Of a DNA stretch of 64,000 nucleotides, positions 1-64,000 are shown piece after piece. The position numbers and the translations under genes are program-made. The notes beneath the pieces were generated by a model, which had not been told where the DNA came from, made no database searches, and saw only the letters and a list, made by a program, of their open reading frames with translations. Every line of letters begins with the position of its first letter. Position 1 is the stretch's first letter. This stretch comes from a virus: IMG/VR virus record IMGVR_UViG_3300023174_000058, positions 1-64,000 of that record. The stretch is one strand, 5' to 3'.

Positions 1-49
1 TAGACAACTGCCCAGATAAGAAGTAAGATGCTGTTTCACAGGAGCTAAT
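1..49. other. Leader before helicase gene
   Basis: These 49 bases hold no complete gene. The last part carries an AGGAG Shine-Dalgarno site about 5 bases before the helicase ATG at 50. Whatever gene precedes this lies outside the window. Confidence 0.5.
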
Positions 50-1441
50 ATGGTTGACGAGAGGCAAGACTTTTCAAAATTTGGAAAGCAATTTCAGGAA
101 CATCTTTGTAATCTTATTCTTGATGATTCGCAATTCGCAGCGCAAATCGGTGAAGTTCTAGATGTAAACTTTTTAGAACTACGCTATCTGCGTGTTTTTA
201 CAGATAAAGTTTATGCTTATCGTAAAAAATACGGTATCCATCCATCGCGCGATACGATGGCGATGATCTTGCGCGCAGAGATTAGTGACGAAAATGACGT
301 GACTCAGAAACAAGTACGCGAGTATTTTGCTCGTGTACAGATGAGCGATGTACTTGTCGATGGTGCTGAACACATTAAAGATGTTTCTCTTGATTTTTGT
401 AAAAAGCAAAAGCTCAAAGAAGCAATGATGAAAAGCGTAGAACTTATTAAATCTTCATCATTTGATGAGGTTTCAAAGGTAATCAATGATGCTCTTAAGC
501 TTGGTACTGATAACAATCACGGCTATGACTATGCTGTGGATTTTGAACGACGTTTTGAAATCAAATCACGAAACCCTGTATCAACTGGTTGGGATCTTAT
601 TGACAACATTACAAGGGGTGGCCTTGGGCGCGGAGAGCTTGGCGTTGTTATTGCCCCAACCGGAGCAGGAAAAAGTATGGCGCTTGTGCATCTTGGCGCT
701 ACTGCTCTTAAACTGGGTTATAATGTTGTTCACTATACACTTGAATTACAAGACAAAGTAATTGCTGGTCGTTACGATAGTTGTCTTACTGGTCTGAATC
801 TTTCAGAAATACGTGAACATAAAGAAGTAATTCTTGATATGGTACAGACACTAAAAGGAAAATTGCTCATCAAAGAGTATCCAACAAAGAGTGCAAGTAC
901 AGCAACTATCAAAGCGCACCTTGATAAGTTAAAAGCTCATGGGCACCGTGTAGATTTTGTTATTGTAGATTATGGCGATCTACTACGCCCAGTTTCTAAA
1001 GAAAGAGAAAAGCGTCAAGAACTTGAGAGCATTTATGAAGAAATGCGTGGCATTGCTCAAATACATGAATGCTGTGTATGGACAGCTTCACAAACAAACC
1101 GTAGTGGTCTAAACGCAGAAGTAATCACCATGGAAAGTATTTCGGAAGCATTCAATAAATGTTTCGTTGCGGACTTTATTTGTACAATCAGCCGTACTAT
1201 CAAAGATAAGGCAAGTAATGAAGGACGCATGTATATTGCTAAGAACCGTAATGGACCTGATGGCATGGTATATCCATTATTCATGGACACGAAGAACGTT
1301 AAGATCAAAGTCCTGCAGCAAAGTGAAGAAAGCGCAAGTGATATAATTGCTAAAAGCGCCAAAGAACAAGAGCAGAGTTTAAAAGAGCGTTATCGTAAGT
1401 TTAAAAAGGAAACAGCAAATGAAAAAAATAGTAATGTTTAG
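50..1441 (+). CDS. Replicative DNA helicase, DnaB/T4 gp41-like
   Basis: 463 aa. Likely the ring helicase that unwinds DNA at the phage fork. The C-terminal RecA-like domain shows a Walker A motif APTGAGKS at residues 202-209, a Walker B region VDFVIVDYGD about 100 residues later, and the following TASQTNR segment typical of DnaB/gp41 helicases. The N-terminal ~170 residues would be the helical primase-interaction/collar domain. AGGAG lies just upstream of the ATG. The 3' end overlaps the thioredoxin gene by 23 bp, so the two are co-transcribed. No primase gene was recognised in the window. Confidence 0.88.
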   Translation: MVDERQDFSKFGKQFQEHLCNLILDDSQFAAQIGEVLDVNFLELRYLRVFTDKVYAYRKKYGIHPSRDTMAMILRAEISDENDVTQKQVREYFARVQMSDVLVDGAEHIKDVSLDFCKKQKLKEAMMKSVELIKSSSFDEVSKVINDALKLGTDNNHGYDYAVDFERRFEIKSRNPVSTGWDLIDNITRGGLGRGELGVVIAPTGAGKSMALVHLGATALKLGYNVVHYTLELQDKVIAGRYDSCLTGLNLSEIREHKEVILDMVQTLKGKLLIKEYPTKSASTATIKAHLDKLKAHGHRVDFVIVDYGDLLRPVSKEREKRQELESIYEEMRGIAQIHECCVWTASQTNRSGLNAEVITMESISEAFNKCFVADFICTISRTIKDKASNEGRMYIAKNRNGPDGMVYPLFMDTKNVKIKVLQQSEESASDIIAKSAKEQEQSLKERYRKFKKETANEKNSNV

Positions 1442-1688
1442 CGCTTCATGGTGTGCCCCATGTAAGCAAGCAAAACCTATATTTGAACAAACAGCAAAAT
1501 TGATTTCTGAGTCACAAAATGAAAATAGTGATGTTTATTTTCAAATTGTTGATATAGACGAAAATCGAGCAATGGCACAAGACTTTAATATAACAGGCGT
1601 ACCAACTTTTATGTTGATCGAAAATGATGAAGAAGTTAAACGTTTCGTTGGAGCGCAAAGCGTTGTTCGAGTAAAGGAGCTATTATGA
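1419..1688 (+). CDS. Thioredoxin/glutaredoxin-like protein
   Basis: 89 aa, thioredoxin fold. The redox motif WCAPC is at residues 11-15 and the cis-proline loop GVPTF lies near residue 62. It probably reduces the ribonucleotide reductase encoded directly downstream, whose large subunit ends in a CxxC tail. It overlaps the helicase end by 23 bp and the nrdB start by ATGA, so it belongs to one coupled operon. It is shorter than cellular thioredoxin (~105 aa), as usual for phage versions. Confidence 0.9.
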   Translation: MKKIVMFSASWCAPCKQAKPIFEQTAKLISESQNENSDVYFQIVDIDENRAMAQDFNITGVPTFMLIENDEEVKRFVGAQSVVRVKELL

Positions 1689-2641
1689 GTATTACAACTC
1701 CAAGACCAACTTATGGTCCATTTGAATATCCAAAAGCTTATGATTTTTTTCAAAAACAGCAATTAGCACATTGGGTTCCTTGGGAAGTACAAATGGGATC
1801 AGATGTTAATGATTGGAAAATGAATCTAAGCGAGACAGATCGACATGTTATCGGTAGTATTCTTAAAGGTTTTACACAAACAGAAATCTTTATTGAAGAT
1901 TATTGGTCAAATAAAGTGGCAAACTGGTTTAAAAAACCAGAAATTCAAATGATGGCTAATACTTTTGCTGGCTTTGAAAGCATCCATGCTGCCGGATATT
2001 CATATCTTGAAGAATCGCTTGGTATTCAAAACTATGAATCATTCCTTCACGAGCCCGCAGCTAAGGCTAAAATTGATCGTCTTATGTCTACTAAAGGTAA
2101 GACTAAAAAAGAAATTGCTGTATCGTTAGCGGTTTTCTCAGGATTTAACGAAGGTGTAAATCTTTTTTCATCATTCGCGGTTCTTATGTCGTTTCCGCAA
2201 AGAAACCTTCTAAAAGGCTTAGGACAGATTGTCTCATGGTCAATTAAAGATGAATCATTACACAGTGAAGCTGGCTGCTGGTTGTTCCGTGAATTTATTA
2301 AAGAATATCCAGAAGTATGGACGGATGAAGTAAAGAAAGAAATTTATGATGCAGCACGTTTAACTGTAGAACTAGAAGATAAATTTATTGAAACTGCTTT
2401 TACAAAAGGTAACCTCCCAAATCTCTCTATGCATGATCTTAAAAACTACATCCGTTATCGTGCAAACACTAAACTTCAAGATCTTGGCTTAAAACAAAAT
2501 TGGAAAAATATTGATAAAGAATCCCTTGAACGTTTGGAGTGGTTTGATGTATTATCAAGTGGTGTAGAATTACAAGATTTTTTTGCACAAAAAGTTACTG
2601 CTTATTCTAAAGGAATGGCAGATTTTGAAGGGGTATGGTAA
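1685..2641 (+). CDS. nrdB: Class I ribonucleotide reductase, beta subunit
   Basis: 318 aa. Carries the di-iron/tyrosyl-radical cofactor used by NrdA to reduce ribonucleotides. Metal ligands are visible: ExxH at E98/H101, a Glu in FNEG at E156, and ExxH in DESLH at E190/H193. The radical Tyr is four residues after H101, at Y105, as in E. coli Tyr122. The fragment FTQTEIFIEDYW supplies the first acidic ligand region. Start overlaps thioredoxin (ATGA); the end overlaps the nrdA start region. Confidence 0.93.
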   Translation: MSITTPRPTYGPFEYPKAYDFFQKQQLAHWVPWEVQMGSDVNDWKMNLSETDRHVIGSILKGFTQTEIFIEDYWSNKVANWFKKPEIQMMANTFAGFESIHAAGYSYLEESLGIQNYESFLHEPAAKAKIDRLMSTKGKTKKEIAVSLAVFSGFNEGVNLFSSFAVLMSFPQRNLLKGLGQIVSWSIKDESLHSEAGCWLFREFIKEYPEVWTDEVKKEIYDAARLTVELEDKFIETAFTKGNLPNLSMHDLKNYIRYRANTKLQDLGLKQNWKNIDKESLERLEWFDVLSSGVELQDFFAQKVTAYSKGMADFEGVW

Positions 2642-4371
2642 TGTCATTAGAACAGCTAAAAGAACATGGACTCGCACCAGAATTTTTAACATCTGAAGGA
2701 TATGAAACCCTTTCTAAAGGTTATCTTTTAGATGGGGAAGCCCCTATTGATATGTATAAAAGAGTAGCATCCGCTGCTGCTTCTTATTACGATGAGCCAC
2801 TAAGGAGTGAACTGCAAGCCCGTTTCTTTAAATATATTTGGAATAATTGGTTAGCGCTTGCCACTCCGGTAGCATCAAACATGGGCACTGATCGTGGGCT
2901 ACCAATTAGTTGCTACGGACAGTACATGGGGGACAGCGTTTCGGATATTTTTAAAACATATCATGAAGCCGCTATGTTAACAAAAAATGGTGGTGGTGTT
3001 GGCACGTATGTTGGAAAGATCCGCTCCAGAGGGTCACCAATTAAGGGCAATGGTAAGAGCGAAGGTATTATCCCTTGGTTGAAAGTTCACGAACAAACAT
3101 TCCAAAGTGTTGGTCAAGGTGGCGTGCGTCGTGGCGCGGTTGCTGCTTATCTAGACGCAGATCATGGGGATGTTGATGAATTTATTGATATTCGTCGTCC
3201 AAATGGTGATATTTCTCGTCGTTGCCTCTCTAACAACTTTCATCATGCGATCATCTATTCAGATGATTTTATGAATCGCGCATTAGATGGCGATCTAAAA
3301 GCTCGTGAGATTTGGGAAAAAGGTTTAAAAACTCGTCTTGAAACTGGTGAACATTATATGATGTTCGGTGATAATGCAAACAATCATCGACCAGATGCTT
3401 ATATTAAAAATAATTTAAGGATTCATACAAGTCAGTTGTGTTCAGAAATTTTTCTTTATAATGACGAACAACATACTTTTGTTTGTTGTTTATCAAGTGT
3501 CAACGTTGCTCGTTATGATGAATGGAAAAACGATCCAAACTTCCTAAAAGACTGTATTTATTTTTTAGATGCAGTAATGGAAGAATTTATTGTTAAAGCA
3601 CGCAAGATTGAGGGATTTGAAAAAGCTGTTCGTTTCTCTGAAAAAAGCCGAGCTCTAGGGCTTGGTGCGTTAGGGTGGCACACACTTCTACAATCAAAAT
3701 TAATTCCTTTTGATAGTTTTGAAGCAATGCGTCTTAATGCGGAAATTTTCCGTACAATGGATAAATTAACCCTTCAGGCTTCTAAGGAGCTTGCTAAATT
3801 AAAAGGAACACCAGAATGGTGTATCGATACACGTAATACGCATCGTCTTGCTATTGCTCCAACAGTTTCAAATTCATTAATTTCTGGTGGCGTAAGCCAA
3901 GGAGTTGAGCCAATTATCGCAAATTATTACGCACAAAAGACTGCAAAGGGGTCATTTGTCCGTAAGAATCCAGCACTACAAAAACTCTTACAAGAAAAAG
4001 GACTTGATAATTTTGATACTTGGCAACAAATTAATTCTGATGGGGGTAGTGTTCTTGGTGTTAATGGTTTAAATGATTTAGAAAAAGAAGTATTTTTAAC
4101 TGCTCGTGAAATAAATCAACACACAATTATAAAGCAAGCAGCACAACGCCAAAAATGGATCGATCAAGGACAAAGTATTAATCTTTTTTTTACAGCACCA
4201 GCAAGTTTAAATTCAGAAGATAAGAAAAAACTTGGCAAGTATATACATGAAGTCCACTTAGAAGCTTGGAAACAAGGCTTAAAAAGTCTTTATTATCTTC
4301 GCGGAGAAAGCGTTCTAAAAGCAGATAATGTATATAGAAGCAGTGGTGAATGTAAGGCTTGCGAAGGTTAA
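2641..4371 (+). CDS. nrdA: Class I ribonucleotide reductase, alpha subunit
   Basis: 576 aa from the second of two nearby ATGs (2635, 2641). The GAAGGGG Shine-Dalgarno site favours 2641. It is much shorter than E. coli NrdA (761 aa): the N-terminal ATP-cone is missing, so dATP activity control through that domain should be absent. Visible motifs are the glycine loop NGGGVGT, the thiyl-radical loop with C267 and E269, a partner Cys in VCCLSS, and a redox-active CKAC C-terminal tail. In the active-site loop the usual Asn two residues before the radical Cys is Gln (SQLCSEI). Substrate is supplied downstream to ThyX and dUTPase steps. Confidence 0.92.
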   Translation: MSLEQLKEHGLAPEFLTSEGYETLSKGYLLDGEAPIDMYKRVASAAASYYDEPLRSELQARFFKYIWNNWLALATPVASNMGTDRGLPISCYGQYMGDSVSDIFKTYHEAAMLTKNGGGVGTYVGKIRSRGSPIKGNGKSEGIIPWLKVHEQTFQSVGQGGVRRGAVAAYLDADHGDVDEFIDIRRPNGDISRRCLSNNFHHAIIYSDDFMNRALDGDLKAREIWEKGLKTRLETGEHYMMFGDNANNHRPDAYIKNNLRIHTSQLCSEIFLYNDEQHTFVCCLSSVNVARYDEWKNDPNFLKDCIYFLDAVMEEFIVKARKIEGFEKAVRFSEKSRALGLGALGWHTLLQSKLIPFDSFEAMRLNAEIFRTMDKLTLQASKELAKLKGTPEWCIDTRNTHRLAIAPTVSNSLISGGVSQGVEPIIANYYAQKTAKGSFVRKNPALQKLLQEKGLDNFDTWQQINSDGGSVLGVNGLNDLEKEVFLTAREINQHTIIKQAAQRQKWIDQGQSINLFFTAPASLNSEDKKKLGKYIHEVHLEAWKQGLKSLYYLRGESVLKADNVYRSSGECKACEG

Positions 4372-4382
4372 TATTGAATAAA

Positions 4383-4434
4383 TTGCTATAAAAACAACTC
4401 TACCATGCTATACTGGTGTGGTAGAGTTTTTATT
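4383..4434 (+). promoter_or_regulatory. Terminator hairpin with promoter in its loop
   Basis: Perfect 10-bp stem AACTCTACCA/TGGTAGAGTT (4396-4405 and 4419-4428) followed by a T-rich tract looks like an intrinsic terminator for the RNR operon. The 13-nt loop contains an extended -10, TGCTATACT (TATACT at 4409-4414). RNA started there would lack the left arm and could not form the terminator. A weak TTGCTA lies 20 bp upstream. Confidence 0.65.
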
Positions 4435-4444
4435 TGGAGAACAC

Positions 4445-4684
4445 ATGCTAAATCATTATGAAAAGAAATTTTTAAAAGAATTACATGAAAACACAAAAAA
4501 AGATGTTGACCTAACAAAAGATTCGTTCTATAGTGGCGAACTTCGTATGCATTATAAACATCTTGTTGTTGACGGGAAGGTGACTACTCACAGAGTTGAT
4601 CTTTTCAACTTGCAAGATACCGGTGCCCGTGGTAAGATGTTTGAAGAAGTACGAGCACTAACCAGAGCGCTACTGCTCAACTAG
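4445..4684 (+). CDS. Hypothetical protein
   Basis: 79 aa from the ATG after TTTGGAGAACAC, in preference to an upstream start that would run through the terminator/promoter hairpin. Starts MLNHYEKKFLKELHENT, mixed charged, no membrane segment, no recognised domain. First gene of the unit that leads through GroES-like and ThyX genes. Confidence 0.7.
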   Translation: MLNHYEKKFLKELHENTKKDVDLTKDSFYSGELRMHYKHLVVDGKVTTHRVDLFNLQDTGARGKMFEEVRALTRALLLN

Positions 4685-4693
4685 GAGAACACT

Positions 4694-5020
4694 ATGGCCG
4701 AACTACGCGAAGTTATGACAGGGCTAGGCACCAAGACACCAGCCGAGAAGGTAAAGAGCGTCGAGGAGCACATTGCTGATTATGTTAAGGGCAGTGTAAA
4801 GACTGAAGAAGAAATTAAGCTCCTACGTGAACATCTACGTGATTTTAAGAAGAGTTTTATTGAGAACCAGTATCTAACCAAGCAACAGGTTAAGCTGCTA
4901 GAAAAAGCCAAGAAGCTTATTAAAGATAACAGCGACATCGACAAGCTTGTAGACATGGTTGGCAAGATTCGTGGTACCAAGGTTGATGTTGGAGGCGAAT
5001 CAGAAGGCGAGGCGAACTAA
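4694..5020 (+). CDS. Hypothetical helical protein
   Basis: 108 aa, start preceded by CTAGGAGAACACT. Rich in Glu and Lys, predicted mostly helical with a long coiled-coil-like stretch around residues 20-90. Not recognised. Its stop overlaps the first base of the GroES-like gene, so the two are translationally coupled. Confidence 0.75.
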   Translation: MAELREVMTGLGTKTPAEKVKSVEEHIADYVKGSVKTEEEIKLLREHLRDFKKSFIENQYLTKQQVKLLEKAKKLIKDNSDIDKLVDMVGKIRGTKVDVGGESEGEAN

Positions 5021-5310
5021 TGTTATTTATTCCACTTAATAAACTTGTACTAATTGAGAGGGTTCACTCGCCCAAGAAAACTAAAAATGTTGGTGGATTC
5101 GTTGTCCCAGAGGAATCTATGCAATCGCGCTATTGCGTTGTAAAAGTCCTACGTTGCAGCGATCTAGCTAAGAGCGATCTTATGCTACAGGAAGGGGATC
5201 TTATCGTTGTGCAAACTGCACTTATTGATGAAATCCAATTTGATGATCACAAGTTTCATGTAATTAGCGAGAATGGCGTTGTAGCACGTTTACAAGAAAG
5301 CGATTTTTAA
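5020..5310 (+). CDS. GroES-like co-chaperonin
   Basis: 96 aa, the length of GroES. The layout matches a co-chaperonin: N-terminal PLNKLVLIERV strand, a mobile-loop-like KKTKNVGGFVVPEE segment, a central EGDLIVVQ strand (like VGDIVIF in GroES) and a C-terminal SENGVVARLQ strand. The family caps GroEL and sets the folding chamber; in T4 the phage co-chaperonin gp31 is needed for major capsid folding. A phage GroEL lies at 20763, so a matched pair is plausible. Identification is by motif layout, not by search. Confidence 0.72.
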   Translation: MLFIPLNKLVLIERVHSPKKTKNVGGFVVPEESMQSRYCVVKVLRCSDLAKSDLMLQEGDLIVVQTALIDEIQFDDHKFHVISENGVVARLQESDF

Positions 5311-6006
5311 ATGAACAGTATAGAACTCTATGGAGATAAGATTGGAAAAGTTGAGCTTGTCGATGCAGTTGGTTCAGACCTTACTATTGTTAATTCTGCT
5401 CGCGTATCATTTGGAGTTCATAAATCTGAATTAGACGACAAAGATCGGAAGCTAATCCGTTATCTCATTAAGCACAAGCATACTTCAACTCTAGAGCATT
5501 GTTTTGTCACTTTCCGAGTAAAGGTACCACTATTTATTCGTTCGCAACACCATAGACATCGCACTTGGAGTTATAATGAGATCTCTCGCCGTTATACGGC
5601 AGAGAATCTAGAATTCTACGAGCCTATGAGTTTTAGAACTCAGCATGAAAAGAATCGCCAAGCTAGCAACGAAAACGAGACGATTGATCCGATTGTTTAT
5701 GAAGTCGGAGAAATAACTGCATCAAGAGCTATTAGAGATCATCATTTAGCGGCGGTATTTCTTTATGAAGAGATGATGCGAAAAGGTGTATGCCGTGAAC
5801 AAGCCCGTGGAATTCTTCCACAAAATATGTACACTGAATATTACGCAAGTGCAAATCTTTCAAATATTCTAAAGTTTATTGAGTTACGTTCGCATGAAGG
5901 CGCTCAACTTGAAATTCAAAAAGTAGCCGAAGCAATGCTCAAAATTCTTGAGGGGCTCTATCCAGAAACGATTAAAGCGTATTACGAAGTAAAGAATGTT
6001 GCCTAA
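5311..6006 (+). CDS. thyX: Flavin-dependent thymidylate synthase ThyX
   Basis: 231 aa. Converts dUMP to dTMP using FAD, NADPH and methylene-tetrahydrofolate. The ThyX signature RHRxxSxNExSxRY is present as RHRTWSYNEISRRY from about residue 82. An N-terminal SARVSFG segment and C-terminal LRSHEGAQLEI also fit. The ATG directly follows the GroES-like stop, and the gene overlaps the next ORF by 11 bp. With dUTPase and RNR it completes a phage-encoded dTTP route. Confidence 0.95.
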   Translation: MNSIELYGDKIGKVELVDAVGSDLTIVNSARVSFGVHKSELDDKDRKLIRYLIKHKHTSTLEHCFVTFRVKVPLFIRSQHHRHRTWSYNEISRRYTAENLEFYEPMSFRTQHEKNRQASNENETIDPIVYEVGEITASRAIRDHHLAAVFLYEEMMRKGVCREQARGILPQNMYTEYYASANLSNILKFIELRSHEGAQLEIQKVAEAMLKILEGLYPETIKAYYEVKNVA

Positions 6007-6826
6007 ATCTAAGAAGCAGCCTCTAAAACTATCCTATGATAATATTGTCGTAGGCTCTAGTTTAGAGGCTGTTTTATTTGCTCATCAAATAAATGCTCCG
6101 CTTATTTGTACAAAAATACAAAAACCATACTTTTTTGAAGAAATGGAAGACTTTGGTATTGGTACAAATAAATTAGATGCTTGGAATAAGTATATATTTA
6201 TATTAGGCATTGGTGGTCTTTTCCCATTCGCGGACAAAGTTAAGCTTTTAAGATATATTGATGCAAATACAATAAAAGCTATAACTTGGGAAGAAACTGT
6301 AGTAGATATAAAATTTAATAAACTTTTTTTGTTTAGCGATGAATCATTTTATGACTTGCCAATACAACCAACTAAGTCTAACAATGATATTATTATGGTG
6401 GATTGGTTAAAGGTTAAAAGTGGTCGATATCACGATTATCAATTTATCGACAGAGAAAGTAAATTTATCAATAAATTAATATTTTATGCTGGTAGTAATA
6501 AATATGGTGATAAACAGTCTAAAGATTGTCTTGTTATATCTTATTTAAAAGAAAACGAACAACATTACAGTAAATACGCCGAGTATGTTGTAAAGATTAA
6601 AACTGAAAAAATTCTAGAAGAAAGTGGCATTAAGCAAAACAGTATTTTAAAAATTGAAGTTGAACATTTACAGCGCGATATTATTCCTATAAACGGTAAC
6701 AGCTATGAAATGTTTGATAATGTTATACCTATGATTGGGGTAGAACCTAAAACTGCTTGGCAATTTAAAAAGCTACGATTTAAAATAACATATCTACAGT
6801 ACATACAAAAGAAGTTAGGTCTTTGA
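5996..6826 (+). CDS. Conserved-looking hypothetical protein, Rossmann-like N-terminus
   Basis: 276 aa. The N-terminus YDNIVVGSSLEAVLFAHQ resembles a dinucleotide-binding beta-alpha-beta start (G-S-S-L-E), but the glycine pattern is incomplete. No signal peptide or clear membrane segment. Overlaps thyX by 11 bp and the next gene by 1 bp (TGATG), suggesting the two unknown proteins of this pair work together. Function not assigned. Confidence 0.7.
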   Translation: MLPKSKKQPLKLSYDNIVVGSSLEAVLFAHQINAPLICTKIQKPYFFEEMEDFGIGTNKLDAWNKYIFILGIGGLFPFADKVKLLRYIDANTIKAITWEETVVDIKFNKLFLFSDESFYDLPIQPTKSNNDIIMVDWLKVKSGRYHDYQFIDRESKFINKLIFYAGSNKYGDKQSKDCLVISYLKENEQHYSKYAEYVVKIKTEKILEESGIKQNSILKIEVEHLQRDIIPINGNSYEMFDNVIPMIGVEPKTAWQFKKLRFKITYLQYIQKKLGL

Positions 6827-7638
6827 TGGAAACAAATAATCTAGTACACCATGTTGCGGGCATAATACCTGTAGCCGGTGAACCATTAAATTTCAATATG
6901 CCTTGGCATGACTCAATGATGCCAGTACACAAAGATTATCATGCGGTCGAAAGGGCTGTACATTCAGCCGCAGTTGCTGGTTGTCAAACTATTTGGATTA
7001 TTCTACACAGGGAAACTCAGCCATTAATTAAAAAAAAGATAACTTCTTGGATTTACGATCCATCAAATGTGTGGCGTGGTAGTAACGTATATTTTAATAA
7101 AAAAGAAATACCTGTTTATTATGTTGCAATAAATCCAAAAGATCGTAAGCGCAGAGACTCACAAGCATGGAGTGCTCTTTATGGTGCCAGAGTAGCTTCA
7201 TATGTTAGCCTAAAAATAAGCCGCTGGGTCGTACCAAAAAGATTTCTGGTAGTCTCTCCGTATGGAGTAAGCTGCGAAGAAACTTTAAAAGAAAACAGAT
7301 ATTTGATAAGAGCATCGCAAAATGTATTGTTCAAATACAATGGTAAAACATTTTTAGACGATGAGCATATTCCATTTACATTTGATGCAAATGGATATAA
7401 AACGTGTAAAGACTACTTTAGGGAAAATTATAGCGGCAATGACTCAGATAAAAAGTTTTCCGATGTATTTAAAAAGATAGATGTTAGCACCTACAGGACG
7501 TTAGAATTACCTTGGCATTATAATATTAGCGACTGGGACAAGTATAGGTTGTTTTTATCTTCTGAACACAGTAAATTGTGTACTAGACCAAAATATATGG
7601 TAAAACATAAATGGCATGGTCTAATTCCCGATAAATAA
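6826..7638 (+). CDS. Putative nucleotidyltransferase-like protein (GT-A-like)
   Basis: 270 aa. I use the ATG at 6826; a TTG three bases earlier is also possible. N-terminal GIIPVAGEP, then AVERAVHSAAVAGCQTIWII resembles the start of sugar-phosphate nucleotidyltransferases (GIIPAAGxG... ALExAVxxxxxAGxxxIxII), although the glycine-rich loop is degenerate. No classical catalytic Lys loop recognised. Immediately follows the Rossmann-like gene. Confidence 0.55.
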   Translation: METNNLVHHVAGIIPVAGEPLNFNMPWHDSMMPVHKDYHAVERAVHSAAVAGCQTIWIILHRETQPLIKKKITSWIYDPSNVWRGSNVYFNKKEIPVYYVAINPKDRKRRDSQAWSALYGARVASYVSLKISRWVVPKRFLVVSPYGVSCEETLKENRYLIRASQNVLFKYNGKTFLDDEHIPFTFDANGYKTCKDYFRENYSGNDSDKKFSDVFKKIDVSTYRTLELPWHYNISDWDKYRLFLSSEHSKLCTRPKYMVKHKWHGLIPDK

Positions 7639-7644
7639 TTTTTC

Positions 7645-7690
7645 TTTACAACTTATTGACGAGATGGTACACTTCTACCATCTCGTTTTC
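7645..7690 (+). promoter_or_regulatory. Terminator hairpin overlapping a sigma70-type promoter
   Basis: Perfect 11-bp stem ACGAGATGGTA/TACCATCTCGT (7659-7669, 7676-7686) with a T-rich 3' side. TTTACA at 7645-7650, a 17-bp spacer and TACACT at 7668-7673 form a promoter whose -10 sits at the top of the stem and in the loop. The downstream gene starts at 7704 after TTTTGGAGC. Confidence 0.6.
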
Positions 7691-7703
7691 TTTTGGAGCA
7701 TAT

Positions 7704-7910
7704 ATGGATTGGGAGAAGAAGTATCACGCTTTAAAAAAGAATTTTGATCTTCTTGACAGACATAATGATGTATTGTATCGTGTCTTTCATGCAGCTCGCT
7801 CATTGCGAAACAGTGGCTACGATGGCGAATTTATTGGTGATGTAACTTCTGATTTATTCCGCGCTATTCGTGATGTAGAACAATACGAGAAGGAATTAAA
7901 GAATGACTGA
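7704..7910 (+). CDS. Hypothetical small protein
   Basis: 68 aa, starting at ATG 7704 after a GGAG site rather than at an upstream start that would run through the terminator/promoter. Helical and charged (MDWEKKYHALKKNFDLLD). Overlaps the next gene by 8 bp. No domain recognised. Confidence 0.7.
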   Translation: MDWEKKYHALKKNFDLLDRHNDVLYRVFHAARSLRNSGYDGEFIGDVTSDLFRAIRDVEQYEKELKND

Positions 7911-8115
7911 CTCTGAAAAAATAGAGTGGTTGACCGCTACAAATAATGCCCTTATGGAATCGCAAGAGCTTTTGGCTGGCGAAGTAAAAGAACTCCGAGA
8001 ATGTTTAAGATGGTACCTTGATAATGACCCAACAAATGATGTTACTTATGAAATAGACAAGAACTATCTTAAAGGCAAGTATCGTGCCATGAAAGCGCTA
8101 GGAGAACATAAATGA
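7903..8115 (+). CDS. Hypothetical small coiled-coil protein
   Basis: 70 aa, an N-terminal helix with leucine/alanine heptads (EKIEWLTATNNALMESQELL). Overlaps dnaE by ATGA. Its position directly before the polymerase suggests a replication-associated role, but nothing in the sequence proves it. Confidence 0.7.
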   Translation: MTDSEKIEWLTATNNALMESQELLAGEVKELRECLRWYLDNDPTNDVTYEIDKNYLKGKYRAMKALGEHK

Positions 8116-11100
8116 CTGATCGTAAAAAGCCAAGTATCCCGTTCTACAATATGCACGGCCATACAACTTTTTCTATCTTTGACGGCATGGGATATCCAGA
8201 CGAACACGCCGACTTTGCTTTTGGCAATGGCTTACAAGGCATGGCTTTTACTGAGCATGGGAACATGAACAGCTTTGCTTATGCCTTCCAGAAATCTAAA
8301 AAGATGAAAGAAGAAGGTAAGGATTTTAAAATCGTCTATGGAATTGAAGCTTATATTCATCCCAATATCGAAGATTGGAAACTTGAGAAACAAAAGCACA
8401 AGGAAGACGCCAAACTTGCCAAACAGGTTGACGAGGATGTTGGGCTTGTTGTAGAAGACGAAAGCGAAACTAAAAAGGGTTCCTATGGTACACTCAATCA
8501 GCGAAGCCATCTTGTCATTAATGCAATCAACCAAGAGGGGCTTAACAATCTTTTCAAATTGGTATCAAACTCATACAGAGGAGATAATTTCTATCGCTAT
8601 CCTCGTATGGATTATGATTTGTTGCGTAAGCATAATTCCGGTCTTATTGTTTCCACGGCTTGTATCGGTGGTGTACTTGGGAACGATTATTGGCGTAACC
8701 GTGATAACGGTGACGGGGCTGTTTACAGCGCTATGGAGCGAACTGTTCAGGAAATGATGGATATCTTTGGGGATCGCTTTTACGGTGAACTTCAATGGGC
8801 TAATTTCAAAGAACAACATATTATTAATCAATTTATTATTCAGTTAAGCAAACAATATGGATTCCAACTAGTTAGCACTTGCGATGCACATTTTCCTTCG
8901 CCGGATATGTGGAAAGATCGCGAAATTTATAAACTTCTTGGTTGGATGGGTAAGCGGAAAGATGAGATTAAAATTGATCAACTTCCACAATCACTTGCAG
9001 AAATGGAGTATCAACTTTATCCTAAAAACGGGGATGAATTGTTCACAGCGTATCGTGAGTTTTCATCACGCCTTGGATTTTCTTACGACGATAAGCTGGT
9101 AGAGGAAAGTATTGCTCGTACTGCCGATATTCTCAAGAACCGTATTGAGAACTATACGCCCGATACTAGCATTAAACTTCCTAACTTCGTTGTCCCAGAG
9201 GGTGAAACTGCTGATACCGCTCTTGCTAAATTCTCCGTAGACGCCCTTAAGAAGAGTGGCCTATGGCAGGATCAAATTTATATTGATCGTTTAAAGGAAG
9301 AATTGCACACCATTAAGGATCGTGGATTTTCTAAATACTTTTTAACTATGAAAACGATTTCCGATAAGGTTTCGGAAAATCAGCTAGTGGGCAGCGGTCG
9401 TGGATCGGGCGCTGGCTCCCTAGTATCTTATCTGCTTGGGATTACACAAGTTGATCCAATCAAGTATAAACTCCAGTTCTCACGGTTTATTCGTAAGAAT
9501 GCCAAGGATTATCCAGATATTGATTATGACTGCGCCGATCCTATGGAAGTAAAAGAACTGTTTATTAAGGAATTTGGAGAGAACAGCGTAGTTCCAATTA
9601 GCAACTATAACACGCTACAAATCCGTTCGCTTATTAAGGACATCAGTAAACTTTATGAAATTCCATTCCAAGAGGTAAACGATGTCACCAGCAAAATGTT
9701 GTTTGAGGCTACACCGCTAGCTAAGAAAGATCATGGAATTACTGCTGGTGTTTACAATCCAACTTGGGAAGAATTAAAGAAGTATTCAACATCTCTTGAC
9801 GCGTATCTTCGTAAATATCCACACGTTGCAACTCATGTGGAAAACTTACAAGGACAAATCCGTAGTATTTCTCGTCATGCGGGCGGCGTATTGTTTGCAG
9901 ACAATCTCAATGAAAAGATGCCATTAATTAAAAGTGGTGATGTCGTCCAGACTCCTTGGGTAGAAGGACAAACCGTTCGTCATCTTGAGCCACTTGGTTT
10001 TATTAAGTTTGATATTCTTGGTATTGCTTCGTTACGAATGATTGATGATTGCATTAAACATATTCTTAAGCGCAAGCATGGAATCGCCAATCCATCATTC
10101 CAAGATATTAAAAAATTCTATGACGATAATCTTCATCCCGGTAAGATTGACCTTGAAGATCAAAAGGTTTACGATGCCGTCTTCCGTGGTGGCAACTTTA
10201 TGGGAGTATTCCAATTCGCAAATAACAAAAGCGCGCAAAACTTTTGTATAGAATCTAAACCAAAGAACATTGTAGACATTGCCGCGATTACATCTATTTA
10301 TCGTCCCGGTCCATTGTCAGCAAATGTAGACAAAAAATATGTTGAGGCAATGCGTAATCCGCAAAACATTAAATATGTTCATCCACTAGTTGAGGAAGTT
10401 ACACGGGAAACATTTGGTTTTATTATCTTCCAAGAGCAATTAAGTTTGCTGGCTCATAAACTTGGAAAAGACATTTCACTCGATGAAGGTAATGAACTTC
10501 GTAAAGTATTAACTAAAAAAGGTACAGGCAAAGAAGCCGCTGTAAAGGAGAAGTTATATGGTAAATTCGTTGACGGGTGCCTTGAAAAAGGTATTGCCAA
10601 AAAAGATGCAGATGATCTCTGGAAAACTATGGAATTCTTTTCGGGATACGGTTTTAACCTTTCACACGCGGTTTGTTATTCCATCCTCTCTTATCAATGT
10701 GCGTATCTATTACACTATTATCCCGCCGAATGGGCCTGTGCCTTCCTTGCAAAAGAACCAGAAGACCGAAAAGAAACCGCTATTGCACTAGTGAAGCGTG
10801 CAGGGTTCAAGATTCGTAAGCTAGACATTAATCTTTCAGGAACTGAATGGGAAGTTGATCCAAATGACGACACTACTCTTGTGCAGCCCCTATCTTCTAT
10901 TAAAGGTTTGGGCGATACAGCTATCGCGGAAATAATGAAAGCTCGTCCATTTAAAACAGTAGAAGAATTATTGTTTAATGAAAACATCTCGTACAACAAA
11001 TTTAATAAGCGTGCGCTTGACGCTCTTGCGCGCAGTGATGCACTACGCCCTGTTATGGATGACCGATTCACAGGCGCTAAGCACTTCTGGAGCGCTGTAG

Positions 11101-11561
11101 TGGTTGATCGTCCTAAGACCTTAAAGAAGCTAAAAGAAAACATTGAACTTTACAAGCCAGAAGGCGATTTTACAGACGAAGAAAAGATTGAACACATTAC
11201 TCAGTTAACAGGGGCTTATCCAATTAACCTTGTTATGACCGATGATATAATGGATAAGCTTGCCAAGAAAGAAATTGAACCGCTTGGCAAACAACCGGAA
11301 GAAGGTGAGGAGCGTCAATTCGGTAATCGTCTTGTTTGGTTTATCCCACGTGGTAAAGAGATTAAAACAACTAAGAACGGTAAACCGTATTGGATTATTA
11401 CTGCTACCGATAGCACAAATATGTTGACAGAAGTTAAATGTTGGGGTATAAGAGAAACAGATGTAATACACATGAATCGTCCATACTTAGCACAGATTGT
11501 AGTAGATAGCTTTGGTAATTCAATTAAAAGTTTTAAAGACGGAATTAAACTACTTGCTTAA
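8112..11561 (+). CDS. dnaE: DNA polymerase III alpha subunit (DnaE type)
   Basis: 1149 aa C-family replicative polymerase. Residues ~12-280 are the PHP domain (HGH at 15-17, later STCDAH). The polymerase core shows GSGRGSGAGSL and the catalytic PDIDYD with D469 and D471, and the third Asp near D634 in KFDILG. RHAGGV and FQEQ segments follow. A helix-hairpin-helix IKGLGDTAIAEI precedes the C-terminal OB-fold region (WIITATD). The separate DEDDh exonuclease at 59541 could provide proofreading. Length is typical for DnaE1. Starts by ATGA overlap. Confidence 0.96.
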   Translation: MTDRKKPSIPFYNMHGHTTFSIFDGMGYPDEHADFAFGNGLQGMAFTEHGNMNSFAYAFQKSKKMKEEGKDFKIVYGIEAYIHPNIEDWKLEKQKHKEDAKLAKQVDEDVGLVVEDESETKKGSYGTLNQRSHLVINAINQEGLNNLFKLVSNSYRGDNFYRYPRMDYDLLRKHNSGLIVSTACIGGVLGNDYWRNRDNGDGAVYSAMERTVQEMMDIFGDRFYGELQWANFKEQHIINQFIIQLSKQYGFQLVSTCDAHFPSPDMWKDREIYKLLGWMGKRKDEIKIDQLPQSLAEMEYQLYPKNGDELFTAYREFSSRLGFSYDDKLVEESIARTADILKNRIENYTPDTSIKLPNFVVPEGETADTALAKFSVDALKKSGLWQDQIYIDRLKEELHTIKDRGFSKYFLTMKTISDKVSENQLVGSGRGSGAGSLVSYLLGITQVDPIKYKLQFSRFIRKNAKDYPDIDYDCADPMEVKELFIKEFGENSVVPISNYNTLQIRSLIKDISKLYEIPFQEVNDVTSKMLFEATPLAKKDHGITAGVYNPTWEELKKYSTSLDAYLRKYPHVATHVENLQGQIRSISRHAGGVLFADNLNEKMPLIKSGDVVQTPWVEGQTVRHLEPLGFIKFDILGIASLRMIDDCIKHILKRKHGIANPSFQDIKKFYDDNLHPGKIDLEDQKVYDAVFRGGNFMGVFQFANNKSAQNFCIESKPKNIVDIAAITSIYRPGPLSANVDKKYVEAMRNPQNIKYVHPLVEEVTRETFGFIIFQEQLSLLAHKLGKDISLDEGNELRKVLTKKGTGKEAAVKEKLYGKFVDGCLEKGIAKKDADDLWKTMEFFSGYGFNLSHAVCYSILSYQCAYLLHYYPAEWACAFLAKEPEDRKETAIALVKRAGFKIRKLDINLSGTEWEVDPNDDTTLVQPLSSIKGLGDTAIAEIMKARPFKTVEELLFNENISYNKFNKRALDALARSDALRPVMDDRFTGAKHFWSAVVVDRPKTLKKLKENIELYKPEGDFTDEEKIEHITQLTGAYPINLVMTDDIMDKLAKKEIEPLGKQPEEGEERQFGNRLVWFIPRGKEIKTTKNGKPYWIITATDSTNMLTEVKCWGIRETDVIHMNRPYLAQIVVDSFGNSIKSFKDGIKLLA

Positions 11562-11576
11562 CAATAGGAGGCTTCA

Positions 11577-11801
11577 ATGTTTTGGAAATTATTGCATGAA
11601 GATGTAGCGGTAACCAACGATAGCAGTGTGACTTCAAAATCTTGTGTTATATTAGAACATGATGGAGTTAAGGTGAAGTTAACAGATACGGTTGTGCCCG
11701 AGAATCATACCCTTGGTAGTAAAAAGGTTCTTATGGATGCGGCTTATAAATTAGAAGATCTTGCTCGTCAAATGAAAAAGAAAGCAGAGGCATTATACTA
11801 A
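11577..11801 (+). CDS. Hypothetical small protein
   Basis: 74 aa, preceded by AGGAGG. Beta-rich first half (SCVILEHDGVKVKLTD) and a C-terminal helix. Overlaps the next start by one base (TAATG). No known domain. Confidence 0.75.
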   Translation: MFWKLLHEDVAVTNDSSVTSKSCVILEHDGVKVKLTDTVVPENHTLGSKKVLMDAAYKLEDLARQMKKKAEALY

Positions 11802-12037
11802 TGGAAAAAGATATCCCACCTGTTATAGCATTACGCGCAGCAACACATAAAAAAGGTACACCATACCCAGAAATGAATTTTGATAGCGAAGCAGAAAAGT
11901 ATGGTAGAATGTATTCTTCATTTGTTTGCTATTCAAATGAAGATATAAAAAATAAGCTAGAAGAGCATTATACAAAATATCCAAAAGCAATTGATTGCAC
12001 TTATTTTTGGTACGAAATATACAAGGAGACAAAATGA
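11801..12037 (+). CDS. Hypothetical small protein
   Basis: 78 aa. Starts on the stop codon of the preceding gene and overlaps the dut start by ATGA. Contains PEMNFDSEAEKYGRM and several aromatic residues. Not recognised. Confidence 0.72.
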   Translation: MEKDIPPVIALRAATHKKGTPYPEMNFDSEAEKYGRMYSSFVCYSNEDIKNKLEEHYTKYPKAIDCTYFWYEIYKETK

Positions 12038-12534
12038 CAACTTTAAAAATTGATCCGTTCGATTCAGCCGAAGGGCAAACATTTTCAGATTTTTTTAAAG
12101 TAAAACTACAATGGAAGCCGCTAACTTCTACTGCTAAAGGACCACAAAAAGCACACGCTGAAGACGCAGCGTGGGATCTTTACGCTGATACCCCAGAATA
12201 CGATATTCATTTAACCCCCGGTCAAACAAGAGTAATCCCAACTGGTCTTGCTATTATGCCACCAAAAGGATGGTGTTGTAGTATTAGAGGCCGCTCAGGA
12301 ATGAGCAGCAAAGGAAAGCTAGCAATTCTTGGTCTTGTTGACAGTTATTATACTGGCCCTTGGGGTGTTATAATGCATAATGCGGGGAATGAAAGCATTA
12401 AAATCTGCCATCATGACAAAATCGCCCAATTTGTTGTTGAGCGTGTATGGGAAAGTGAACTGGTTCAAGTTGAGCAATTTGAAGATAAAGGCACTCGTGG
12501 CGTTACAGGATTTGGTGCTTCTGGCGCGAAATAA
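12034..12534 (+). CDS. dut: dUTPase
   Basis: 166 aa from ATG 12034 (AAGGAGACAAA upstream). Hydrolyses dUTP to dUMP for ThyX and keeps uracil out of DNA. The five trimeric-dUTPase motifs are readable: DAAWDLYAD, GRSGMSSKG, GLVDSYYTGPWGV, HDKIAQ and RGVTGFGASG. Motif 3 Tyr and the C-terminal glycine-rich P-loop-like motif are kept, so it should be active. Last gene before the hairpin at 12558. Confidence 0.93.
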   Translation: MTTLKIDPFDSAEGQTFSDFFKVKLQWKPLTSTAKGPQKAHAEDAAWDLYADTPEYDIHLTPGQTRVIPTGLAIMPPKGWCCSIRGRSGMSSKGKLAILGLVDSYYTGPWGVIMHNAGNESIKICHHDKIAQFVVERVWESELVQVEQFEDKGTRGVTGFGASGAK

Positions 12535-12557
12535 TTTATAAATTAAATATATATCTT

Positions 12558-12590
12558 GCCCTATGATACTATTTATTGGTATCATAGGGC
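12558..12590 (+). promoter_or_regulatory. 12-bp stem hairpin with late-motif loop
   Basis: Perfect stem GCCCTATGATAC/GTATCATAGGGC with loop TATTTATTG. CTATTTAT (12569-12576) spans the last stem base and the loop and matches the putative late motif seen before other structural-like genes. The AGGG at 12586-12589 in the right arm is the likely Shine-Dalgarno site of the next gene, so folding could also affect translation. Confidence 0.5.
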
Positions 12591-12597
12591 TTATATT

Positions 12598-13875
12598 ATG
12601 TTTAGACTAAAAATCAAAGAAAACAAGACTATCAATGAGATAAAAGCAACAAAAGAATTAGTATACAGCCCCGAGTTTTTTAAAAAATATAAAAAACCCG
12701 GTTATTATATTAGATTTACCAACGAGATCGGCACCAGTGGTCAAATAATGTTGACCCCAAATTATAGTTCGTATAAATGGAAGCATACTCCAATTGGTAT
12801 ATATGGATACCCATTAGACAACGAAGAAGTTATAGACATGTTAATGGGGCAAAGACTAACTTTCCAAAATCTAGATTTAGCAATAATTTATTATGTAGAT
12901 CCGGCTATTACCGAGGATCTAAAAGATCTAGCAAAAAATCATCCAAATTTTATTGATAAGTTAAAAGAAAAATTTGGAGAAGAAAAAGTGTTAGAAGCAG
13001 TTAAAGCTGCGTATGAAAAAGATAAGAGTTTGGACTCAAACATATTTTCTGGTACTGGTTATTATATAGCTGATGGTTTAAATTTTTCTGGTGTTAAATA
13101 CTCATCGGATTTATCTAAGATCTATTGGTATATTTTAAGATTTTTAGCCACTAGCGCTCAACAAACTGCGCTATTGCACAGTTTAAATATTAAGGCCGTA
13201 AAAGACGATAGATCAATTATTGACACTGGCGCTAGTGGAAAAAGATCAGCGGCTCCGGTGCAAGGTTTAGTTCTTAGCTCTACCTATATAAAAAATTATG
13301 AAGTATTTACGAATCCTTCAAGAACCATACAAAGAAAAAGTAGATTACTAGCGCCAGAAAAAGCAGTACAAATAAATAAAAATAAATTAAAAGAACACTA
13401 TCAACAGTTTATGAAAGTTAATAAAAATATTTCTAGTAAATTGTCCAGCCTTAAAATTGAAAGCGAACTCCGAGATACAAAAAACGGTATACAATTATCG
13501 TTTACAACCCCAATGAACCATTTGGAAGTGTTCAAAAAACATTTTCCAAATTATGATATAAAAAAGTTTAGTAAGTATGACTTTATCATAGCAATAATTT
13601 CTGCTGTAAATCTAACGAAAGGTAGTTTCGTAAGGGATCAACAACAGATTGAATTCGAGACAAAACAATCGGCGGAATTAGCAGATTCACCCGAAGCACA
13701 AGATAGATATATTTTTGAGATCTCGTTAGAAAACGAAAAAGATGTTATTCCATATTCTTCTTCGGCAAAACTATATAATCAAATTTATAAAAGATTAAAT
13801 GAAAAAGTTTTCTCAAAACCAGTTTATGAAAAAGAATTAGTTACACAAATTAAATACATTTTAAAATCTAAATAA
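12598..13875 (+). CDS. Hypothetical protein, possible virion-associated
   Basis: 425 aa from ATG 12598, just after the hairpin. Lys/Asn/Ile-rich with no signal peptide. A segment ALLHSLNIKAVKDD and GASGKRSAAPVQG around residues 195-225 stands out, but no domain was recognised. A late-type motif upstream suggests late expression and perhaps a virion role. This is inference. Confidence 0.6.
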   Translation: MFRLKIKENKTINEIKATKELVYSPEFFKKYKKPGYYIRFTNEIGTSGQIMLTPNYSSYKWKHTPIGIYGYPLDNEEVIDMLMGQRLTFQNLDLAIIYYVDPAITEDLKDLAKNHPNFIDKLKEKFGEEKVLEAVKAAYEKDKSLDSNIFSGTGYYIADGLNFSGVKYSSDLSKIYWYILRFLATSAQQTALLHSLNIKAVKDDRSIIDTGASGKRSAAPVQGLVLSSTYIKNYEVFTNPSRTIQRKSRLLAPEKAVQINKNKLKEHYQQFMKVNKNISSKLSSLKIESELRDTKNGIQLSFTTPMNHLEVFKKHFPNYDIKKFSKYDFIIAIISAVNLTKGSFVRDQQQIEFETKQSAELADSPEAQDRYIFEISLENEKDVIPYSSSAKLYNQIYKRLNEKVFSKPVYEKELVTQIKYILKSK

Positions 13876-13876
13876 T

Positions 13877-13926
13877 TTTACGCATTTCATCCCACGGTAT
13901 GCTATAATGGCTACCGTGGGATTTTT
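13877..13926 (+). promoter_or_regulatory. Terminator hairpin with consensus -10 in its loop
   Basis: Perfect 11-bp stem ATCCCACGGTA/TACCGTGGGAT (13889-13899, 13912-13922) followed by TTTTATTT. The 12-nt loop is TGCTATAATGGC, containing a perfect extended -10 (TATAAT at 13903-13908). TTTACG lies 20 bp upstream. Terminates the 425-aa gene and starts the next unit. Confidence 0.7.
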
Positions 13927-13939
13927 ATTTGGAGAAAAT

Positions 13940-14170
13940 ATGTCAAAACTTAACCGCCAGCAACGCAGAGCACTACAAAAAATAGCAGGTAAATCAGCAA
14001 CGTCTACGATAGACTTAATGTTAAGCATTGGAGATAAGTGCTTGCAATGCGAAGCCCCGTTTGATAGAATGTCTAAAGAAATGGCGAGGACATGGTTTAT
14101 AGAAGTTTATAAAGAAGCAAAAGAAACACGTATTTTTTGTCCACAATGCCAAGAAAAGAGGAGCAAATGA
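13940..14170 (+). CDS. Small zinc-finger-like protein
   Basis: 76 aa from ATG 13940 (TTTGGAGAAAAT upstream). N-terminus SKLNRQQRRAL is basic. Two CxxC pairs (CLQC and CPQC) about 35 residues apart suggest one zinc site. Overlaps the GuaB-family gene by ATGA. Specific role unknown. Confidence 0.75.
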   Translation: MSKLNRQQRRALQKIAGKSATSTIDLMLSIGDKCLQCEAPFDRMSKEMARTWFIEVYKEAKETRIFCPQCQEKRSK

Positions 14171-15168
14171 AAGAAGCTTTAACCTACGATGACGTTCTAC
14201 TTGTACCGGCTTTTTCTGATATTGAAAGCCGTTCACAAGTAAGCCTTAAGAGTGAATTAAGCAAAGAGCTACCGTTCGACACTCCAATTATCGCTAGCCC
14301 AATGGATACAGTTAGCGGCTATCAGATGGCTAAGAAGTTATCCCAGCTAGGCGGTGTCGCTATTATCCATCGATATTGCTCAATTGGTGAACAGGCTGAT
14401 ATTGTGCGCTCTTTAAAGCGCGATGGTGAACGTGTAGGCGCAGCAATTGGAGCAACTGGTGATTACATGGAAAGAGCAGCAGCTTTATATGCTGCTGGAG
14501 TTGATTTTGTTTGTATCGATGTAGCGCACGGACATCACAAAAATGTTTATGAAGCCATTAAAGCTTTGCGTTTTGCATACGGCTCAGGTCCACACATCAT
14601 GGCAGGAAACGTAGCAACCGCCGAAGCTTTTGAAGCATTGCAAAGCTGGGGTGCTGATTCGATTCGCGTCGGCATTGGTGGCGGTAGCATCTGTTCTACC
14701 CGCATCCAAACGGGCCACGGTGTCCCAAATATTACTGCTATTATGGAGTGCGCGCAAGTTGCCACTACGGCTACTCTTATCGCGGATGGTGGCATCAAGA
14801 ATGCTGGGGATATTGTAAAAGCACTTGCGGCTGGCGCTGATTTTGTAATGCTTGGTTCGCTATTAGCTGGTACAGATGAAGCACCCGGTGAAGTTGTTGC
14901 TGGTATGAAGGCTTACCGTGGTATGGCAAGCCGTGAAGCTCAAGAAGAGTGGCGCGGTAAATCCTCAGCCCCAGAAGGCATTGCTACAACCGTAAGCTAT
15001 AAAGGCTCAGTAGAGCCGATCTTTAATGATCTTGTTGGCAACATTAAAAGTGGTTTATCGTATAGTGGAGCGACAACTATCGCTAGTCTGCAGGCTAGAG
15101 CGCAATTTATCAGACAAACAAGCGCCGGTCAGCACGAAAGCTCAACTCATATTCTTGGGAAGCGCTAA
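14167..15168 (+). CDS. IMP dehydrogenase / GMP reductase family enzyme
   Basis: 333 aa TIM-barrel from ATG 14167. The family signature is clear: LTYDDVLLVPAFSD at the start, ASPMDTVSG, the phosphate loop and catalytic Cys in GIGGGSICSTR (C176), and IADGGIKNAGDIVKALAAGA. It lacks CBS domains, and the flap is short with no RY pair of the IMPDH type, which favours GMP reductase. The post-Cys sequence TRIQTGHGVP looks more IMPDH-like. The two activities cannot be separated by eye. With the PurA-like enzyme at 29159, a GMP reductase would feed GMP through IMP to AMP. Confidence 0.85.
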   Translation: MKEALTYDDVLLVPAFSDIESRSQVSLKSELSKELPFDTPIIASPMDTVSGYQMAKKLSQLGGVAIIHRYCSIGEQADIVRSLKRDGERVGAAIGATGDYMERAAALYAAGVDFVCIDVAHGHHKNVYEAIKALRFAYGSGPHIMAGNVATAEAFEALQSWGADSIRVGIGGGSICSTRIQTGHGVPNITAIMECAQVATTATLIADGGIKNAGDIVKALAAGADFVMLGSLLAGTDEAPGEVVAGMKAYRGMASREAQEEWRGKSSAPEGIATTVSYKGSVEPIFNDLVGNIKSGLSYSGATTIASLQARAQFIRQTSAGQHESSTHILGKR

Positions 15169-15488
15169 TGTCAGAGTACGGTAAAAATCGTAAAAAGATT
15201 GTTTTTTATGATGATGACCATACTCATGCCCAACTCCGTATTAAATTTATAGCTGATGGCATAAAGCAAGCTACCTTCTTTAAAGATCTAATACGTGCCT
15301 ATATTGACGACGATCCAAATATAAGGGCATGGATTAATAATAACCCTCACTGCAAAGTCAGTGTTCGTAGCATGAAAATGCGTAAACGTGAAGATAAGAA
15401 GATTGAAGAACAAAAGACTAATTTCAATTTAGACCACAATGATGTCCAAGAAATCTTTGATATCTTGGCGGAAGAGGACAAAACATGA
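15168..15488 (+). CDS. Conserved-looking hypothetical phage protein
   Basis: 106 aa, start overlaps the preceding stop (TAATG). Begins MSEYGKNRKKIVFYDDDHTH, with a helical core that could be ribbon-helix-helix-like (KQATFFKDLIRAYI). Overlaps the sigma-like gene by ATGA, so the pair is probably co-regulated. A DNA-binding role is only a guess. Confidence 0.72.
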   Translation: MSEYGKNRKKIVFYDDDHTHAQLRIKFIADGIKQATFFKDLIRAYIDDDPNIRAWINNNPHCKVSVRSMKMRKREDKKIEEQKTNFNLDHNDVQEIFDILAEEDKT

Positions 15489-15736
15489 AATGCCTAAATG
15501 AATGCCGTAAAACACAAAGCCCATGTTCCAAAAACGATTGTCGTCATTGGATTGAATACGATTCAGATCTTAATTGTAGCGTTCATTCTGCTGATATTCA
15601 CGGCCCAATGACGCTAGACGAGGTGTCAAAAAGACTTGGGATGTCACTTGTAAGAGTTAAGCAAATCGAAGAAGCTGCACTAATTAAACTACGTAAGAAA
15701 AACGGCAACTTAATTAAAGACTTGTTGCATGAATAA
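15485..15736 (+). CDS. Small sigma70 region-4-like protein with Cys cluster
   Basis: 83 aa. The C-terminal half (residues ~42-75), MTLDEVSKRLGMSLVRVKQI then EEAALIKLRKK, reads like sigma region 4.2: a helix-turn-helix ending in RVKQIEExAxxKLR, comparable to RIRQIEAKALRKLR in bacterial sigma factors. The N-terminal half has five cysteines (CLNEC, C, C, C), possibly a zinc site. Regions 1-3 are missing, so it cannot be a full sigma. It may modify host polymerase or help recognise late promoters. Confidence 0.72.
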   Translation: MKCLNECRKTQSPCSKNDCRHWIEYDSDLNCSVHSADIHGPMTLDEVSKRLGMSLVRVKQIEEAALIKLRKKNGNLIKDLLHE

Positions 15737-15763
15737 TTTTTTATTCTTTTGAGTTCGATAGCA

Positions 15764-15791
15764 CTATTTATTATGTAAATCGGACATTTAC
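15764..15791 (+). promoter_or_regulatory. Candidate late promoter plus leader hairpin
   Basis: CTATTTAT at 15764-15771 is followed by a GTAAAT/ATTTAC hairpin (15775-15791) and then CCTAGGAGATA before the ATG at 15815. The same octamer precedes other acidic or structural-like genes (12569, 24424, 26173). Confidence 0.45.
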
Positions 15792-15814
15792 ATCTTATAT
15801 CCTAGGAGATACAT

Positions 15815-16504
15815 ATGAGCGATAAGAAACAACTACTTGAAGAAGGCACAATTCGCCGCTTCATGGAACTCGCTAACATCAAACCATTAAACACAATGGA
15901 AAGCGGTGTTATCGAAGAAGCTGCTAAAAAACCAGCTGCTAAAAAACCAGCTGCTGAAGAACCAGTCAAAGAAGGTTATGCTGCCGAAGAAGAATCACTA
16001 GAAGAAGCTGATTCAATGGAAGAAATGGGCACTAAGGCTCATTCAGAAAAACCAGCCACGATGGAAGAAGCCGAAGGCGAAATGGAAGGGGGTGATCATG
16101 GTGAACAAGTACGCGCAGCTCTAGAAGAAATTAAGAGCGGCGTTGACAAACTTGTCAGCATGATCGAAGGTGCCGGTGGCGTAGGTTTTGAAGTTGAAGA
16201 AGAACCAGAAGGTGGCGGCGAAGAAGCGCCCGAAATGCCAGAAATGGGCGGCGAAGAAGAAGGCGAAGAGAAAGAAGAAGCTTCCTTAGAAGAAAAGAAA
16301 GAAATGGAAGAAGAGTCTATGGAAGAAGCTCTCGCTGAAGAACTTACCCGTCGTGTAGCAGCTCGCCTTATGCGCGAAGCTAAGAAAGGCGCAGTTGCCA
16401 AAAAAGGCGGCAATTGGCTAGCTAAACCATCACACGCTAAACCACCAAAAGCTAAGGGAAGCCCCGTAAAAGGCGGAACCCCATTCAAGGGTGGCAAGAA
16501 ATAA
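15815..16504 (+). CDS. Acidic Ala/Glu-rich protein, putative virion component
   Basis: 229 aa. N-terminus KKQLLEEGTIRRFMELANI is followed by a very acidic low-complexity middle with AAKKPAAKKPAAEEP repeats and many EEE runs. The C-terminus is basic and Gly/Pro/Lys-rich with repeated AK and KGG. Such charge-polarised proteins occur among packaged or scaffold-like phage proteins, but no family was recognised. It has a strong AGGAG site, candidate late promoter and its own terminator. Confidence 0.75.
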   Translation: MSDKKQLLEEGTIRRFMELANIKPLNTMESGVIEEAAKKPAAKKPAAEEPVKEGYAAEEESLEEADSMEEMGTKAHSEKPATMEEAEGEMEGGDHGEQVRAALEEIKSGVDKLVSMIEGAGGVGFEVEEEPEGGGEEAPEMPEMGGEEEGEEKEEASLEEKKEMEEESMEEALAEELTRRVAARLMREAKKGAVAKKGGNWLAKPSHAKPPKAKGSPVKGGTPFKGGKK

Positions 16505-16527
16505 AAGATTAAGTTAATTAATAGATT

Positions 16528-16560
16528 GGGCGGCAGGGAAACTTGCCGCCCTTTTCTTTT
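16528..16560 (+). terminator. Intrinsic terminator
   Basis: GGGCGGCA/TGCCGCCC stem (16528-16535, 16544-16551) with loop GGGAAACT and a following TTTTCTTTT tract. It closes the acidic-protein unit. Confidence 0.9.
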
Positions 16561-16580
16561 GTCTTTACAAACATTTTAAA

Positions 16581-16961
16581 ATGAGCTACTATGCGTTTAT
16601 GGACACACCAATCGCTTTTGCTAGTGGAATGCTTGTTATGTTAATTATTGATAGACTGCTACAATCTTTTGGGGCTTACCATATTTACAAGCGTGCAGAA
16701 CTATATTCAATTATGCTGCTGCTTGAAAATGAAGTTTGGAGAAGGCAAGCTCTTAAGGTATTAGAAGTTGTTTATGATTATGGAGATAAACAGGAAGAGT
16801 ACCAAAAGATTGTTGAAACAATAAATAAACGCTTCAGTGAAGCTCAACAAAATACTATCGCACTAATTAAGAAAAGAGTACCATACGATATTAAATACAA
16901 TACACTAGCAGAATCAGAACAATATGTAATAGAAGATCTGAGGAAGCTGGACGGAGAATAA
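16581..16961 (+). CDS. Small membrane-anchored protein
   Basis: 126 aa. One N-terminal hydrophobic segment (about residues 9-26, IAFASGMLVMLIIDRLL) followed by a helical charged domain, probably cytoplasmic. No Shine-Dalgarno site is obvious before ATG 16581. Not recognised. First of a run of small genes leading to the ClpP-like protease. Confidence 0.7.
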   Translation: MSYYAFMDTPIAFASGMLVMLIIDRLLQSFGAYHIYKRAELYSIMLLLENEVWRRQALKVLEVVYDYGDKQEEYQKIVETINKRFSEAQQNTIALIKKRVPYDIKYNTLAESEQYVIEDLRKLDGE

Positions 16962-16962
16962 G

Positions 16963-17154
16963 ATGGCTAAAAATGGAGAGGCGATGATTGGTATTATAAA
17001 ACAACTTATCGAAGAAGTTAAGGCAGAAAATAAAGGCAAAGTGTTAACCGAAAGTCTTATCAAAGAGGCTGATGCTGTTACTGTAGAACGCAAAGCAATT
17101 AAGAATTATATTACAAAAAACTTAATTGAAACTTTAAAAGCGTCTGAAAAATAA
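16963..17154 (+). CDS. Hypothetical small protein
   Basis: 63 aa, preceded by a GGAG site one base after the previous stop. Helical and Lys/Glu-rich. Stop overlaps the next ATG by one base. No domain recognised. Confidence 0.7.
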   Translation: MAKNGEAMIGIIKQLIEEVKAENKGKVLTESLIKEADAVTVERKAIKNYITKNLIETLKASEK

Positions 17155-17432
17155 TGATCTTAAAGGATCCAAAACAAATAATTACAAGTATATTTAAAAA
17201 GTATGCCAAAGTAGAAGATAATACAATCTATGCTGAGAAGCTCTTTATTATAAATACTGTAGTTAATTCTTTGTTTAGAGAGGCCGATAATAAAAACTTC
17301 AGTAAGAAGCTGGTTGAGTATGGGGAAATCATAAACCGTTATCTAAAAAATGAGATTGACATCTATTGGCGTGGTGATACAATCATGGTCAAGGAGTTGA
17401 ACCGAATTGACAGAGAAACTAACGGAGGCTAA
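17154..17432 (+). CDS. Hypothetical small protein
   Basis: 92 aa, starting on the preceding stop (TAATG). Helical first half (LKDPKQIITSIFKKYAK). The final codons include the GGAGG used by the next gene. No family recognised. Confidence 0.7.
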   Translation: MILKDPKQIITSIFKKYAKVEDNTIYAEKLFIINTVVNSLFREADNKNFSKKLVEYGEIINRYLKNEIDIYWRGDTIMVKELNRIDRETNGG

Positions 17433-17433
17433 C

Positions 17434-17730
17434 TTGGTTTCAAACGCATGGAAATTTTATGAAGACGAAGATGGTATTGATTATCGTTTGCAGTTTACAG
17501 AAGTGCCTTGGAAATTACGGAGAACCCTACTTGATGCCATGAAAGATTGGAACAATGTAGGAACTGGCTGGACAAAGGAAAGCGGTAATCAGATTCTTAT
17601 TTTTAAGAAAATCTTCAGAAGTGAAGAAGAGTGGAAGAATTGGGCAGACACGTTCCCTGTTCAAATTAAGGAAATGAAGTATTGGGGCGATAAAGTAAAA
17701 GTGGTTATCCACGGAAAGAAGAGCAAATAA
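17434..17730 (+). CDS. Hypothetical protein, TTG start
   Basis: 98 aa. I choose TTG 17434 because GGAGG (17424-17428) lies five bases upstream and no ATG is suitably placed. An in-frame TTG at 17407 is weaker. Trp- and Lys-rich, mixed alpha/beta. Overlaps the clpP start by one base. Not recognised. Confidence 0.7.
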   Translation: MVSNAWKFYEDEDGIDYRLQFTEVPWKLRRTLLDAMKDWNNVGTGWTKESGNQILIFKKIFRSEEEWKNWADTFPVQIKEMKYWGDKVKVVIHGKKSK

Positions 17731-18386
17731 TGTCAAAGCGTAAATTTAATAACGAAGAAGAAATTCAAGAGCACGTAGAAGCCCCACCATTTGTTATGGT
17801 ACATCCAGCAAGTGATACAAAACCAGAAATCAGTTTACGTAAAATTGGTCTAGTGGGTGATGTCACAGAAGAAAAAAGCTCTGATATTATTTATGGGCTC
17901 TATGCTCTTAAAGAAATGGGGAAATATGAAGAACCCCCAACTACAAAGCGCGGTAAGGCTAAGATTGCTTACGAACCAATTGACTTTATTCTTTCAACTA
18001 ATGGCGGCAGCGCCAGCGATATGTTTGCTATTTACGATGTAATGAGAGAGATCCGTAAGGATTGTGTAATCTCAACTCATGGGCTTGGTAAAGTGATGAG
18101 TGCTGGCGTACTGTTGCTAGCTGCTGGCTCAAAGGGTCATCGTAAGATTGGTAAGCATTGCCGCGTTATGATCCACTCAGTTATTGCTGGTAACAGTGGT
18201 CCAATGTTTAATCTTGAAAATGAAATGAACGAAGTACGTGAAACCCAAAAGCGCTATATCGATGCGCTTCGAGCAGAAACAAAAATGACAGCCGCTCAGA
18301 TAAATAAGTTTCTAGAACGTCACGTTGATATCTATTTATCTGCTGAAGAAGCAGTTAAACTAGGTATTGCAGATATTGTTGTTTAG
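17730..18386 (+). CDS. ClpP-like serine protease
   Basis: 218 aa. The catalytic triad can be placed: S124 in GKVMSAGVLLLAAG, H149 in RVMIHS and D200 in HVDIYLSAEEA. The segment IDFILSTNGGSASDMFAIYD matches the ClpP core strand and helix. Longer at the N-terminus than bacterial ClpP (~195 aa). It could be a prohead-type or regulatory protease, or work with a host Clp ATPase. No Clp ATPase is seen here; the MoxR ATPase at 40679 is a different family. Confidence 0.88.
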   Translation: MSKRKFNNEEEIQEHVEAPPFVMVHPASDTKPEISLRKIGLVGDVTEEKSSDIIYGLYALKEMGKYEEPPTTKRGKAKIAYEPIDFILSTNGGSASDMFAIYDVMREIRKDCVISTHGLGKVMSAGVLLLAAGSKGHRKIGKHCRVMIHSVIAGNSGPMFNLENEMNEVRETQKRYIDALRAETKMTAAQINKFLERHVDIYLSAEEAVKLGIADIVV

Positions 18387-18397
18387 AGGATAATTTA

Positions 18398-20752
18398 ATG
18401 AATAAGAAAGATCTTGACGTTTTAGAACTTATGCGCGAAAGCCTATTAAAAGCTAATAAACAATTAGGCTTTACAAAAGAACAGATATTAAAAGAATCTG
18501 CTTTTGAAGAAGAATTTGACCCAGAAAAACACATGCCTAAATTTGAGGTAACAAAAAATTGGGGAACTTCTGGGACTCTTGAGTCTAATCAGTTAGATGC
18601 GATAATTAAAAATATTGTTGATATTAACGAGACTAATGGTTTGGTTAGATATAAACAAGCTATTGAAAGAATGAATCAGATATTTGGCGCAACAGAAAAA
18701 AAAGAACAAGAGTTACAAACAGCAGCAGAAGAACCAAACGCTAAAATAAACGAGATTGTATCGTCACTACAAATAAAAAATATCATTCACGCAATTATTA
18801 ATAATAAAGATCCGCAAACTGCTGGCAAATTATATGAATTTTTAATGGCACGTATTGCGGGTGGCTTTACCCCCGGCGAAGCAAATATAAATATTGCCGA
18901 CTTTATTGACGCAGAAGGACATTTTATCAGCTTAAAAACTTTAAAGTCTGGTTCAAACGCTATTATAAAAGGCTCAAAGTTTAATTTAGCGACTGCTATC
19001 GCTAAAAAAGGCGAAGTTACTTTCCTTGTTTGTCTAAAAGATCAAGAGCCAGATACATTTAAACTATCTTCATACAGCTTTTCTGTGAATAAGGATAATT
19101 ATTTTAATTTTATATTAGGCGCTAGCCAAAACGTAAATATGGATGCTGTTCTTGCAGAAATGAGCGATCTGGAAAAAAGACTCGCTGATGTATCCAAAGA
19201 TGTTGAAACTGGTCGCAAAGAAAGACTCGGAGCAAAAATTCTAAGAAAACTAGATCTTGATGGCTTAAGAGCAAAATTAGACCAATATGTTGCAAAAAGA
19301 GGAAACATAAAGAATCAAAAAGTATCTCCAGCTCAAAAAAAGTTCGATGAAGCTCCAGAAGGTTCACCTGAAAAGTTACAAGCAAAAGCTATTTTAGACG
19401 CAGCATCAGAAGAGTTTGAAAATAACGAAGCTAACATTACCGATATCAGTGATGAAATAAAAACTCGCGAAGCTAAAGCAAAATCTTTAAAAGGTCAAGA
19501 ACAGACCGCACAAGAAGAAAAGCCCGAGGATTCATTAAATGAATCTTTATCACAAACACAAGTTATTACTGATATTGCAAACAACGTTGAATTAGCTAAA
19601 AATATCTTTACAATGTTAGAACCAAGCGGTGAACCTAAGTCTGATAAAGATGTAAGAAAACACTTTACAGATAAGCTAAAGGTATTAGAAAATTACTTAA
19701 AAAGTAACCCAAAGGCTTTAAAATTATTTAAAAATTCTCTTGCTCTTTATACAAAAGGAAGAGAAGAATGGGACGCTGATACAATCAATAAGGCAATCGT
19801 TAGAGCTAGTGGATCTAAATTATTTTCTCTAGAAAACTTAAAGATTCTTGACGGAGTAATGGATTCCATACAATCTCTTGCTGGTCTAAAACTAGGCATA
19901 GAAGCAGAGACTGATCCAAAAATTTTATCCGATTACGAAAAACTATCTGATAAAATAGAACAAATAACTCCACAAGAAGAAAACAGAATTAATGCTCTTT
20001 TTAAAAACAATGAATCTGTTTATAATGACATAAAGCAAAAATTGCAAATAGCTTATAGACCATTTGTCGAAGCATACACGCAATTTGCGAATGTTAAAAT
20101 AGACAAAAAGAATGTTTCTAAAGCGGAACCACAAGAAAAAGCTGGTGAAATTTCTATTTTTGATCGTCTAAGTAACGCGCTAGATAAACCTTTAGCTACA
20201 AAAACAGTAGGCGATTTAAAAACACCAGTTTACGGACAAGAGGTCTTACAAAAAGTTAATGATTTCTGGTCTAAGTTAGAAAATTTTGAAGGCCTTTCTG
20301 TAGAGAAACTACAAGAAGCAAATGGGCCAGTTCAAGATAAAAAAGATTCACAATTTTTTATTAGTATACCAAAGTCAAAGCAAATAGCACAAATGACAAA
20401 AGGTGGCAAACTAGATGAAAAATATCCAACAGTTTTTATTACTGGTAAAAACTTAAAAGATTCCTCTGTTGCTACTGCTAAATTGTTTAAGGATTGGGCA
20501 GAGCCTATCTATAGAGGAATGCATTATTTAACGAATGGCGTTAATAGATATTTTATCGAAGATGATGTCGCTGGCTTAACCTTAGCTGATAAAAGCGCTT
20601 CAGAAGTAATCACAGGCGTTTCAGCTGTAAAACAAAAAGGGGCTAAGGCATCAGAACTAAAAGAAAATAAACAACCACAAAAGACTCAATCAATTAAAGA
20701 ATATATTAAAAATTCCCCGCTAGATGATATACTTGAAGACCTATTAAAATAA
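18398..20752 (+). CDS. Large hypothetical protein, putative virion-associated
   Basis: 784 aa. Lys/Glu/Ala-rich, mostly helical, with a coiled-coil stretch around residues 245-370 and a C-terminal QSIKEYIKNSPLDDIL. No enzymatic motif found. It lies between ClpP-like and GroEL genes. The N-terminal LELMRESLLKANKQLGF segment resembles the short helical tags at the N-termini of neighbouring late-like proteins. A structural or packaged role is inferred from size and style only. Confidence 0.65.
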   Translation: MNKKDLDVLELMRESLLKANKQLGFTKEQILKESAFEEEFDPEKHMPKFEVTKNWGTSGTLESNQLDAIIKNIVDINETNGLVRYKQAIERMNQIFGATEKKEQELQTAAEEPNAKINEIVSSLQIKNIIHAIINNKDPQTAGKLYEFLMARIAGGFTPGEANINIADFIDAEGHFISLKTLKSGSNAIIKGSKFNLATAIAKKGEVTFLVCLKDQEPDTFKLSSYSFSVNKDNYFNFILGASQNVNMDAVLAEMSDLEKRLADVSKDVETGRKERLGAKILRKLDLDGLRAKLDQYVAKRGNIKNQKVSPAQKKFDEAPEGSPEKLQAKAILDAASEEFENNEANITDISDEIKTREAKAKSLKGQEQTAQEEKPEDSLNESLSQTQVITDIANNVELAKNIFTMLEPSGEPKSDKDVRKHFTDKLKVLENYLKSNPKALKLFKNSLALYTKGREEWDADTINKAIVRASGSKLFSLENLKILDGVMDSIQSLAGLKLGIEAETDPKILSDYEKLSDKIEQITPQEENRINALFKNNESVYNDIKQKLQIAYRPFVEAYTQFANVKIDKKNVSKAEPQEKAGEISIFDRLSNALDKPLATKTVGDLKTPVYGQEVLQKVNDFWSKLENFEGLSVEKLQEANGPVQDKKDSQFFISIPKSKQIAQMTKGGKLDEKYPTVFITGKNLKDSSVATAKLFKDWAEPIYRGMHYLTNGVNRYFIEDDVAGLTLADKSASEVITGVSAVKQKGAKASELKENKQPQKTQSIKEYIKNSPLDDILEDLLK

Positions 20753-20762
20753 TGGAGGGCTA

Positions 20763-22343
20763 ATGCCACGGGTATTTAACAAAGACACAGAATTAAATCA
20801 AAAAATAGTTACAGGTGTTAAAAAATTAAGCGAAGCAGTTGGAACAACACTTGGGCCAAAAGGCCGGAATGTTGTTATCCATGCAAAAGGGAAAACTCCA
20901 TTTATAACTAAAGATGGTGTCACGGTAGCGGCTCATATGCATCTGGAAGACCCATTTGAAAACATTGGAGCCCAAGTCTTAAAACAAGTCTCCCAGAGAA
21001 CAGTAGAAGACTGTGGCGATGGCACCACAACAAGTACAGTGCTTGCAAGTGCAATCCTTATAAAATCACAAAAATATATTACAGCTGGTAGCAATCCAAC
21101 AGACATAAAGCGTGGCATGGAAAGAGCAGCCGAAGCAATAGTTGAAGAACTAAAGAAAGCAGCTAGACCAATTTCAACATTAAACGATGTTGAAAGTATT
21201 GCCAAAATAAGTGCAAACGGCGATAGTAAGATCGCAAAACTGATTGCTACCGCTGTAGATAAAGCTGGTATTGATGGGGCTGTTTCTATCGAAGAAGGAC
21301 GTTCTCAGGAAACAACGCTAGATATTGTTGAAGGTTTTCAATTCGATTCAGGCTACCTTTCAACTCAGTTCATTACTGATGAACGTAAAGGCTCCATGCG
21401 TTATGAAAACGCCCTTGTGCTTGTTTGTGACGGTGTAATTTCAAATATTGAAGAACTACTACCCGTTCTTGAGATTGTAGCCAGAGAAAATAAACCATTT
21501 GTTGTTGTCAGCGAAGGGGTGGAGGGTCAAGCACTAGCTGCCCTTATAACAAACGCTGTCCGTGGCACTATGCGGGTAGCTGCTATTAAAGCTCCAAGAT
21601 ATGGGCAAGAGCGTAAAAACTTACTGAACGATCTTGCCGTCTCAGTTGGTGCTACATTTATAAGCCGCGAAAACGGCATGCTTCTGCAAGAAACAAAGCG
21701 TACTGATTTAGGGTCTGTAAAAAGTGTAGAATCTTTAAAGAATTGGTCAACATTTGTTGGTGGTAAAGGCAATGCTGACGAAATCGAAAAGCGTATTGAA
21801 ACTTTAAAAGCTGAAATCTCTCAGACTGACGATCTTGAAGAGTGTAAACGTATTCAAGATCGCATCACACGTCTTGCTGCTGGCGTTGCTATTATCCGTG
21901 TTGGTGGTGTTACCGAAGTAGAAATGATAGAACGTAAACATCGTATAGAGGATGCACTTGCTGCTGTTAAAAGCGCGCAAGAAGAAGGTATTCTTCCCGG
22001 TGGCGGTATAGCATTACTTCGTGCTGCAAATGCTGTGCAATTACAAAGTGATCTTGACGATGAACAGTTTGGTATAAACGTTATCCTAGAAGCCTGTAGT
22101 GAACCTATCCGTAAAATTGCTGAAAACTGTGGAGAGAAACCAGATGTTATCATCTCTAATTTATTAGACAAAGATAAATGTCGCGGCGATTGGACAGGCT
22201 ACAATTTCCATTATGGAGAATATGTAGACATGGATGCGTCTGGAATTATTGATCCAGCTAAAGTAACCCGTTGCGCATTACAAAATGCAGTCTCCGCAGC
22301 CTCCACTTTAATGACTACAAATTATGCTATCGTAGAAGTTTAA
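20763..22343 (+). CDS. groL: GroEL-like chaperonin
   Basis: 526 aa, near full length (E. coli 548). Conserved ATP-site segments are present: TLGPKGRNVV, TKDGVTVA, GDGTTTSTVLA with the catalytic Asp at D86, and LPGGGIALL with an AGVAIIRVGG segment before it. The C-terminal GGM-rich tail is missing. It should form the folding ring; the phage GroES-like protein at 5020 is its likely cap. AATGGAGGGC before the ATG gives a good ribosome site. Confidence 0.95.
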   Translation: MPRVFNKDTELNQKIVTGVKKLSEAVGTTLGPKGRNVVIHAKGKTPFITKDGVTVAAHMHLEDPFENIGAQVLKQVSQRTVEDCGDGTTTSTVLASAILIKSQKYITAGSNPTDIKRGMERAAEAIVEELKKAARPISTLNDVESIAKISANGDSKIAKLIATAVDKAGIDGAVSIEEGRSQETTLDIVEGFQFDSGYLSTQFITDERKGSMRYENALVLVCDGVISNIEELLPVLEIVARENKPFVVVSEGVEGQALAALITNAVRGTMRVAAIKAPRYGQERKNLLNDLAVSVGATFISRENGMLLQETKRTDLGSVKSVESLKNWSTFVGGKGNADEIEKRIETLKAEISQTDDLEECKRIQDRITRLAAGVAIIRVGGVTEVEMIERKHRIEDALAAVKSAQEEGILPGGGIALLRAANAVQLQSDLDDEQFGINVILEACSEPIRKIAENCGEKPDVIISNLLDKDKCRGDWTGYNFHYGEYVDMDASGIIDPAKVTRCALQNAVSAASTLMTTNYAIVEV

Positions 22344-22378
22344 ATATACTAATTATAGTATGGGAAGGAGGGCCTACA

Positions 22379-22681
22379 ATGGGTCAGGATAATGAAGTAG
22401 TTAGAGAGCTGTTGACGGAATTAAAAATAAGCATTGAAAAGATGTCTGCCCGTGTAGACCAAACTTACGATAGAGTTGAAAAACTGGAATCTTCTATACA
22501 AAAAGTAGAGGGCGCAGTTTCATCTCAGGAAAGAAGATTAATTGTTTTAGAACAAAGTATCCCACAAAACCTTATTTCTGATTTAGCTTTAATGAAAGAT
22601 TCCATTGAAACTTATAAAAAAGTTGTGTGGATGGTTATAGCAGCAGTTATAGGTTCTTGGTTGAAATTGTTTATTCAATAG
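22379..22681 (+). CDS. Coiled-coil protein with C-terminal membrane anchor, XhlA/holin-like
   Basis: 100 aa from ATG 22379 (GGAAGGAGGGCC upstream). A coiled coil at about residues 15-75 is followed by one C-terminal membrane segment VVWMVIAAVIGSWLKLFI. This layout resembles haemolysin XhlA-type holin accessory proteins. It could take part in lysis, although the endolysin lies 11 kb away. Topology is seen; function is inferred. Confidence 0.65.
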   Translation: MGQDNEVVRELLTELKISIEKMSARVDQTYDRVEKLESSIQKVEGAVSSQERRLIVLEQSIPQNLISDLALMKDSIETYKKVVWMVIAAVIGSWLKLFIQ

Positions 22682-22691
22682 TCTAATCTAT

Positions 22692-22736
22692 GCTATACTA
22701 TCGGGGCGACGGGTTGATCCCGTCGCCTTCTTCTTT
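22692..22736 (+). promoter_or_regulatory. Extended -10 promoter followed at once by a GC hairpin
   Basis: TGCTATACT (TATACT 22694-22699), then a perfect hairpin GGCGACGGG/CCCGTCGCC (22705-22713, 22719-22727) and TTCTTCTTT. The transcription start would fall at the base of the hairpin. The structure could terminate upstream RNA and form a protective 5' hairpin on new RNA. Confidence 0.55.
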
Positions 22737-22746
22737 AGAGGTATCC

Positions 22747-23058
22747 ATGAACGTTAAAATATCATATACTGTACCAATGGAACGCGTGCCAAGCAAAATA
22801 GACGAACTGCTGGCTGAATCCGGTCAGCAACTTTCTGTTTTAGGTGAAAGTTTAAAGCAAATTAATTTTGACGAAAGTAGCTCTGCTGTTATAGCAAAAC
22901 TAGAAAAAATTGATAAAGCACGTAAACAGTTGATGTCTATTGACTTGTTGTTCGAAGACTGCTATACTATTCTTGCTAGTTACAATAAAGCACTAGCTGA
23001 TATGAAAATGCCGTCAAGCACAAAACAGGAGACACAACATGATGGAATGGCCGAGTAA
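22747..23058 (+). CDS. Hypothetical protein
   Basis: 103 aa from ATG 22747 (TTAGAGGTATCC upstream). Helical, acidic. Overlaps the next gene by about 20 bp. No domain recognised. Confidence 0.7.
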   Translation: MNVKISYTVPMERVPSKIDELLAESGQQLSVLGESLKQINFDESSSAVIAKLEKIDKARKQLMSIDLLFEDCYTILASYNKALADMKMPSSTKQETQHDGMAE

Positions 23059-23281
23059 GGGAGATCCGGTATTCATCCCACAGAAGGTTCAGGTAGTTAG
23101 GTTTAACGAAGCAAATCATCCAGTAGAAGGTAAAATGTTCGATAAACCAACTTTTGCTACTGTATACGAAAACAATGGCTCTTATTGTGAAGTGCTAATT
23201 GGAAATCAAATTTGGTCTGTTCGTACTGAACAGCTTAACAAAGGGGAAGCATATGCTAGTAAGATTGACAGAAGTATTTGA
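23039..23281 (+). CDS. Hypothetical small SH3-like protein
   Basis: 80 aa; ATG at 23039 or 23042, both after AGGAGACACAAC. The KGDPVFIP and FATVYENNG segments suggest a small beta-barrel, loosely like the G-D-I family at 33-40 kb, but the match is weak. Overlaps both neighbours. Confidence 0.65.
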   Translation: MMEWPSKGDPVFIPQKVQVVRFNEANHPVEGKMFDKPTFATVYENNGSYCEVLIGNQIWSVRTEQLNKGEAYASKIDRSI

Positions 23282-23528
23282 AATAACCTCACAAAGCAAA
23301 TATAGTGTTAGAGAAGTTTCTGTAAATCCAGAGCACGTTGTTGCGCTAAGGCATGACCCAGTAGCCAAGTCTGCCCTTTTTGAAGGTCGCATGCCTGATG
23401 GATTATCTGGGGAAGCAGACTTTACAAGAATCTATTTAAATACAGGGAACTTAAATATCGTTGTAGTTGGAACGCCAGCTATGATTGAAGAGAAGCTAAA
23501 AACTAACAGGAGAGTTCTCAAGGGCTAG
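23253..23528 (+). CDS. Hypothetical protein, FlbD-like layout
   Basis: 91 aa from ATG 23253 after AAGGGGAAGC. The pattern MLVRLTEV, then EVSVNPEHVVALR, then TRIYLNTGNLNIVVVGT, then an alpha-helix resembles small FlbD-type beta proteins. The similarity is low and only structural in nature. Confidence 0.62.
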   Translation: MLVRLTEVFEITSQSKYSVREVSVNPEHVVALRHDPVAKSALFEGRMPDGLSGEADFTRIYLNTGNLNIVVVGTPAMIEEKLKTNRRVLKG

Positions 23529-23529
23529 G

Positions 23530-23922
23530 ATGAGTGACGATAACAACGATGAATTAGCTCAATATTATACAATAAACTTTGAGAAATTCATAGAAATGAT
23601 AAAGCGTGTTGAAGCTTTACATTATATTTTAACAGATCTTTTACAGGATCATGTTGTTTACACACCACCAGACAACTGGGACAGCTCTCCCATCTCTGAT
23701 TTATGTGGATTTTTTGCTGCCACCAATGAGCTTAAAGTTTATTTAGATGATATTATAAATAATCCAACGGAAGAAGAAATAGAAATAAGCACGAAATATA
23801 ACATTACAGATGTATTGATATCATTAAGCGATCTTAACGCCGTAAATATTTTATTTGGAGCGCTTGAAGAATACGGGGAAAGATTACAGTACAACCATAA
23901 AATAATAACAACGTTGCAATAG
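23530..23922 (+). CDS. Hypothetical acidic protein
   Basis: 130 aa, one base after the preceding stop. Helical, Asp/Glu-rich at the N-terminus. Followed by the Hsp20 promoter, so it ends the unit. No domain recognised. Confidence 0.7.
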   Translation: MSDDNNDELAQYYTINFEKFIEMIKRVEALHYILTDLLQDHVVYTPPDNWDSSPISDLCGFFAATNELKVYLDDIINNPTEEEIEISTKYNITDVLISLSDLNAVNILFGALEEYGERLQYNHKIITTLQ

Positions 23923-23926
23923 CCTC

Positions 23927-23954
23927 TTGACATTCTAATAGTAATAACTATACT
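23927..23954 (+). promoter_or_regulatory. Sigma70-type promoter for hsp20
   Basis: TTGACA at 23927-23932, a 16-bp spacer and TATACT at 23949-23954. The leader then carries a small GCGG/CCGC hairpin and AAAAGGAGA before the ATG at 23996. Confidence 0.75.
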
Positions 23955-23995
23955 AGTATCCATAAAGCGGTGAACCCGCAAAAGGAGAAAATAAA

Positions 23996-24361
23996 ATGTC
24001 AAACACAACCCCATACCATCTAGATCGAGTAATTGATAGCCTGTTCTTTCCGTATACAACTATTAGTACGGCAAAGACTCGTTACACCCAAACTGTAACA
24101 GATACTGCTTATATTGTTGAGGCTCCAATGATAGGTGTAACTAAAAATGATCTTGTTGTAAATGTAGTAGATAACAATCTTGTTGTTACCGCTACTCCAA
24201 GCAGTAAGAGCCGTTGGAGTTCTGAGTTTAAACAAACTTGGATTCTAAATGATGACGCTGACGTAAATGCTATCAACGCTCGTCTTGAGAATGGCCTACT
24301 AACTCTAACCATCCCAAGAGTTAAACCGTCAAAACGTACAGTAAATGTTACAATCCAATAA
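23996..24361 (+). CDS. Hsp20-family small heat-shock protein
   Basis: 121 aa alpha-crystallin domain protein. Seen: VEAPMIGVTKNDLVVNVVDN for the early strands, then the diagnostic ARLENGLLTLTIPR (A-x-x-x-G-L-L) near the C-terminus. It would hold unfolding proteins for refolding, complementing GroEL/GroES. It has a strong promoter and a terminator, so it is a single-gene unit. Confidence 0.9.
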   Translation: MSNTTPYHLDRVIDSLFFPYTTISTAKTRYTQTVTDTAYIVEAPMIGVTKNDLVVNVVDNNLVVTATPSSKSRWSSEFKQTWILNDDADVNAINARLENGLLTLTIPRVKPSKRTVNVTIQ

Positions 24362-24387
24362 ATAAATAACTTATTTATTAATAGAGA

Positions 24388-24410
24388 GGGCGGCTAAAAA
24401 CCGCCCTTTT
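24388..24410 (+). terminator. Intrinsic terminator after hsp20
   Basis: GGGCGG/CCGCCC stem with loop CTAAAAA, then TTTTCT. An AT-only inverted repeat (AATAAATAA/TTATTTATT) precedes it at 24361-24380. Confidence 0.88.
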
Positions 24411-24423
24411 CTATTATTTATAA

Positions 24424-24431
24424 CTATTTAT
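24424..24431 (+). promoter_or_regulatory. Candidate late promoter motif
   Basis: CTATTTAT only 4 bases before the next ATG (24436). If transcription starts about 6 bases after the octamer, as at T4-like late promoters, the mRNA would be leaderless. Confidence 0.4.
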
Positions 24432-24435
24432 TTTT

Positions 24436-25143
24436 ATGAAATTAGTTATAAAACAAAAACAACCAAAACCACAAATTCAATCAGTTGGTGCTCCTCCACA
24501 ATCGGCAATCGGTGGTCCAATCTCAGGCGCAGGTTATATGACAAGAAACACTGCTGGACTTGAGGATGAACAACAAGCAGAAGAGATGTTACAAGAATGT
24601 GGATGTCCTTGCGAGATGTGTTCATCCGGCGAGCACCATCAAGATTATGATCTAGAATTCCACGACCATGATGATGATCTAGAAACTTTTTCAGACGATG
24701 AACCAATAGAAATTATGTCTTCAGGTGACTCTAGGATCACATTAATAATAACCGAAAAAAAGAAAAAAAAGAAGAAAAAGAAAGGCGGTAGATGTGTAAG
24801 AATAGCCAAGCGAAAATATCACAAATGGCCTTCTGCATATGCTTCTGGAGCTGTTGTCAAATGTCGCCAAGGTAAGATCTGGAAAGGTTTAAAAGAAGCA
24901 ATTGAAGATATATTAGACGAAGAAGTATTAGAAGAAGATTTACGTAAATGGTTTAAAACAGGTGGCTGGGTTAATTGCCGAACAGGCGGTCCATGCGGTA
25001 GAGAAAAGGCCGGTAGAGGCGCTAGACAAAAATACCCAGCCTGTAGACCAACGATGGCTCAATGTAAACCGGGAGCAGTTAAACGTAAAAAGAGCGAAAA
25101 ACGCATTTCTTGGAAAGATCAACGTAAGAAGAAGGAAGAATAA
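24436..25143 (+). CDS. Cys- and Lys-rich protein with duplicated KWPSAYAS/DLRKWF-type motifs
   Basis: 235 aa. The N-terminal third has CGCPCEMCSSGEHH; a nine-Lys run sits near residue 110. Then KRKYHKWPSAYASGAVVKCR and DLRKWFKTGGWVNCRTGGPC, a motif pair that I associate with the DUF5872-type proteins of large phages and viruses. A virion or DNA-packaging role is often supposed but not proven. The poly-A/AAG tract coding the Lys run is a potential slippery site. Candidate late promoter directly upstream. Confidence 0.72.
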   Translation: MKLVIKQKQPKPQIQSVGAPPQSAIGGPISGAGYMTRNTAGLEDEQQAEEMLQECGCPCEMCSSGEHHQDYDLEFHDHDDDLETFSDDEPIEIMSSGDSRITLIITEKKKKKKKKKGGRCVRIAKRKYHKWPSAYASGAVVKCRQGKIWKGLKEAIEDILDEEVLEEDLRKWFKTGGWVNCRTGGPCGREKAGRGARQKYPACRPTMAQCKPGAVKRKKSEKRISWKDQRKKKEE

Positions 25144-25144
25144 A

Positions 25145-25537
25145 ATGCATAAATTAGTCATTAAAGAAATGAAAGATCTAGCCATCGAAGAATTAATGGA
25201 AGAATTAGATACCGCCTCTTTAGAGAACAACTACCCAGCTTGCGAAGCATGCTTGCTTGAGCATCTAGAATCACTACAGGAAGGTGTCATTGAGGAAGCC
25301 GAATATCGTGGTCGTAAAGTTACACTTGGCAAACCAATGCGCGGCGATGTAAAGAAGTTTAAAGTGTTTATTAAGGATCCAAAAACAGGTAATGTTAAAA
25401 AAGTAAACTTTGGCGATAAAAAGATGCGTATTAAGAAAAGCAATCCAAAGCGCCGTAAGAGTTTCCGCGCACGTCATAATTGCGCAAATCCCGGTCCTCG
25501 CACAAAAGCACGCTACTGGTCGTGTAGAAAATGGTAA
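25145..25537 (+). CDS. Basic conserved protein, DUF5754-like
   Basis: 130 aa from ATG 25145. Acidic N-terminal helix (EMKDLAIEELMEEL) and a strongly basic C-terminal domain with KFKVFIKDPKTGNVKKVNFG, then RKSFRARHNC and RYWSCRKW. I recall this C-terminal pattern from conserved proteins of large phages (DUF5754-like); a search is needed to confirm. Overlaps the next gene's start. Likely packaged, by neighbourhood. Confidence 0.72.
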   Translation: MHKLVIKEMKDLAIEELMEELDTASLENNYPACEACLLEHLESLQEGVIEEAEYRGRKVTLGKPMRGDVKKFKVFIKDPKTGNVKKVNFGDKKMRIKKSNPKRRKSFRARHNCANPGPRTKARYWSCRKW

Positions 25538-25800
25538 TGTATAAATTATTGGTAATAGAAAATAAAACACTTACACAAAACGATAAAGAAACATTAAAGC
25601 GTATTGCTGATAAACATGTTGGCTACATGGAAATAAGCGAAGAGTCTAAAGGTTTTGCTTGTGGCTCATGCCGTAGTCTTAACGAAGAAGGATTTTGTGA
25701 GAATCCAGAAGTAAAAGCTTACGTGTCTGCAAAACATGGTTGCTGTAATTATTTTTATCCAAAAGCGGCAAAGGTTGTATTTCCAACAAAGGAAAAATAA
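25537..25800 (+). CDS. Cys-rich small protein, possible metal or Fe-S binder
   Basis: 87 aa from the ATG overlapping the preceding stop (an ATG at 25531 is also possible). Cysteines are arranged CGSC, C, CC in residues ~41-70, which recalls HiPIP-like or zinc-binding patterns. Directly coupled to its neighbours. Function not assigned. Confidence 0.68.
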   Translation: MYKLLVIENKTLTQNDKETLKRIADKHVGYMEISEESKGFACGSCRSLNEEGFCENPEVKAYVSAKHGCCNYFYPKAAKVVFPTKEK

Positions 25801-26145
25801 ATGCACAGACTTTATATATACGATAAAAAAGAACTCGAAATGGGTATAAAGAAAGAAATGGAAGAGCATGGTATGTCTGAACAAGAAGCAACAAAGACAG
25901 CCAAAGACCATTTAAAAGAAAACCCAAAGTATTATAGTATAGCTTCTAACGTGGGTTTAGAAGACGAAAGCGCTCTTGAGGAATCATTAGCTGCACTAAA
26001 TGGTATTCCAACCGGCAAGAATTGGCCTTTTACAAAACCATCCGGTAGACTAAAAGGAATAGAAAGAAAGATTAAAAAAGCTCGCAAACAAGGATCAGCT
26101 GGTTATGCTGTTGGCCCCGGTGGATTACCTTTCGGTCCCAGATAA
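25801..26145 (+). CDS. Hypothetical protein, DUF5661-like
   Basis: 114 aa, starting on the base after the previous stop. The N-terminal ELEMGIKKEMEEHGMSEQEA and AKDHLKENPKYYS pattern resembles the DUF5661 type found in large phages. The C-terminal part is basic and Gly-rich (KARKQGSAGYAVGPGG). Part of the same presumed late operon. Confidence 0.65.
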   Translation: MHRLYIYDKKELEMGIKKEMEEHGMSEQEATKTAKDHLKENPKYYSIASNVGLEDESALEESLAALNGIPTGKNWPFTKPSGRLKGIERKIKKARKQGSAGYAVGPGGLPFGPR

Positions 26146-26172
26146 ATTATAGGTACAACAATCTAACAGTTA

Positions 26173-26180
26173 CTATTTAT
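26173..26180 (+). promoter_or_regulatory. Candidate late promoter motif
   Basis: CTATTTAT within TTACTATTTATGTTACGAGG, 17 bases before ATG 26197. The leader would be very short but keeps the CGAGG ribosome site. Confidence 0.45.
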
Positions 26181-26196
26181 GTTACGAGGAATTAAT

Positions 26197-26661
26197 ATGA
26201 AAATTAGCAAAGATCGTTTAAAACAAATCATTAAAGAAGAATTAGCCGTTGGCGTAGCCGGTGAACCGCCAAAGCATGAATTACCACGCGGCGGCGAACA
26301 TGATGAAATGAGCGGTGGCGCTTATCCACGCGACCAACATGGCTATGAAGGCGAAATGGCAAAAACTAATCTTTGGAAGATCGCTGAATATGCCCAAGAA
26401 ATGCACGATCTTATCCATGACGATGAAGATTTAGAGCCTTGGGTTGAAGAAAAAATTGCCGTTGCTGCTTACATGATGGACCAAATCGGTCATCACCTAC
26501 AATACAAGAAACATCGTGGGCACGAAGAAGCCGAAGGCGAACCCGGACACGTTGATTTTCCCGGTGAAGAACATGGCGAAGAAGATGAAGAATATGAATT
26601 AGTCCTTGGCGATGAAATGGAAGACGGCATGGACGAAGAAAGCATGTGCGAAGACTGCTAA
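26197..26661 (+). CDS. Acidic protein with KISKxxLKQIIKEE N-terminal tag
   Basis: 154 aa. Starts MKISKDRLKQIIKEEL, then a Gly/His/Glu-rich acidic body with a central helical part (AEYAQEMHDLIHDDEDLEPW). The same N-terminal tag opens the protein at 28740, suggesting a shared sorting or processing signal. I associate such tags with virion proteins of large T4-like phages. Body function unknown. Confidence 0.75.
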   Translation: MKISKDRLKQIIKEELAVGVAGEPPKHELPRGGEHDEMSGGAYPRDQHGYEGEMAKTNLWKIAEYAQEMHDLIHDDEDLEPWVEEKIAVAAYMMDQIGHHLQYKKHRGHEEAEGEPGHVDFPGEEHGEEDEEYELVLGDEMEDGMDEESMCEDC

Positions 26662-26677
26662 TACAGGAATTTAAATA

Positions 26678-28462
26678 ATGTCTAATTCGATTAAGCAAAG
26701 TAAATTATTATTAGAAGGTTGGCGTAAATTCCTAGTTAAGGAAGCTGAACAACCCATCGCAGAAAGTGGTGGTAATGTCGTCCGCGTTTTTGATTTTGAT
26801 GGCACGTTAGTCACTCCAAAAACACAAACTAAATATAGCCATTTGCTTGGAAATCTTTTTTATGTTCCATTTTTAAATTCTGCAAAATATGATGAAGTTA
26901 TGAATGATTTAAAAGAGGTTGCTAAAAACTCCGCTAATCATAATACTGAAATTGAAAATTTGATGAACCCATCTAGAGATTATATCGTCACTGCTATGAG
27001 TTCAATTGGTGTAGATAAGCCAATCACAAAATATTTATTATTTCAATTAGCCAAAAACGATCCATTGTTTTTAGATTTTGCTAGAAGAGTGGCGGGTATT
27101 AATGTAGAAACTTCTTATGCGACACCAGCATCCAACGCTGAAGATGGGCCAGATATTGAACCTGATATTTTGTCAGAAGACGCAATAACTCAAGAAGAAA
27201 TTCAAAGTTTAAGACAAGTTATATCGTCAGACCCAGAAATAACAAGTGCGAAAGATGCTTATAGAATTAATACAACTCCACAAGTTGTTAGAAAAATTAT
27301 TACCAAATTAGGTAAAGGATTTGATGTTGGTAAAAAAGTTTCTATGAAAGACTTAGAAGATGTTAAAAGAGAAATTGTTTCTGCTGCTTATCCAAAAATG
27401 AGCAACGATCACATAAAAGTCTCTCTTAATATTGCCATGCTACCGGAAGATCCAGAACAAAGCGGTATTGTTAAAGGCTCATCTGGTAAATTTAAAGCAG
27501 CAAAAGAAATTGCAGATGCACACCCTTCGGCAAAGTTTGAAGTCTATGACAACAACGTAACTTCATTATCTCAAGTTCGCATGGGTTTACAAGGTAAAAC
27601 AAAAGATCAAGCCGAAATGGAAGCTACAAAAGAATCGGATGAAAAATTCGATGAAAAGACTCCATTAAGTGTATTAGAAAATAAAATTATTATTATAAAA
27701 AATAGTTTAGCTTTTTCTAAAAAAACAGATTTTAAATTAGTACAAGGCAGCAAAATTTTTGATTATAACAACGGCCCATTCAGCCTTGGAAAAAAACAAC
27801 CAAGCAGTGATCCAAAAATGGTTGGCTATGGTGGTGGCTACAGAAGCTTACGTAAGCTTGCATCAATTTATATAAGAAAAAGATTCCTACCAACTACGGA
27901 AAGCGGTAAAGGTCGCACCTCTGCTGACATTATCCAGCAATTTAAAAAGTTTAGAGCATATTGCGATGAAAACGGTTACAAGGATCTAATGGATTGTATT
28001 ACATTCCAAGGCGATGGTTATGCTATGATATATAAATTCTTTGAACCAGCGACACAGGGGATCCAACCAACTTTTGAATTAAATAAAATTGTCGCAGAAC
28101 AGCTTGTAAAACTTTATGAAAACGCTGAACCAATTGCATCGCAATTTAAAGTTCAAGCTGGAAAAGAGACACAGCCAGTAGCCGCTCAATCACAACAAAC
28201 CAGACCAGCTACATCTCCAGAAACAGAAGAATCTGAAGAGGATATTAGAGCTGCTGACACAGAAGCTATGATTAGAGATTGGGCGATGGAAGACATGGAT
28301 TTGGATTGGAATAGCATGAACGAAAAACAAAAAGAAAAATATCGTGCAGAGTATAAGAAGTCTAAAGAAAAAGAATTACGCGAAACAATCCTACAAGAAC
28401 TAAAACCTTTACTCAATCAATTAAATGGTGTACTATCTAACAAAAAGCTAACAAAGAGATAA
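26678..28462 (+). CDS. Large protein with HAD-like phosphatase N-terminal domain
   Basis: 594 aa. An N-terminal helix KLLLEGWRKFLV is followed by a HAD motif I, VFDFDGTLV (D39xDxT43). A late EVYDNNVTSL (about residues 289-298) may be the acidic motif of the HAD fold, with a ~200-residue insertion. The C-terminal region is Gln/Glu/Lys-rich. Substrate unknown: nucleotide or nucleic-acid 3' phosphatase are options. It sits in the presumed late cluster, so it could be injected with the genome. Confidence 0.7.
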   Translation: MSNSIKQSKLLLEGWRKFLVKEAEQPIAESGGNVVRVFDFDGTLVTPKTQTKYSHLLGNLFYVPFLNSAKYDEVMNDLKEVAKNSANHNTEIENLMNPSRDYIVTAMSSIGVDKPITKYLLFQLAKNDPLFLDFARRVAGINVETSYATPASNAEDGPDIEPDILSEDAITQEEIQSLRQVISSDPEITSAKDAYRINTTPQVVRKIITKLGKGFDVGKKVSMKDLEDVKREIVSAAYPKMSNDHIKVSLNIAMLPEDPEQSGIVKGSSGKFKAAKEIADAHPSAKFEVYDNNVTSLSQVRMGLQGKTKDQAEMEATKESDEKFDEKTPLSVLENKIIIIKNSLAFSKKTDFKLVQGSKIFDYNNGPFSLGKKQPSSDPKMVGYGGGYRSLRKLASIYIRKRFLPTTESGKGRTSADIIQQFKKFRAYCDENGYKDLMDCITFQGDGYAMIYKFFEPATQGIQPTFELNKIVAEQLVKLYENAEPIASQFKVQAGKETQPVAAQSQQTRPATSPETEESEEDIRAADTEAMIRDWAMEDMDLDWNSMNEKQKEKYRAEYKKSKEKELRETILQELKPLLNQLNGVLSNKKLTKR

Positions 28463-28469
28463 AATAGAC

Positions 28470-28739
28470 ATGTGCAGTATTTGTAGAAAATTTAAAAAAG
28501 GATCCCTAACAGTTGATGAAGCTCGTGAAGAGCTACAAGAGCAAGCTGAATATCTCTCAGAGGAACATATTGAAGAGATAGAGGAAATGCTCTTTGAGGC
28601 AGAGGATACTTATGATTATATTCGTGAGCATAAAGCCTCGTTGATCGGGGAAGACACTAATTACGATGACACTGGATTATTAGGCGAAACCGAATATCCT
28701 GATTTTGATGATACATATAACAACGAAGAGGATGAATAA
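28470..28739 (+). CDS. Hypothetical acidic protein
   Basis: 89 aa. N-terminal CSICRKF, then almost entirely Glu/Asp-rich helices ending in EEDE. Stop adjoins the next ATG. No domain recognised. Confidence 0.7.
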   Translation: MCSICRKFKKGSLTVDEAREELQEQAEYLSEEHIEEIEEMLFEAEDTYDYIREHKASLIGEDTNYDDTGLLGETEYPDFDDTYNNEEDE

Positions 28740-29087
28740 ATGAAGATTTCAAAAACACAATTAAAGCAGATTATCAAGGAAGAGCACAGCAGATTAGTAA
28801 ATGAAATAAGCGCAGGATCAGACAATATTCCTAAAAAAATAACACATAGCGATCCTGCATCTGTAGGTGGCTCTGGGCAGTCTGGGCATATGATGGTGGA
28901 CGCAACACCAGAAATGAAAGTTAAAAGTATAAGAAAAAAAGCAGACGAAGTATTTAAAAAATTTACTTCTGGGCAAGGATTAGACGAAAGCGATAAAGAA
29001 GTATTGGGTAGATCTGCTGGCCTTACCGATAAGCAATTAATGTCTGATGATGAAGTTCTTGAAAAACTTTATTCATTAAGCAAATAA
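28740..29087 (+). CDS. KISKxxLKQIIKEE-tagged protein
   Basis: 115 aa, starting MKISKTQLKQIIKEEHSRL, nearly identical in its first 14 residues to the 26197 protein, but with an unrelated body (SAGLTDKQLMSDDEVLEKL). It ends the cluster; a terminator/promoter hairpin follows. Confidence 0.74.
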   Translation: MKISKTQLKQIIKEEHSRLVNEISAGSDNIPKKITHSDPASVGGSGQSGHMMVDATPEMKVKSIRKKADEVFKKFTSGQGLDESDKEVLGRSAGLTDKQLMSDDEVLEKLYSLSK

Positions 29088-29096
29088 TCTTTCTTC

Positions 29097-29142
29097 TTTA
29101 CTTCTACAATCAGCCACGGTACAATGCGTACCGTGGTTTTTT
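29097..29142 (+). promoter_or_regulatory. Terminator hairpin overlapping the PurA-like promoter
   Basis: TTTACT (29097-29102), a 17-bp spacer and TACAAT (29120-29125). The -10 overlaps the top of a CCACGGTA/TACCGTGG stem (29114-29121, 29129-29136) followed by TTTTTT. Same nested design as at 4383, 7645 and 13877. Confidence 0.68.
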
Positions 29143-29158
29143 GTTTCTAGGAGGGAAC

Positions 29159-30169
29159 ATGGCTATTGCGTTTGCTGATGTGACGGTGGATTTACAATTT
29201 GGAGACTCAGGAAAAGGAAAAATTGCTAGTGCTTTATGCGCCTCTGGCGAATACACACACGTAGTTAGGTATGGCGGGGGCAACAACGCCGGTCATACTA
29301 TTTATCATAACGGGAAGAAATACGTCACTCACTCGATCCCATGTGGCGTCATCCACGGTGTTAAAAGTATTATTGGTCCCGGCTGCGTTGTAAACGTAGA
29401 ACATTTTTTTAATGAAGTAAAGGAACTAGAAGATGGTGGTATCAAGTGTAAGGGCATGGTTTTTATTGCACGAAATGCTCATGTCATCACCGACGAACAT
29501 CTTGTGGAGGATCGACAAGATAAGTCTATCGGGACAACAAAGCGCGGCAACGGCCCAGCCTATCGCGACAAGTACAGCCGCAAGGGCGTACGAGCGGAAC
29601 AAGTAGCGGAACTACAACCTTATCTTATTGATTTACACGAAGAATTCTTTGGAACTGAAAACAATAAACTATGTAGAATTCTTTTTGAGGGAGCTCAAGG
29701 ATTCGGTCTTGACATTGATTGGGGCGATTATCCATATGTAACAAGCAGTCATTGCACTGTTGGTGGCGCTGTGCTAAACGGAGTCGCACCTAGATACATT
29801 CGTAATGTTTGGGGCGTTGCTAAAATTTACGAAACCTATGTAGGCGCAAAACAATTTGAACCCAACGATCCTATCTTTCCTAAAATTAGGGAACTGGGCG
29901 TGGAGTATGGTGCAACAACCGGTCGCCCAAGACAATGCAATTGGCTGAACATGAAAGAACTTGTTAAGGCTATTGAAATCAATGGAGTAAACAAGATTAT
30001 TTTTAATAAAGTTGATATTCTAAAGGAAGCTGGACAGTGGAAGTTATACGGGCTAGATGGGAATATCATGGAATTTGATGACGAAAATTCAATGAAAAGA
30101 TATATTTATAACACACTTCCACATTATGTTGGAGAAATAAAGTTTAGCGACAATCCGCATGGATTTTAA
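29159..30169 (+). CDS. purA: Adenylosuccinate synthetase-like (PurA, short form)
   Basis: 336 aa from ATG 29159 (CTAGGAGGGAAC). PurA joins IMP and aspartate with GTP; PurZ homologues in 2-aminoadenine phages use dGMP. Seen: FGDSGKGK with the catalytic Asp kept (D16) but the usual Glu after it replaced by Ser; GGGNNAGHT with the catalytic His (H46); GTTKRGNGPAY; EGAQGFGLDIDWGDYPYVTSS; and an aspartate-binding-like loop ATTGRPRQCNW that differs from GRRRRTGW. It is ~95 aa shorter than E. coli PurA, like archaeal PurA and PurZ. D16 argues for PurA; substrate specificity is open. Confidence 0.85.
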   Translation: MAIAFADVTVDLQFGDSGKGKIASALCASGEYTHVVRYGGGNNAGHTIYHNGKKYVTHSIPCGVIHGVKSIIGPGCVVNVEHFFNEVKELEDGGIKCKGMVFIARNAHVITDEHLVEDRQDKSIGTTKRGNGPAYRDKYSRKGVRAEQVAELQPYLIDLHEEFFGTENNKLCRILFEGAQGFGLDIDWGDYPYVTSSHCTVGGAVLNGVAPRYIRNVWGVAKIYETYVGAKQFEPNDPIFPKIRELGVEYGATTGRPRQCNWLNMKELVKAIEINGVNKIIFNKVDILKEAGQWKLYGLDGNIMEFDDENSMKRYIYNTLPHYVGEIKFSDNPHGF

Positions 30170-30171
30170 AA

Positions 30172-30867
30172 TTGAAATTAATATTTGATCATACAAAGGG
30201 CTTCGGCAAGATGCGCGATCAGGTCGTATTTTACGCACCTTACGGGGCCTTGTTTGAACCACAAGAATATGACGAAGCACTACAGAACGGTTGGTTCCCA
30301 ACTAGTAATGCTCTATGGTTCCAAAGTAGATCAACAAGGTTAGACCTTTCACAATATGAACCAAGCGCAACAGTATTAAAATTAGCAAAGAATGTTAAAT
30401 ACTATCCAGATGTCAACATGACTGCGGATAAAAGAGCAAGACTCGCTGACATATATAAAAAATATCTTGATTACAAAGGTTACAAAGATCAAGGTTATTC
30501 AATAGATGAAATTATAAAATCATCACATGGGCATATATATTATGTTTATGATTCAAAGATCGTTGCTTTCTTGTTTTTTAAAATTGTAAATAAAAATCTA
30601 TTGGCGGTAGAGTTTGCTTGGGACTATGAAAACCCCAAGCTGTCTCTTGGTAATGTTAGTATGTATTACACATCGCTGCTTGCTAAATTTAAAAAATGTA
30701 ATTACATTTACATGAGCGCAGGATATGAGAGTTGTTCCGCTTACAAGGCAAATTTTAAAGGGTTTGAATGGTGGACTGGTTACAGTTGGAGCAAAGATGT
30801 TGACACCTACAAACAGCTTTGTTATGATGACGACATGGTGATTTTGTTAAACTATAAATACGCATAG
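30172..30867 (+). CDS. Putative GNAT/aminoacyl-transferase-like protein, TTG start
   Basis: 231 aa. Reads from TTG 30172, two bases after the purA stop, with no suitably placed ATG before Met at codon 14. The C-terminal half (HIYYVYDSKIVAFLFFKIV, then YIYMSAGYESCSAYKANF) resembles the acyltransferase-like fold of arginyl/leucyl-tRNA-protein transferases. The substrate is not known, and this could equally be an unrelated protein. Confidence 0.55.
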   Translation: MKLIFDHTKGFGKMRDQVVFYAPYGALFEPQEYDEALQNGWFPTSNALWFQSRSTRLDLSQYEPSATVLKLAKNVKYYPDVNMTADKRARLADIYKKYLDYKGYKDQGYSIDEIIKSSHGHIYYVYDSKIVAFLFFKIVNKNLLAVEFAWDYENPKLSLGNVSMYYTSLLAKFKKCNYIYMSAGYESCSAYKANFKGFEWWTGYSWSKDVDTYKQLCYDDDMVILLNYKYA

Positions 30868-30874
30868 GAGAAAC

Positions 30875-31207
30875 ATGGCCGCTAAAAAACGTAAGTATAA
30901 TAGGACTGCTACGCCAAAACCAAAGCCTAAGCCAAAACTCACTCACGGACAAAAGATTAGCGAAACCAAACAGTTAATCAAAAAGCTATCAGAAAAGTTC
31001 CCTATCGGAGAAATGGTTACAGAAAAGTACCACCCAGAAAATGTAGGTTTAATTTCTGGCAAGATAGTTGCAAAAAGATACTCTGAAGAATACATTCATG
31101 CAACTGTTGATGTTCTTTGGATTACAAACAAATGGTATGGCGACGGACAGGTTTACCAGTATCACACTAACTGTCTCAAGGTTCGCAAGGAAAAGAAAGT
31201 TGTTTAA
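30875..31207 (+). CDS. Basic protein with SH3-like C-terminus
   Basis: 110 aa, AGGAGAAAC before the ATG. The first ~30 residues are basic and Pro/Lys-rich (PKPKPKPKL). The rest (FPIGEMVTEKYHP, VLWITNKWYGDG) is beta-rich, probably a small barrel. Nucleic-acid binding is possible. Not recognised. Confidence 0.68.
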   Translation: MAAKKRKYNRTATPKPKPKPKLTHGQKISETKQLIKKLSEKFPIGEMVTEKYHPENVGLISGKIVAKRYSEEYIHATVDVLWITNKWYGDGQVYQYHTNCLKVRKEKKVV

Positions 31208-31274
31208 GTCGGAAGTAAGTTGTGTTATAGTTCTTTCATCAACCCGCCCCGTAGTGGGCAGAAAAGGAAAACAA

Positions 31275-31568
31275 ATGGCTCGCTCAACTTCACGTTCAAC
31301 CCGCTCAACCCGTCGCACTGCTTCACGCACCACCCGTCGCGTAGGCACCGATAGCCGTACCCGTACCTCAACCCCAAAGGTATCAAGCGTACGCCGTAAT
31401 CTAAAGTACTTTACTTTTACCTACAACCGCGATGACGTTAGCCACGCTGCTAATGCCAATGGTGTAGTGATCGTAGACCGCCTAAACAATGGCACCGCTG
31501 TATCGCTTTCGCTACAGGAAGCCAAGTCACTATATGACTTCCTTGCTACACAAATTCGTACACGCTAA
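31275..31568 (+). CDS. Arg/Ser/Thr-rich basic protein, protamine-like N-terminus
   Basis: 97 aa from ATG 31275 (AAAAGGAAAAC upstream). The first ~40 residues repeat S/T-R units (RSTRSTRRTASRTTRR) like a DNA-condensing tail; the rest is a compact alpha/beta domain (FTFTYNRDDVSHAANANG). Codons are noticeably more C-rich than in its neighbours, as in highly expressed genes. Its leader has a GTTATAGT -10-like site and a GCCC/GGGC mini-hairpin. DNA packing is inferred from composition. Confidence 0.7.
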   Translation: MARSTSRSTRSTRRTASRTTRRVGTDSRTRTSTPKVSSVRRNLKYFTFTYNRDDVSHAANANGVVIVDRLNNGTAVSLSLQEAKSLYDFLATQIRTR

Positions 31569-31602
31569 TCCTCCTGCCTCCTCCTTCTAAAGCGTGTTCG
31601 AT

Positions 31603-31640
31603 GCCCCCACTACTTAGAAATAGGTAGTGGGGGCTTTTTT
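31603..31640 (+). terminator. Strong intrinsic terminator
   Basis: Perfect GCCCCCACTAC/GTAGTGGGGGC stem (31603-31613, 31624-31634) with a TTTTTT tract. It lies only 13 bases before the next ATG, so the next gene must be started by a promoter inside or beside it. Confidence 0.88.
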
Positions 31641-31653
31641 ATTGGAGATACAC

Positions 31654-32073
31654 ATGAGCAAGCATGAAGATTTTGGGAAGTATTTATTTGAAACTTATCC
31701 TAAGATTTTTCCTAAGCCTCTATGGGTAGAATGCGGTATTGGCTGGTTTAATATTGTTGATGACCTGTCAAAAGAAATTACCGGTTATGTATCTAAACTA
31801 CCAGATACAACGGAAGATCCATATGTTACAGTTGTGCAAATAAAAGAAAAGTTTGGTGGTCTTCGTTATTATATTCATTATCATGGTTTAACAGACGATC
31901 AAATTTATGAAGTCGAAAGTCTTATTCGAGTCGCTGAAAGTAAATCCTCTGCCACTTGTGAAGATTGCGGAGGAGATGGCACAAGAGTAGCACCTAGAAA
32001 ATATTGGATGCGTACACTTTGCAAAAACTGTATAGAAAATTATGATATGGGAGATACTCCAAATGGACAATAA
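31654..32073 (+). CDS. Hypothetical protein with C-terminal zinc-ribbon
   Basis: 139 aa from ATG 31654 (TTGGAGATACAC). Contains VVQIKEKFGGLRYYIHYHG, a motif I recall from many phage hypothetical proteins, and a C-terminal CEDC...CKNC zinc-ribbon-like pair. Function unknown. Confidence 0.75.
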   Translation: MSKHEDFGKYLFETYPKIFPKPLWVECGIGWFNIVDDLSKEITGYVSKLPDTTEDPYVTVVQIKEKFGGLRYYIHYHGLTDDQIYEVESLIRVAESKSSATCEDCGGDGTRVAPRKYWMRTLCKNCIENYDMGDTPNGQ

Positions 32074-32311
32074 AAATTATACTCTTGTTATACGAACCGG
32101 AACTGGTGTTTGGGATTCTAAGACAAGAGTTTGTTGCGATATTCATATGGCTAGACTTATACTTGATGCGATGCTACGAGCCCATCCAAAAAGCAATCGC
32201 GGAGAAATAATTGACGGCGATCGTGATTATATTATGGACAGTCGAGTAAAACCAATGGTAAAAGTAATCAGGAGAGAAGATGGGATCATTATTGAGGACA
32301 ATAACAATTAA
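32063..32311 (+). CDS. Hypothetical protein
   Basis: 82 aa from ATG 32063 after GGGAGATACTCC; overlaps the previous gene by 11 bp and the next by 32 bp. Alpha/beta, no recognised domain. Confidence 0.66.
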   Translation: MDNKNYTLVIRTGTGVWDSKTRVCCDIHMARLILDAMLRAHPKSNRGEIIDGDRDYIMDSRVKPMVKVIRREDGIIIEDNNN

Positions 32312-32534
32312 ACAAGATCCACTAGAAGATTTTATGATTGATGATTGTCAGCTAATACAATCTATACTAATCGATAAAGGTTTTTATGCCACACTTGAGC
32401 AATGCCAGATTTTGTGGAAAATGCATAGCGAGTGTTATGCAGCAGGATGGTTAAATCTTTATGAAAGCAAGGAATCAATTTATGATGCGATTAGAGTCTA
32501 TTTTCACGAAGATAAAACCTTATTTGAATCGTGA
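32280..32534 (+). CDS. Hypothetical protein
   Basis: 84 aa, ATG 32280 after AGGAGAGAAG. Helical, with two Cys. Overlaps neighbours on both sides, typical of tightly packed phage operons. Not recognised. Confidence 0.64.
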   Translation: MGSLLRTITIKQDPLEDFMIDDCQLIQSILIDKGFYATLEQCQILWKMHSECYAAGWLNLYESKESIYDAIRVYFHEDKTLFES

Positions 32535-33051
32535 TACTTTTACAGCAGAATTAGAATACCTTTGGATAAGATTTATTGATGTTGTATTTCGGCAACCTTG
32601 GCATTGGTTTCGCTGTCATTTTATTCCCAAACATAAGTTTCACATTCTTGACCTACGCAGAGCCGGGAATGGTTATGCTTGGGGCTGGTACGATACAGAT
32701 AGTCGCATGCTACACGCTTGTTTTCTTCTGCTAAAAGATTATGTTGAACTAGAGAAGCCATTTGAAAATGTTGATTGGGAAGAAAATGAAATTCATAGCA
32801 ACGTAGCAAAAGAAATTCGTGAACTTTATCACTGGTGGACAGTAGAACGCCCAGCTTCTCGTAAGCAACTGCATGACGATTGGGAAAGTTGTCCAGAACA
32901 TTCTCGTTTTGAAAAAGACGAAAACGGTGACTATAGAATCATCATTCCAGAATCACACAAAATTCTTACGAAACGGCAGTGGGATTACGAGCAAGAAGAC
33001 CAGCACAATCTTGAACGGCTTATAAAGATTAGAGGGTTCTTGTGGACGTAA
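32482..33051 (+). CDS. Conserved-looking hypothetical protein
   Basis: 189 aa. I prefer ATG 32482 (AAGGAATCAATT upstream) to the ATG at 32461. Trp- and His-rich; contains WGWYDTDSRMLHACFLLLKD, which I recall from hypothetical proteins of several large phages. The last codons contain the GTG start of the first G-D-I gene. Confidence 0.68.
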   Translation: MMRLESIFTKIKPYLNRDTFTAELEYLWIRFIDVVFRQPWHWFRCHFIPKHKFHILDLRRAGNGYAWGWYDTDSRMLHACFLLLKDYVELEKPFENVDWEENEIHSNVAKEIRELYHWWTVERPASRKQLHDDWESCPEHSRFEKDENGDYRIIIPESHKILTKRQWDYEQEDQHNLERLIKIRGFLWT

Positions 33052-33254
33052 AATATAAATTTGAAATTGGTGATATGGTAGAGTTTACACTAACCGCTTA
33101 TGGTAGTCCCAAAGCATATCATGGAGTTATATCGGAACGGTATGGCGGCGTAGATCACTACTCAGGTAAGATGAGTGTTTATAAAATTTGTTGTCTAGAA
33201 AAACGAATGATAGAATTTACAATAAGCGAGATACTAATTATAGGAAAAGTTTAG
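33042..33254 (+). CDS. G-D-I family member 1 (GTG start)
   Basis: 70 aa starting at GTG 33042 inside the end of the preceding gene, after AGAGGG. Carries the family opening KYKFEIGDMVEF. Divergent member: the C-terminus is IIGKV rather than KVA. Confidence 0.65.
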   Translation: MDVKYKFEIGDMVEFTLTAYGSPKAYHGVISERYGGVDHYSGKMSVYKICCLEKRMIEFTISEILIIGKV

Positions 33255-33266
33255 AGGAAAAAATGA

Positions 33267-33506
33267 TTGGAGCCAAGATTTGATGTTGGAGATATGATTG
33301 AACTAGTGCCAGAAAATTTTCCAGATGATTGGTATGAAGGCATAGGAATAATACTTCAAATAGAAAATGGAAAATATTCTGTGCATGTATTTAGTTTAGT
33401 CAAAACATCAAGAAAAAGACTAACAACATACGTATTAGGTGAAAAGAGAATTCAATTTTCTGTTGTAGAGGCCGATGAAAATGGCTATTTTAAATTACTA
33501 GCCTAA
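33267..33506 (+). CDS. G-D-I family member 2 (TTG start)
   Basis: 79 aa, best read from TTG 33267 after AGAGG (an ATG 4 bases earlier is out of frame). Opening PRFDVGDMIELV; ends KLLA. Precedes the endolysin. Confidence 0.62.
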   Translation: MEPRFDVGDMIELVPENFPDDWYEGIGIILQIENGKYSVHVFSLVKTSRKRLTTYVLGEKRIQFSVVEADENGYFKLLA

Positions 33507-33525
33507 TTATGTTGGAGGTAGTTAA

Positions 33526-34107
33526 ATGGCGCTAATAACAGAGAAACAACTCAAAAGCATTTATCCTAATTGCTATCCAGATAAATTAAAACTATACTGT
33601 GAGGCATTTAATAATATATGGCCGCTGTTTGAAATAACAACTCCAAAACGCATCGCAGCGTTCCTAGGTCAAATTGGTGTTGAAAGCGGTGAATTGAAAT
33701 ACGATAAGGAATTACCAAGCAAATGGAATATGAAAAACCCAAAAGATCCAAGCGAAAAGGTTGGCACATTATACGAAGGGCGTAAGACTCTTGGCAACAT
33801 AATGCCCGGGGATGGTCCTAAGTTTATTGGGCGAGGTATACTTCAATTAACGGGCCGCGCTAACTACGTTGAATACAGCCGTAAATTAAAAATTGATTTA
33901 ACAACCAACCCAGACCTTGCTGCTACACCAGAAGTTAGTGTTAAAATTGCCTGTCAATTCTTTAAGGATCGTAAACTTATAGAAGCAGCAGATAAATGGG
34001 ATCTTGATACGGTAACTGAAAGAGTAAATGGAAAAGTTAAGCTGCATCACGATAAGCGAGTTGCTTACTCTGAGAGAGCTTTAAAAGTTTTAGAAGCGAA
34101 CGTTTAA
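33526..34107 (+). CDS. Endolysin, GH19 chitinase/lysozyme-like
   Basis: 193 aa. Glycoside hydrolase family 19 fold that would cut the peptidoglycan sugar backbone for host lysis. The catalytic region is FLGQIGVESGELKY (E53/E56), followed by the family signature FIGRGILQLTGRANY. No signal peptide, so it probably needs a holin. Upstream GGAGG. The candidate membrane partner is the XhlA-like gene at 22379. Confidence 0.9.
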   Translation: MALITEKQLKSIYPNCYPDKLKLYCEAFNNIWPLFEITTPKRIAAFLGQIGVESGELKYDKELPSKWNMKNPKDPSEKVGTLYEGRKTLGNIMPGDGPKFIGRGILQLTGRANYVEYSRKLKIDLTTNPDLAATPEVSVKIACQFFKDRKLIEAADKWDLDTVTERVNGKVKLHHDKRVAYSERALKVLEANV

Positions 34108-34125
34108 TGGCCTGTGCTTCTAAAA

Positions 34126-34165
34126 ACACTACAGGTGTCATGACAAGAGCTTGCACCTGTAGTGT
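34126..34165 (+). repeat. Perfect 12-bp inverted repeat
   Basis: ACACTACAGGTG/CACCTGTAGTGT with a 16-nt loop, just after the endolysin. No T tract follows, so it may be an RNA-stabilising 3' hairpin rather than a terminator. Confidence 0.7.
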
Positions 34166-34203
34166 CCTTATTAATCCCGCCTTGCGATAGTATCCTTGGC
34201 CCG

Positions 34204-34236
34204 ACGCCCCGCTGGAAACAGATGGGGCGTTTCTTT
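34204..34236 (+). terminator. Intrinsic terminator after endolysin
   Basis: ACGCCCC/GGGGCGT stem (34204-34210, 34224-34230) followed by TTCTTTTT. Confidence 0.85.
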
Positions 34237-34239
34237 TTG

Positions 34240-34268
34240 TTGACATCCTATGTTACATGTGGCATACT
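34240..34268 (+). promoter_or_regulatory. Promoter of the main G-D-I array
   Basis: TTGACA at 34240-34245, 17-bp spacer, CATACT at 34263-34268. Only TACCTC separates the -10 from ATG 34275, so the transcript probably starts at or next to the start codon (leaderless). Confidence 0.75.
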
Positions 34269-34274
34269 TACCTC

Positions 34275-34529
34275 ATGGATAGCATATCAGATCTTAATCG
34301 CTTTAAGAAGATGAAGCGCGGCGATATTTGGCTTGATAAAGATGGCGATTATATCCTTATCAAAGATATCTACAAAGGTTGGCAAAAAGATAAAAAAACT
34401 ATAAAATGGGTTTGTATTGATGCTATTATTTTAAGCGCTAATTCCCAAGCCTTTATTGAAGCCAGTTATCATTCTGGATACTTTATTCAAGATTATGTGC
34501 CAGATTGTATTGTAGAAAAGGTAGCATGA
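34275..34529 (+). CDS. G-D-I family member 3, head of the array
   Basis: 84 aa from ATG 34275. An 11-residue extension precedes MKRGDIWLDKDGDYILIKDI. Ends EKVA. The RGDIW opening is the most MazF/PemK-like in the array. Its own stop overlaps the next start (GCATGATG). Confidence 0.72.
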   Translation: MDSISDLNRFKKMKRGDIWLDKDGDYILIKDIYKGWQKDKKTIKWVCIDAIILSANSQAFIEASYHSGYFIQDYVPDCIVEKVA

Positions 34530-34735
34530 TGAATTCTAAATTCGACGTTGGCGATATAATTATTAAAGATTTTCCAACAGCTGATCCTAATGATTATCGT
34601 ATTATAGTTAAAAAGTATAAAGGTTCTTTCTTTAATAAACAAAGATGGTTATACGATTATTATCATCTAGGAAATAATTATTTGGATTTTGATACTGTTG
34701 ATTATGTAGACCAAACGTTTAAGAAAGTCGCATAA
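34529..34735 (+). CDS. G-D-I family member 4
   Basis: 68 aa. KFDVGDIIIKDF opening, Tyr-rich middle, ends KKVA. Starts by ATGATG overlap with member 3. Confidence 0.78.
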   Translation: MNSKFDVGDIIIKDFPTADPNDYRIIVKKYKGSFFNKQRWLYDYYHLGNNYLDFDTVDYVDQTFKKVA

Positions 34736-34944
34736 TGGATAAATATTATTATGTAACGTTGCAGGATATATGTTCTGGTGATATTTTATGCAATAGATTT
34801 AATAAGGAAGACAAATATCTTGTACTTGACGATACAATAAACTTAACATTACTTGAGATAAACACAGGTCGTTATATTAATCCGACACCATTAGATTTAA
34901 TTCATAATTTTTTAAAGGTTCTTGACGATGTTTCAAGTGGGTGA
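34735..34944 (+). CDS. G-D-I family member 5 (divergent)
   Basis: 69 aa. The motif is CSGDILCNRFNKEDKYLVLDD. Starts on the preceding stop (TAATG). The C-terminus lost the KVA ending and overlaps member 6 by 17 bp. Confidence 0.7.
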   Translation: MDKYYYVTLQDICSGDILCNRFNKEDKYLVLDDTINLTLLEINTGRYINPTPLDLIHNFLKVLDDVSSG

Positions 34945-35095
34945 TATAGTAACATATATTGATGACCTTGACGGATTTCATTATCTTGTGACAAAGATAG
35001 ATCGTCATAAAGGAATTGAATTGCTTTGCTTAGAAGACGGTAGAACAACTTGGGATACTTACAAAGCAATGGATTGCTATGAGATTTATGCATGA
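34928..35095 (+). CDS. G-D-I family member 6 (short)
   Basis: 55 aa. MFQVGDIVTYID, then FHYLVTKID, ELLCLEDG, ends EIYA. Fits the array exactly: it begins in the end of member 5 and ends by ATGA overlap with member 7. Confidence 0.78.
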   Translation: MFQVGDIVTYIDDLDGFHYLVTKIDRHKGIELLCLEDGRTTWDTYKAMDCYEIYA

Positions 35096-35301
35096 ACCCA
35101 AGACCACAGACCGGCGACATCTGGGAAATCTACGGCCCAGCAGGGTACGGTCGTCCCGTACTCGTTGTTGACATTATATTTGATAAGCAGTATAATAGCC
35201 ATGTTGCTATTATGAAACACTTGACCGGGAATCAAATAGTTTTTGAAGCTCCTATTGTTTCTATTCGTCAAGGAGTCGGCATATGGCAAAAAATAGCATA
35301 G
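35092..35301 (+). CDS. G-D-I family member 7, most MazF-like
   Basis: 69 aa. QTGDIWEIYGPAGYGRPVLVVDI closely recalls the beta1-beta2 region of MazF/PemK toxins (GDIW...RPVLVV). Catalytic or RNA-binding residues of MazF cannot be confirmed. Ends QKIA. Confidence 0.78.
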   Translation: MNPRPQTGDIWEIYGPAGYGRPVLVVDIIFDKQYNSHVAIMKHLTGNQIVFEAPIVSIRQGVGIWQKIA

Positions 35302-35483
35302 ATAGTCTATATGATATTGGCGATATAGTACTTTATTTTGGAAAACATTATTGCCTAGTTGTTGATATCCTAAACCCACCAGCGAGTAACCTAAGCGTTT
35401 ATAAAATGTTAAATCTTAAAACAGGAGTAAAACAATCTTGGTTTACACCTGACGTTGACAGGAACAGCGAGTTTATCGCATGA
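35283..35483 (+). CDS. G-D-I family member 8
   Basis: 66 aa. YDIGDIVLYFGKHYCLVVDI opening, YKMLNLKTG middle, ends EFIA. Overlaps member 7 by 19 bp with a GGAG site inside it. Confidence 0.77.
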   Translation: MAKNSIDSLYDIGDIVLYFGKHYCLVVDILNPPASNLSVYKMLNLKTGVKQSWFTPDVDRNSEFIA

Positions 35484-35677
35484 CAAACCGATTTCAAATA
35501 GGTGACATAGTATCCTTTGACCAGCCCGTAGATATTTCTTCAGGTCAATTGAGTTATTTTATAATAAGCGACATAGATTTTACTATACAAAAATATACAG
35601 CTTTACTTATAGGAACAGACGCAACGTATACATATACAATCTATACAATGGATTCAATTTTCTATAAGGTGGCGTAA
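35480..35677 (+). CDS. G-D-I family member 9
   Basis: 65 aa. RFQIGDIVSFDQP, then SYFIISDID, ends YKVA. ATGA overlap with member 8. Confidence 0.77.
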   Translation: MTNRFQIGDIVSFDQPVDISSGQLSYFIISDIDFTIQKYTALLIGTDATYTYTIYTMDSIFYKVA

Positions 35678-35871
35678 TGTTTGCTATTGGTGACATTTGG
35701 ATGTGGACCAAAAATAGTGCCGATCATCCAACCGATCCAGAATATAATTATTTTCTTATTCTTGATGATGAGTGGGGACATAAAGTTCTTTATTTAAAAG
35801 ATGGTAGATTTGCGCATTATGCAACTGGCAATTTACAATACAATAAAGTTCATCTCAAGTTTATCGCATGA
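35677..35871 (+). CDS. G-D-I family member 10
   Basis: 64 aa. MFAIGDIWMWTK, then YFLILDDE, YLKDGRFA, ends KFIA. Starts on the preceding stop (TAATG). Confidence 0.77.
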   Translation: MFAIGDIWMWTKNSADHPTDPEYNYFLILDDEWGHKVLYLKDGRFAHYATGNLQYNKVHLKFIA

Positions 35872-36143
35872 GCAAGAAAAACAAAACGCCTAAATCAATA
35901 GGCCATAAATATAAATTTAGCTATCCTCCCAAGTTTGGTAAGGGAGACATCTTGCGCTATCATGTGCATGACACAGAGGATGCAACCTTTGGTGAAGATC
36001 ACCGGATTATGATCTTAGACATCAGAGAGTATTCGCTAAGTACTGAAAAGATGTTCCAGTACCTTTGTTATTGGCTTGACGAAGGACACTATGTAGAGTA
36101 CAATACTTGGTATGTAGATTTCCACTTTACGAAGGTAGCATGA
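35868..36143 (+). CDS. G-D-I family member 11 (N-terminal extension)
   Basis: 91 aa. A basic 22-residue extension (KKNKTPKSIGHKYKF) precedes KFGKGDILRYH. HRIMILDI and a Cys/Trp-containing strand follow; ends TKVA. Confidence 0.76.
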   Translation: MSKKNKTPKSIGHKYKFSYPPKFGKGDILRYHVHDTEDATFGEDHRIMILDIREYSLSTEKMFQYLCYWLDEGHYVEYNTWYVDFHFTKVA

Positions 36144-36343
36144 TGGACGCACCAGCCAAAGGCGATATTTGGATGGATGATGAAGGCCAGTGTTTTCTTT
36201 ATCTAACAGATCCTGTTTATAGCACGGATGGTGTTTTAAGAGCAACAACGCTATGGCTAAACACGGGGCTTAAAGAAAGAAGTGAATTTAGTTTTAATCC
36301 CGAAACACTTACACTTTATTATTGGTGGACAAAGGTAGCATAA
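36143..36343 (+). CDS. G-D-I family member 12
   Basis: 66 aa from the second ATG of GCATGATG. PAKGDIWMDDEG, then FLYLTD, LWLNTG, ends TKVA. Confidence 0.75.
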   Translation: MDAPAKGDIWMDDEGQCFLYLTDPVYSTDGVLRATTLWLNTGLKERSEFSFNPETLTLYYWWTKVA

Positions 36344-36345
36344 CC

Positions 36346-36537
36346 ATGAAATATGATATTGGTGATATTGTTTATGCATCGTCTATTAATAGGCATGCGT
36401 TAATAACTAACTATCTAAAAGATGAGCACTTCCCAAAAGCTGGTTTTCTAAAGTATCAATTGTTTTGTTTAGAAGCCGGGACATTTCATGATGAAGACAT
36501 CGACAAGGCAGATGATCTTACCGTAAAGGTAGCATGA
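36346..36537 (+). CDS. G-D-I family member 13
   Basis: 63 aa from ATG 36346, two bases after the previous stop. KYDIGDIVYASS, HALITNYL, LFCLEAGT, ends VKVA. Confidence 0.77.
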   Translation: MKYDIGDIVYASSINRHALITNYLKDEHFPKAGFLKYQLFCLEAGTFHDEDIDKADDLTVKVA

Positions 36538-36725
36538 TGTACAAAAAAGGCGACATAATCAAGATGGAAGATCCTTATGGCCCTGCTGGATCGACATTTT
36601 ATAAACATTACTTGATCCTTGACACACGCCAGCATTACGTGTATAATGTTCTTTGTGTTGAAACGGGGAATGCAGATATTATGAATAAAAATTATGTTCG
36701 TAAACATGCGGAGTTTGTAGCATGA
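36534..36725 (+). CDS. G-D-I family member 14
   Basis: 63 aa (ATG 36534 or 36537). YKKGDIIKMEDP, YLILDT, LCVETGN, ends EFVA. ATGATG junction. Confidence 0.77.
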   Translation: MMYKKGDIIKMEDPYGPAGSTFYKHYLILDTRQHYVYNVLCVETGNADIMNKNYVRKHAEFVA

Positions 36726-36907
36726 GCAAACCACAGGTTGGGGACATTTGGGAATCTACTATTATTAATAAAAAGTATCTATTAGTAGAGCTTACATTTG
36801 AAGACGAAACTCATAAAACTTTCAGTGTCTTTCCTATTGGACATAACGATTCACTACTATTTGCGAATTTTTATAACGATCTAGCCGGATGGGAGTTTGT
36901 AGCATGA
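36722..36907 (+). CDS. G-D-I family member 15
   Basis: 61 aa, among the shortest. KPQVGDIWEST, KYLLVELT, ends EFVA. Resembles the - strand members at 45 and 48 kb (PQVGDIW). Confidence 0.77.
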   Translation: MSKPQVGDIWESTIINKKYLLVELTFEDETHKTFSVFPIGHNDSLLFANFYNDLAGWEFVA

Positions 36908-37095
36908 AACTCAAATACGAGAAGGGCGACATCGTAGGACTTTATGATAACTCTACAAAACAAATCTTTGAATACCTTCTTATCACAAACTTAGATTATA
37001 AATATTATCATTGCTATAGCTTGACTAACGGATGCGATAGCAAAGAAACTTTTTATGTTCTTGAGAAAGGTTTTTGGTCGGAGAAGGTAGCATGA
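36904..37095 (+). CDS. G-D-I family member 16
   Basis: 63 aa. KYEKGDIVGLYD, EYLLITNL, YSLTNG, ends EKVA. ATGA junction. Confidence 0.78.
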   Translation: MKLKYEKGDIVGLYDNSTKQIFEYLLITNLDYKYYHCYSLTNGCDSKETFYVLEKGFWSEKVA

Positions 37096-37286
37096 GCCGC
37101 AAATATAATAAGGGTGACATAATAAAAGCTGATTATCAAACTGACGGCAATATTTGGTATTTGCTTATTACCGATATACCAAAAGGTGGTTATCACTACC
37201 ACTACATTTGTTTAAATAACGGGCAGCAAGATCTAGCGGTATCAAGAATAATTGATACCTCGCCCCATTATAAATTATATGCCTAG
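37092..37286 (+). CDS. G-D-I family member 17
   Basis: 64 aa. RKYNKGDIIKADY, WYLLITDI, ICLNNGQ, ends KLYA. Very similar to member 20, marking recent duplication in this end of the array. Confidence 0.78.
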   Translation: MSRKYNKGDIIKADYQTDGNIWYLLITDIPKGGYHYHYICLNNGQQDLAVSRIIDTSPHYKLYA

Positions 37287-37302
37287 CAGTGAGGGTAGCA
37301 TA

Positions 37303-37491
37303 ATGCGCGTAAAGGTTGGCGACATCATAGGCATCAGGCATTACAGCGGCGCTGGTGTCACAGAGGGCAACTATTATCTTATTACCAAAACCCGTAATCA
37401 TTTCCGCTATGTAGCTATCTTTCTTGGGGATGGCACAACAACCGAACTAGATAAAAGTTATGTTGACAACTATGGGGTAAAGGTGGCATAA
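37303..37491 (+). CDS. G-D-I family member 18
   Basis: 62 aa from ATG 37303 after GAGGGTAGCATA. VKVGDIIGIRHY, YYLITKT, IFLGDG, ends VKVA. GC content is higher than in earlier members. Confidence 0.76.
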   Translation: MRVKVGDIIGIRHYSGAGVTEGNYYLITKTRNHFRYVAIFLGDGTTTELDKSYVDNYGVKVA

Positions 37492-37724
37492 TGCCAGCAC
37501 AGAAGCACAAGAAGATCAAAAGGGAACCAAAGTATGCGGTGGGCGACATACTCCGCATGGATTTTGGTATACTTGGTCATAAAAAAGAGCGACTTGTTTA
37601 TTATGCAATCATAACCCGGGTGGGTAAGAGCAGCTATGACTACAATTACCTAGACAATTGGGAAGATGAAACTGAAAGCCATGACTTTGTGGACGAGCAC
37701 AAAGGGATAACACTCCATGCCTAA
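37491..37724 (+). CDS. G-D-I family member 19 (basic extension)
   Basis: 77 aa. A Lys-rich N-terminus (KHKKIKREPKY) precedes AVGDILRMDF; YYAIITRVG, NYLDNWED, ends LHA. TAATG junction. Confidence 0.76.
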   Translation: MPAQKHKKIKREPKYAVGDILRMDFGILGHKKERLVYYAIITRVGKSSYDYNYLDNWEDETESHDFVDEHKGITLHA

Positions 37725-37914
37725 ATATAAACCCAAGTACAAGGCGGGCGATATATTAAAAGCAGATTACGGGGTTGATGAGAAAGTTTGGTATATGCTG
37801 ATTACAAAAGTAGGAGTAAACCTATACGACTATCTTTATTTGAACAACGGGAAGCAAAGTCAAACAGCAATCATGGCGGTTGACCGCTCCCATTATATAA
37901 GGTACTATGCCTAG
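37717..37914 (+). CDS. G-D-I family member 20
   Basis: 65 aa. KYKAGDILKADYG, WYMLITKVG, LYLNNGKQ, ends YYA. Overlaps member 19 by 8 bp. Confidence 0.78.
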   Translation: MPKYKPKYKAGDILKADYGVDEKVWYMLITKVGVNLYDYLYLNNGKQSQTAIMAVDRSHYIRYYA

Positions 37915-37928
37915 CAGTGGAGGCACTC

Positions 37929-38117
37929 ATGCCTAAGTATAATGTAGGCGACATCATAAATATAAATTATTATCCTGATGGCAGTAGTGGCTTCTATGCA
38001 CTAATAACCAGTATGGATGAGCGTACCTATTATTTCAACTATCTTGATACTTGGGAAGCTGATTGTTGGGACATTAGGATAGCAGATAGTGGATCATCCA
38101 TAACGTTCTATGCATAA
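37929..38117 (+). CDS. G-D-I family member 21
   Basis: 62 aa from ATG 37929 (GGAGGCACTC upstream). MPKYNVGDIININYY, FYALITSMD, NYLDTWE, ends FYA. Confidence 0.78.
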   Translation: MPKYNVGDIININYYPDGSSGFYALITSMDERTYYFNYLDTWEADCWDIRIADSGSSITFYA

Positions 38118-38133
38118 TAGTCGGAGCATCACT

Positions 38134-38322
38134 ATGCCTAAATATGATGTTGGGGACATTATAAAGATTACACCAATCGACGACTCTTCTAGAGCTTGGT
38201 ACGCGCTAATAACCAAAATGGATAGTAGTAGGTATTACTATTTCTATTTTGATAACGGTGATCCTGATTGGGCAGCTTTTGAAGGTCTTGATTATAGTGA
38301 CAGGATAAGCCTATATGCCTAA
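38134..38322 (+). CDS. G-D-I family member 22
   Basis: 62 aa from ATG 38134 (GGAGCATCACT upstream). MPKYDVGDIIKITPI, WYALITKMD, YFDNGDP, ends LYA. Close to member 21. Confidence 0.78.
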   Translation: MPKYDVGDIIKITPIDDSSRAWYALITKMDSSRYYYFYFDNGDPDWAAFEGLDYSDRISLYA

Positions 38323-38357
38323 ACATAATGTATAATTAGTGGCTAATTATTATAGTT

Positions 38358-38606
38358 ATGCCATCAGACAAACCATACGACCATCCAGATATCGGACCAC
38401 CACAATTTGATGTAGGCGACATAATAACATATCACATCATTACTACGGGCGGCGTAACAATAGAACATTACCATTGTCTTGTAATGGATTTATACTTTCA
38501 TCACATACAAGAACATTGGTATTATACCCTATTAAATCTAAATGGCGGCAGAACAGCAGATCATCCAACCCACCATATAGATGGGCATTTTCAACTTTTA
38601 CTTTAA
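38358..38606 (+). CDS. G-D-I family member 23
   Basis: 82 aa. A Pro/Asp-rich extension precedes QFDVGDIITYH; YHCLVMDL, LNLNGG, ends QLLL (KVA lost). It has its own 35-bp upstream gap with TATAATTAG, so it may be a separate unit. Confidence 0.72.
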   Translation: MPSDKPYDHPDIGPPQFDVGDIITYHIITTGGVTIEHYHCLVMDLYFHHIQEHWYYTLLNLNGGRTADHPTHHIDGHFQLLL

Positions 38607-38660
38607 AACTTATCAATTCTTGTATGTTTATGCTACAATGCTAAAGTTGGGGAACATTAG

Positions 38661-39572
38661 ATGGGCATGAAACAGTGTAGCATTTGTAGACAGCTAAGAG
38701 ACATCGATAAGTTTGGATATGATAGTGGCAACCCAGATGGCCGCCATCGTGAGTGCAGGGATTGCAGAAAAATAAAAGATAAACAAATAAGAAACAAGCA
38801 TAATCCAAACAATATAGATCCACGCGATTGGATAGGCAAAGAGGAACCATTCCCAAACACATCGCTTATAATTAAATCTGCCGTTCGTGGTACCCCAATG
38901 GTAAGTGGGCGTAACGGGAAAAGTTATTATAATCAAAACGTACTTGTTGATTGCCTATGCGGCATCAAAGATATATCCCTGCGAACAACCAATATTAAAA
39001 AGGGGCACACTGTATGTTGCTCCTCAACTTGCCAATATTCCGTAAGAAACCAACAGGCCAAGTTAGCCGGTGAACAGTTTATACAAAAAGCAAAACTAGT
39101 TCATGGCGAGAAGTATGACTACTCAAAGGTTGCTTATAAGAATAAGGAAACAAAAATTACAATAGGTTGCCCAAAGCACGGGGAATACCAACAAAACCCA
39201 AGCAGCCATCTTGCAGGTAGAGGTTGCACAAGATGCACAAATAGTATCTCAAGGGGCGAAACTGATTGGCTTGATAGCCTCGGCATCCCAAAAGAACAAA
39301 GAAACATATGGATCTACATAGAGGGATATGGTAAGATAAAGCCAGATGGATACGATCCCCTAACAAATACAATATATGAATACCACGGTGATTACTTCCA
39401 CGGCAATCTAAAGATATACGAACCGGACGAAATAAACCGCAACAATAAAAAAACAATGGCCCAACTGTTCCAAGACACAGTTAAGCGTAGCGCAGCAATA
39501 AGGGATGCCGGTTATAATCTTGTATCAATATGGGAAAGCGATTGGAAGAAGCAGGGGAAGGGGAACCACTAG
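38661..39572 (+). CDS. Homing-endonuclease-like protein (DUF723 repeats + EDxHD/VSR-like nuclease)
   Basis: 303 aa. An N-terminal zinc-finger (CSICRQLRDIDKF ... CRDCRK) is followed by a DUF723-like DNA-binding motif (KAKLVHGEKYDYSKVAYKN, GCPKHGEYQQNPSSHL, GRGCTRC). The C-terminal nuclease region has DGYDPLTNTIYEYHGDYFHG and ends VSIWESDWKK, as in I-Bth0305I/VSR-like enzymes. It sits between two G-D-I genes, so it is a mobile insertion in the array. Its promoter has TGCTACAAT and the leader GTTGGGGAAC. Confidence 0.8.
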   Translation: MGMKQCSICRQLRDIDKFGYDSGNPDGRHRECRDCRKIKDKQIRNKHNPNNIDPRDWIGKEEPFPNTSLIIKSAVRGTPMVSGRNGKSYYNQNVLVDCLCGIKDISLRTTNIKKGHTVCCSSTCQYSVRNQQAKLAGEQFIQKAKLVHGEKYDYSKVAYKNKETKITIGCPKHGEYQQNPSSHLAGRGCTRCTNSISRGETDWLDSLGIPKEQRNIWIYIEGYGKIKPDGYDPLTNTIYEYHGDYFHGNLKIYEPDEINRNNKKTMAQLFQDTVKRSAAIRDAGYNLVSIWESDWKKQGKGNH

Positions 39573-39591
39573 AAGGGGAAGGGGCATAGTA

Positions 39592-39813
39592 ATGCTAGAA
39601 ACAAAGTTCAAAAAGGGCGACATAATAATCCGTACAAGCGAGTGGGGCGACACAATAGCATTGGTAACAGGAGTAGAAGCCGCACAAGATACATTCCCAG
39701 ATGATTTGCCGTATTACCAATTATTGTACCTAACTAGCCCTTACTCAGAAATACCAAATAGCCAGCAACTAGCAACATGGATAGTAGATAAAATATATAA
39801 ACTAAAAAGCTAG
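39592..39813 (+). CDS. G-D-I family member 24, after the endonuclease
   Basis: 73 aa from ATG 39592. KFKKGDIIIRTSEWG, TIALVTGVE, LLYLTSP, ends KLKS. Probably the former neighbour of member 23. Upstream DNA is GGGGAAGGGG-rich. Confidence 0.72.
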   Translation: MLETKFKKGDIIIRTSEWGDTIALVTGVEAAQDTFPDDLPYYQLLYLTSPYSEIPNSQQLATWIVDKIYKLKS

Positions 39814-40514
39814 TAACCACTACCACCAGTACCAGTAGAAGGACGGCCACCACTAGGGCTACCCCTACTACCTATAGTTCTACCCCTACCCGTACCCTAT
39901 AACTATATCCATAGGTAGAGGTACCCCTAGTAGTACAGGGGAGGGGCGGCATAACAATAAAAAATATAGATAGGGATAACCATACATATAGATAAAAAAA
40001 AGTAAAACCCCTATAGCCCATATGGGAATGGGAAGGGGATAAAAAACATTAGTATAAATTATCTATAGGATCTAAAATATGGGTAGGGTAAAACTCTATA
40101 GACGGGGGATACCTACAGTAATAGAATATGGGATGCCAAATTTCACATACAATACATTGTAATTTATAAACTATATAAAAATATAGCACTTGTGGGGTAC
40201 GGAAATGCCAAGTATGAGGGGGCGGATAAAGCCTTTTCTGCCCCAAATTGGTGCAACTGCCCGAAATCAGGGCACTTTTTAGAAACAGCTATGCACATTT
40301 CCTCCCTATAAAAGGTGGCCCACACATGCTATAATAGACAAAAGGGTGCCATCCCCCCATAAAAAGGAGGGGCGATAATCCTAAATCTATATATTCTAAT
40401 CCTATTACTACAAGGCTAAAACCTCTATCCATCTTATTACAGGGATAGTATACTCCAGCATAATAGTTATGTCAATAGATGTTCCCCCTATAGAATAAAA
40501 AAAATGGGGTGGGG

Positions 40515-40589
40515 AGGGGGCTAGGCAGACGCGCAGGGCCTTTTTTTCAGCCCCCCAATAAAAGGCCGGAAACCCCGGCCTAGCCCCCC
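40515..40589. repeat. Degenerate CTAG repeat pair, convergent site
   Basis: GGGGGCTAGGC (40515) and GCCTAGCCCCC (about 40578) are perfect inverted copies ~50 bp apart, enclosing GGCCTTTTTTTC and a GGCCGG/CCGGCC hairpin next to AATAAAA. It looks like two half-copies of the GGGGCTAGCCCC element. Confidence 0.55.
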
Positions 40590-40618
40590 GTCGCAGCCCT
40601 TTTATTTTCGGCAATAGG

Positions 40619-40649
40619 AAACCCCCCGCTCCAGATAGGCAACGGGGGG
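40619..40649 (-). terminator. Intrinsic terminator for the MoxR gene
   Basis: On the - strand, CCCCCCG/CGGGGGG stem followed by TTTCC, 30 bp after the MoxR stop. Confidence 0.7.
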
Positions 40650-40678
40650 CAGCCCTAAGATAGTGTTAGCCTTGCGAC

Positions 40679-41764
40679 TTACTTCTTGGCCTTCTTGCTA
40701 CCGCCAAGGAGATCGACAACGTGCTGCTTAACGCTCTTGCCGTCCACAGTCAACTTGTGCATTTCAAGGATCAGGCCCATGATAGCGGGCGACTTGCTTG
40801 CATCGGTGTAAAACTTCATGCCCGCCTCGCTGGGCAGACGGAGGAAGAAACGGAGGACGTTATCACGCTCCTCGACCGGCATATCCTTGGAAACACGCCC
40901 GCTGGCAAGAACCTTGTCAACAAGGGCGGTGTATTCACCCAGTTTGTAACCCTTCATGCCGTCGAAACGACCGGAGAGAATATCGTCAACGGAGACAACC
41001 CGCTCCAGATTCTTGATATAGTCACGCGAGGCAAGCGCAGCCTCCATGCCGATATAACCGCTGGCGATGTTGTAATACACATCCAGCCGCGTCTTGAAAT
41101 CGTCGCCTTCAAGGATGCCCGCCTTCGTAACGGTATCCGAAAAACGCTTCCACGAACGGCGGGAGGGATAAATCTTGTTAGGCTCAAACTCCCCCTTGTG
41201 CTCCAGATGCGCGCTCTGATCGTTAATAAAGTCCACAATCAGGGGATGAATGTTACCGGCGCGGCCATAATCCAGCCAATCGCCCACAGACGGTTCAATG
41301 TCGAAAGCGGTCCAGCGGTCCAGTTCGGCCGGGTCCATGTCGTTAACCGCGTACTGGGCACCGTGCGTGCCGCCGTTCACAGCGGCGAAAATAAGCGTCT
41401 CAGGGTGCAGACGATGACCGTTGATCGTACGGGAATCCGTCAACTGGAAAATGCCCTGACGGACCTCAGTGGTGCCGCGATCCACCTCATCCAGAAAGAG
41501 GACAACGGGGCGTTCGCACGCTTCCTTGAACCAATCCGGGGGGTTCCAAGAGGTACGGTTGCCGTCGATGACGGGCAGACCCACAAGATCGCCCTCAGTC
41601 ATCTGCGAGACACGGCGCTCGACAACCGGCAGACCACGCTTCGCCGCAAACTGATAGACCAGTTCGCTCTTGCCGATACCGTGCCGCCCGCGCAGCATGA
41701 TAGGATGCTTGGCGTCCGCGATAAGGGAAACGAACGAGTTAAACGTCTTGAAGTCGATAGCCAT
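40679..41764 (-). CDS. MoxR-type AAA+ ATPase
   Basis: 361 aa from ATG 41764 (AAGGGGTAAGGTA upstream). Walker A GRHGIGKS at residues 26-33, Walker B VVLFLDEVDRG, sensor FAAVNGG, and SQMTEGDLVGLPV of the MoxR clade. MoxR ATPases work with VWA-domain partners as chaperones or activators. The next - strand gene upstream (42044-43255) is such a partner, each on its own promoter. Role in phage infection unknown. Confidence 0.9.
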   Translation of the reverse strand: MAIDFKTFNSFVSLIADAKHPIMLRGRHGIGKSELVYQFAAKRGLPVVERRVSQMTEGDLVGLPVIDGNRTSWNPPDWFKEACERPVVLFLDEVDRGTTEVRQGIFQLTDSRTINGHRLHPETLIFAAVNGGTHGAQYAVNDMDPAELDRWTAFDIEPSVGDWLDYGRAGNIHPLIVDFINDQSAHLEHKGEFEPNKIYPSRRSWKRFSDTVTKAGILEGDDFKTRLDVYYNIASGYIGMEAALASRDYIKNLERVVSVDDILSGRFDGMKGYKLGEYTALVDKVLASGRVSKDMPVEERDNVLRFFLRLPSEAGMKFYTDASKSPAIMGLILEMHKLTVDGKSVKQHVVDLLGGSKKAKK

Positions 41765-41810
41765 TACCTTACCCCTTTTTGGTGACGCTCCATACGTCAA
41801 CCGTTTGGAG

Positions 41811-41839
41811 AGAATAACCTAAGTCGCTGCCCTATGCAA
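41811..41839 (-). promoter_or_regulatory. Promoter of MoxR gene and leader hairpin
   Basis: On the - strand TTGCAT, 17-bp spacer, TATTCT. The leader then has TGACG/CGTCA closing a TATGGAG loop before the ribosome site. Confidence 0.65.
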
Positions 41840-41935
41840 CAACTTTTTTTGTTCTATCGGTAGAGTGGGCCTCTCCTGCATCCCGCTCAACCGTGAAAGG
41901 CAATATACAGGAGGCGGGCGATCCCGTCAAGCGCT

Positions 41936-41984
41936 AAAAAAAGGCTAGGCGGCAGGGGCTAGCCCCCCAACCCTGCCCTTTTTT
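41936..41984. repeat. CTAG intergenic repeat 1
   Basis: A-tract, perfect core GGGGCTAGCCCC at 41955-41966, T-tract. Lies between the VWA gene end and the MoxR promoter. Confidence 0.85.
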
Positions 41985-41994
41985 GCGGGGCAGG

Positions 41995-42028
41995 AAAAAG
42001 CCCGCCCCCCATTTCGGGAGAGGCGGGC
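41995..42028 (-). terminator. Intrinsic terminator for the VWA gene
   Basis: On the - strand GCCCGCC/GGCGGGC stem followed by TTTTTCC. Confidence 0.82.
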
Positions 42029-42043
42029 AGGGTTCCTGTGCTA

Positions 42044-43255
42044 TTAGTTCAGTTTCTTCTTAATGGGGATGATACGCTCGCCGTTTCGGAAGTATGGATT
42101 TTCCGCACCATTAAGGTCGGTCATCCACATACGGCGGCACTTGGAGGGTTTAGGCGCGGGAGCCATCATATCAGTCAGGACGATATGCCCGTCAAAGGTG
42201 CCAGCCTTGTTGACATACTCAGTCGGGGCGTCGAAATCGGTGCCGCCCATCATAACGCGGGTTGCCTTAGCCCGCTGGCCCTTCTTCCATTCATACACAA
42301 GGGTAGGCTCCACACGGGTATCGAACGGAATGACGGTAAAGGTTGCCAGTTTGGAAAGACTGTTAAGTTCGCCAAAGAACGCTTCAAGCAGTTCATCCGA
42401 AACGCTGCCGCTCTGGTCAATCGAAATGGCGATATGCGCGGAGCGGTTCGACTTCTTGCCGGGATGGATGTAAGGGAAACGCTTGTTGATACGTTTCACC
42501 GTGCTGGACTTGTGCGAACGCTGTGCATTACCAACGAACATACGGAGGACGGCTTTCCAGTCAATCGTACCATTAATGAAACGCAAAATCTCCTTCCGCA
42601 TATCATGCGGCACGCTGCCCCAACCGTTGCCCCCCTTGTTGTTGGCTTCCTCTGCGGCACCCTTCATAATCTCGCGCAGACGCTCCTTTGCCATAGCCTT
42701 GACTTCTTCCGGCACGTTGCCCTCGCCCCAGCCGTCGTGCGAGTCCATGTTACCGCACGAGCCATCGCAGGTGGGACCGTCGCCGCCATCCTCGCCGCTG
42801 GCATGGTTGCCGTCGCACTTACCGCCCTTTTCGTCCTGCTTGTCCTTCTCCAGCCGCTTATAGTAGTCCTCTGCGGTCAAACCATCGGGATAGTTAAACT
42901 TCTCAGGCATAAGGGCAAAATCGGGCAGTTCACCCTTAAGATGGCAGTTAATGGACAGATCGGTAGCAAAGTTCCAACGCTTACTGATCTTCTTGCCATC
43001 GGGCGAACGTCCGAGACAATGATCGAGCATAAGATGGTAAAGTTCGTGCTTTAGAACACCGCGACGATGGTTGTCGGGCAACTTCTCAAAAAACTCCTCG
43101 TTATAGACCATCTCGAAATGACCGTCATCCATAACGCGCACGCCAGCGGTAGGGACCGACTTGGTGGGACGCTTGGAAATATGACGCGACACGGCAGCGA
43201 AAAAAGACTCGTTCAAGAGCAGACGGAACATATCGTTTTCAAGATCGTAAGCCAT
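42044..43255 (-). CDS. VWA-like protein with HExxH metallopeptidase motif (DUF2201-like)
   Basis: 403 aa. The N-terminal domain has HELYH at residues 70-74 with a further His at 79, a zinc-protease-like site. A Gly/Asp/Cys-rich linker (~145-185) follows. The C-terminal VWA-like domain has a MIDAS motif DQSGS at 280-284 and later TDFDAP. This two-domain layout is that of MoxR-partner proteins of the DUF2201 type. Own promoter with TTGACA/TATAGT and a leader hairpin with an ATGGA loop. Confidence 0.87.
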   Translation of the reverse strand: MAYDLENDMFRLLLNESFFAAVSRHISKRPTKSVPTAGVRVMDDGHFEMVYNEEFFEKLPDNHRRGVLKHELYHLMLDHCLGRSPDGKKISKRWNFATDLSINCHLKGELPDFALMPEKFNYPDGLTAEDYYKRLEKDKQDEKGGKCDGNHASGEDGGDGPTCDGSCGNMDSHDGWGEGNVPEEVKAMAKERLREIMKGAAEEANNKGGNGWGSVPHDMRKEILRFINGTIDWKAVLRMFVGNAQRSHKSSTVKRINKRFPYIHPGKKSNRSAHIAISIDQSGSVSDELLEAFFGELNSLSKLATFTVIPFDTRVEPTLVYEWKKGQRAKATRVMMGGTDFDAPTEYVNKAGTFDGHIVLTDMMAPAPKPSKCRRMWMTDLNGAENPYFRNGERIIPIKKKLN

Positions 43256-43290
43256 CGCAGACCTCGCGCTGCTCCATGCAGCGTGGAGAG

Positions 43291-43320
43291 ACTATACAGC
43301 AGACGGGGGGCGGTTGTCAA
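43291..43320 (-). promoter_or_regulatory. Promoter of the VWA gene
   Basis: TTGACA, 18-bp spacer, TATAGT on the - strand. The RNA would begin CTCC-rich and then fold CGCTGC/GCAGCG around an ATGGA loop before the ribosome site. Confidence 0.75.
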
Positions 43321-43326
43321 TAGGGG

Positions 43327-43373
43327 AAAAAAGGCGGGGCCGTGGGGGCTAGCCCCTGCCAGATAACCTTTTT
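43327..43373. repeat. CTAG intergenic repeat 2
   Basis: Perfect core GGGGCTAGCCCC at 43345-43356 with AAAAAAGG and CCTTTTT flanks. Confidence 0.88.
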
Positions 43374-43394
43374 AGGCTACCGGCAGGGGTAGGA

Positions 43395-43997
43395 CTAGGG
43401 CATAATACCCGTTACATAATGATTATAGTTTCCACCCTTTTCGCTTCCAATCAGGAGACGTTGGGGCATGGTGACTTTCTTAACAAGAACTTCTGGGTCA
43501 TAATCAATATCGTGAGAAGGTGCTTCAATCGTAAAGTTAATCCGATTGTAATAATCATGTTCCTTTGACACGCTATTTGGATCCTTTAGGCGCATAAGCA
43601 TGCGGCTAATGGGCACGGAAACAGTAATCTCCTCAGCCCCACCATCAAAAGAAACAAGGCTAGCATGAACCGATCGGGCAATAAAACTTTCATTAACGTA
43701 TCTGGGTTCAAGTTTGACACGCTTTGAATACTTCAGATTGCGCGCTTCAATAAAGCCACAGTTAGCAACCCAATCAAAATCCTTTACCATGCAAAGTTTA
43801 AACTTCTCAGGACTCCAATAATCTTGGACTCGGAGAAGAGCGCCAACGCCCAGACCAACCTTGGCAAACCCTTCAATAAGGGCTTTGCGTTCCTTTGGAG
43901 TATGGGTTAACACAATGTTACGCTGGTCCTTGAAATCGGGGCAATCCGGCTTTCGGTGTCCAATATTCCTACAGTATCCGCAAAGACGCTCAGACAT
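43395..43997 (-). CDS. Zinc-knuckle protein
   Basis: 200 aa from Met at 43997. A CCHC zinc knuckle CGYCRNIGHRKPDC is at the N-terminus, as in nucleic-acid-binding gag-type knuckles. The rest is mixed alpha/beta with no other recognised motif. Monocistronic, with its own promoter and flanked by CTAG repeats. Confidence 0.78.
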   Translation of the reverse strand: MSERLCGYCRNIGHRKPDCPDFKDQRNIVLTHTPKERKALIEGFAKVGLGVGALLRVQDYWSPEKFKLCMVKDFDWVANCGFIEARNLKYSKRVKLEPRYVNESFIARSVHASLVSFDGGAEEITVSVPISRMLMRLKDPNSVSKEHDYYNRINFTIEAPSHDIDYDPEVLVKKVTMPQRLLIGSEKGGNYNHYVTGIMP

Positions 43998-44030
43998 AAT
44001 AGCCTCGCCGCTCTCCATGAGCGTAGGCAG

Positions 44031-44059
44031 ACAATAGCATGGGAACCTCACCGTGTCAA
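44031..44059 (-). promoter_or_regulatory. Promoter of the zinc-knuckle gene
   Basis: On the - strand TTGACA, 17-bp spacer ending in TGC, TATTGT. The leader folds CGCTC/GAGCG around ATGGA. Confidence 0.72.
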
Positions 44060-44066
44060 GAGGGAC

Positions 44067-44114
44067 AAAAAAGGACCGCTGAAAGGGGCTAGCCCCCTGC
44101 CCAACCGGTTTTAT
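44067..44114. repeat. CTAG intergenic repeat 3
   Basis: Perfect core at 44085-44096, A- and T-tract flanks. Lies directly after the 30-aa basic gene on the - strand. Confidence 0.87.
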
Positions 44115-44134
44115 CCAGCGGGAGGGGACCATCA

Positions 44135-44227
44135 TTAACGCTTCTTGTTTTGGTTACGGGTGCGGCGCTTCTTACTCCCGATCTTTCGCCTACCCTTGCG
44201 CGGACGGTTCTTTGCTGGCCAACCCAT
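44135..44227 (-). CDS. Very small basic protein
   Basis: 30 aa, about half Lys/Arg (GWPAKNRPRKGRRKIGSKKR...). AAAGGAG lies upstream of the ATG. It occupies a unit of its own, followed by a CTAG repeat terminator as all neighbouring genes are, which supports it being real. Could bind RNA or DNA. No relative recognised. Confidence 0.5.
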   Translation of the reverse strand: MGWPAKNRPRKGRRKIGSKKRRTRNQNKKR

Positions 44228-44289
44228 GACTAACTCCTTTTGTTAGGTCTATTCTTATCGAGCAAACTACTTATAGTATGGAGAACACA

Positions 44290-44886
44290 ATGGAAACTAC
44301 CAAAGTTTGTAATGGATGTAAAGAAGAAAAGTTACTTGTCGAATACAATAAAGACAAAAGCAAGAAAGACGGATACCAAACACGGTGTAGAGCCTGTAAG
44401 CAAGTTTCCGATAATGCTTGGAGGCAGGAGAACAAAGACAGCGTAAATGCTAAGTCGAAAGCATGGCGTAAGGTCAATAGGCAGCGAGCGCAAGAAAACA
44501 TTAAACGCTGGCAGGAGGAGAATCCAGAACGATACCGCGAAATCCAGCGCAAGCATTGGCGTAAGTCTTACGAAAAGAACAAGTTCAAGAAGCTTGTTTC
44601 CGGTGCTATTAAACGTTCACTCAAAGGAATATGGAAGTCAAAAGCCATCTTTGAAAGACTTGGCTATACCGTCGATCAACTCAAAGAGCATCTAGAAAGC
44701 AAGTTCACAGAAGGCATGACTTGGGAGAACCACGGCGAATGGCACATAGATCACATAACGCCACAGTCTTGGCTACCATTCTCCAGTATCGAAGACGAAA
44801 ACTTTATAAAGTGCTGGTCGCTAAGTAACCTTCAGCCTTTATGGGCTAAGGATAATATCAGCAAGGGTAACCGCTATGAAGGATAG
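44290..44886 (+). CDS. HNH endonuclease with N-terminal zinc finger
   Basis: 198 aa, ATG 44290 after GGAGAACAC (ATG 44278 also in frame). N-terminal CNGCKEEKLLVEYNKDK ... CRACK finger, a long basic helical stretch, then HNH-like WHIDHITPQSW and NLQPLWAKDNISKGNR. Inserted as a + strand gene between - strand units, as expected of a homing gene. Same architecture as 55947. Confidence 0.85.
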   Translation: METTKVCNGCKEEKLLVEYNKDKSKKDGYQTRCRACKQVSDNAWRQENKDSVNAKSKAWRKVNRQRAQENIKRWQEENPERYREIQRKHWRKSYEKNKFKKLVSGAIKRSLKGIWKSKAIFERLGYTVDQLKEHLESKFTEGMTWENHGEWHIDHITPQSWLPFSSIEDENFIKCWSLSNLQPLWAKDNISKGNRYEG

Positions 44887-44907
44887 GAGGCATACCGGAC
44901 CTCCCTT

Positions 44908-45126
44908 CTATGCGATAAACTTCCAACGCCTATTATCTGCTGCAATCTTACTTACCCCCTCTTTTGAGAGAGGGGCATCACCGTGGGTAAGACCAATCAT
45001 CTTAACCGTATCGGCGTCATAGAACTTTGGATCACACTCTATGTATTCTGCGATAAGATAATAAAAGTTCTTACCCAATCCATAGAAGCACCAGATATCG
45101 CCTACCTGTGGAGTACGGCTGCTCAT
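44908..45126 (-). CDS. G-D-I family, - strand member 27
   Basis: 72 aa from Met 45126. RTPQVGDIWCFYG, FYYLIAEYI, ends KFIA. Start overlaps the stop of member 26 (ATGA). The HNH gene at 44290-44886 ends just after this operon. Confidence 0.77.
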   Translation of the reverse strand: MSSRTPQVGDIWCFYGLGKNFYYLIAEYIECDPKFYDADTVKMIGLTHGDAPLSKEGVSKIAADNRRWKFIA

Positions 45127-45308
45127 GCTACCCACCTGTAGTACTGAAAACAGGAGATATCGGTTTCATCCTCGCCCCAAGCATTATCCAGCCACAGAAT
45201 AAAATAACGATGCCCCCACTTGCTGTACCTACGCACGATGCTAGTCACCATAAAGTGTGCCTGTGAGCCGGGGGAATAGTAGATGTCGCCTACCCGTGGA
45301 TCATACAT
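45123..45308 (-). CDS. G-D-I family, - strand member 26
   Basis: 61 aa. DPRVGDIYYSPG, HFMVTSIV, FILWLDN, ends RWVA. Coupled to both neighbours by overlaps. Confidence 0.77.
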   Translation of the reverse strand: MYDPRVGDIYYSPGSQAHFMVTSIVRRYSKWGHRYFILWLDNAWGEDETDISCFQYYRWVA

Positions 45309-45529
45309 TAGGCGAGCCTCTCACAATCTTTTAAAACACTAAAATCAAGTGACCACTCCCCATAGCCAGTATCCCAGTAGTTCGACTCCATTACAAGCAC
45401 TTCGTAATGCGGGTAGTGCTTTTCAGGCAGCCGCTTACCTACCAGAAGCACCGCATAGTTTGCAACCCCTTGCATTGGTTGCCGCATCTGGTACCGCAAA
45501 ATGTCGCCCGTGCAGACCGTTGAAATCAT
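45308..45529 (-). CDS. G-D-I family, - strand member 25, operon head
   Basis: 73 aa. VCTGDILRYQMR, NYAVLLVGK, LVMESN, ends ERLA. ATG lies six bases after the -10, so probably leaderless. Confidence 0.76.
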   Translation of the reverse strand: MISTVCTGDILRYQMRQPMQGVANYAVLLVGKRLPEKHYPHYEVLVMESNYWDTGYGEWSLDFSVLKDCERLA

Positions 45530-45535
45530 GGAAGC

Positions 45536-45564
45536 ACTCTACCAGAGAAGGGAGTGACTGTCAA
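45536..45564 (-). promoter_or_regulatory. Leaderless-type promoter for members 25-27
   Basis: On the - strand TTGACA, 17-bp spacer, TAGAGT, then GCTTCC and the ATG. Confidence 0.72.
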
Positions 45565-45569
45565 GGTGG

Positions 45570-45642
45570 CGGTCCCGGCTGGATTTGAACCAGCGTAACT
45601 CTGTTTAGAAGACAGATGCCTAATCCGCTAGACTACGGGACC
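45570..45642 (-). tRNA. tRNA-Arg (UCU)
   Basis: Cloverleaf on the - strand: acceptor GGTCCCG/CGGGACC, anticodon stem TCTGT/ACAGA with loop CTTCTAA (anticodon TCT), T-arm CTGGTTCAAATCCAG. CCA is encoded (45567-45569). Reads AGA, a codon common in the AT-rich genes. Confidence 0.92.
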
Positions 45643-45737
45643 GTAAACAAGAACAAAAAGGTGCCCCAAGCCAGTTATTCCTTCTTAGGAGCAGGCTGCA
45701 TAGGCGTTGCGCAAACGAGGAACCTATGCATTATTGG

Positions 45738-45809
45738 TGGGGAAGGTGGGGCTCGAACCCACAACTAACGGCTTAAAAGGCCGCTACTCTACCATTGAGT
45801 TACTTCCCC
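45738..45809 (-). tRNA. tRNA-Lys (UUU)
   Basis: Acceptor GGGGAAG/CTTCCCC, anticodon loop CTTTTAA (TTT) on stem GCGGC/GCCGT, T-arm with GGTTCGAGCCC. CCA encoded at 45735-45737. Confidence 0.9.
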
Positions 45810-45819
45810 GAAAAGTTGG

Positions 45820-45902
45820 TGCCCAAGGCCGGACTCGAACCGGCAAGCCTGTTACGGCGGAAGATTTTAAGTCTTCTGTGTATACCATTTCACCACTTGG
45901 GC
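45820..45902 (-). tRNA. tRNA-Leu (UAA)
   Basis: Acceptor GCCCAAG/CTTGGGC, anticodon stem GAAGA/TCTTC with loop CTTAAAA (TAA), a class II variable arm and T-arm GCCGGTTCGAGTCCGGC. CCA encoded at 45817-45819. Confidence 0.92.
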
Positions 45903-45908
45903 AAGTGG

Positions 45909-45996
45909 TCGGCCCGCTAGGAGTCGAACCTAGTCTAGGCGGTCATCTACCGCAAAACGATTATAAGTCGTTCTCGCATTGCCGATGCACGGGCCG
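45909..45996 (-). tRNA. Unusual class II tRNA, anticodon UAU
   Basis: Acceptor CGGCCCG/CGGGCCG, anticodon stem AACGA/TCGTT with loop CTTATAA (TAT), long variable arm with GCGGT/ACCGC stem, T-arm CTAGGTTCGACTCCTAG, encoded CCA. UAU would read the Ile codon AUA, but Ile tRNAs are normally class I. The D-arm is short and irregular (GCAT/ATGC). Identity is therefore uncertain. Confidence 0.75.
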
Positions 45997-46002
45997 ATTA
46001 TT

Positions 46003-46332
46003 CTATTTTTCTAGTTCATCGTGAAGTTCACTATGGCAATTATGACAGACCATAATGCACTTGTCAAGTTCTTCTTTTATCTTCTCCCACTTGCGAGCAT
46101 GGGAACCAGAGATCCCAAAGTCTTTTTGGGAAGGGTCGAGATGGTGAAAGGCTAGGGCACGCTTACTCTTGCAGTACCCGCACCTCTCACATTTCCCGCC
46201 TTTATATTCGACACACCGATCTTTCAAGTCGTGTCGCTTACGGTTTGACATACAGGAGTTACAGACAGTCCTAGTATGCCCTTTCTTTCTATCATAGTCA
46301 AACGATCTTTTACACTCTTTACACTCAGTCAT
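46003..46332 (-). CDS. Small HNH endonuclease in the tRNA operon
   Basis: 109 aa. Zinc pairs CKEC, CNSC, CERCGYC and CHNC surround the HNH core ALAFHHLDPSQKDF ... IMVCHNCHSELHDE. GGAGG and the ATG lie in a stable hairpin (46331-46384), so translation may be controlled. It lies between a tRNA 5' half and the UAU tRNA, inside one tRNA transcription unit. Confidence 0.85.
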   Translation of the reverse strand: MTECKECKRSFDYDRKKGHTRTVCNSCMSNRKRHDLKDRCVEYKGGKCERCGYCKSKRALAFHHLDPSQKDFGISGSHARKWEKIKEELDKCIMVCHNCHSELHDELEK

Positions 46333-46384
46333 GTGGGAGCCTCCTATGCTCTAACTAGTGCGAGAGCGGAGATTGTTCCCACAT
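46331..46384 (-). promoter_or_regulatory. Hairpin sequestering the HNH start
   Basis: ATGTGGGA pairs with TCCCACAT, and inside CTCC with GGAG and GCTCT with AGAGC. The ribosome site and ATG of the HNH gene are in the 3' arms. Confidence 0.6.
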
Positions 46385-46408
46385 TTCTAACCGCTAGGCT
46401 ACAGGACC
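46385..46408 (-). pseudogene. tRNA 5' half, interrupted
   Basis: GGTCCTGTAGCCTAGCGGTTAG reads as acceptor 5' strand plus D-arm of a tRNA (similar to the Arg tRNA start), but no anticodon arm or matching CAGGACC 3' strand follows; instead comes the HNH hairpin and gene. A disrupted tRNA or 5' exon. Confidence 0.55.
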
Positions 46409-46421
46409 ATCGAACAAAAAC

Positions 46422-46450
46422 ATCTTACCACATCACCGGCAGGACTTCAA
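46422..46450 (-). promoter_or_regulatory. Promoter of the tRNA operon
   Basis: On the - strand TTGAAG, 17-bp spacer, TAAGAT, with the tRNA 5' half starting about 14 bases after the -10. Confidence 0.6.
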
Positions 46451-46602
46451 GAAGTTTCTTTTGAGGCAATAAAGTCACGCAGTACCTTACGCAGATCCAT
46501 CAGCCGATCCTCGTCGCTCTCGTCAAAGCGCCCAGTAAACAGCACCTCGTTGATTGCTTCGAGCAGTACGATGGCAAGATCCCTGTCTACTTCGATGTTC
46601 AT
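46447..46602 (-). CDS. Small hypothetical protein, leaderless start
   Basis: 51 aa from ATG 46602, seven bases after the -10. Helical and acidic (VDRDLAIVLLEAINEVLF). Single-gene unit whose 3' end overlaps the tRNA operon promoter. Confidence 0.65.
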   Translation of the reverse strand: MNIEVDRDLAIVLLEAINEVLFTGRFDESDEDRLMDLRKVLRDFIASKETS

Positions 46603-46609
46603 GGAGAGC

Positions 46610-46638
46610 ATCCTATCACTTGTGCGAGGGGTTGTCAA
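46610..46638 (-). promoter_or_regulatory. Leaderless-type promoter
   Basis: TTGACA, 17-bp spacer, TAGGAT, GCTCTCC, ATG on the - strand. Its -35 shares bases with the 3' end of the tRNA-like gene just upstream. Confidence 0.7.
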
Positions 46639-46746
46639 GCGGGCCGTGGAGTCGAACCACGCAGCCCCAACCCTCTAACAGTTAGAGGTTATGTTAGCGG
46701 ATGGAACTCAGTCCGCCAGTTACCAAGTACCCCGTACCGCCCGCTT
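46637..46746 (-). tRNA. tRNA-like gene with large variable arm, isotype unclear
   Basis: 8-bp end pairing AAGCGGGC/GCCCGCTT, a good T-arm CGTGGTTCGACTCCACG, a 9-bp variable-arm hairpin (AACCTCTAA/TTAGAGGGTT) and a 7-bp arm (GGCGGA/TCCGCT) where the anticodon arm should be, but with a 10-nt loop CTGAGTTCCA. No CCA. A degenerate class II tRNA or a tRNA-like RNA. Confidence 0.5.
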
Positions 46747-46755
46747 GATGAACGT

Positions 46756-46784
46756 ATAGTACCCCGGATCGTGTCACTTGTCAA
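46756..46784 (-). promoter_or_regulatory. Promoter of the tRNA-like gene
   Basis: TTGACA, 17-bp spacer, TACTAT on the - strand; transcription would start about 3 bases before the tRNA-like 5' end. Confidence 0.72.
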
Positions 46785-46791
46785 CGAACAT

Positions 46792-46838
46792 AAAAGGAGG
46801 TAGGAGAAGGGCTAGCCCCCCTGCCCCCCGCTTTTATT
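46792..46838. repeat. CTAG intergenic repeat 4
   Basis: Core AGGGCTAGCCCC (one mismatch) at 46808-46819; ATAAAA and TTTTATT flanks, plus a CCCCGC/GCGGGG hairpin enclosing TTTTATT. Confidence 0.83.
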
Positions 46839-46859
46839 GCGGGGGTGGGGTTGGTCGTG

Positions 46860-47609
46860 CTACTGCTGCGGCTTCTCGCGGTACTTCTTAATAACGCGCT
46901 CAGGCACCGCAACCTGTTCGCCAGTAGTAATCCACAGGACATTAATCATGCGGGAGCCCTTACCGCCCCGTGACTTGCGGCTGATCTCCTCCTTGTGTTC
47001 CACAACCATACCAATACGCTCCTCGCTATGTGCCAATCCCTTGCCATAGGTAGGATCATGGCGGTATGAACCCTTGAACGGGTGACGGAGCATCACCTGA
47101 TCGCCAACATCGTACACAATATCGCGCTTAAGTTCGCGGTACTTGCTACCCTCGTGCCCCATAGCAACACGGGCAAACATCTTCCAATGGAGGGGACGGT
47201 CAAGCCAACCAAGGGCTTTTGCCTGTTCCTGACTGTGGTGTATCCCATCACGATCATAATACCACCACATATTCTGTGAGCAGTTGGTATACATCTCCTG
47301 CATATCGGGGCGGGCGTCATACCATTCAAAAAACTTCTTATCAAAAGCGTCCCATTCAGGGGAATGATCCGCTGCAAGGTTTTCCAGCGTCCACTTTTGG
47401 CTAGGGGTAATCAGCCCGTTCGTCTCAAAGTAGGTCTTGACGGATGGCACAAAGTCTCTGTTATAGTGGCTCTTGCTCTGGGCTGCAAACTCCAGCAGTT
47501 GCGGGATCGTATACTTTTCGTTGCCCTGCTCGTCAAACAGGAAGTCACGCTCGCGGATAGGGAACACAAGGTCGATCTCGTAGGGCTTCACTTTCTTGGT
47601 ACGCGGCAT
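46860..47609 (-). CDS. Hypothetical protein with C-terminal SH3-like segment
   Basis: 249 aa from ATG 47609 (GAAGGAGGCAAC). Trp/Tyr-rich middle. The C-terminal ~70 residues, VYDVGDQVMLRHPFKG ... RIGMVVEHKEE, look like a small barrel distantly similar to the G-D-I family. Leader hairpin CGCTC-ATGGA-GAGCG. Confidence 0.72.
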   Translation of the reverse strand: MPRTKKVKPYEIDLVFPIRERDFLFDEQGNEKYTIPQLLEFAAQSKSHYNRDFVPSVKTYFETNGLITPSQKWTLENLAADHSPEWDAFDKKFFEWYDARPDMQEMYTNCSQNMWWYYDRDGIHHSQEQAKALGWLDRPLHWKMFARVAMGHEGSKYRELKRDIVYDVGDQVMLRHPFKGSYRHDPTYGKGLAHSEERIGMVVEHKEEISRKSRGGKGSRMINVLWITTGEQVAVPERVIKKYREKPQQ

Positions 47610-47643
47610 CGTTGCCTCCTTCGCTCTCCATGAGCGTATGCGG

Positions 47644-47672
47644 ACTATATATGGTCCCCTGCATTGTGTCAA
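47644..47672 (-). promoter_or_regulatory. Promoter of the 249-aa gene
   Basis: TTGACA, 17-bp spacer, TATAGT on the - strand. Confidence 0.78.
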
Positions 47673-47677
47673 GCGAC

Positions 47678-47722
47678 AAAAAAAGGTGTTCGGCGGGGGC
47701 TAGCCCTCCCCCAAGGGCCTTT
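47678..47722. repeat. CTAG intergenic repeat 5
   Basis: Core GGGGCTAGCCCT (one mismatch) at 47696-47707 between AAAAAAAGG and GGCCTTT. Confidence 0.8.
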
Positions 47723-47750
47723 AATCAATGCTTGTAAAGACACCAGCGGT

Positions 47751-48089
47751 TCATGCCTTCCCTTTGTGGTTAACATTCCCCGTAAAGGTTGCCTTTGTCT
47801 GGAAGGACACAGCGGGTTCCTTTGCGCGGAAATGCATTTGACATTGCTTGCCCGTGTTCAATCCACTAGTGGCACGCCAGTAGTCCTTGTAGGCATCACG
47901 GTCCTGTTGGGAGTTGAACTTAAGCACTTGGACCGCTGCTTGCTTACCCTCGCCAGCACTAATGCCAAGGTAACGCACCGTGTCATCGGTAGAACAATCG
48001 GGGCAGTGGTGGGAGAGTCCCCCGGCTCGACGCTTCTCGCGGGAGTGAGGGTCGAAAAGCGCGTCACACTCAATACAAACTTTACTCAT
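47751..48089 (-). CDS. Cys-rich zinc-finger-like protein
   Basis: 112 aa. Two CxxC pairs (CIEC near the N-terminus, CPDC at ~33) and a basic helix (SREKRRAGG) between them. It is the last gene of a G-D-I operon (ATGA overlap with the member before it), the only non-family gene there. Confidence 0.75.
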   Translation of the reverse strand: MSKVCIECDALFDPHSREKRRAGGLSHHCPDCSTDDTVRYLGISAGEGKQAAVQVLKFNSQQDRDAYKDYWRATSGLNTGKQCQMHFRAKEPAVSFQTKATFTGNVNHKGKA

Positions 48090-48280
48090 GCTACGAACCT
48101 CCAACGCCTTTCACCTTGAAATACTATATGTGCACTCTTGCCATCAGTCAAGCACAAACCTTGAAAAAACTTTGCGTGGGGGACTCTTGCGTTACCTTTC
48201 AGCGGTTCCAGAAGGAGCCAATAACTCTTGACCTCCGCAAGATCGGTCCATTCCCAAATGTCACCAACCTGTGGAGTCAT
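48086..48280 (-). CDS. G-D-I family, - strand member 31
   Basis: 64 aa. TPQVGDIWEWTD, YWLLLEPL, LCLTDGK, ends RFVA. Overlaps the zinc-finger gene. Confidence 0.77.
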   Translation of the reverse strand: MTPQVGDIWEWTDLAEVKSYWLLLEPLKGNARVPHAKFFQGLCLTDGKSAHIVFQGERRWRFVA

Positions 48281-48441
48281 GCTACGAACCTCCACCCGGG
48301 AGTACGAGAGAGCAACATTATCTGCGTTCTCCTGCCAGATGTCAAGCTCAAAGCTTCAAAAGAATCGTGATGGAACTCTTTAGTTAGAAGCCAGTATTTG
48401 CGATCCTCAAAGCACCAGATGTCACCAACCTGCGGAGTCAT
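48277..48441 (-). CDS. G-D-I family, - strand member 30 (short)
   Basis: 54 aa. TPQVGDIWCFED, YWLLTKEF, LSLTSG, ends RFVA. The spacing loop is shorter than in relatives. ATGA junctions on both sides. Confidence 0.77.
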   Translation of the reverse strand: MTPQVGDIWCFEDRKYWLLTKEFHHDSFEALSLTSGRRTQIMLLSRTPGWRFVA

Positions 48442-48647
48442 GCTACCATCCGTCCGTCGCGGGAAATCGAATCCGCGTAAACCTCGTACTTGCCCCCTGT
48501 TTCTAGCACAAGGCAGCGGGCAGCGCAAGTTTCGCTTCGGTACTGGATCGTCTCAAAAAACTCAGTTATGAGCAGATGATAGTAGCCCCAATCGCTACCA
48601 CGGGGCTTGCAGTTGAGCACCCAGATGTCCCCAATCTGTGGAGTCAC
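48438..48647 (-). CDS. G-D-I family, - strand member 29 (GTG start)
   Basis: 69 aa from GTG 48647, overlapping the previous stop (GTGA), with GGAGGAGGA just upstream. TPQIGDIWVLNC, YHLLITEF, LVLETGG, ends RMVA. Confidence 0.76.
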   Translation of the reverse strand: MTPQIGDIWVLNCKPRGSDWGYYHLLITEFFETIQYRSETCAARCLVLETGGKYEVYADSISRDGRMVA

Positions 48648-48850
48648 TTGTCCTCCTCCCAACCACCATAGGCACGGCCACGCTTCTTAAAATAAACAGC
48701 CGTGCGAGTACCAGCCTCAATCTCTAGCGCCTCAAACTCCCACTCAACATCGGCATAATAAGCCCGTCTCTCATCCAACAGCAGGAAGTGATGACTCTTG
48801 GGACTATTCTCAAACACCCAGACGCTACCAAGTATCGGCTTCGGGTTCAT
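48644..48850 (-). CDS. G-D-I family, - strand member 28, operon head (divergent)
   Basis: 68 aa from ATG 48850. KPILGSVWVFEN replaces the GDIW motif (G-S-V-W); HHFLLLDE and LEIEAGT fit the family. The KVA ending is lost. ATG is seven bases after the -10. Confidence 0.7.
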   Translation of the reverse strand: MNPKPILGSVWVFENSPKSHHFLLLDERRAYYADVEWEFEALEIEAGTRTAVYFKKRGRAYGGWEEDK

Positions 48851-48857
48851 GTTGGGG

Positions 48858-48886
48858 ATCATATCGGGGGAAGGGCTGGGTGTCAA
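48858..48886 (-). promoter_or_regulatory. Leaderless-type promoter for members 28-31
   Basis: TTGACA, 17-bp spacer, TATGAT, CCCCAAC, ATG on the - strand. Confidence 0.72.
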
Positions 48887-48896
48887 GGGGTATTTG

Positions 48897-48937
48897 CGGA
48901 GAGGGAGGGGCTAGCCCCACAGGCGGGCAAAAACCTA
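48897..48937. repeat. CTAG intergenic repeat 6
   Basis: Perfect core at 48907-48918; the T-tract side (- strand TTTTTG) is kept, the other flank is not. Confidence 0.82.
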
Positions 48938-49207
48938 AGCTACCCTGTGCCACTCATCAAGCTCAAAGTTCATGTGGATAAGACGCGTTTCGCCCGTTTC
49001 CAGTTTAAGCATTTGGAACGTCAGCCCATCATTAGGGAACCAACCCACAGTAGCGTCATCGCCATTTGGAGCTTCCACCAACACAAAGTGCCAAGTTTTA
49101 TATTCATCGCCATAGGGCACAGTCATGCTCCAGATGTCACCAACTTGGGGCATATCCTCATCGGGGATCTTCCAGAGTTCGCTATTAGGCTTCCGTCGCT
49201 TGCCCAT
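48935..49207 (-). CDS. G-D-I family, - strand member 34
   Basis: 90 aa from the second ATG of GGAGGCATGATG. An N-terminal extension (GKRRKPNSELWKIPDED) precedes MPQVGDIWSM; WHFVLVEA, LKLETGE, ends HRVA. Confidence 0.75.
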   Translation of the reverse strand: MGKRRKPNSELWKIPDEDMPQVGDIWSMTVPYGDEYKTWHFVLVEAPNGDDATVGWFPNDGLTFQMLKLETGETRLIHMNFELDEWHRVA

Positions 49208-49416
49208 CATGCCTCCTTGGTCCAGAAACCATTACTTCTATACCAGAAATATCCTAGAGTCTTTTCTCTGTTGTCTCCAAGCCCTTCTTTATTAAGAGCA
49301 AGAATAACAGTATCCCAGCCATCATGGTCTAAATCTGGTTCGATTTCAACGATAAGATAATAAAGTTTAACGCCGCTTAGATTATAACTCCAAATATCAC
49401 CACGCTGCGGTTCCAT
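49207..49416 (-). CDS. G-D-I family, - strand member 33
   Basis: 69 aa from Met 49416. EPQRGDIWSYNL, KLYYLIVEIE, LALNKEG, ends TKEA. AT-richer than its neighbours and closer in codon use to the + strand array. Confidence 0.76.
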   Translation of the reverse strand: MEPQRGDIWSYNLSGVKLYYLIVEIEPDLDHDGWDTVILALNKEGLGDNREKTLGYFWYRSNGFWTKEA

Positions 49417-49640
49417 TAGGCTACCTTCTTCCAGTATGGGTTGCCCGTCATATCGATGGTGTATAGCACAACGCACTCACAACGTCCAGTTTCCAAGTAC
49501 AAGAAATCAACAGACCAACGAGGATCCTCTGTCGGATGACGATAAATGTTAGTAATCAGCCAATGCTGGACGCGGTTGGCCTCAAAAATAGTGCTTGTGT
49601 CCTTGCGCCAAATGTCACCGACTTCCATCACCGTAGACAT
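49416..49640 (-). CDS. G-D-I family, - strand member 32, operon head
   Basis: 74 aa. VMEVGDIWRKDT, HWLITNIY, LYLETGR, ends KKVA. ATG lies six bases after the -10. Confidence 0.78.
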   Translation of the reverse strand: MSTVMEVGDIWRKDTSTIFEANRVQHWLITNIYRHPTEDPRWSVDFLYLETGRCECVVLYTIDMTGNPYWKKVA

Positions 49641-49646
49641 GGAGGG

Positions 49647-49675
49647 ATAATATCGGTGGTAGGCAGCGAAGTCAA
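49647..49675 (-). promoter_or_regulatory. Leaderless-type promoter for members 32-34
   Basis: TTGACT, 17-bp spacer, TATTAT, CCCTCC, ATG on the - strand. Confidence 0.74.
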
Positions 49676-49680
49676 GAGCA

Positions 49681-49730
49681 AATAAAATGGCTATGGAGGA
49701 GGGCTAGCCCCTCCCAGCCCACCTTTTATC
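49681..49730. repeat. CTAG intergenic repeat 7 (divergent site)
   Basis: Core AGGGCTAGCCCC at 49700-49711 with symmetric AATAAAA and TTTTAT flanks. It separates two divergent promoters, so no gene end lies next to it. Confidence 0.85.
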
Positions 49731-49734
49731 ATGC

Positions 49735-49763
49735 TTGACGGGTAGGAGAGGAAGGGGTACTAT
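49735..49763 (+). promoter_or_regulatory. Promoter
   Basis: TTGACG (49735-49740), 17-bp spacer, TACTAT (49758-49763), then GCAAGGAGGAGGG before the ATG at 49782. Confidence 0.75.
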
Positions 49764-49781
49764 GCAAGGAGGAGGGTTGCT

Positions 49782-49931
49782 ATGTGTGACCATATGGATA
49801 TGGAAACGGAAGTTACGGGGACGGTGGACTACTGGGAGGGGGACGAGTACCTTTGCAAGGATATTATTTCTTGCTCCTGTCCTGATTGCGGCTCCACTTT
49901 CTTGCTTGACGATCCTGCCGATCTGGAGTAA
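49782..49931 (+). CDS. Small Cys-rich acidic protein
   Basis: 49 aa with AGGAGGAGGG upstream. Acidic N-terminus (MCDHMDMETEVTGTVDYWEG) and a CSCPDCG zinc-finger-like end. The last codons contain the -35 and -10 of the following gene's promoter. Confidence 0.7.
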   Translation: MCDHMDMETEVTGTVDYWEGDEYLCKDIISCSCPDCGSTFLLDDPADLE

Positions 49932-49934
49932 GAT
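49906..49934 (+). promoter_or_regulatory. Promoter within the end of the 49-aa gene
   Basis: TTGACG (49906-49911), 17-bp spacer, TAAGAT (49929-49934). The leader contains GCCCC/GGGGC before AGATGGAGAAGG. Confidence 0.7.
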
Positions 49935-50003
49935 GCTTTTCATGGTTGGGACGGATGATCCTCCCACCAAAACCGCCCCAACGGGGCAGATGGAGAAGGC
50001 ACG

Positions 50004-50327
50004 ATGGCTACCTCTAACGAGATTCTGGCTGAGATCGCGTCGTACAGCGCTGCAAATGGGCGTCCTTGCCCTGCAAAGTACCTGACCGACAAGTTTGGTG
50101 CCGATGCTGCCGATCTTATCGTCTCTCTCAAGAAGGAGGGTAAGATCTACGGTCGCCGTGGTCGCACGGGCGGTCTTGTGAGCAACGAGGCATCCCCGCT
50201 GCCGCAGGTTGACTTTAACACCCCGCAGGTTGATGCGGGCAACGACCTTGCGGCTGAGTTCGCTGCCCTTGCTGCCAAGTTGGCGGCTGAGTCGGATGCG
50301 GGCGAAGTGGCTGCGACCGGCACCTAA
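50004..50327 (+). CDS. Hypothetical protein, winged-helix-like N-terminus
   Basis: 107 aa. EILAEIASYSAANGRPCPAKYLTDKFG then LIVSLKKEGKIYGRRGRTGG reads like a winged helix-turn-helix; the C-terminus is Ala-rich. May bind DNA. Monocistronic, with its own strong terminator. Confidence 0.72.
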   Translation: MATSNEILAEIASYSAANGRPCPAKYLTDKFGADAADLIVSLKKEGKIYGRRGRTGGLVSNEASPLPQVDFNTPQVDAGNDLAAEFAALAAKLAAESDAGEVAATGT

Positions 50328-50347
50328 AGTCTAACCTTGGAGCCTTG

Positions 50348-50373
50348 CGGCCCCCCGAAAGGGGGGCCGTTGT
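50348..50373 (+). terminator. Intrinsic terminator
   Basis: CGGCCCCCC/GGGGGGCCG with a GAAA tetraloop and TTGTT. Confidence 0.85.
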
Positions 50374-50420
50374 TCTATATGTGGAGTCTATCACATCCTG
50401 AACACATCGTCAAGCCCCGG

Positions 50421-50470
50421 AAAAAAGGCTAGACGACGGGGGCTAGCCCCTGCTGGAACACATTTTATTT
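50421..50470. repeat. CTAG intergenic repeat 8
   Basis: Perfect core at 50439-50450, AAAAAAGG and TTTTATTT flanks; promoter of the next gene follows at once. Confidence 0.87.
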
Positions 50471-50473
50471 CTC

Positions 50474-50502
50474 TTGCCACTAGCCCGAACAACGTGTATT
50501 GT
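50474..50502 (+). promoter_or_regulatory. Leaderless-type promoter
   Basis: TTGCCA (50474-50479), 17-bp spacer, TATTGT (50497-50502), CTCCCGC, then ATG 50510. Confidence 0.7.
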
Positions 50503-50509
50503 CTCCCGC

Positions 50510-50716
50510 ATGGAAAACACGATCAAGGTCGGCACCGTCGTCTACCACAAGAATCCTCAATCCAACCTTTTCAAGGGACCGGGCACAGTTACAAAGATTC
50601 AACATGATCCGATCTTTGGTGTTGACGCCTACACCGTTCTGTGGCAGAGTGCAGGGGATAGTTGGGTTCACTACCGATCCAGCATTGTGACGCTGGTCGA
50701 AAAGGAAAGCAAATAA
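50510..50716 (+). CDS. SH3-like small protein, distant G-D-I relative
   Basis: 68 aa. TIKVGTVVYHKN and GPGTVTKIQHD suggest a small beta-barrel like the G-D-I family, and it shares their leaderless start. It lacks the Asp of the motif and the KVA ending. Starts a four-gene operon. Confidence 0.68.
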   Translation: MENTIKVGTVVYHKNPQSNLFKGPGTVTKIQHDPIFGVDAYTVLWQSAGDSWVHYRSSIVTLVEKESK

Positions 50717-50717
50717 C

Positions 50718-50882
50718 ATGTCAAAGAGGATCATCGTTCTTTCGGACGGTACATGGGAAACGGTTGGCCCCGCACAAATCTTTACCATCACAGATGCAGC
50801 CCATGATATGCTGCTTGACGGTGGTGAGGTTCGCGACTTGAAACAGAATACCGATATTATTAGCACAGAGGAGATTGGCTAA
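50718..50882 (+). CDS. Small hypothetical protein
   Basis: 54 aa, one base after the preceding stop. KRIIVLSDGTWETVGPAQIF, then helix and EVRDLKQN. Stop overlaps the next ATG (TAATG). Not recognised. Confidence 0.68.
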   Translation: MSKRIIVLSDGTWETVGPAQIFTITDAAHDMLLDGGEVRDLKQNTDIISTEEIG

Positions 50883-51127
50883 TGCGAGTAAACTTTTATT
50901 TCACAGATAAGATTGATACCTATAAGATTGAAGCCGAAGTTTCAAAGAGTAACCGTGTCACCGTTCTAACCGTAGAGGATAGTTGGGGCTCGGACGTTGA
51001 CTTTGACGACTTTAGCGAGGACGAAAAGAAGGGCATTTATGCCAAGGCATATAGTGCTCGTGACTCGCTCGAACAGGCAGAGGAACCCGATTACGACGGC
51101 GACGAAGGGGAGGCCGCTTATGAGTAA
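50882..51127 (+). CDS. Hypothetical acidic protein
   Basis: 81 aa. Beta-rich first half, acidic C-terminus (EEPDYDGDEGEAAYE). Coupled to both neighbours. No family. Confidence 0.7.
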   Translation: MRVNFYFTDKIDTYKIEAEVSKSNRVTVLTVEDSWGSDVDFDDFSEDEKKGIYAKAYSARDSLEQAEEPDYDGDEGEAAYE

Positions 51128-51395
51128 GAAATACAAGAACATGACCGCGGAGGAAAAGATTGCCTACCGTGAGCAACGCCGCAAGGCACAAGAGGCAGAA
51201 ATGCCTACCGCCGAACTCGTTGCCAAGATGGAACGTAATGCCGCCATCCTGCTACGGCATTATCCACCGGCAGAGGCACGGCGGCAAATGGAAAACATTC
51301 TTACGCACGCTGTCTTTATGGATGAGTGTCATAGCGGTTTCTCCGAAGCGATCCTCGCTATGGGTGTAAAACTAGACGAACTTATCGACGGGTGA
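51120..51395 (+). CDS. Hypothetical helical protein
   Basis: 91 aa from ATG 51120, overlapping the preceding gene by 8 bp. SKKYKNMTAEEKIAYREQRR, helical throughout. Last gene before a CTAG repeat. Confidence 0.68.
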   Translation: MSKKYKNMTAEEKIAYREQRRKAQEAEMPTAELVAKMERNAAILLRHYPPAEARRQMENILTHAVFMDECHSGFSEAILAMGVKLDELIDG

Positions 51396-51414
51396 ACGTT
51401 CCCCCCTCCCGGCA

Positions 51415-51461
51415 GAAAAGGCTGGGATGCGGGGGCTAGCCCCTCCCATATCATATTTTTT
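51415..51461. repeat. CTAG intergenic repeat 9
   Basis: Perfect core at 51432-51443; the stem extends with TGGGA/TCCCA, and AAAA and TTTTTT flanks are present. Confidence 0.87.
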
Positions 51462-51544
51462 CTTCTGTACTGCGATGCGGTGATGCGATACATTCCCTTT
51501 TGTCCACAGGGGACACCGGCTCCAAGCGAGCCACCGGAGAGAAG

Positions 51545-51835
51545 ATGTCTGTTTGCCTTACTGCCAATCAGAAGAAGTACCTTTCCTATTACCAGAACTA
51601 CTTCGGTAAGCACGGTGAGTTTCCTAACACCGCTGATGCTGCTCGTTATTTTGGTAAGCCGTCCACGACGGTCCTTAATGTTATTGGTGCGATCTTTCTG
51701 AAGGGTGGTTTCACGGGTGGTAAGCCCCTGACCCGCAACCTGCTTGTGGCGCACGGCGAGAGCAAGCCTCTCAATATCAGGGCAACAAAGGCTAAGAAAA
51801 ACACGCAGCAGTCTAACGCTACGCTGCACGAGTAA
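51545..51835 (+). CDS. Hypothetical HTH-like protein
   Basis: 96 aa from ATG 51545 (CCGGAGAGAAG). LTANQKKYLSYYQNYFGKHG then PNTADAARYFGKPSTTVLNV resembles a helix-turn-helix like that of LexA's N-terminus. The leader folds GGCTC/GAGCC. Could regulate transcription. Confidence 0.68.
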   Translation: MSVCLTANQKKYLSYYQNYFGKHGEFPNTADAARYFGKPSTTVLNVIGAIFLKGGFTGGKPLTRNLLVAHGESKPLNIRATKAKKNTQQSNATLHE

Positions 51836-51853
51836 ACGGCTCCCCACCCACCA

Positions 51854-51900
51854 GAAAAGCGGTGGGCACGGGGGCTAGCCCCTCCACGCAAACATTTTAT
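51854..51900. repeat. CTAG intergenic repeat 10
   Basis: Perfect core at 51871-51882; AAAAG and TTTTAT flanks; the next promoter's TTGACC starts six bases later. Confidence 0.88.
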
Positions 51901-51905
51901 TCTGC

Positions 51906-51934
51906 TTGACCCACCCAGCGATCCCGCATATACT
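51906..51934 (+). promoter_or_regulatory. Promoter
   Basis: TTGACC, 17-bp spacer, TATACT (51929-51934). The leader contains CGGTC/GACCG around GAAG, then GATGGAGG. Confidence 0.75.
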
Positions 51935-51968
51935 GCCTTCACGGTCGAAGGACCGATGGAGGATGGGG

Positions 51969-52232
51969 ATGCTGCTCAAGGGCATGGATACCCGCAAGTT
52001 GTTCGCAGAGGTCGATGCAGCGGTCGGACTTGCACTCGCCAGCCGTCCTAGCAAGTTGGACGAGATTGATTGGGAGTGCTGGACGAAAGAGATGCTGGCA
52101 GAAGATGCTAGCAACGTCAACATGACGATTGAGATGGTCTGCGTCGAGTACGGTTGGACTGCCGATGCCTATAACCGCATCGTGCGCCGTATGCGCCGCA
52201 ATCGTCACACTCCCCCAGAAATGATGTATTGA
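51969..52232 (+). CDS. Hypothetical protein
   Basis: 87 aa; ATG 51969 fits the GGAGG (51958-51962) better than ATG 51963. Helical with an Arg-rich C-terminus (IVRRMRRNRH). The final codons contain the -35 of the next promoter. Confidence 0.7.
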   Translation: MLLKGMDTRKLFAEVDAAVGLALASRPSKLDEIDWECWTKEMLAEDASNVNMTIEMVCVEYGWTADAYNRIVRRMRRNRHTPPEMMY

Positions 52233-52257
52233 CAAGCGACACCATTACTGATAAAGT
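52229..52257 (+). promoter_or_regulatory. Promoter overlapping a stop codon
   Basis: TTGACA (52229-52234), 17-bp spacer, TAAAGT (52252-52257). The leader folds GCCC/GGGC, then AGAGGAGCAAGAGG. Confidence 0.75.
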
Positions 52258-52298
52258 CCGGTTCTACTAACCGCCCAGTAGGGCAGAGGAGCAAGAGG

Positions 52299-52490
52299 AT
52301 GAAGGTCAAGACTAGCAAGCGCAACCATGTGTACGTTATCCAGAAGAAGGAGGGGGGGCGGTGGGCCACCATCATTGATACAAACGGCCCCATCATCATC
52401 CGTACCCGTAGCCTTGCCCGCACCGTAAGCCGCGAGTATAAGAACCTTTCCAAGACCCCCCGTTCATTCCGCGTTAAGCGTCTCGCTTAA
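52299..52490 (+). CDS. Small basic protein
   Basis: 63 aa, beta-strand rich (HVYVIQKKEGGRWATI), C-terminus basic (SFRVKRLA). The pattern resembles small nucleic-acid-binding or anti-restriction-size proteins, but no family is recognised. Confidence 0.68.
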   Translation: MKVKTSKRNHVYVIQKKEGGRWATIIDTNGPIIIRTRSLARTVSREYKNLSKTPRSFRVKRLA

Positions 52491-52649
52491 TCCACAACCC
52501 CACACGGTATAGGACGCCCGCCTATGGCACGCCGCATCAAAACCCGCGACTATTCGATGCTCCAGATTATCACCGGAGCAACAAAGGCGGGCGTCCACCG
52601 TGATAATGCCAAACACGCAAGCCTGACCGCTTGCAGAGGAGAAAAAAAG

Positions 52650-52910
52650 ATGTTCGCTGCCCGCAAGAACCTTCGCCATGACCTCCAGATTGAGTGGACC
52701 CGTGACGCAGAACACGGTGGAGTCGAAGTGTTCGATGTGTATGGTGCCCGACTCCCGCAAGGCGGCTGGCATATCGTCCGCATGGACATCATCGACGAGG
52801 ATGGTATGCCCATCACCTTTAACACGATGAGTCTTTCGGAGGAGGAGCGTATTGCTATCGAGAACGCCCTCGAAGACGAGAGCGCAGGACTGTCGGCTAC
52901 CCGACACTAG
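52650..52910 (+). CDS. Hypothetical protein, start uncertain
   Basis: 86 aa from ATG 52650, chosen because a GCAAGC/GCTTGC leader hairpin and AGAGGAGA precede it exactly as for neighbouring genes. The frame stays open back to ATG 52524 (128 aa), preceded by a TATAGG -10-like site, so a longer product is possible. Acidic C-terminus. Confidence 0.62.
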   Translation: MFAARKNLRHDLQIEWTRDAEHGGVEVFDVYGARLPQGGWHIVRMDIIDEDGMPITFNTMSLSEEERIAIENALEDESAGLSATRH

Positions 52911-52930
52911 AGGGTGCCCCTCCGGTTGCC

Positions 52931-52980
52931 AAAAAAGGCGGCTGCGAGGGGGCTAGCCCCTGCCCCATGCCATTTTATTT
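52931..52980. repeat. CTAG intergenic repeat 11
   Basis: Perfect core at 52949-52960 with AAAAAAGG and TTTTATTT flanks. Confidence 0.88.
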
Positions 52981-52983
52981 TGC

Positions 52984-53012
52984 TTGCGCTTTCGGCGGTT
53001 CCCCCGTATAGT
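52984..53012 (+). promoter_or_regulatory. Promoter of GP88-like gene
   Basis: TTGCGC, 17-bp spacer, TATAGT (53007-53012). Confidence 0.72.
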
Positions 53013-53049
53013 CTACCCACGCTCGACGGTCGGGCGATGGGGTGCAACG

Positions 53050-53721
53050 GTGGCGAACGTCAAGCCTTACAACGGTAAATGGAATAAGAATAAGAAACTC
53101 CAAAAGACGCAGGGCACCGGCGCCTATAACATCATCGGTTTTGGCATCCCTGCCGATCACGATTTTACTGACGAAAACCTTGTCAAGCGTAACACCTGCC
53201 CCGGTGCGCTGGCTTGTCGCGCCGTGTGCTATGCTAAGCAGGGCGGTTATCTTTGGCCCGCTAGCATTGCGGCCCGTGCCCACAACCTCGCGCTTTCGCA
53301 AAACCCTAACTTCGTCGCGCTTATGATCGAGGATCTCGCCCGCTTCCGCAAGGTTGACACCGTGCGCGTGCATGATAGCGGGGACTTCTACTCGCAGGGC
53401 TACTTTGACGCATGGTGTTGGATTGCACGCGCCTTCCCTAACATTACCTTCTACGCCTACACCAAAAGCCTTGATCTCGACCTGTCGGGCGCACCAGATA
53501 ACTTCCGCGTGACGCAATCCCTCGGCGGCAAGTTTGACGGGCTTGTGAACCTTGGAAAGCCGCACTCCCGCATTTTCACCAGCCATGAGGACCGCACCCG
53601 CGCCGATTATGTTGACGGTAACTTGACGGATGCCTATGCAATCGAAGGGGAAACGCGCATCGGGCTTGTGTACCACGGGAACAAGGGCCTGACAGACGCT
53701 CAGAAAAAGTTCTTTCGCTAG
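53050..53721 (+). CDS. GP88-like phage protein (GTG start)
   Basis: 223 aa from GTG 53050. The pattern NTCPGALACRAVCYAKQGGY, then ARAHNLALS, RVHDSGDFYSQGYFDAW and FYAYTKS matches the GP88 family known from mycobacteriophages, which has three close Cys residues (CPGALACRAVC) that may bind a metal or Fe-S cluster. Biochemical role unknown. Confidence 0.82.
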   Translation: MANVKPYNGKWNKNKKLQKTQGTGAYNIIGFGIPADHDFTDENLVKRNTCPGALACRAVCYAKQGGYLWPASIAARAHNLALSQNPNFVALMIEDLARFRKVDTVRVHDSGDFYSQGYFDAWCWIARAFPNITFYAYTKSLDLDLSGAPDNFRVTQSLGGKFDGLVNLGKPHSRIFTSHEDRTRADYVDGNLTDAYAIEGETRIGLVYHGNKGLTDAQKKFFR

Positions 53722-53741
53722 AGTAATCCCCCGGACGCTGG

Positions 53742-53789
53742 AAAAAAGACCAGCCGAAGGGGGCTAGCCCCGCCCGCCACGGCTTTTAT
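53742..53789. repeat. CTAG intergenic repeat 12 (convergent site)
   Basis: Perfect core at 53760-53771, A- and T-tract flanks. Here + and - units converge, so it could terminate both. Confidence 0.88.
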
Positions 53790-53808
53790 CGCCGGGGGGC
53801 AGAGGCTG

Positions 53809-53988
53809 TTAAATCTCGGACATCGTGTAAGCAGCCGTCCAAACACCGGGGCGTTCACGCTCACCCTTGTCGCTGTCGTAGTTAAGGAACCGGGATTCAT
53901 TCATTGAATAAACGGTTTCAATGTCCCCGTCCGCATTAAACAATGCGCTGTATTCCATACCACCAAAGATAAAGTTTACTCGACGCAT
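53809..53988 (-). CDS. Small hypothetical protein
   Basis: 59 aa from Met 53988 (GGAGGAAGGGTA). RRVNFIFGGMEYSALFNADG, beta-rich. ATG overlaps the stop of the 30-aa membrane peptide gene (TAATG). Confidence 0.68.
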   Translation of the reverse strand: MRRVNFIFGGMEYSALFNADGDIETVYSMNESRFLNYDSDKGERERPGVWTAAYTMSEI

Positions 53989-54080
53989 TACCCTTCCTCC
54001 GAAGAAAGCCAGAAGCCAAGGAAAATAACCGAAACAAAAATGATAACGCCGCCGATTGCCGCAATGTCGCCGCCATACAT
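53988..54080 (-). CDS. 30-aa membrane microprotein
   Basis: Single hydrophobic helix: YGGDIAAIGGVIIFVSVIFL then GFWLSSEEG. AGGAGGATTTACC precedes the ATG and it is coupled to its neighbours by TAATG, which supports it being real. Could be a holin/antiholin-type or signalling peptide. Confidence 0.6.
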   Translation of the reverse strand: MYGGDIAAIGGVIIFVSVIFLGFWLSSEEG

Positions 54081-54091
54081 GGTAAATCCTC

Positions 54092-54325
54092 CTAGGCCTG
54101 AGCCAACGTTCCAGCCGCGATGAGCGTCTTGTATTCCATCGCCGCAAACACGATATCCTCCGCGATAAGATCCTTCAGTTTCTCAATGTCGCCGGGAGTC
54201 AGGTTGACGCGCTCGCCCATGCTGTCAATGACGCGGATATCGTCAAAATCCTTCGAGTCAGGGTTGACCGTGAAGTAGCAGTTAACGTCCCGACCATTTC
54301 GCTTGTAGATGATGAGGTTTTCCAT
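54092..54325 (-). CDS. Hypothetical protein
   Basis: 77 aa. ENLIIYKRNGRDVNCYFTV, then LTPGDIEKLKDLIAED. Ribosome site AAGAGGCAAC. Not recognised. Confidence 0.7.
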   Translation of the reverse strand: MENLIIYKRNGRDVNCYFTVNPDSKDFDDIRVIDSMGERVNLTPGDIEKLKDLIAEDIVFAAMEYKTLIAAGTLAQA

Positions 54326-54333
54326 GTTGCCTC

Positions 54334-54405
54334 TTAGCGCCCGCCAATGGGCAGAAGGGTGAGAGAAAGTGCGAGACTGATACTAATGCAAGCCAGTGCG
54401 ATCAT
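54334..54405 (-). CDS. 23-aa hydrophobic microprotein
   Basis: MIALACISISLALSLTLLP then IGGR. Starts by ATGA overlap with the preceding gene. Its short length limits certainty, but the coupling and membrane-only composition fit the 30-aa neighbour. Confidence 0.45.
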   Translation of the reverse strand: MIALACISISLALSLTLLPIGGR

Positions 54406-54587
54406 CGGGCCCCCTTTTCACAGAGAAGATACGCCTCCTCCGGGGAAATGTCAAGCCCCTTCCGCTTACCGGCCATGCAGGACATAACCTTAAAAGCGTG
54501 CTCGTCGTTGTTGTTCATAAGATCATAAACAACCGCGCCCCACGAAATAACGATCCACGCTGCAAACAAACCCGTCAGAATCTTCAT
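54402..54587 (-). CDS. Small membrane protein, operon head
   Basis: 61 aa from Met 54587 (TAGGAGGAAGGGCG). One N-terminal membrane segment (LTGLFAAWIVISWGAVV) and a soluble C-terminus with two Cys. Operon of several small membrane-associated proteins. Confidence 0.72.
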   Translation of the reverse strand: MKILTGLFAAWIVISWGAVVYDLMNNNDEHAFKVMSCMAGKRKGLDISPEEAYLLCEKGAR

Positions 54588-54607
54588 CGCCCTTCCTCCT
54601 AAAAAAG

Positions 54608-54636
54608 AAAGTATCACCGCCTCCCCCGGATAGCAA
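54608..54636 (-). promoter_or_regulatory. Promoter of the small membrane-protein operon
   Basis: TTGCTA, 17-bp spacer, TACTTT on the - strand. Confidence 0.68.
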
Positions 54637-54640
54637 AAAA

Positions 54641-54689
54641 ATAAAATGGTCCGTTGGGAGGGCTAGCCCCCCTTGCCTCGGCTTTTATT
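54641..54689. repeat. CTAG intergenic repeat 13
   Basis: Core AGGGCTAGCCCC at 54659-54670 with ATAAAA and TTTTATT flanks and a CGGC/GCCG pair enclosing the TTTTATT. Confidence 0.85.
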
Positions 54690-54746
54690 GCCGGGGCTGG
54701 GGTTTTGTCCGAAAGTAACCATTCTGTTCTCCGCCCCCCATAATAG

Positions 54747-54784
54747 GGAGCAGGCAGGAATCGAACCTGCTACCGGACAAACTT
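54747..54784 (-). pseudogene. tRNA 3' fragment (T-arm)
   Basis: A perfect T-arm GCAGG-TTCGATT-CCTGC plus an acceptor-like CTGCTCC strand follow the 48-aa gene on the - strand. No matching 5' half, anticodon arm or CCA is found, so it seems to be a tRNA remnant. Confidence 0.5.
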
Positions 54785-54931
54785 TTAGTAGGGTTCCAAC
54801 CGGAGGTTTTCGGCGCAGCAAATCATTTCGATGCCGCTCTTGAACCGGACAAGGGCGCACTTGTAGCCCGTTGAAATGATCTTTCCCAGACCGTACAAGT
54901 GGTGACGCACAATGTCATGGTCGCGCAGCAT
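54785..54931 (-). CDS. Small hypothetical protein
   Basis: 48 aa. LRDHDIVRHHLYGLGKIIST, then two adjacent Cys (MICCAENL). GGAGGA upstream; ATG overlaps the preceding stop (TAATG). A small beta-barrel (GLGKIIST ... CALVRFKSG) is possible. Confidence 0.66.
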   Translation of the reverse strand: MLRDHDIVRHHLYGLGKIISTGYKCALVRFKSGIEMICCAENLRLEPY

Positions 54932-55323
54932 TAGAGATCCTCCCCCTTCGTGTCCGCCTTGATATCACGGGCAAGGTCATCGGCGTTATAACGGTCAAAA
55001 ATATCGTCCGGGTAAAGGGTAAGCATCATGCAACGGATGGCAGGATCGGCGTTGGCTTCCTCGATCATGTCCCCGATAATCTTACGGTCGTGCTCACGGC
55101 TGTCCTCATCCTCCGGCGTCCAACCGGGGATGTGGAAATCGGCAGTAGCGTCGAGGAAGGTACGGTGCGCCGCTTCGGCATCCTTGTCCCGCGTGTCGGG
55201 GCGGTCATACAGTGCAGCCGCATGGAAAGAGCAAGCGGCATCCTCATCGCAGCCGCAAATCTCAGTGCCGGGGTGGGGGATCGTGTTCGCGCTCATCGCA
55301 TCGGCCTCCGTGGTGGGGAACAT
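54931..55323 (-). CDS. Hypothetical Asp-rich protein
   Basis: 130 aa from ATG 55323, six bases after TATACT (leaderless-type), or 121 aa from Met 55296 with GGAGG upstream. Contains CGCDEDAACSFH and an acidic helical rest. Coupled to the 48-aa gene. Confidence 0.68.
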   Translation of the reverse strand: MFPTTEADAMSANTIPHPGTEICGCDEDAACSFHAAALYDRPDTRDKDAEAAHRTFLDATADFHIPGWTPEDEDSREHDRKIIGDMIEEANADPAIRCMMLTLYPDDIFDRYNADDLARDIKADTKGEDL

Positions 55324-55329
55324 GGAGAG

Positions 55330-55358
55330 AGTATAGGGGGCAACCCTGCCGGTGGCAA
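55330..55358 (-). promoter_or_regulatory. Promoter
   Basis: TTGCCA, 17-bp spacer, TATACT, CTCTCC, ATG on the - strand. Confidence 0.72.
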
Positions 55359-55361
55359 GAG

Positions 55362-55412
55362 AAATAAAATACGTTCCAGCGGGGGCTAGCCCCTCCCAGT
55401 TGGCCTTTTATT
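55362..55412. repeat. CTAG intergenic repeat 14
   Basis: Perfect core at 55382-55393, AATAAAA and TTTTATT flanks. Confidence 0.87.
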
Positions 55413-55422
55413 CGGGGCACTA

Positions 55423-55450
55423 GAAAAGCCCGCCCCTTGCGGGTACGGGC
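55423..55450 (-). terminator. Intrinsic terminator
   Basis: On the - strand GCCCG/CGGGC stem followed by TTTTC, after the 78-aa gene. Confidence 0.72.
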
Positions 55451-55477
55451 CGAAGGTGCTACGCTTGACGCTTTGCG

Positions 55478-55714
55478 TTAGAGAGTGGCGAACGTTTCCG
55501 CGTAATCACGGGCGGTGTTGCGGTTCAGGGTGCGCCAACCCTCGCCAACGCTCCACACCGTCTCGAACCCCGGCTTGAGCGCAGGACGCACGCCGCCCTT
55601 CGTGTTGGCAGCGATGAACTCTGCGGGCAGGTCGCCCACCTGCACGAACGTCATCGTGCGATCTTCGCCCTTGACGGTGGTGAACGCGCAGTTGTAAGCC
55701 TTGACGATCGCCAT
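55478..55714 (-). CDS. Hypothetical protein
   Basis: 78 aa from ATG 55714 (AAGGGGAAGC). AIVKAYNCAFTTVKGEDRTM, then FVQVGDLPAEF; Arg/Thr-rich C-terminus. Monocistronic, with a GGGC/GCCC leader hairpin. Confidence 0.72.
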   Translation of the reverse strand: MAIVKAYNCAFTTVKGEDRTMTFVQVGDLPAEFIAANTKGGVRPALKPGFETVWSVGEGWRTLNRNTARDYAETFATL

Positions 55715-55763
55715 TTTGCTTCCCCTTGTTTGACTGGGCACCATGCCCGCCGTCGATGATGTG

Positions 55764-55792
55764 AATATACGCGGGAACCTTGCCGCCGTCAA
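55764..55792 (-). promoter_or_regulatory. Promoter
   Basis: TTGACG, 17-bp spacer, TATATT on the - strand. Confidence 0.74.
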
Positions 55793-55796
55793 GGGG

Positions 55797-55846
55797 AATA
55801 AAATATCATCCAGTGGGGGCTAGCCCCTCCTGCCACGGCTTTTATT
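55797..55846. repeat. CTAG intergenic repeat 15
   Basis: Perfect core at 55816-55827, AATAAAA and TTTTATT flanks. Last clean copy. Confidence 0.87.
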
Positions 55847-55885
55847 TGCCGGAGCGAGGGAGCGCGCACCTCCTAATCAGTGTCA

Positions 55886-55943
55886 CCGAAGAAATAGTCC
55901 TCGTCCGTTTATTTTCTTTTTGGAATAGACGAAGACTATTTAT
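55886..55943 (+). promoter_or_regulatory. Long inverted repeat with late-type motif
   Basis: AAATAGTC-C-TCGTC pairs with GACGA-A-GACTATTT around a TTTATTTTC-containing loop. CTATTTAT (55936-55943) is in the right arm, four bases before the HNH ATG at 55947. Confidence 0.5.
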
Positions 55944-55946
55944 TGT

Positions 55947-56552
55947 ATGCTAACAGAAAAGAAATGCTATGGTTGTCAAACTACCAAAACTATTACAGAA
56001 TTTGGTAATGATAAAAGAGGCGTTGGTGGATTTAAAAATTATTGTAGACTGTGCTGCACCAAACGTCGTAAACTTCATTACGAGAAGAACAAAGAGAAAG
56101 AGTTAGTAAAAGGCAAAGAATACAAAGCTGCAAATAAAGAAAAGCTAGCAGAGCTATCAAGGGCGTATCGTAAGGCAAATCCTGAGAAGGTTAAAGAATG
56201 GAAACGAAACGAATATAAACGCCGCCGTTCGATTAAGAAGAATATTGTTGAAGACAGCATCAGCCGCGCAATCAATAAAAGAGTAAAGTTCAATAGGCAG
56301 TTTGGACATTGGGAAGAAATATTAGGTTATTCCGTAGAGCAATTAATGCTTCACTTGGAAAGCAAATTCAAGCCCGAAATGAACTGGGACAACTATGGTT
56401 CATATTGGCACATAGACCACGTAAAACCTAAGAGCTGGTTTGAATATGATGCTTTGGATAGTGAGGCTTTCAAACAATGTTGGGCATTAGATAATCTACA
56501 ACCGCTTGAAGCCTCACTCAACTGCTCTAAACAAAATAGATACGAAGGTTAG
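55947..56552 (+). CDS. HNH endonuclease with N-terminal zinc finger
   Basis: 201 aa. CYGCQTTKTITEFGNDKRG ... CRLCC finger, basic helical middle, and HNH-like WHIDHVKPKSW and NLQPLEASLNCSKQNRYEG. The AT-rich gene inserted in the GC-rich block is a sign of mobility. Paralog of 44290. Confidence 0.85.
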   Translation: MLTEKKCYGCQTTKTITEFGNDKRGVGGFKNYCRLCCTKRRKLHYEKNKEKELVKGKEYKAANKEKLAELSRAYRKANPEKVKEWKRNEYKRRRSIKKNIVEDSISRAINKRVKFNRQFGHWEEILGYSVEQLMLHLESKFKPEMNWDNYGSYWHIDHVKPKSWFEYDALDSEAFKQCWALDNLQPLEASLNCSKQNRYEG

Positions 56553-56917
56553 AAGTCATCGTCGCTACCATAACATCCATAATCTTCTGATGTTCCCCAT
56601 CCTGCGCTGGCAAGAGCATAGGCGTCGTCGCTGTAGTCAAGGTCCGCACCATAAGCAGAATCAAGTTCCTCATCGGCCTCGTCATACAGCCGCTCTTCCA
56701 TCCTGTCGGCAACGTCCTGCTTGCACAGCGCGTCCTCACACACAGGGGCACCACAGCCAATGCAGGGCTCCCCTTCGTTCAGTTCGGGGTAGTGCTTCAA
56801 CAGATCCTCGCCCATGCGCTGGCAGTCGCCGCAAACGCGGGTGCCATCGTCAAGCGCAATGGCGGCGTGCTTCTCGCACAGGTCGCACTTAGGGGCGAAA
56901 GGGATGCCAAGGGTCAT
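56549..56917 (-). CDS. Cys-rich zinc-binding-like protein
   Basis: 122 aa from ATG 56917 (AGGAGACTGCGAC). Cysteine pairs CDLC, CGDC, CIGC and C suggest two zinc sites; the C-terminus is very acidic. Convergent with the HNH gene (4-bp 3' overlap). Confidence 0.75.
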   Translation of the reverse strand: MTLGIPFAPKCDLCEKHAAIALDDGTRVCGDCQRMGEDLLKHYPELNEGEPCIGCGAPVCEDALCKQDVADRMEERLYDEADEELDSAYGADLDYSDDAYALASAGWGTSEDYGCYGSDDDF

Positions 56918-57327
56918 GTCGCAGTCTCCTATCCCGTCAATCGGGCGTGAAGGGATATTGGCATGGCTTGGGCTGGGATGCAATCAAAATAAAATGCTTT
57001 CGCCGGGGGGCTGGGCCCTCTTTTTTAAACCTTTTATTTTATGGGGTGGGGGAGTAGGGGGTGGTGGAGAGCGGCTGCGGCTAAAGGTGCGAAACTATCT
57101 ACCATAGGGGGGAAATGTGGCATAAAGGGTGCATAACCCTCAAACAATCTCCCGGTAATTTTTTGAACTTTTTGTTCCTATATAAACAATCACCAATTCC
57201 GGTAATTTTTATACTTGTTTAAACTTGTACTTAATAAAAATGCGGGCTAGCAGCTTTTCCTGCCGTGAGCCCCCATTTTTTATATTGATGTTATGAAAAA
57301 ATTTTTTTGGGAATTTTTTTAGGATTT
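56918..57327. other. 410-bp intergenic region
   Basis: Holds the promoter/leader of the Cys-rich gene (CCCG-ATTGA-CGGG hairpin), a degenerate CTAG repeat (GGGGGGCTGGGCCCTC at about 57005-57020 with AATAAAA and TTTTATTTT flanks), and at 57237-57283 a GGGCTAG-bearing terminator (AAAAATGCGGGCT ... GAGCCCCCATTTTT). The GC-rich block ends here. No gene seen. Confidence 0.6.
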
Positions 57328-57909
57328 TTACTTCCTACATTCTGGTGCTCTACCCTGTACCATTTTGCTTATCTCTTTTATTTTATTTCTTGGCCCTTCT
57401 AATTTAAGCGTAGACCAATACATTCCTTTTTCTAGTGTTATGTTTTTCTTTCTTTTTATTTGGTTTGCCATTATTCCTATTCCGCATTCCAAATTATTTT
57501 TTGGGTTCAATATTGTTAAATTATATGTTTGTTCTTTCCTATCCTGTTCCCAATTAAATTCGCACCAAGTTGCCCATCTTGTATCTGTATAGGATAACTG
57601 TAATAATCCTTCTGATTGTAGTGGCAATCCTGTTACTTGATCTATTCCAAGCTGGTGTTCCGTATATTGAGATTTTGGATTCCAACCGCTTTCATAAAAT
57701 GAAATTGCTGAGATTATTTCTCCCCAAACAGTTTGTCTTTTTTCTAAATCTAGTGTTTTGTATTTTGGGCAGAACATATCTATATCTTGAGCTGTGTCTA
57801 ATACTTCCCAATGTTTTTTTATTGCCGCCATTGTTACGCCGGTCCAATATATATTTTGTGGACTTTTTGTTTCCCAAGCTAAGGTAACAGCTAATAATAA
57901 AGACAACAT
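57328..57909 (-). CDS. SLT-like lytic transglycosylase with signal peptide
   Basis: 193 aa. N-terminal hydrophobic signal LSLLLAVTLA. The lytic-transglycosylase-like core has IISAISFYESGWNPKSQY with the catalytic Glu in FYESG, later LLQLSYTDTRW and NLECGIGIMANQI. It would cleave peptidoglycan, perhaps as a secreted or virion enzyme; two or more Cys may pair outside the cytoplasm. GAGGAGATCACTACC before the ATG. Confidence 0.82.
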   Translation of the reverse strand: MLSLLLAVTLAWETKSPQNIYWTGVTMAAIKKHWEVLDTAQDIDMFCPKYKTLDLEKRQTVWGEIISAISFYESGWNPKSQYTEHQLGIDQVTGLPLQSEGLLQLSYTDTRWATWCEFNWEQDRKEQTYNLTILNPKNNLECGIGIMANQIKRKKNITLEKGMYWSTLKLEGPRNKIKEISKMVQGRAPECRK

Positions 57910-57981
57910 GGTAGTGATCTCCTCTATGACTACAACTATAGTACAGCAGTTCTTATGGCTGTTTTAAGCTCTTCTTTCTTC

Positions 57982-58010
57982 TTGACATCTGCTCTGTACT
58001 GTACTATTCT
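57982..58010 (+). promoter_or_regulatory. Promoter
   Basis: TTGACA (57982-57987), 17-bp spacer, TATTCT (58005-58010), then CTAGGAGAACC before ATG 58027. Confidence 0.76.
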
Positions 58011-58026
58011 TTAGCTAGGAGAACCT

Positions 58027-58251
58027 ATGACAATAGATAAGTTTACTGCTTTTAAAGAAATTGTTTTTACTGCTGATAGGAATATTATGTTTAGCCGAGT
58101 AAGCAGAAAAAAGTTTGCCAATGAATTATCAAAAACTTGTGGACTTTGGGAACCAAATGTGGTATCTTTTGTTGAAGAAATGTCTGGTTTAAACTTTCAT
58201 ATCCTAGAAGATAGGAATATATTTATCCAATTTGCGGAGGTTGGCTTATGA
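58027..58251 (+). CDS. Hypothetical small protein
   Basis: 74 aa. DKFTAFKEIVFTADRNIM, helical, not recognised. First gene of a small operon; overlaps the next by ATGA. Confidence 0.7.
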   Translation: MTIDKFTAFKEIVFTADRNIMFSRVSRKKFANELSKTCGLWEPNVVSFVEEMSGLNFHILEDRNIFIQFAEVGL

Positions 58252-58376
58252 TTAATAATACTGTTGCTGCTCGTATTCTTATTGCTGGTCTTATTTGTGG
58301 ATTTTTTTGGCTTGGTGTTGCGGCTTCAAATAGCTTTATGGAACAGCAATCATATTTTGTAAAAAACAATAAATGA
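58248..58376 (+). CDS. Small membrane protein
   Basis: 42 aa with one membrane helix (RILIAGLICGFFWLGVAAS). GCGGAGG precedes it and ATGA overlaps couple it to both neighbours. Confidence 0.68.
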   Translation: MINNTVAARILIAGLICGFFWLGVAASNSFMEQQSYFVKNNK

Positions 58377-58699
58377 ACAATAATATTAAAGTTCCATTAA
58401 TTGCTGTATTAATTTCTGCTGTTGGAATTTTTGCTGCGCATAATTCAAAATGGATAAGGGATGGGGCATCTCCTTGGTGGACTGTTTACCTTGTTTCTAT
58501 TTGCACAAGCTCTATTTATGGTTACTTAGCTAGATATCCACTGTTCCCTCTAACATATACTAGTGCTTTTCAAACTTTCTTTTTTCATAGTTCTTGGTAT
58601 TTAACAACTATTTTTATTTTGGGCGAAAACGTTACTCGCTCTCAAGGTGTTGGTATTTTTATGATTTTTGCAGGAATGATAATGATGAGCCTTAAATAA
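58373..58699 (+). CDS. Multi-pass membrane protein
   Basis: 108 aa with three or four hydrophobic segments (VPLIAVLISAVGIFAA, YLVSICTSSIYGYLA, TYTSAFQTFFFHSSWY, VGIFMIFAGMIMMSL). The size and layout recall small DMT/SMR-type transporters or a holin, but no family signature is clear. Confidence 0.66.
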   Translation: MNNNIKVPLIAVLISAVGIFAAHNSKWIRDGASPWWTVYLVSICTSSIYGYLARYPLFPLTYTSAFQTFFFHSSWYLTTIFILGENVTRSQGVGIFMIFAGMIMMSLK

Positions 58700-58761
58700 T
58701 ACTGATGGAATAGTGTATAGTGTTGTAATTATATTATGGCCCTATCGGGCATGGAGTTCAA

Positions 58762-58995
58762 ATGTCTCAAGTAGCACCCCCACAAGCTCGTCAAAACGTT
58801 GATTTGTCTATGGCTGTAGATATTGTTTGTGAAAGCTGTGGTTCAAAACAATTTCGTGAAGTTGCATTTATTAAAAAAGTAAGCGCTCTTGTTTCTCCAA
58901 GCGGTAAGGAAATGATTGTTCCTGTTGGAACCTTTGCATGCGCAGCCTGTAATCACGTAAACACTGAATTTGATCCATTTGCCAATCGGCAATAG
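58762..58995 (+). CDS. Zinc-ribbon protein
   Basis: 77 aa with CESC and CAAC pairs 35-40 residues apart. Leader has a GCCC/GGGC mini-hairpin and CATGGAG. Often seen next to DNA metabolism genes in phages; role unknown. Confidence 0.74.
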   Translation: MSQVAPPQARQNVDLSMAVDIVCESCGSKQFREVAFIKKVSALVSPSGKEMIVPVGTFACAACNHVNTEFDPFANRQ

Positions 58996-59028
58996 CCGTG
59001 CTATAGTGTGCGGCAGTGAGGTAAAAAC

Positions 59029-59544
59029 ATGAAAGTTCTTGCATTGTCGCACACCTATGAGCCTCTTGGTGTTGTTAATTGGGAAAAAGCAATCACACTA
59101 TTGTGTGCTGGTAAAGTGAAAAGTCTTAGCGATTACGACCAAGAAGTACGTTCGCCAAGTACTTCTTTTCGTGTTCCATCCGTAATTGTTTTTAATCATA
59201 ATAAACGCAACAGAGTCAAGAGTGTAAGATTTTCTCGTAAGAATGTTTGGGTTCGTGATGAAGGAAAGTGTCAATATTGCATGAAGCAAGTAAACTCGCA
59301 AGAGTTTACGCTTGATCATGTTACTCCAAGAACTCGTGGTGGCACTACTGTATGGACAAATGTTGTAACTTGTTGTTACCCCTGTAATCAAAAAAAGGGT
59401 GATAAAACTCCACAACAAGCTGGTATGAAACTAATTAAACCAGTTGTAAAACCCGATTCTCTTCCGTACATTCAAGATATAGAATTTTATAATTTTGGGT
59501 CACAAATTCCAGAAAGCTGGAAATTTTGGCTAGGTGAAATATGA
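59029..59544 (+). CDS. HNH endonuclease (McrA-like type)
   Basis: 171 aa. VRDEGKCQYC, LDHVTPRTRGG, W, CCYPCNQKKGDKTPQQAGM form the zinc-bound HNH pattern of a widespread bacterial and phage family. Overlaps the exonuclease gene by 4 bp. Could be a DNA repair/recombination or homing enzyme. Confidence 0.86.
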   Translation: MKVLALSHTYEPLGVVNWEKAITLLCAGKVKSLSDYDQEVRSPSTSFRVPSVIVFNHNKRNRVKSVRFSRKNVWVRDEGKCQYCMKQVNSQEFTLDHVTPRTRGGTTVWTNVVTCCYPCNQKKGDKTPQQAGMKLIKPVVKPDSLPYIQDIEFYNFGSQIPESWKFWLGEI

Positions 59545-60143
59545 TAGTAACGTTTATTGACACAGAAACAACCGGTCTGGATCTTTTTAGACATGAAGTT
59601 ATTGATATTGCAGCACTACAGATTAGTGTTTCTGGCGATTCGCATATTGAAATTTCACGTTTTGAGAGCAAAATAAAACCTAAAAAAATTAATGAAGCAT
59701 CTGAAATTGCTCTTAAAATTAATGGTTATACAAATAAAAAATGGAAAGAAGCCCCACCAGCCATTTCCGTCCTGCCTTTAATTCGTTCATACGTTGAAAC
59801 AAGCGAAATCGTTGTTGGTCAAAATCTTGTTTTTGATTATCGCTTTATTAATAAAATGTTTGATGGCGAAGAAATTGCTCGCCCCAAGTGGCCTAAATAT
59901 GTTGATACTAAATGGATGGCCGAGCAATTAGTTCATGAAGGAAAATTAAAAAGATCTTCTTTAGATTTTCTTTGCGAACATTACCAGATCCCAGTTGTAG
60001 GTAGAGCGCATACTGCTCTTACAGATGTTTTGAGAACATATGAACTTTACAAAGAATTGTCTAAACAAACAGAAATCGTTTATTTAAATTTTGATAAACC
60101 ATATGACCCATACGAGAATCGAAATGACAAAGACAAACGATAA
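59541..60143 (+). CDS. DEDDh 3'-5' exonuclease (DnaQ/RNase T-like)
   Basis: 200 aa. Exo I: FIDTETTG with D7 and E9; Exo II: GQNLVFDYRF; Exo III: HTALTD with H157 and D162. A candidate proofreading subunit for the DnaE polymerase at 8112, which itself lacks an exonuclease domain. Confidence 0.92.
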   Translation: MIVTFIDTETTGLDLFRHEVIDIAALQISVSGDSHIEISRFESKIKPKKINEASEIALKINGYTNKKWKEAPPAISVLPLIRSYVETSEIVVGQNLVFDYRFINKMFDGEEIARPKWPKYVDTKWMAEQLVHEGKLKRSSLDFLCEHYQIPVVGRAHTALTDVLRTYELYKELSKQTEIVYLNFDKPYDPYENRNDKDKR

Positions 60144-60303
60144 AAATAATGAATATGTAAAATATTTAATTGATTACAATTATAAACTTGAAAAACAAAA
60201 AATTGTCATTCGAGCTATTATGGAAGATCAAACAAAATTTTTAAAAACTTGTAAACAAAAATGGGGAGATGAATTTTATTCTGAAATAGTTGCTGATTGT
60301 TAA
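60124..60303 (+). CDS. Hypothetical small helical protein
   Basis: 59 aa from ATG 60124, inside the end of the exonuclease gene. Lys/Asp/Asn-rich. Not recognised. Confidence 0.65.
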   Translation: MTKTNDKNNEYVKYLIDYNYKLEKQKIVIRAIMEDQTKFLKTCKQKWGDEFYSEIVADC

Positions 60304-60328
60304 CTAGTTATTTTAGGAGGGCAATAAC

Positions 60329-60472
60329 ATGAAACCCCCTGAAAAAAAGGAGCAACCCTTACAGATTCAACTAGAATTACCTGACTATTCACAAGCATAT
60401 TACGATTATATACAAAAGAAAGAAAAAGAGAAAGAGCAAGAAGAAACAATCGTAATAATTGACATTTACTAA
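60329..60472 (+). CDS. Very small charged protein
   Basis: 47 aa with TTAGGAGGGCAATAAC upstream. MKPPEKKEQPLQIQLELPD, then a Lys/Glu coiled stretch and ETIVIIDIY. The strong ribosome site and position support it. Start coordinate may be off by one base. Confidence 0.58.
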   Translation: MKPPEKKEQPLQIQLELPDYSQAYYDYIQKKEKEKEQEETIVIIDIY

Positions 60473-60474
60473 CT

Positions 60475-60526
60475 AAAAGACTACTTATGTTAAGTGTTAA
60501 AATACTTATATAGGTAGTTTTTTTAT
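60475..60526 (+). promoter_or_regulatory. Hairpin with T-tract, possible promoter/terminator
   Basis: ACTACTTAT pairs with ATAGGTAGT (one G-T), followed by TTTTTTTATT, only 2-3 bases before the next ATG. The left arm ACTACTTATGTTA resembles the late motif region at 26172. Same overlap logic as the other nested elements. Confidence 0.45.
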
Positions 60527-60527
60527 T

Positions 60528-61289
60528 ATGCATATCAACTGTAATGATAAAAATTTTAGTCAAGAAGCGCTAAAATTAGCTTATAACCTCTATGATTTTA
60601 TGAAAAACAAGTACAAGTTTACTTGTGAACCAAAAATTTATTTTATATCTGATAATAATAATTCGCATAATATTCTTTGTAAAACGGGTTACTATGACCC
60701 ACAAGAAGAATCTGTTCATGTTTATGTGTCAAATCGCCACCCAAAAGATGTATTACGTTCATTAGCTCACGAACTTTTACATCATATTCAAGGTTGTGAA
60801 GGGATGGTTAAAGCTGACAGAGGTGATATGAATGGTGCAAGCGATCCAAATTATTTTATTCATGATAAATTTTTAAGAGAAATAGAATTAGATGCTTTTA
60901 AACGTGGCAATGATGCATTCCGCGAATGGGAAGCGCTCATTAAACAAGGGGATATTCAAATGAGTGAAACAAAACACAAGGGCAAAGAATTAAAAAAATT
61001 TAAAGAAAAACGTAGCGAAATAGCACATGCTATTCATAAAGATGATCCAAAAATGCCTATGGCAAAAAAAATGCGTATAGCTAGCGCTGCTGCTGAAAAA
61101 ACTTTAGAAGAAACTGAAGAAGGCTGGCAAGAAGAAAATTTACAAGAACAAAAAGAAGTAGAAGTTAATGAGGCTCTTAAAAACTCTCTTTATTATGTTC
61201 AAGAAGATCGACCATTGAGCCAAGCATATAATATGCGCGATGAAAAAATTTATAATGAACTTTTAAAAAAGTTTAAAATTAAAAAATAA
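60528..61289 (+). CDS. Putative zinc metallopeptidase
   Basis: 253 aa. HELLH at residues 81-85 in VLRSLAHELLHHIQG is a classical HExxH site, with REIELDAF 35-40 residues later as a possible third ligand. The C-terminal ~100 residues are charged and low-complexity like other late-type proteins here. Could process virion or host proteins. Confidence 0.78.
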   Translation: MHINCNDKNFSQEALKLAYNLYDFMKNKYKFTCEPKIYFISDNNNSHNILCKTGYYDPQEESVHVYVSNRHPKDVLRSLAHELLHHIQGCEGMVKADRGDMNGASDPNYFIHDKFLREIELDAFKRGNDAFREWEALIKQGDIQMSETKHKGKELKKFKEKRSEIAHAIHKDDPKMPMAKKMRIASAAAEKTLEETEEGWQEENLQEQKEVEVNEALKNSLYYVQEDRPLSQAYNMRDEKIYNELLKKFKIKK

Positions 61290-61305
61290 GTTAGGAAAAT
61301 ATATA

Positions 61306-62370
61306 ATGGCAAAAAAAATTGACGAAATGACTGCCGCTAGTGGTGGTTCTGTTGCGGGAGGCGCTTTTGGACCAGCCGGTTATGGTGTTGTACATAAAGG
61401 AAAAAGAACTGGTAATCCAAAAAGACCTTGGAAAAGATTATCTATTAAAAAAACAGATAAAAAAAGAGGAGAAATGGTTCCAATGGAAACCCAAGCAGAG
61501 TCTATTTTAAGAGAAACTATTCGTCAATTAGTATTTTTAAATAAAGTAAAGTTTTATGAAGAACAAGCGAAATTAGGTATTCAAGAAAGCAAACTAAGAT
61601 ATATTATTCGTAGTCTTTTAGCCGAAGCTAAAACAGATGATGTAATTTATGATACAACCGGACAAAATGTCGGCAAGGATGCGATGGGTTATTTTAACGT
61701 TGCGTTACAACGTATAAAAGAACTTCAATCAAGCGAAGAACAACAAAGAAGTTACGCAAAATTTTATATTGATGCATTGCGAGCAGCGTTTGATTTAGCT
61801 GACAAACAAGAAGCATTGCTGTCACAATCACAACCAGCCAGCGGTGGAGTTCCACAAACAACAGCGCCAGCTGCTAAACGTCAAGACATGGATGAGCAAG
61901 AAGGCGAAGAATTAGAAACACCAGAAGCAGAAACTACAGGGGAAGAAACTGAATCAGAAGCAACAGCTCCTGCAATGGATGAAAAAGAAAAACAAAAACT
62001 TATCCAACAAGCAATGGAAAAAACCGCTGAAGCATCAATCGCTGGGGTCGAAGCAAACTTGGGCGACATGAAAGATAAAACTGGTATTGATTTTGCCCGT
62101 AAGGATGTCGAAACAGCTATTCCACAAGTCCTAGCTCTATATCCTCCATTAAGTGGCGAAAATATTTCTGTTACAGATAAAAAAGGTCAAACAAGACAAA
62201 CAACGGATAAAAAAGATTTCAAAGATTTCGTTCTTGGCAATCTTGAATTACAATTTGATAATGCAATTAAAACCTCAAGATTGCCAAAAGCAGCTGCCGC
62301 TTCACAAGCCGCCCCGTCGCCAGAAGCGCAACAAGTAGCAGCTGCGGCAATGCCAGAGCCAACAGTATAG
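61306..62370 (+). CDS. Hypothetical protein, putative virion-associated
   Basis: 354 aa. Gly-rich N-terminus (GGSVAGGAFGPAGYG), then SILRETIRQLVFLNKVKFYEEQAKLG and LRYIIRSLLAEAK helices, and an Ala/Pro/Glu/Gln-rich C-terminal half. Style resembles the KISK-tagged and acidic late proteins. No domain. Confidence 0.66.
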   Translation: MAKKIDEMTAASGGSVAGGAFGPAGYGVVHKGKRTGNPKRPWKRLSIKKTDKKRGEMVPMETQAESILRETIRQLVFLNKVKFYEEQAKLGIQESKLRYIIRSLLAEAKTDDVIYDTTGQNVGKDAMGYFNVALQRIKELQSSEEQQRSYAKFYIDALRAAFDLADKQEALLSQSQPASGGVPQTTAPAAKRQDMDEQEGEELETPEAETTGEETESEATAPAMDEKEKQKLIQQAMEKTAEASIAGVEANLGDMKDKTGIDFARKDVETAIPQVLALYPPLSGENISVTDKKGQTRQTTDKKDFKDFVLGNLELQFDNAIKTSRLPKAAAASQAAPSPEAQQVAAAAMPEPTV

Positions 62371-62379
62371 GAGTTTATT

Positions 62380-62619
62380 ATGAACGCACACATGAGAAGA
62401 AAATTAGCAAAGCTAGAACTTATTAGAAAATCACAACAACCTAAAATAGAAGAGCTAAAAATTGAAGAAAAAGTTACAGCATTAGAGCCAGCTGTAGAAC
62501 CTGTTAAGGTTGAAGAAGTTAAGGCTATTGAGGAAGTGGCAGCCACACCAGTTGTAGTTGAAGAGGCACCAGTGGCAGCACCTGTTGTATCATCAGGCAA
62601 GAAAAAGAAAAGTATTTAA
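62380..62619 (+). CDS. Hypothetical Pro/Val/Glu-rich protein
   Basis: 79 aa. Basic N-terminal helix (RRKLAKLELIRKSQ), then low-complexity VEEVKAIEEVAATPVVVEEA, ending KKKKSI. GGAGTTTATT before the ATG. Confidence 0.66.
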   Translation: MNAHMRRKLAKLELIRKSQQPKIEELKIEEKVTALEPAVEPVKVEEVKAIEEVAATPVVVEEAPVAAPVVSSGKKKKSI

Positions 62620-62649
62620 AAATAGTTAGGCTTGTAATATACTCTTTTT

Positions 62650-63006
62650 ATGAGAACAATATATCAAGAGCAAGCCGATGAAATTGGTAATATCGTTTCA
62701 CAAAAAAATGCTGCGTACGGATCTGCTTTTTCAGAAGCGCATCATATATTAAAAGTTCTTTATCCTAACGGAATAAGACCTGAACAATATACTGATGCGC
62801 TTGCTATTATTAGAGTAGTTGATAAACTATTCCGTATTGCTACAAAAAAGGATGCATTTGGCGAAAATCCTTGGAAAGATATTGCCGGTTACGCTATACT
62901 AGGAGTCGTGAATGGAATCACGAAAGCAAGTAAACCCGAATCGTTATCTACAGATAACAACGAAAAGGTGGTCGAGCCTCCTAAAAAAGCTAAGAAAAGA
63001 AAATAA
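62650..63006 (+). CDS. Conserved-looking protein, DUF1599-like
   Basis: 118 aa. NAAYGSAFSEAHHIL, then DALAIIRVVDKLFRIATKKD and NPWKDIAGYAILGV resemble the DUF1599 type, a MazG-like helical fold linked to nucleotide hydrolysis. Metal-ligand Glu residues of active MazG enzymes are not clear. Basic C-terminal tail. Overlaps the next gene by 95 bp. Confidence 0.62.
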   Translation: MRTIYQEQADEIGNIVSQKNAAYGSAFSEAHHILKVLYPNGIRPEQYTDALAIIRVVDKLFRIATKKDAFGENPWKDIAGYAILGVVNGITKASKPESLSTDNNEKVVEPPKKAKKRK

Positions 63007-63328
63007 AATAAATGAAGAGTTTGAAATCCTATTAGGAAATTTAACTCTTGAAGAAATTATAGCAATTAAATTAGAATTAAGTAGTAAAACACAAGGAAGT
63101 CCGCTTTACGGTTTACCACTTTGGCATTCGCTAAACAATATAGTACAGGATGCTGTACTAAAGTTCGCTATCTCTACTACTTATACAAGCAGTGAAGCGG
63201 CAAGATACTTAGGGTTAGATCAAGCAAATTTATATCCGCTTATTAAAAAATTTCATATTTTAGATTATTTTGGTAAGAAATATAAAAAGAAATGGTTAGA
63301 TAAAAATTTAAGTAAAGAAAAAAATTAA
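62912..63328 (+). CDS. Hypothetical protein with HTH-like C-terminus
   Basis: 138 aa from ATG 62912 (CTAGGAGTCGTGA upstream), overlapping the preceding gene by 95 bp in another frame. Basic N-terminus; TSSEAARYLGLDQANLYPLI near the C-terminus looks like a Fis-type helix-turn-helix. Possibly a regulator. Confidence 0.66.
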   Translation: MESRKQVNPNRYLQITTKRWSSLLKKLRKENKINEEFEILLGNLTLEEIIAIKLELSSKTQGSPLYGLPLWHSLNNIVQDAVLKFAISTTYTSSEAARYLGLDQANLYPLIKKFHILDYFGKKYKKKWLDKNLSKEKN

Positions 63329-63329
63329 T

Positions 63330-63402
63330 GCATTCGTAGCACAATCGGTAGTGCAGCTGTTTTGTAATCAGCAGGTTGTAGGTTCAATTCCTATCGAATG
63401 CT
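63330..63402 (+). tRNA. tRNA-Thr (UGU)
   Basis: Acceptor GCATTCG/CGAATGC, anticodon loop TTTGTAA (TGT) on a GCTG/CAGC stem with a T-T mismatch next to the loop, T-arm GTAGGTTCAATTCCTAT. CCA encoded at 63403-63405. The only + strand tRNA, outside the GC-rich block. Confidence 0.9.
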
Positions 63403-63407
63403 CCAAA

Positions 63408-63962
63408 TTAAGCAGCGGCTTCTTCGGAGGTCGCTGTTTTTATTTTCCATTTACCGTCTTTGTTTAAAAAGTGTTCTTCCATGTGACAGTTTGGACAAAG
63501 AATTAATAAATTTTCTATTGTATTATTTTCTCTATTTCTATCTTGGTGATGGACTTCTAATATTTCTGGATGTTTATTGTAGGAACAGCGTTCGCATTTA
63601 CGTTCTTTTGAGCGAAAAGCAATTTCACGATAATGAGAATCCCCAGAGCCATAATGCGCTGGTTGTAAATCTTTTAATCCAAATTCAATTCTTTGAGCAA
63701 GATCTTTATGTTCTCTACAACAAAAATGTAAATTTTTTTTAGAATTTTGTTTTTGAGAACTGTTTTTATAAAACATTTTTTTACAATAAGAGCATTCTGT
63801 GTTGGGAATATTTAAAATAGCGCTTCTTTCCAGTAATTTATTTTTTACACCTTCTGCACTACATTTTTTTGAACAATATTTTCCATTGCCTCTATTTACT
63901 TCACGTAATTGTGCTTGAAAAAAGTTCTTACAATTCTGACAAGTTTGTGTTATAGTTTTCAT
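63408..63962 (-). CDS. HNH endonuclease with zinc fingers
   Basis: 184 aa. CQNC, CSKKC, CSYC and CERC clusters, then HNH-like EILEVHHQDRNRENNT and LLILCPNCHMEEH. GGAGAAAAC before the ATG. Lies directly against tRNA-Thr on the opposite strand, typical of a homing gene next to a tRNA. Confidence 0.85.
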   Translation of the reverse strand: MKTITQTCQNCKNFFQAQLREVNRGNGKYCSKKCSAEGVKNKLLERSAILNIPNTECSYCKKMFYKNSSQKQNSKKNLHFCCREHKDLAQRIEFGLKDLQPAHYGSGDSHYREIAFRSKERKCERCSYNKHPEILEVHHQDRNRENNTIENLLILCPNCHMEEHFLNKDGKWKIKTATSEEAAA

Positions 63963-64000
63963 GTTTTCTCCTTTAATGGGGCTTGGGATTGCATAGTGTG
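63963..64000. other. Window end
   Basis: Only the ribosome-site region of the HNH gene and a few bases beyond; no further feature visible. Confidence 0.5.

Follow-up and report, generated by a model that had tools for sequence, protein, structure and literature searches.

The window, the stretch of 64,000 nucleotides analysed here, belongs to a 162-kb contig of an uncultured T4-like phage which encodes 31–36 members of one self-consistent protein family, as judged by an iterated profile. The genes are protein-coding, stand in arrays at a conserved locus and turn over between related phages. We propose, with a probability of about 0.5 for the statement as a whole, that they form a duplicated repertoire of SH3-like proteins, probably early, non-catalytic binders of differing host factors; early timing, binder function and host targets are what we infer, whereas for the family, the fold and the arrays taken alone our confidence is high.

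Run over the six frames of the entire 162-kb contig, the iterated profile retrieved 32 members at E<0.01, with weak members beyond these at 33042, 33267, 34735 and 45308. By location, 24 lie on the + strand (33042–39813), 10 on the − strand (44908–45529 and 48086–49640) and 2 at 67186–67619. All frames are intact and encode proteins of 54–91 aa, 24% identical on average between paralogues, with net charges of −8 to +4, most being acidic or neutral. With a held-out profile trained on the 12 members outside the + strand array, 13 of the 24 array genes came up at E<0.01, and the count rose to 20 with the cut-off at E<1, reversed decoys scoring no better than E=5.2. Conversely, training on the + strand array recovered 9 of the 12 outside members at E<0.01, or 11 with the cut-off at E<1; here the top-scoring reversed decoy had E=0.37. 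An earlier note on this DNA had described an array of about 24 tiny related genes of common design. All the open reading frames it listed are present, their membership of one family is supported by the held-out tests, and the array is real and bigger than claimed, with ~36 family members contig-wide. The features of the window are the following.

33042–33254 (GTG start) and 33267–33506 (TTG start), + strand: two weak family members upstream of the endolysin gene (E 0.015 and 0.25)
33526–34107, + strand: endolysin, chitinase-like GH19, outside the family (PHROG 181, 1e-48; Pfam Glyco_hydro_19)
~34203–34231 (with tail, 34203–34240), + strand: terminator-like hairpin with T-rich tail before the main array (RNA fold −20.5 kcal/mol, z −2.85)
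34240–34268, + strand: sigma-70-type promoter TTGACA-N17-CATACT, 6 nt before the in-frame ATG 34275 of the first main-array gene
34311–38606, + strand: main array of 21 consecutive, mostly overlapping family genes (profile search, junction coordinates, held-out test)
34311, 34529, 34735, 34928, 35092, 35283, 35480, 35677, 35868, 36143 and 36346, + strand: main-array genes 1–11
36537, 36722, 36904, 37092, 37303, 37491, 37717, 37929, 38134 and 38358, + strand: main-array genes 12–21
36526–36539, + strand: AAGGTAGCATGATG as junction element, one copy among several (others at 34518 and 36132)
36717, 36899 and 37084 (main array); 48446, 48285, 48094 and 45131 (− strand): shorter forms of the junction element
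38315–38335, + strand: ATGCCTAAACATAATGTATAA, reading M-P-K-H-N-V-stop, possibly what is left of a lost copy
38661–39572, + strand: HNH / endonuclease VII-like gene, outside the family (PHROG 559 HNH endonuclease, 2.8e-17)
39592–39813, + strand: family member beyond the endonuclease gene (E 4e-11)
40679–41764, − strand: MoxR-type AAA ATPase (Pfam AAA_5)
42044–43255, − strand: metallopeptidase/VWA gene (Pfam DUF2201)
45308–45529, 45123–45308 and 44908–45126, − strand: three overlapping family genes (profile search, coordinates)
45564, − strand: promoter TTGACA-N17-TAGAGT of cluster 44908–45529
49416–49640, 49207–49416, 48935–49153 and 48644–48850, − strand: first four family genes of a cluster
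48438–48647, 48277–48441 and 48086–48280, − strand: last three family genes of this cluster
49675 and 48886, − strand: promoters of cluster 48086–49640

The single translational relay proposed earlier is overstated. Most main-array genes do overlap: among the 20 junctions of 34311–38606, 15 overlap by 1–19 nt, one has a 2-nt gap and four have gaps of 14–35 nt. However, since the endolysin (33526–34107) and HNH-type endonuclease (38661–39572) genes lie inside 33042–39813, this interval is not one continuous relay, and it is also broken by the hairpin and the promoter. The hairpin (~34203–34231) and the promoter (34240) set the main run apart from the two weak members that precede it. The arrays lie around the MoxR ATPase and VWA genes (40679–43255, − strand), which serve as a conserved landmark.

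A common junction element, AAGGTAGCATGA, could serve both translation coupling and, as microhomology, unit-wise recombination. The sequence GTAGCATGA occurs 11 times in the 162 kb, and 10 of these copies are located at family junctions; a scan for the junction-plus-GDI pattern gave matches only in the contig of L106 and in the L186 contig, the latter without family genes. Compared with the starts of its neighbours, MPKYNVGDI and MPKYDVGDI, the stub at 38315 is suggestive, and only suggestive, of a degraded family copy, and the endonuclease of 38661–39572 would be a candidate recombination driver. In T4, small counter-defence genes are amplified by way of microhomology (PMC9391042), a process that homing endonucleases can promote (PMC13096335). 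A cassette array, in which the junction element (ribosome site and overlapping stop/start) would permit precise gain, loss and reshuffling of single genes, with new host-binding specificities on a standing scaffold, is possible, if rather doubtful; if true, it would be the phage's counterpart to the defence islands of hosts.

Orthologues in the relative L106 gave dN/dS of ~0.25–0.43, so the family genes are translated. Cluster 48086–49640 has orthologues in L106, and the 33042 gene has a reciprocal best match there. The closest array paralogues (37092, 37491, 37717, 37929 and 38134) are only 29–45% identical, with 0.68–0.83 synonymous differences per site, and 37303 falls outside this set in the tree. 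Such identities and near-saturated synonymous sites contradict a recent duplication of members 17–22, as had been supposed. The family tree is mixed, with lineage-specific groups. The arms race suggested by the same note is compatible with this fast diversification.

An AlphaFold2 (AF2) model of one member, 37092–37286, computed with the family alignment (pLDDT 95.1), shows a small barrel of five strands, the last of them preceded by a short 3-10 helix. The predicted strands (E10-14 E21-28 E35-40 E46-50 H51-56 E60-62) follow the SH3 order, bearing out, as a prediction for one member, the SH3-like barrel put forward initially. Family members thus each appear to encode a single SH3-like mini-barrel. 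The closest PDB folds are Tudor, PWWP and KOW, with Foldseek probabilities of 0.98–1.0 but weak E-values of ~0.04 (best 0.036) and TM of ~0.5–0.7. Conserved columns comprise core hydrophobics, Gly and turn residues, and the other positions are highly variable, as measured by alignment entropy rather than by mapping on coordinates. Neither a conserved basic patch nor a conserved catalytic-type residue was observed in the family alignment, and database searches with family members gave no match to known effector or defence-related families. The SH3 fold is functionally promiscuous. DNA mimicry is unlikely as a common function in view of the net charges (−8 to +4). The C-terminal KVA is unlikely to be a degradation tag: it corresponds to the last strand of the predicted barrel and aligns with KVS/VIS in relatives. 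The DNA at this position is constrained by the overlap with the next gene; members without a coupled downstream family gene are mostly still Ala-terminated, which shows conservation of the protein end as well.

Promoters of the type TTGAC-N17-[TC]AnnnT are located at cluster starts, 6–8 nt before an ATG, where ~0.6 would be expected by chance in 33–58 kb, and this promoter-plus-start layout is also present in L105 and L106. Only the layout was used, because the overall count of promoter-like sequences in the array, 40 versus 29 in shuffles (sd 5.6), was not clearly higher. The T4-type late promoter TATAAATA was not enriched, with one match inside the array (36997). From these sequence signals, early transcription of the clusters is probable, driven by host-type sigma-70 promoters of their own.

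Searches with single proteins against viral contigs and 50,697 phage records found no relatives, and alignment-based scans of viral sequences were likewise fruitless, the family lacking a conserved stretch. Relatives were therefore sought through the neighbouring MoxR/VWA landmark genes. As the earlier note had suggested checking, similar arrays exist elsewhere. Syntenic relatives carry arrays of ~15 and ~13 members at the matching locus beside the MoxR-type ATPase, with few recognisable orthologues although the adjoining ATPase is 61–63% identical. More distant T4-like contigs (L107, L121, L129, L133, L137) harbor arrays of 16–27 uncharacterised 'MKVGDLVK' proteins around the same ATPase, with the same predicted fold. 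These differ in core motif (GDLVK, GLV, VLW) and mostly lack the KVA end. Their link to the GDI family came first from iterated profiles, which carry a risk of drift, and was independently checked by hhalign (probability 91% and 93%) and AF2 (same strand order), making shared descent probable. No account of such arrays was found in the literature covered, which left out most subscription journals and preprints.

Could the copies simply matter by number, all doing an identical job, as in T4 tifA amplification? Microhomology at the gene junctions would fit, as would T4 and T6, in which small counter-defence genes undergo tandem amplification (PMC9391042, PMC13096335), but recent dosage copies would be near-identical, whereas paralogues average 24% identity and synonymous sites are near saturation even between the closest of them, so this is improbable. 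Neutral or selfish proliferation by replication slippage and homing, with little selected function, could draw on the nearby endonuclease genes and the possible stub at 38315; it is made quite improbable by the dN/dS of ~0.25–0.43, the intact frames, the maintained promoters and junction elements, and the retention of arrays across distant phages.

It is also unlikely, though less so, that the proteins are KOW-like nucleic-acid or nucleoid binders that tune host transcription or translation by acting on nucleic acids (DNA or RNA), the ribosome or RNA polymerase, a role proposed for the KOW domain of T4 MotB. KOW and PWWP are among the nearest folds, Pfam KOW is weakly matched (E 0.002) by two KVGDLVK relatives, and T4 MotB is an early DNA-binding protein with a predicted KOW domain (PMC7827196); against this, most members are acidic or neutral (−8 to +4) without a conserved basic patch, and the GDI members have no KOW sequence match. 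Small beta barrels are common among phage structural proteins, so virion decoration or another structural role could be envisaged. This is very improbable given the remoteness of the structural genes, which lie at 86–162 kb, the host-type promoters at the clusters and a family turnover far exceeding the turnover of the virion genes that these contigs carry. The least probable reading, with almost no chance of being correct, is the MazF/PemK-like toxin idea of the earlier note, based on a local resemblance, by eye only, of its member 7 (35092; GDIW ... GRPVLVVDI). None of the 32 members matched Pfam PemK at E≤1, no PHROG, NCBIfam or PDB sequence match named MazF/PemK, MazF was missing from the 50 best PDB folds, and these 54–91 aa proteins have no conserved Arg/Thr pair.

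Among known systems, HspQ/YccV-like proteins and YorP, encoded in a Bacillus subtilis region derived from a phage, are small stand-alone SH3-like barrels, and the KVGDLVK model has them among its better PDB matches. They are single-copy, the match to YccV-like in Pfam is a weak and isolated one, and the likeness seen is one of fold. The host-takeover module of Bacillus phage SPO1 has the same head-to-tail packing of many tiny early genes, which are largely mutually unrelated, whereas the array here is one family. The N-terminal KOW domain of T4 MotB (PMC7827196) is also early and host-directed, with a predicted SH3-like/KOW barrel of ~40–60 residues. However, MotB is single-copy and highly conserved, with a second OB-fold domain, whereas the array proteins are single-domain, tandemly expanded and fast-diverging, and no sequence match between MotB and the family was found. 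Tandem multiplication of small genes via microhomology is likewise seen in T4 dmd-tifA (PMC9391042) and in the SegB-driven amplification of T6, where endonucleases are involved (PMC13096335); those copies are transient, near-identical and laboratory-selected, whereas the present ones are old, diverged and stable.

In the preferred reading, that of a diversified binder repertoire, an ancestral gene at the MoxR/VWA operon locus would have undergone repeated tandem duplication, divergence and loss (birth and death), leaving ~36 stand-alone single-domain proteins with a Tudor/KOW-type SH3-like barrel, mostly translationally coupled within clusters. With the barrel core fixed and most other positions variable, different members may bind different host factors as the phage takes over the cell and counters its defences; the putative targets are host proteins or nucleoprotein complexes.

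Most accessory genes of phages are small orphans of unclear origin, and here one scaffold supplies dozens of small genes in one genome. It recurs in an uncultured T4-like phage lineage, where it is recognisable by profile and predicted fold. The arrays suggest that tifA-like amplifications can become permanent, diversified gene families, and they would offer a direct route to the evolution of phage host-interaction proteins through candidate binders of ~60 residues with orthologues and lineage-specific copies.

The 64-kb window covers the start of an IMG/VR virus record 162,187 bases long; in the rest of the record lie T4-type structural genes, together with a terminase of the gp17 type (record 140353-141927; 46% identity to the Flavobacterium phage immuto terminase). 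All ORFs listed by the earlier note for the array of tiny G-D-I genes were present, and the array could be extended. An iterated profile, seeded with seven array members and run against all six-frame ORFs of the record, converged at 32 members (E<0.01), plus weak ones, at three locations:

33042-39813, + strand, 24 members including weak ones
44908-45529 and 48086-49640, - strand, 10 members
67186-67619, + strand, 2 members

As a control for circularity, each member group in turn was searched with a profile trained on the other. With the profile from the 12 outside members, 20 of 24 genes in the + array were recovered at E<1, 13 of them at E<0.01 (best reversed decoy E=5.2); with that from the + array, 11 of the 12 outside members were recovered at E<1, nine of them at E<0.01 (best reversed decoy E=0.37). 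For the whole family this excludes a resemblance by chance; the weak members 33042, 33267, 34735 and 45308, named by start coordinate, probably belong to it.

The AlphaFold2 model of 37092-37286, obtained with the family alignment (mean pLDDT 95.1), is predicted as strand-strand-strand-strand-short helix-strand, the order of an SH3-like barrel. This single-member model supports the SH3-like fold guessed previously. The accompanying suggestion of a MazF/PemK resemblance found no support: PHROGs, Pfam, NCBIfam and PADLOC gave no name and isolated weak matches only, and the PDB sequence search no match. Among PDB folds, Tudor, PWWP and Spt4/5 KOW domains came closest, at E-values that are weak (0.036 at best); neighbours in the viral structure library were many small uncharacterised phage proteins. 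Conserved alignment positions comprise G-D-I at strand 1, hydrophobic positions in strands 2, 3 and 5, a turn Gly and an Asp. Since no catalytic-looking signature appears among them, a binding scaffold seems more likely than an enzyme.

Single-protein searches of viral contigs and phage records returned no relatives, indicating strong divergence of the family. Relatives were instead located via the adjacent MoxR-type ATPase (40679-41764, - strand), 61-63% identical in two related contigs, L105 and L106, with ~15 and ~13 profile-detected members, respectively. In L106, members flank the ATPase on both sides in the same relative orientation as here, and four members of the present record have clear orthologues there (identity; synonymous/nonsynonymous differences per site):

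37303, 65%; 0.49/0.27
48438, 54%; 0.64/0.32
49416, 49%; 0.79/0.39
48935, 40%; 0.71/0.39

The dN/dS of ~0.25-0.43, where computable, indicates that these four frames are translated and under purifying selection; by analogy, the remaining members probably are too. Paralogues share 24% mean identity. Even in the closest pairs, synonymous sites are near-saturated, contradicting the recent duplication proposed for some members. The family tree (64 columns) was poorly resolved, with orthologue pairs intermixed with lineage-specific groups, a pattern suggestive of birth and death of copies.

In five more distant uncultured T4-like contigs examined, arrays of 16-27 MKVGDLVK...GLV...VLW genes surround the same ATPase. 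Their products matched the family alignment with 91-93% profile-profile probability, and an AlphaFold model showed the same barrel order (pLDDT 95.4). The two types probably descend from a common ancestor; failing that, they would share just the fold. Four isolates examined (immuto, Mel-JY01, S-SM1 and KP8) carry no comparable array. KVGDLVK-like segments (VGDQV/IGEMV/VGTVV ... NVLW-like) also occur in window proteins 46860-47672 (-), 30875-31207 (+) and 50447-50716 (+), one being the C-terminal part of a 270-aa protein.

Of the 20 gene junctions between 34311 and 38606, 15 are overlaps and one is a 2-nt gap. The overlapping DNA forms an element, AAGGTAGCATGA(TG), in which a Shine-Dalgarno-like AAGG, the final K-V-A codons and the following ATG are combined; of 11 copies of GTAGCATGA in the record, 10 are at family junctions. 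The final Ala codon is GCA in 22/31 and GCT in 1/31 (35% and 41% in long ORFs), and the preceding Val is GTT in 0/18 versus 51% (binomial P ~2e-6 and ~3e-6, respectively). Element and codon bias are consistent with translational coupling. Placed at gene borders, the element would also offer microhomology of ~9-14 bp; T4 typically uses 6-10 bp when it amplifies tifA (PMC9391042). The array region also includes an HNH/endonuclease VII-like gene (38661-39572, +), which is reminiscent of SegB-driven T6 amplification (PMC13096335), but SegB is a GIY-YIG enzyme and a link here would be hypothetical. ATGCCTAAACATAATGTATAA at 38315, translating as M-P-K-H-N-V-stop, may be the stub of a lost copy. A strong imperfect inverted repeat, ACACTACAGGTG...CACCTGTAGTGT, is located at 34125-34172, after the endolysin gene and before the array (fold z -4.76).

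The first genes of clusters have TTGAC(A/T)-N17-[TC]AnnnT upstream, ending 6-7 nt before an ATG (sites 34240, 45564, 48886 and 49675). Another such site, at 37880, precedes 37929 yet lies within coding region. About 0.6 sites with this promoter-plus-ATG layout are expected by chance in 33-58 kb, and equivalent layouts precede members in L105 and L106. A terminator-like hairpin lies immediately upstream of 34240 (-20.5 kcal/mol, z -2.85). Two exact TTGACA-N17-TATAAT copies within array genes, 35168 and 36619, overlap conserved-motif codons. The host-type promoters suggest early expression of the clusters, and the very short promoter-to-ATG distance suggests leaderless mRNAs.

Window 40000-57000 is a G+C-rich block (0.47-0.57, the record as a whole being 0.36), mainly on the - strand. 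It carries four tRNA genes, a number of small HNH-like genes and host-type promoters, and has the look of an early or acquired region in its own right. The family members located there are G+C adapted (GC3 ~0.5 versus 0.3). Elsewhere, the phage encodes a GroEL-like chaperonin (20763-22343), and a short motif resembling MKISK..LKQIIKEEL is common to the N-termini of several unrelated proteins and may be a signal for processing or targeting (window 26179-26661, 28740-29087; record 136285-136536, 145470-145895, 152522-152788). Sugar-nucleotide and glycosyltransferase-like genes form a run at record 72400-85519 (by eye, e.g. GDP-mannose dehydratase-like and dTDP-sugar epimerase-like), which suggests that phage or host structures are glycosylated.

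The closest competing function is a KOW-like role on nucleic acid or the nucleoid, like the one proposed for T4 MotB (PMC7827196); the charge of the members, mostly acidic to neutral, weighs slightly against binding nucleic acid nonspecifically. An effect of copy dosage alone is less likely, given 24% mean paralogue identity and the near-saturation of synonymous sites in the closest pairs. Most likely, the family acts as a repertoire of small binders directed at a range of host factors, of the kind seen in host takeover and counter-defence; the fixed core, variable remainder, rapid turnover, single-domain format and probably early expression all fit this. Such an arms-race role of the family is plausible but unproven.
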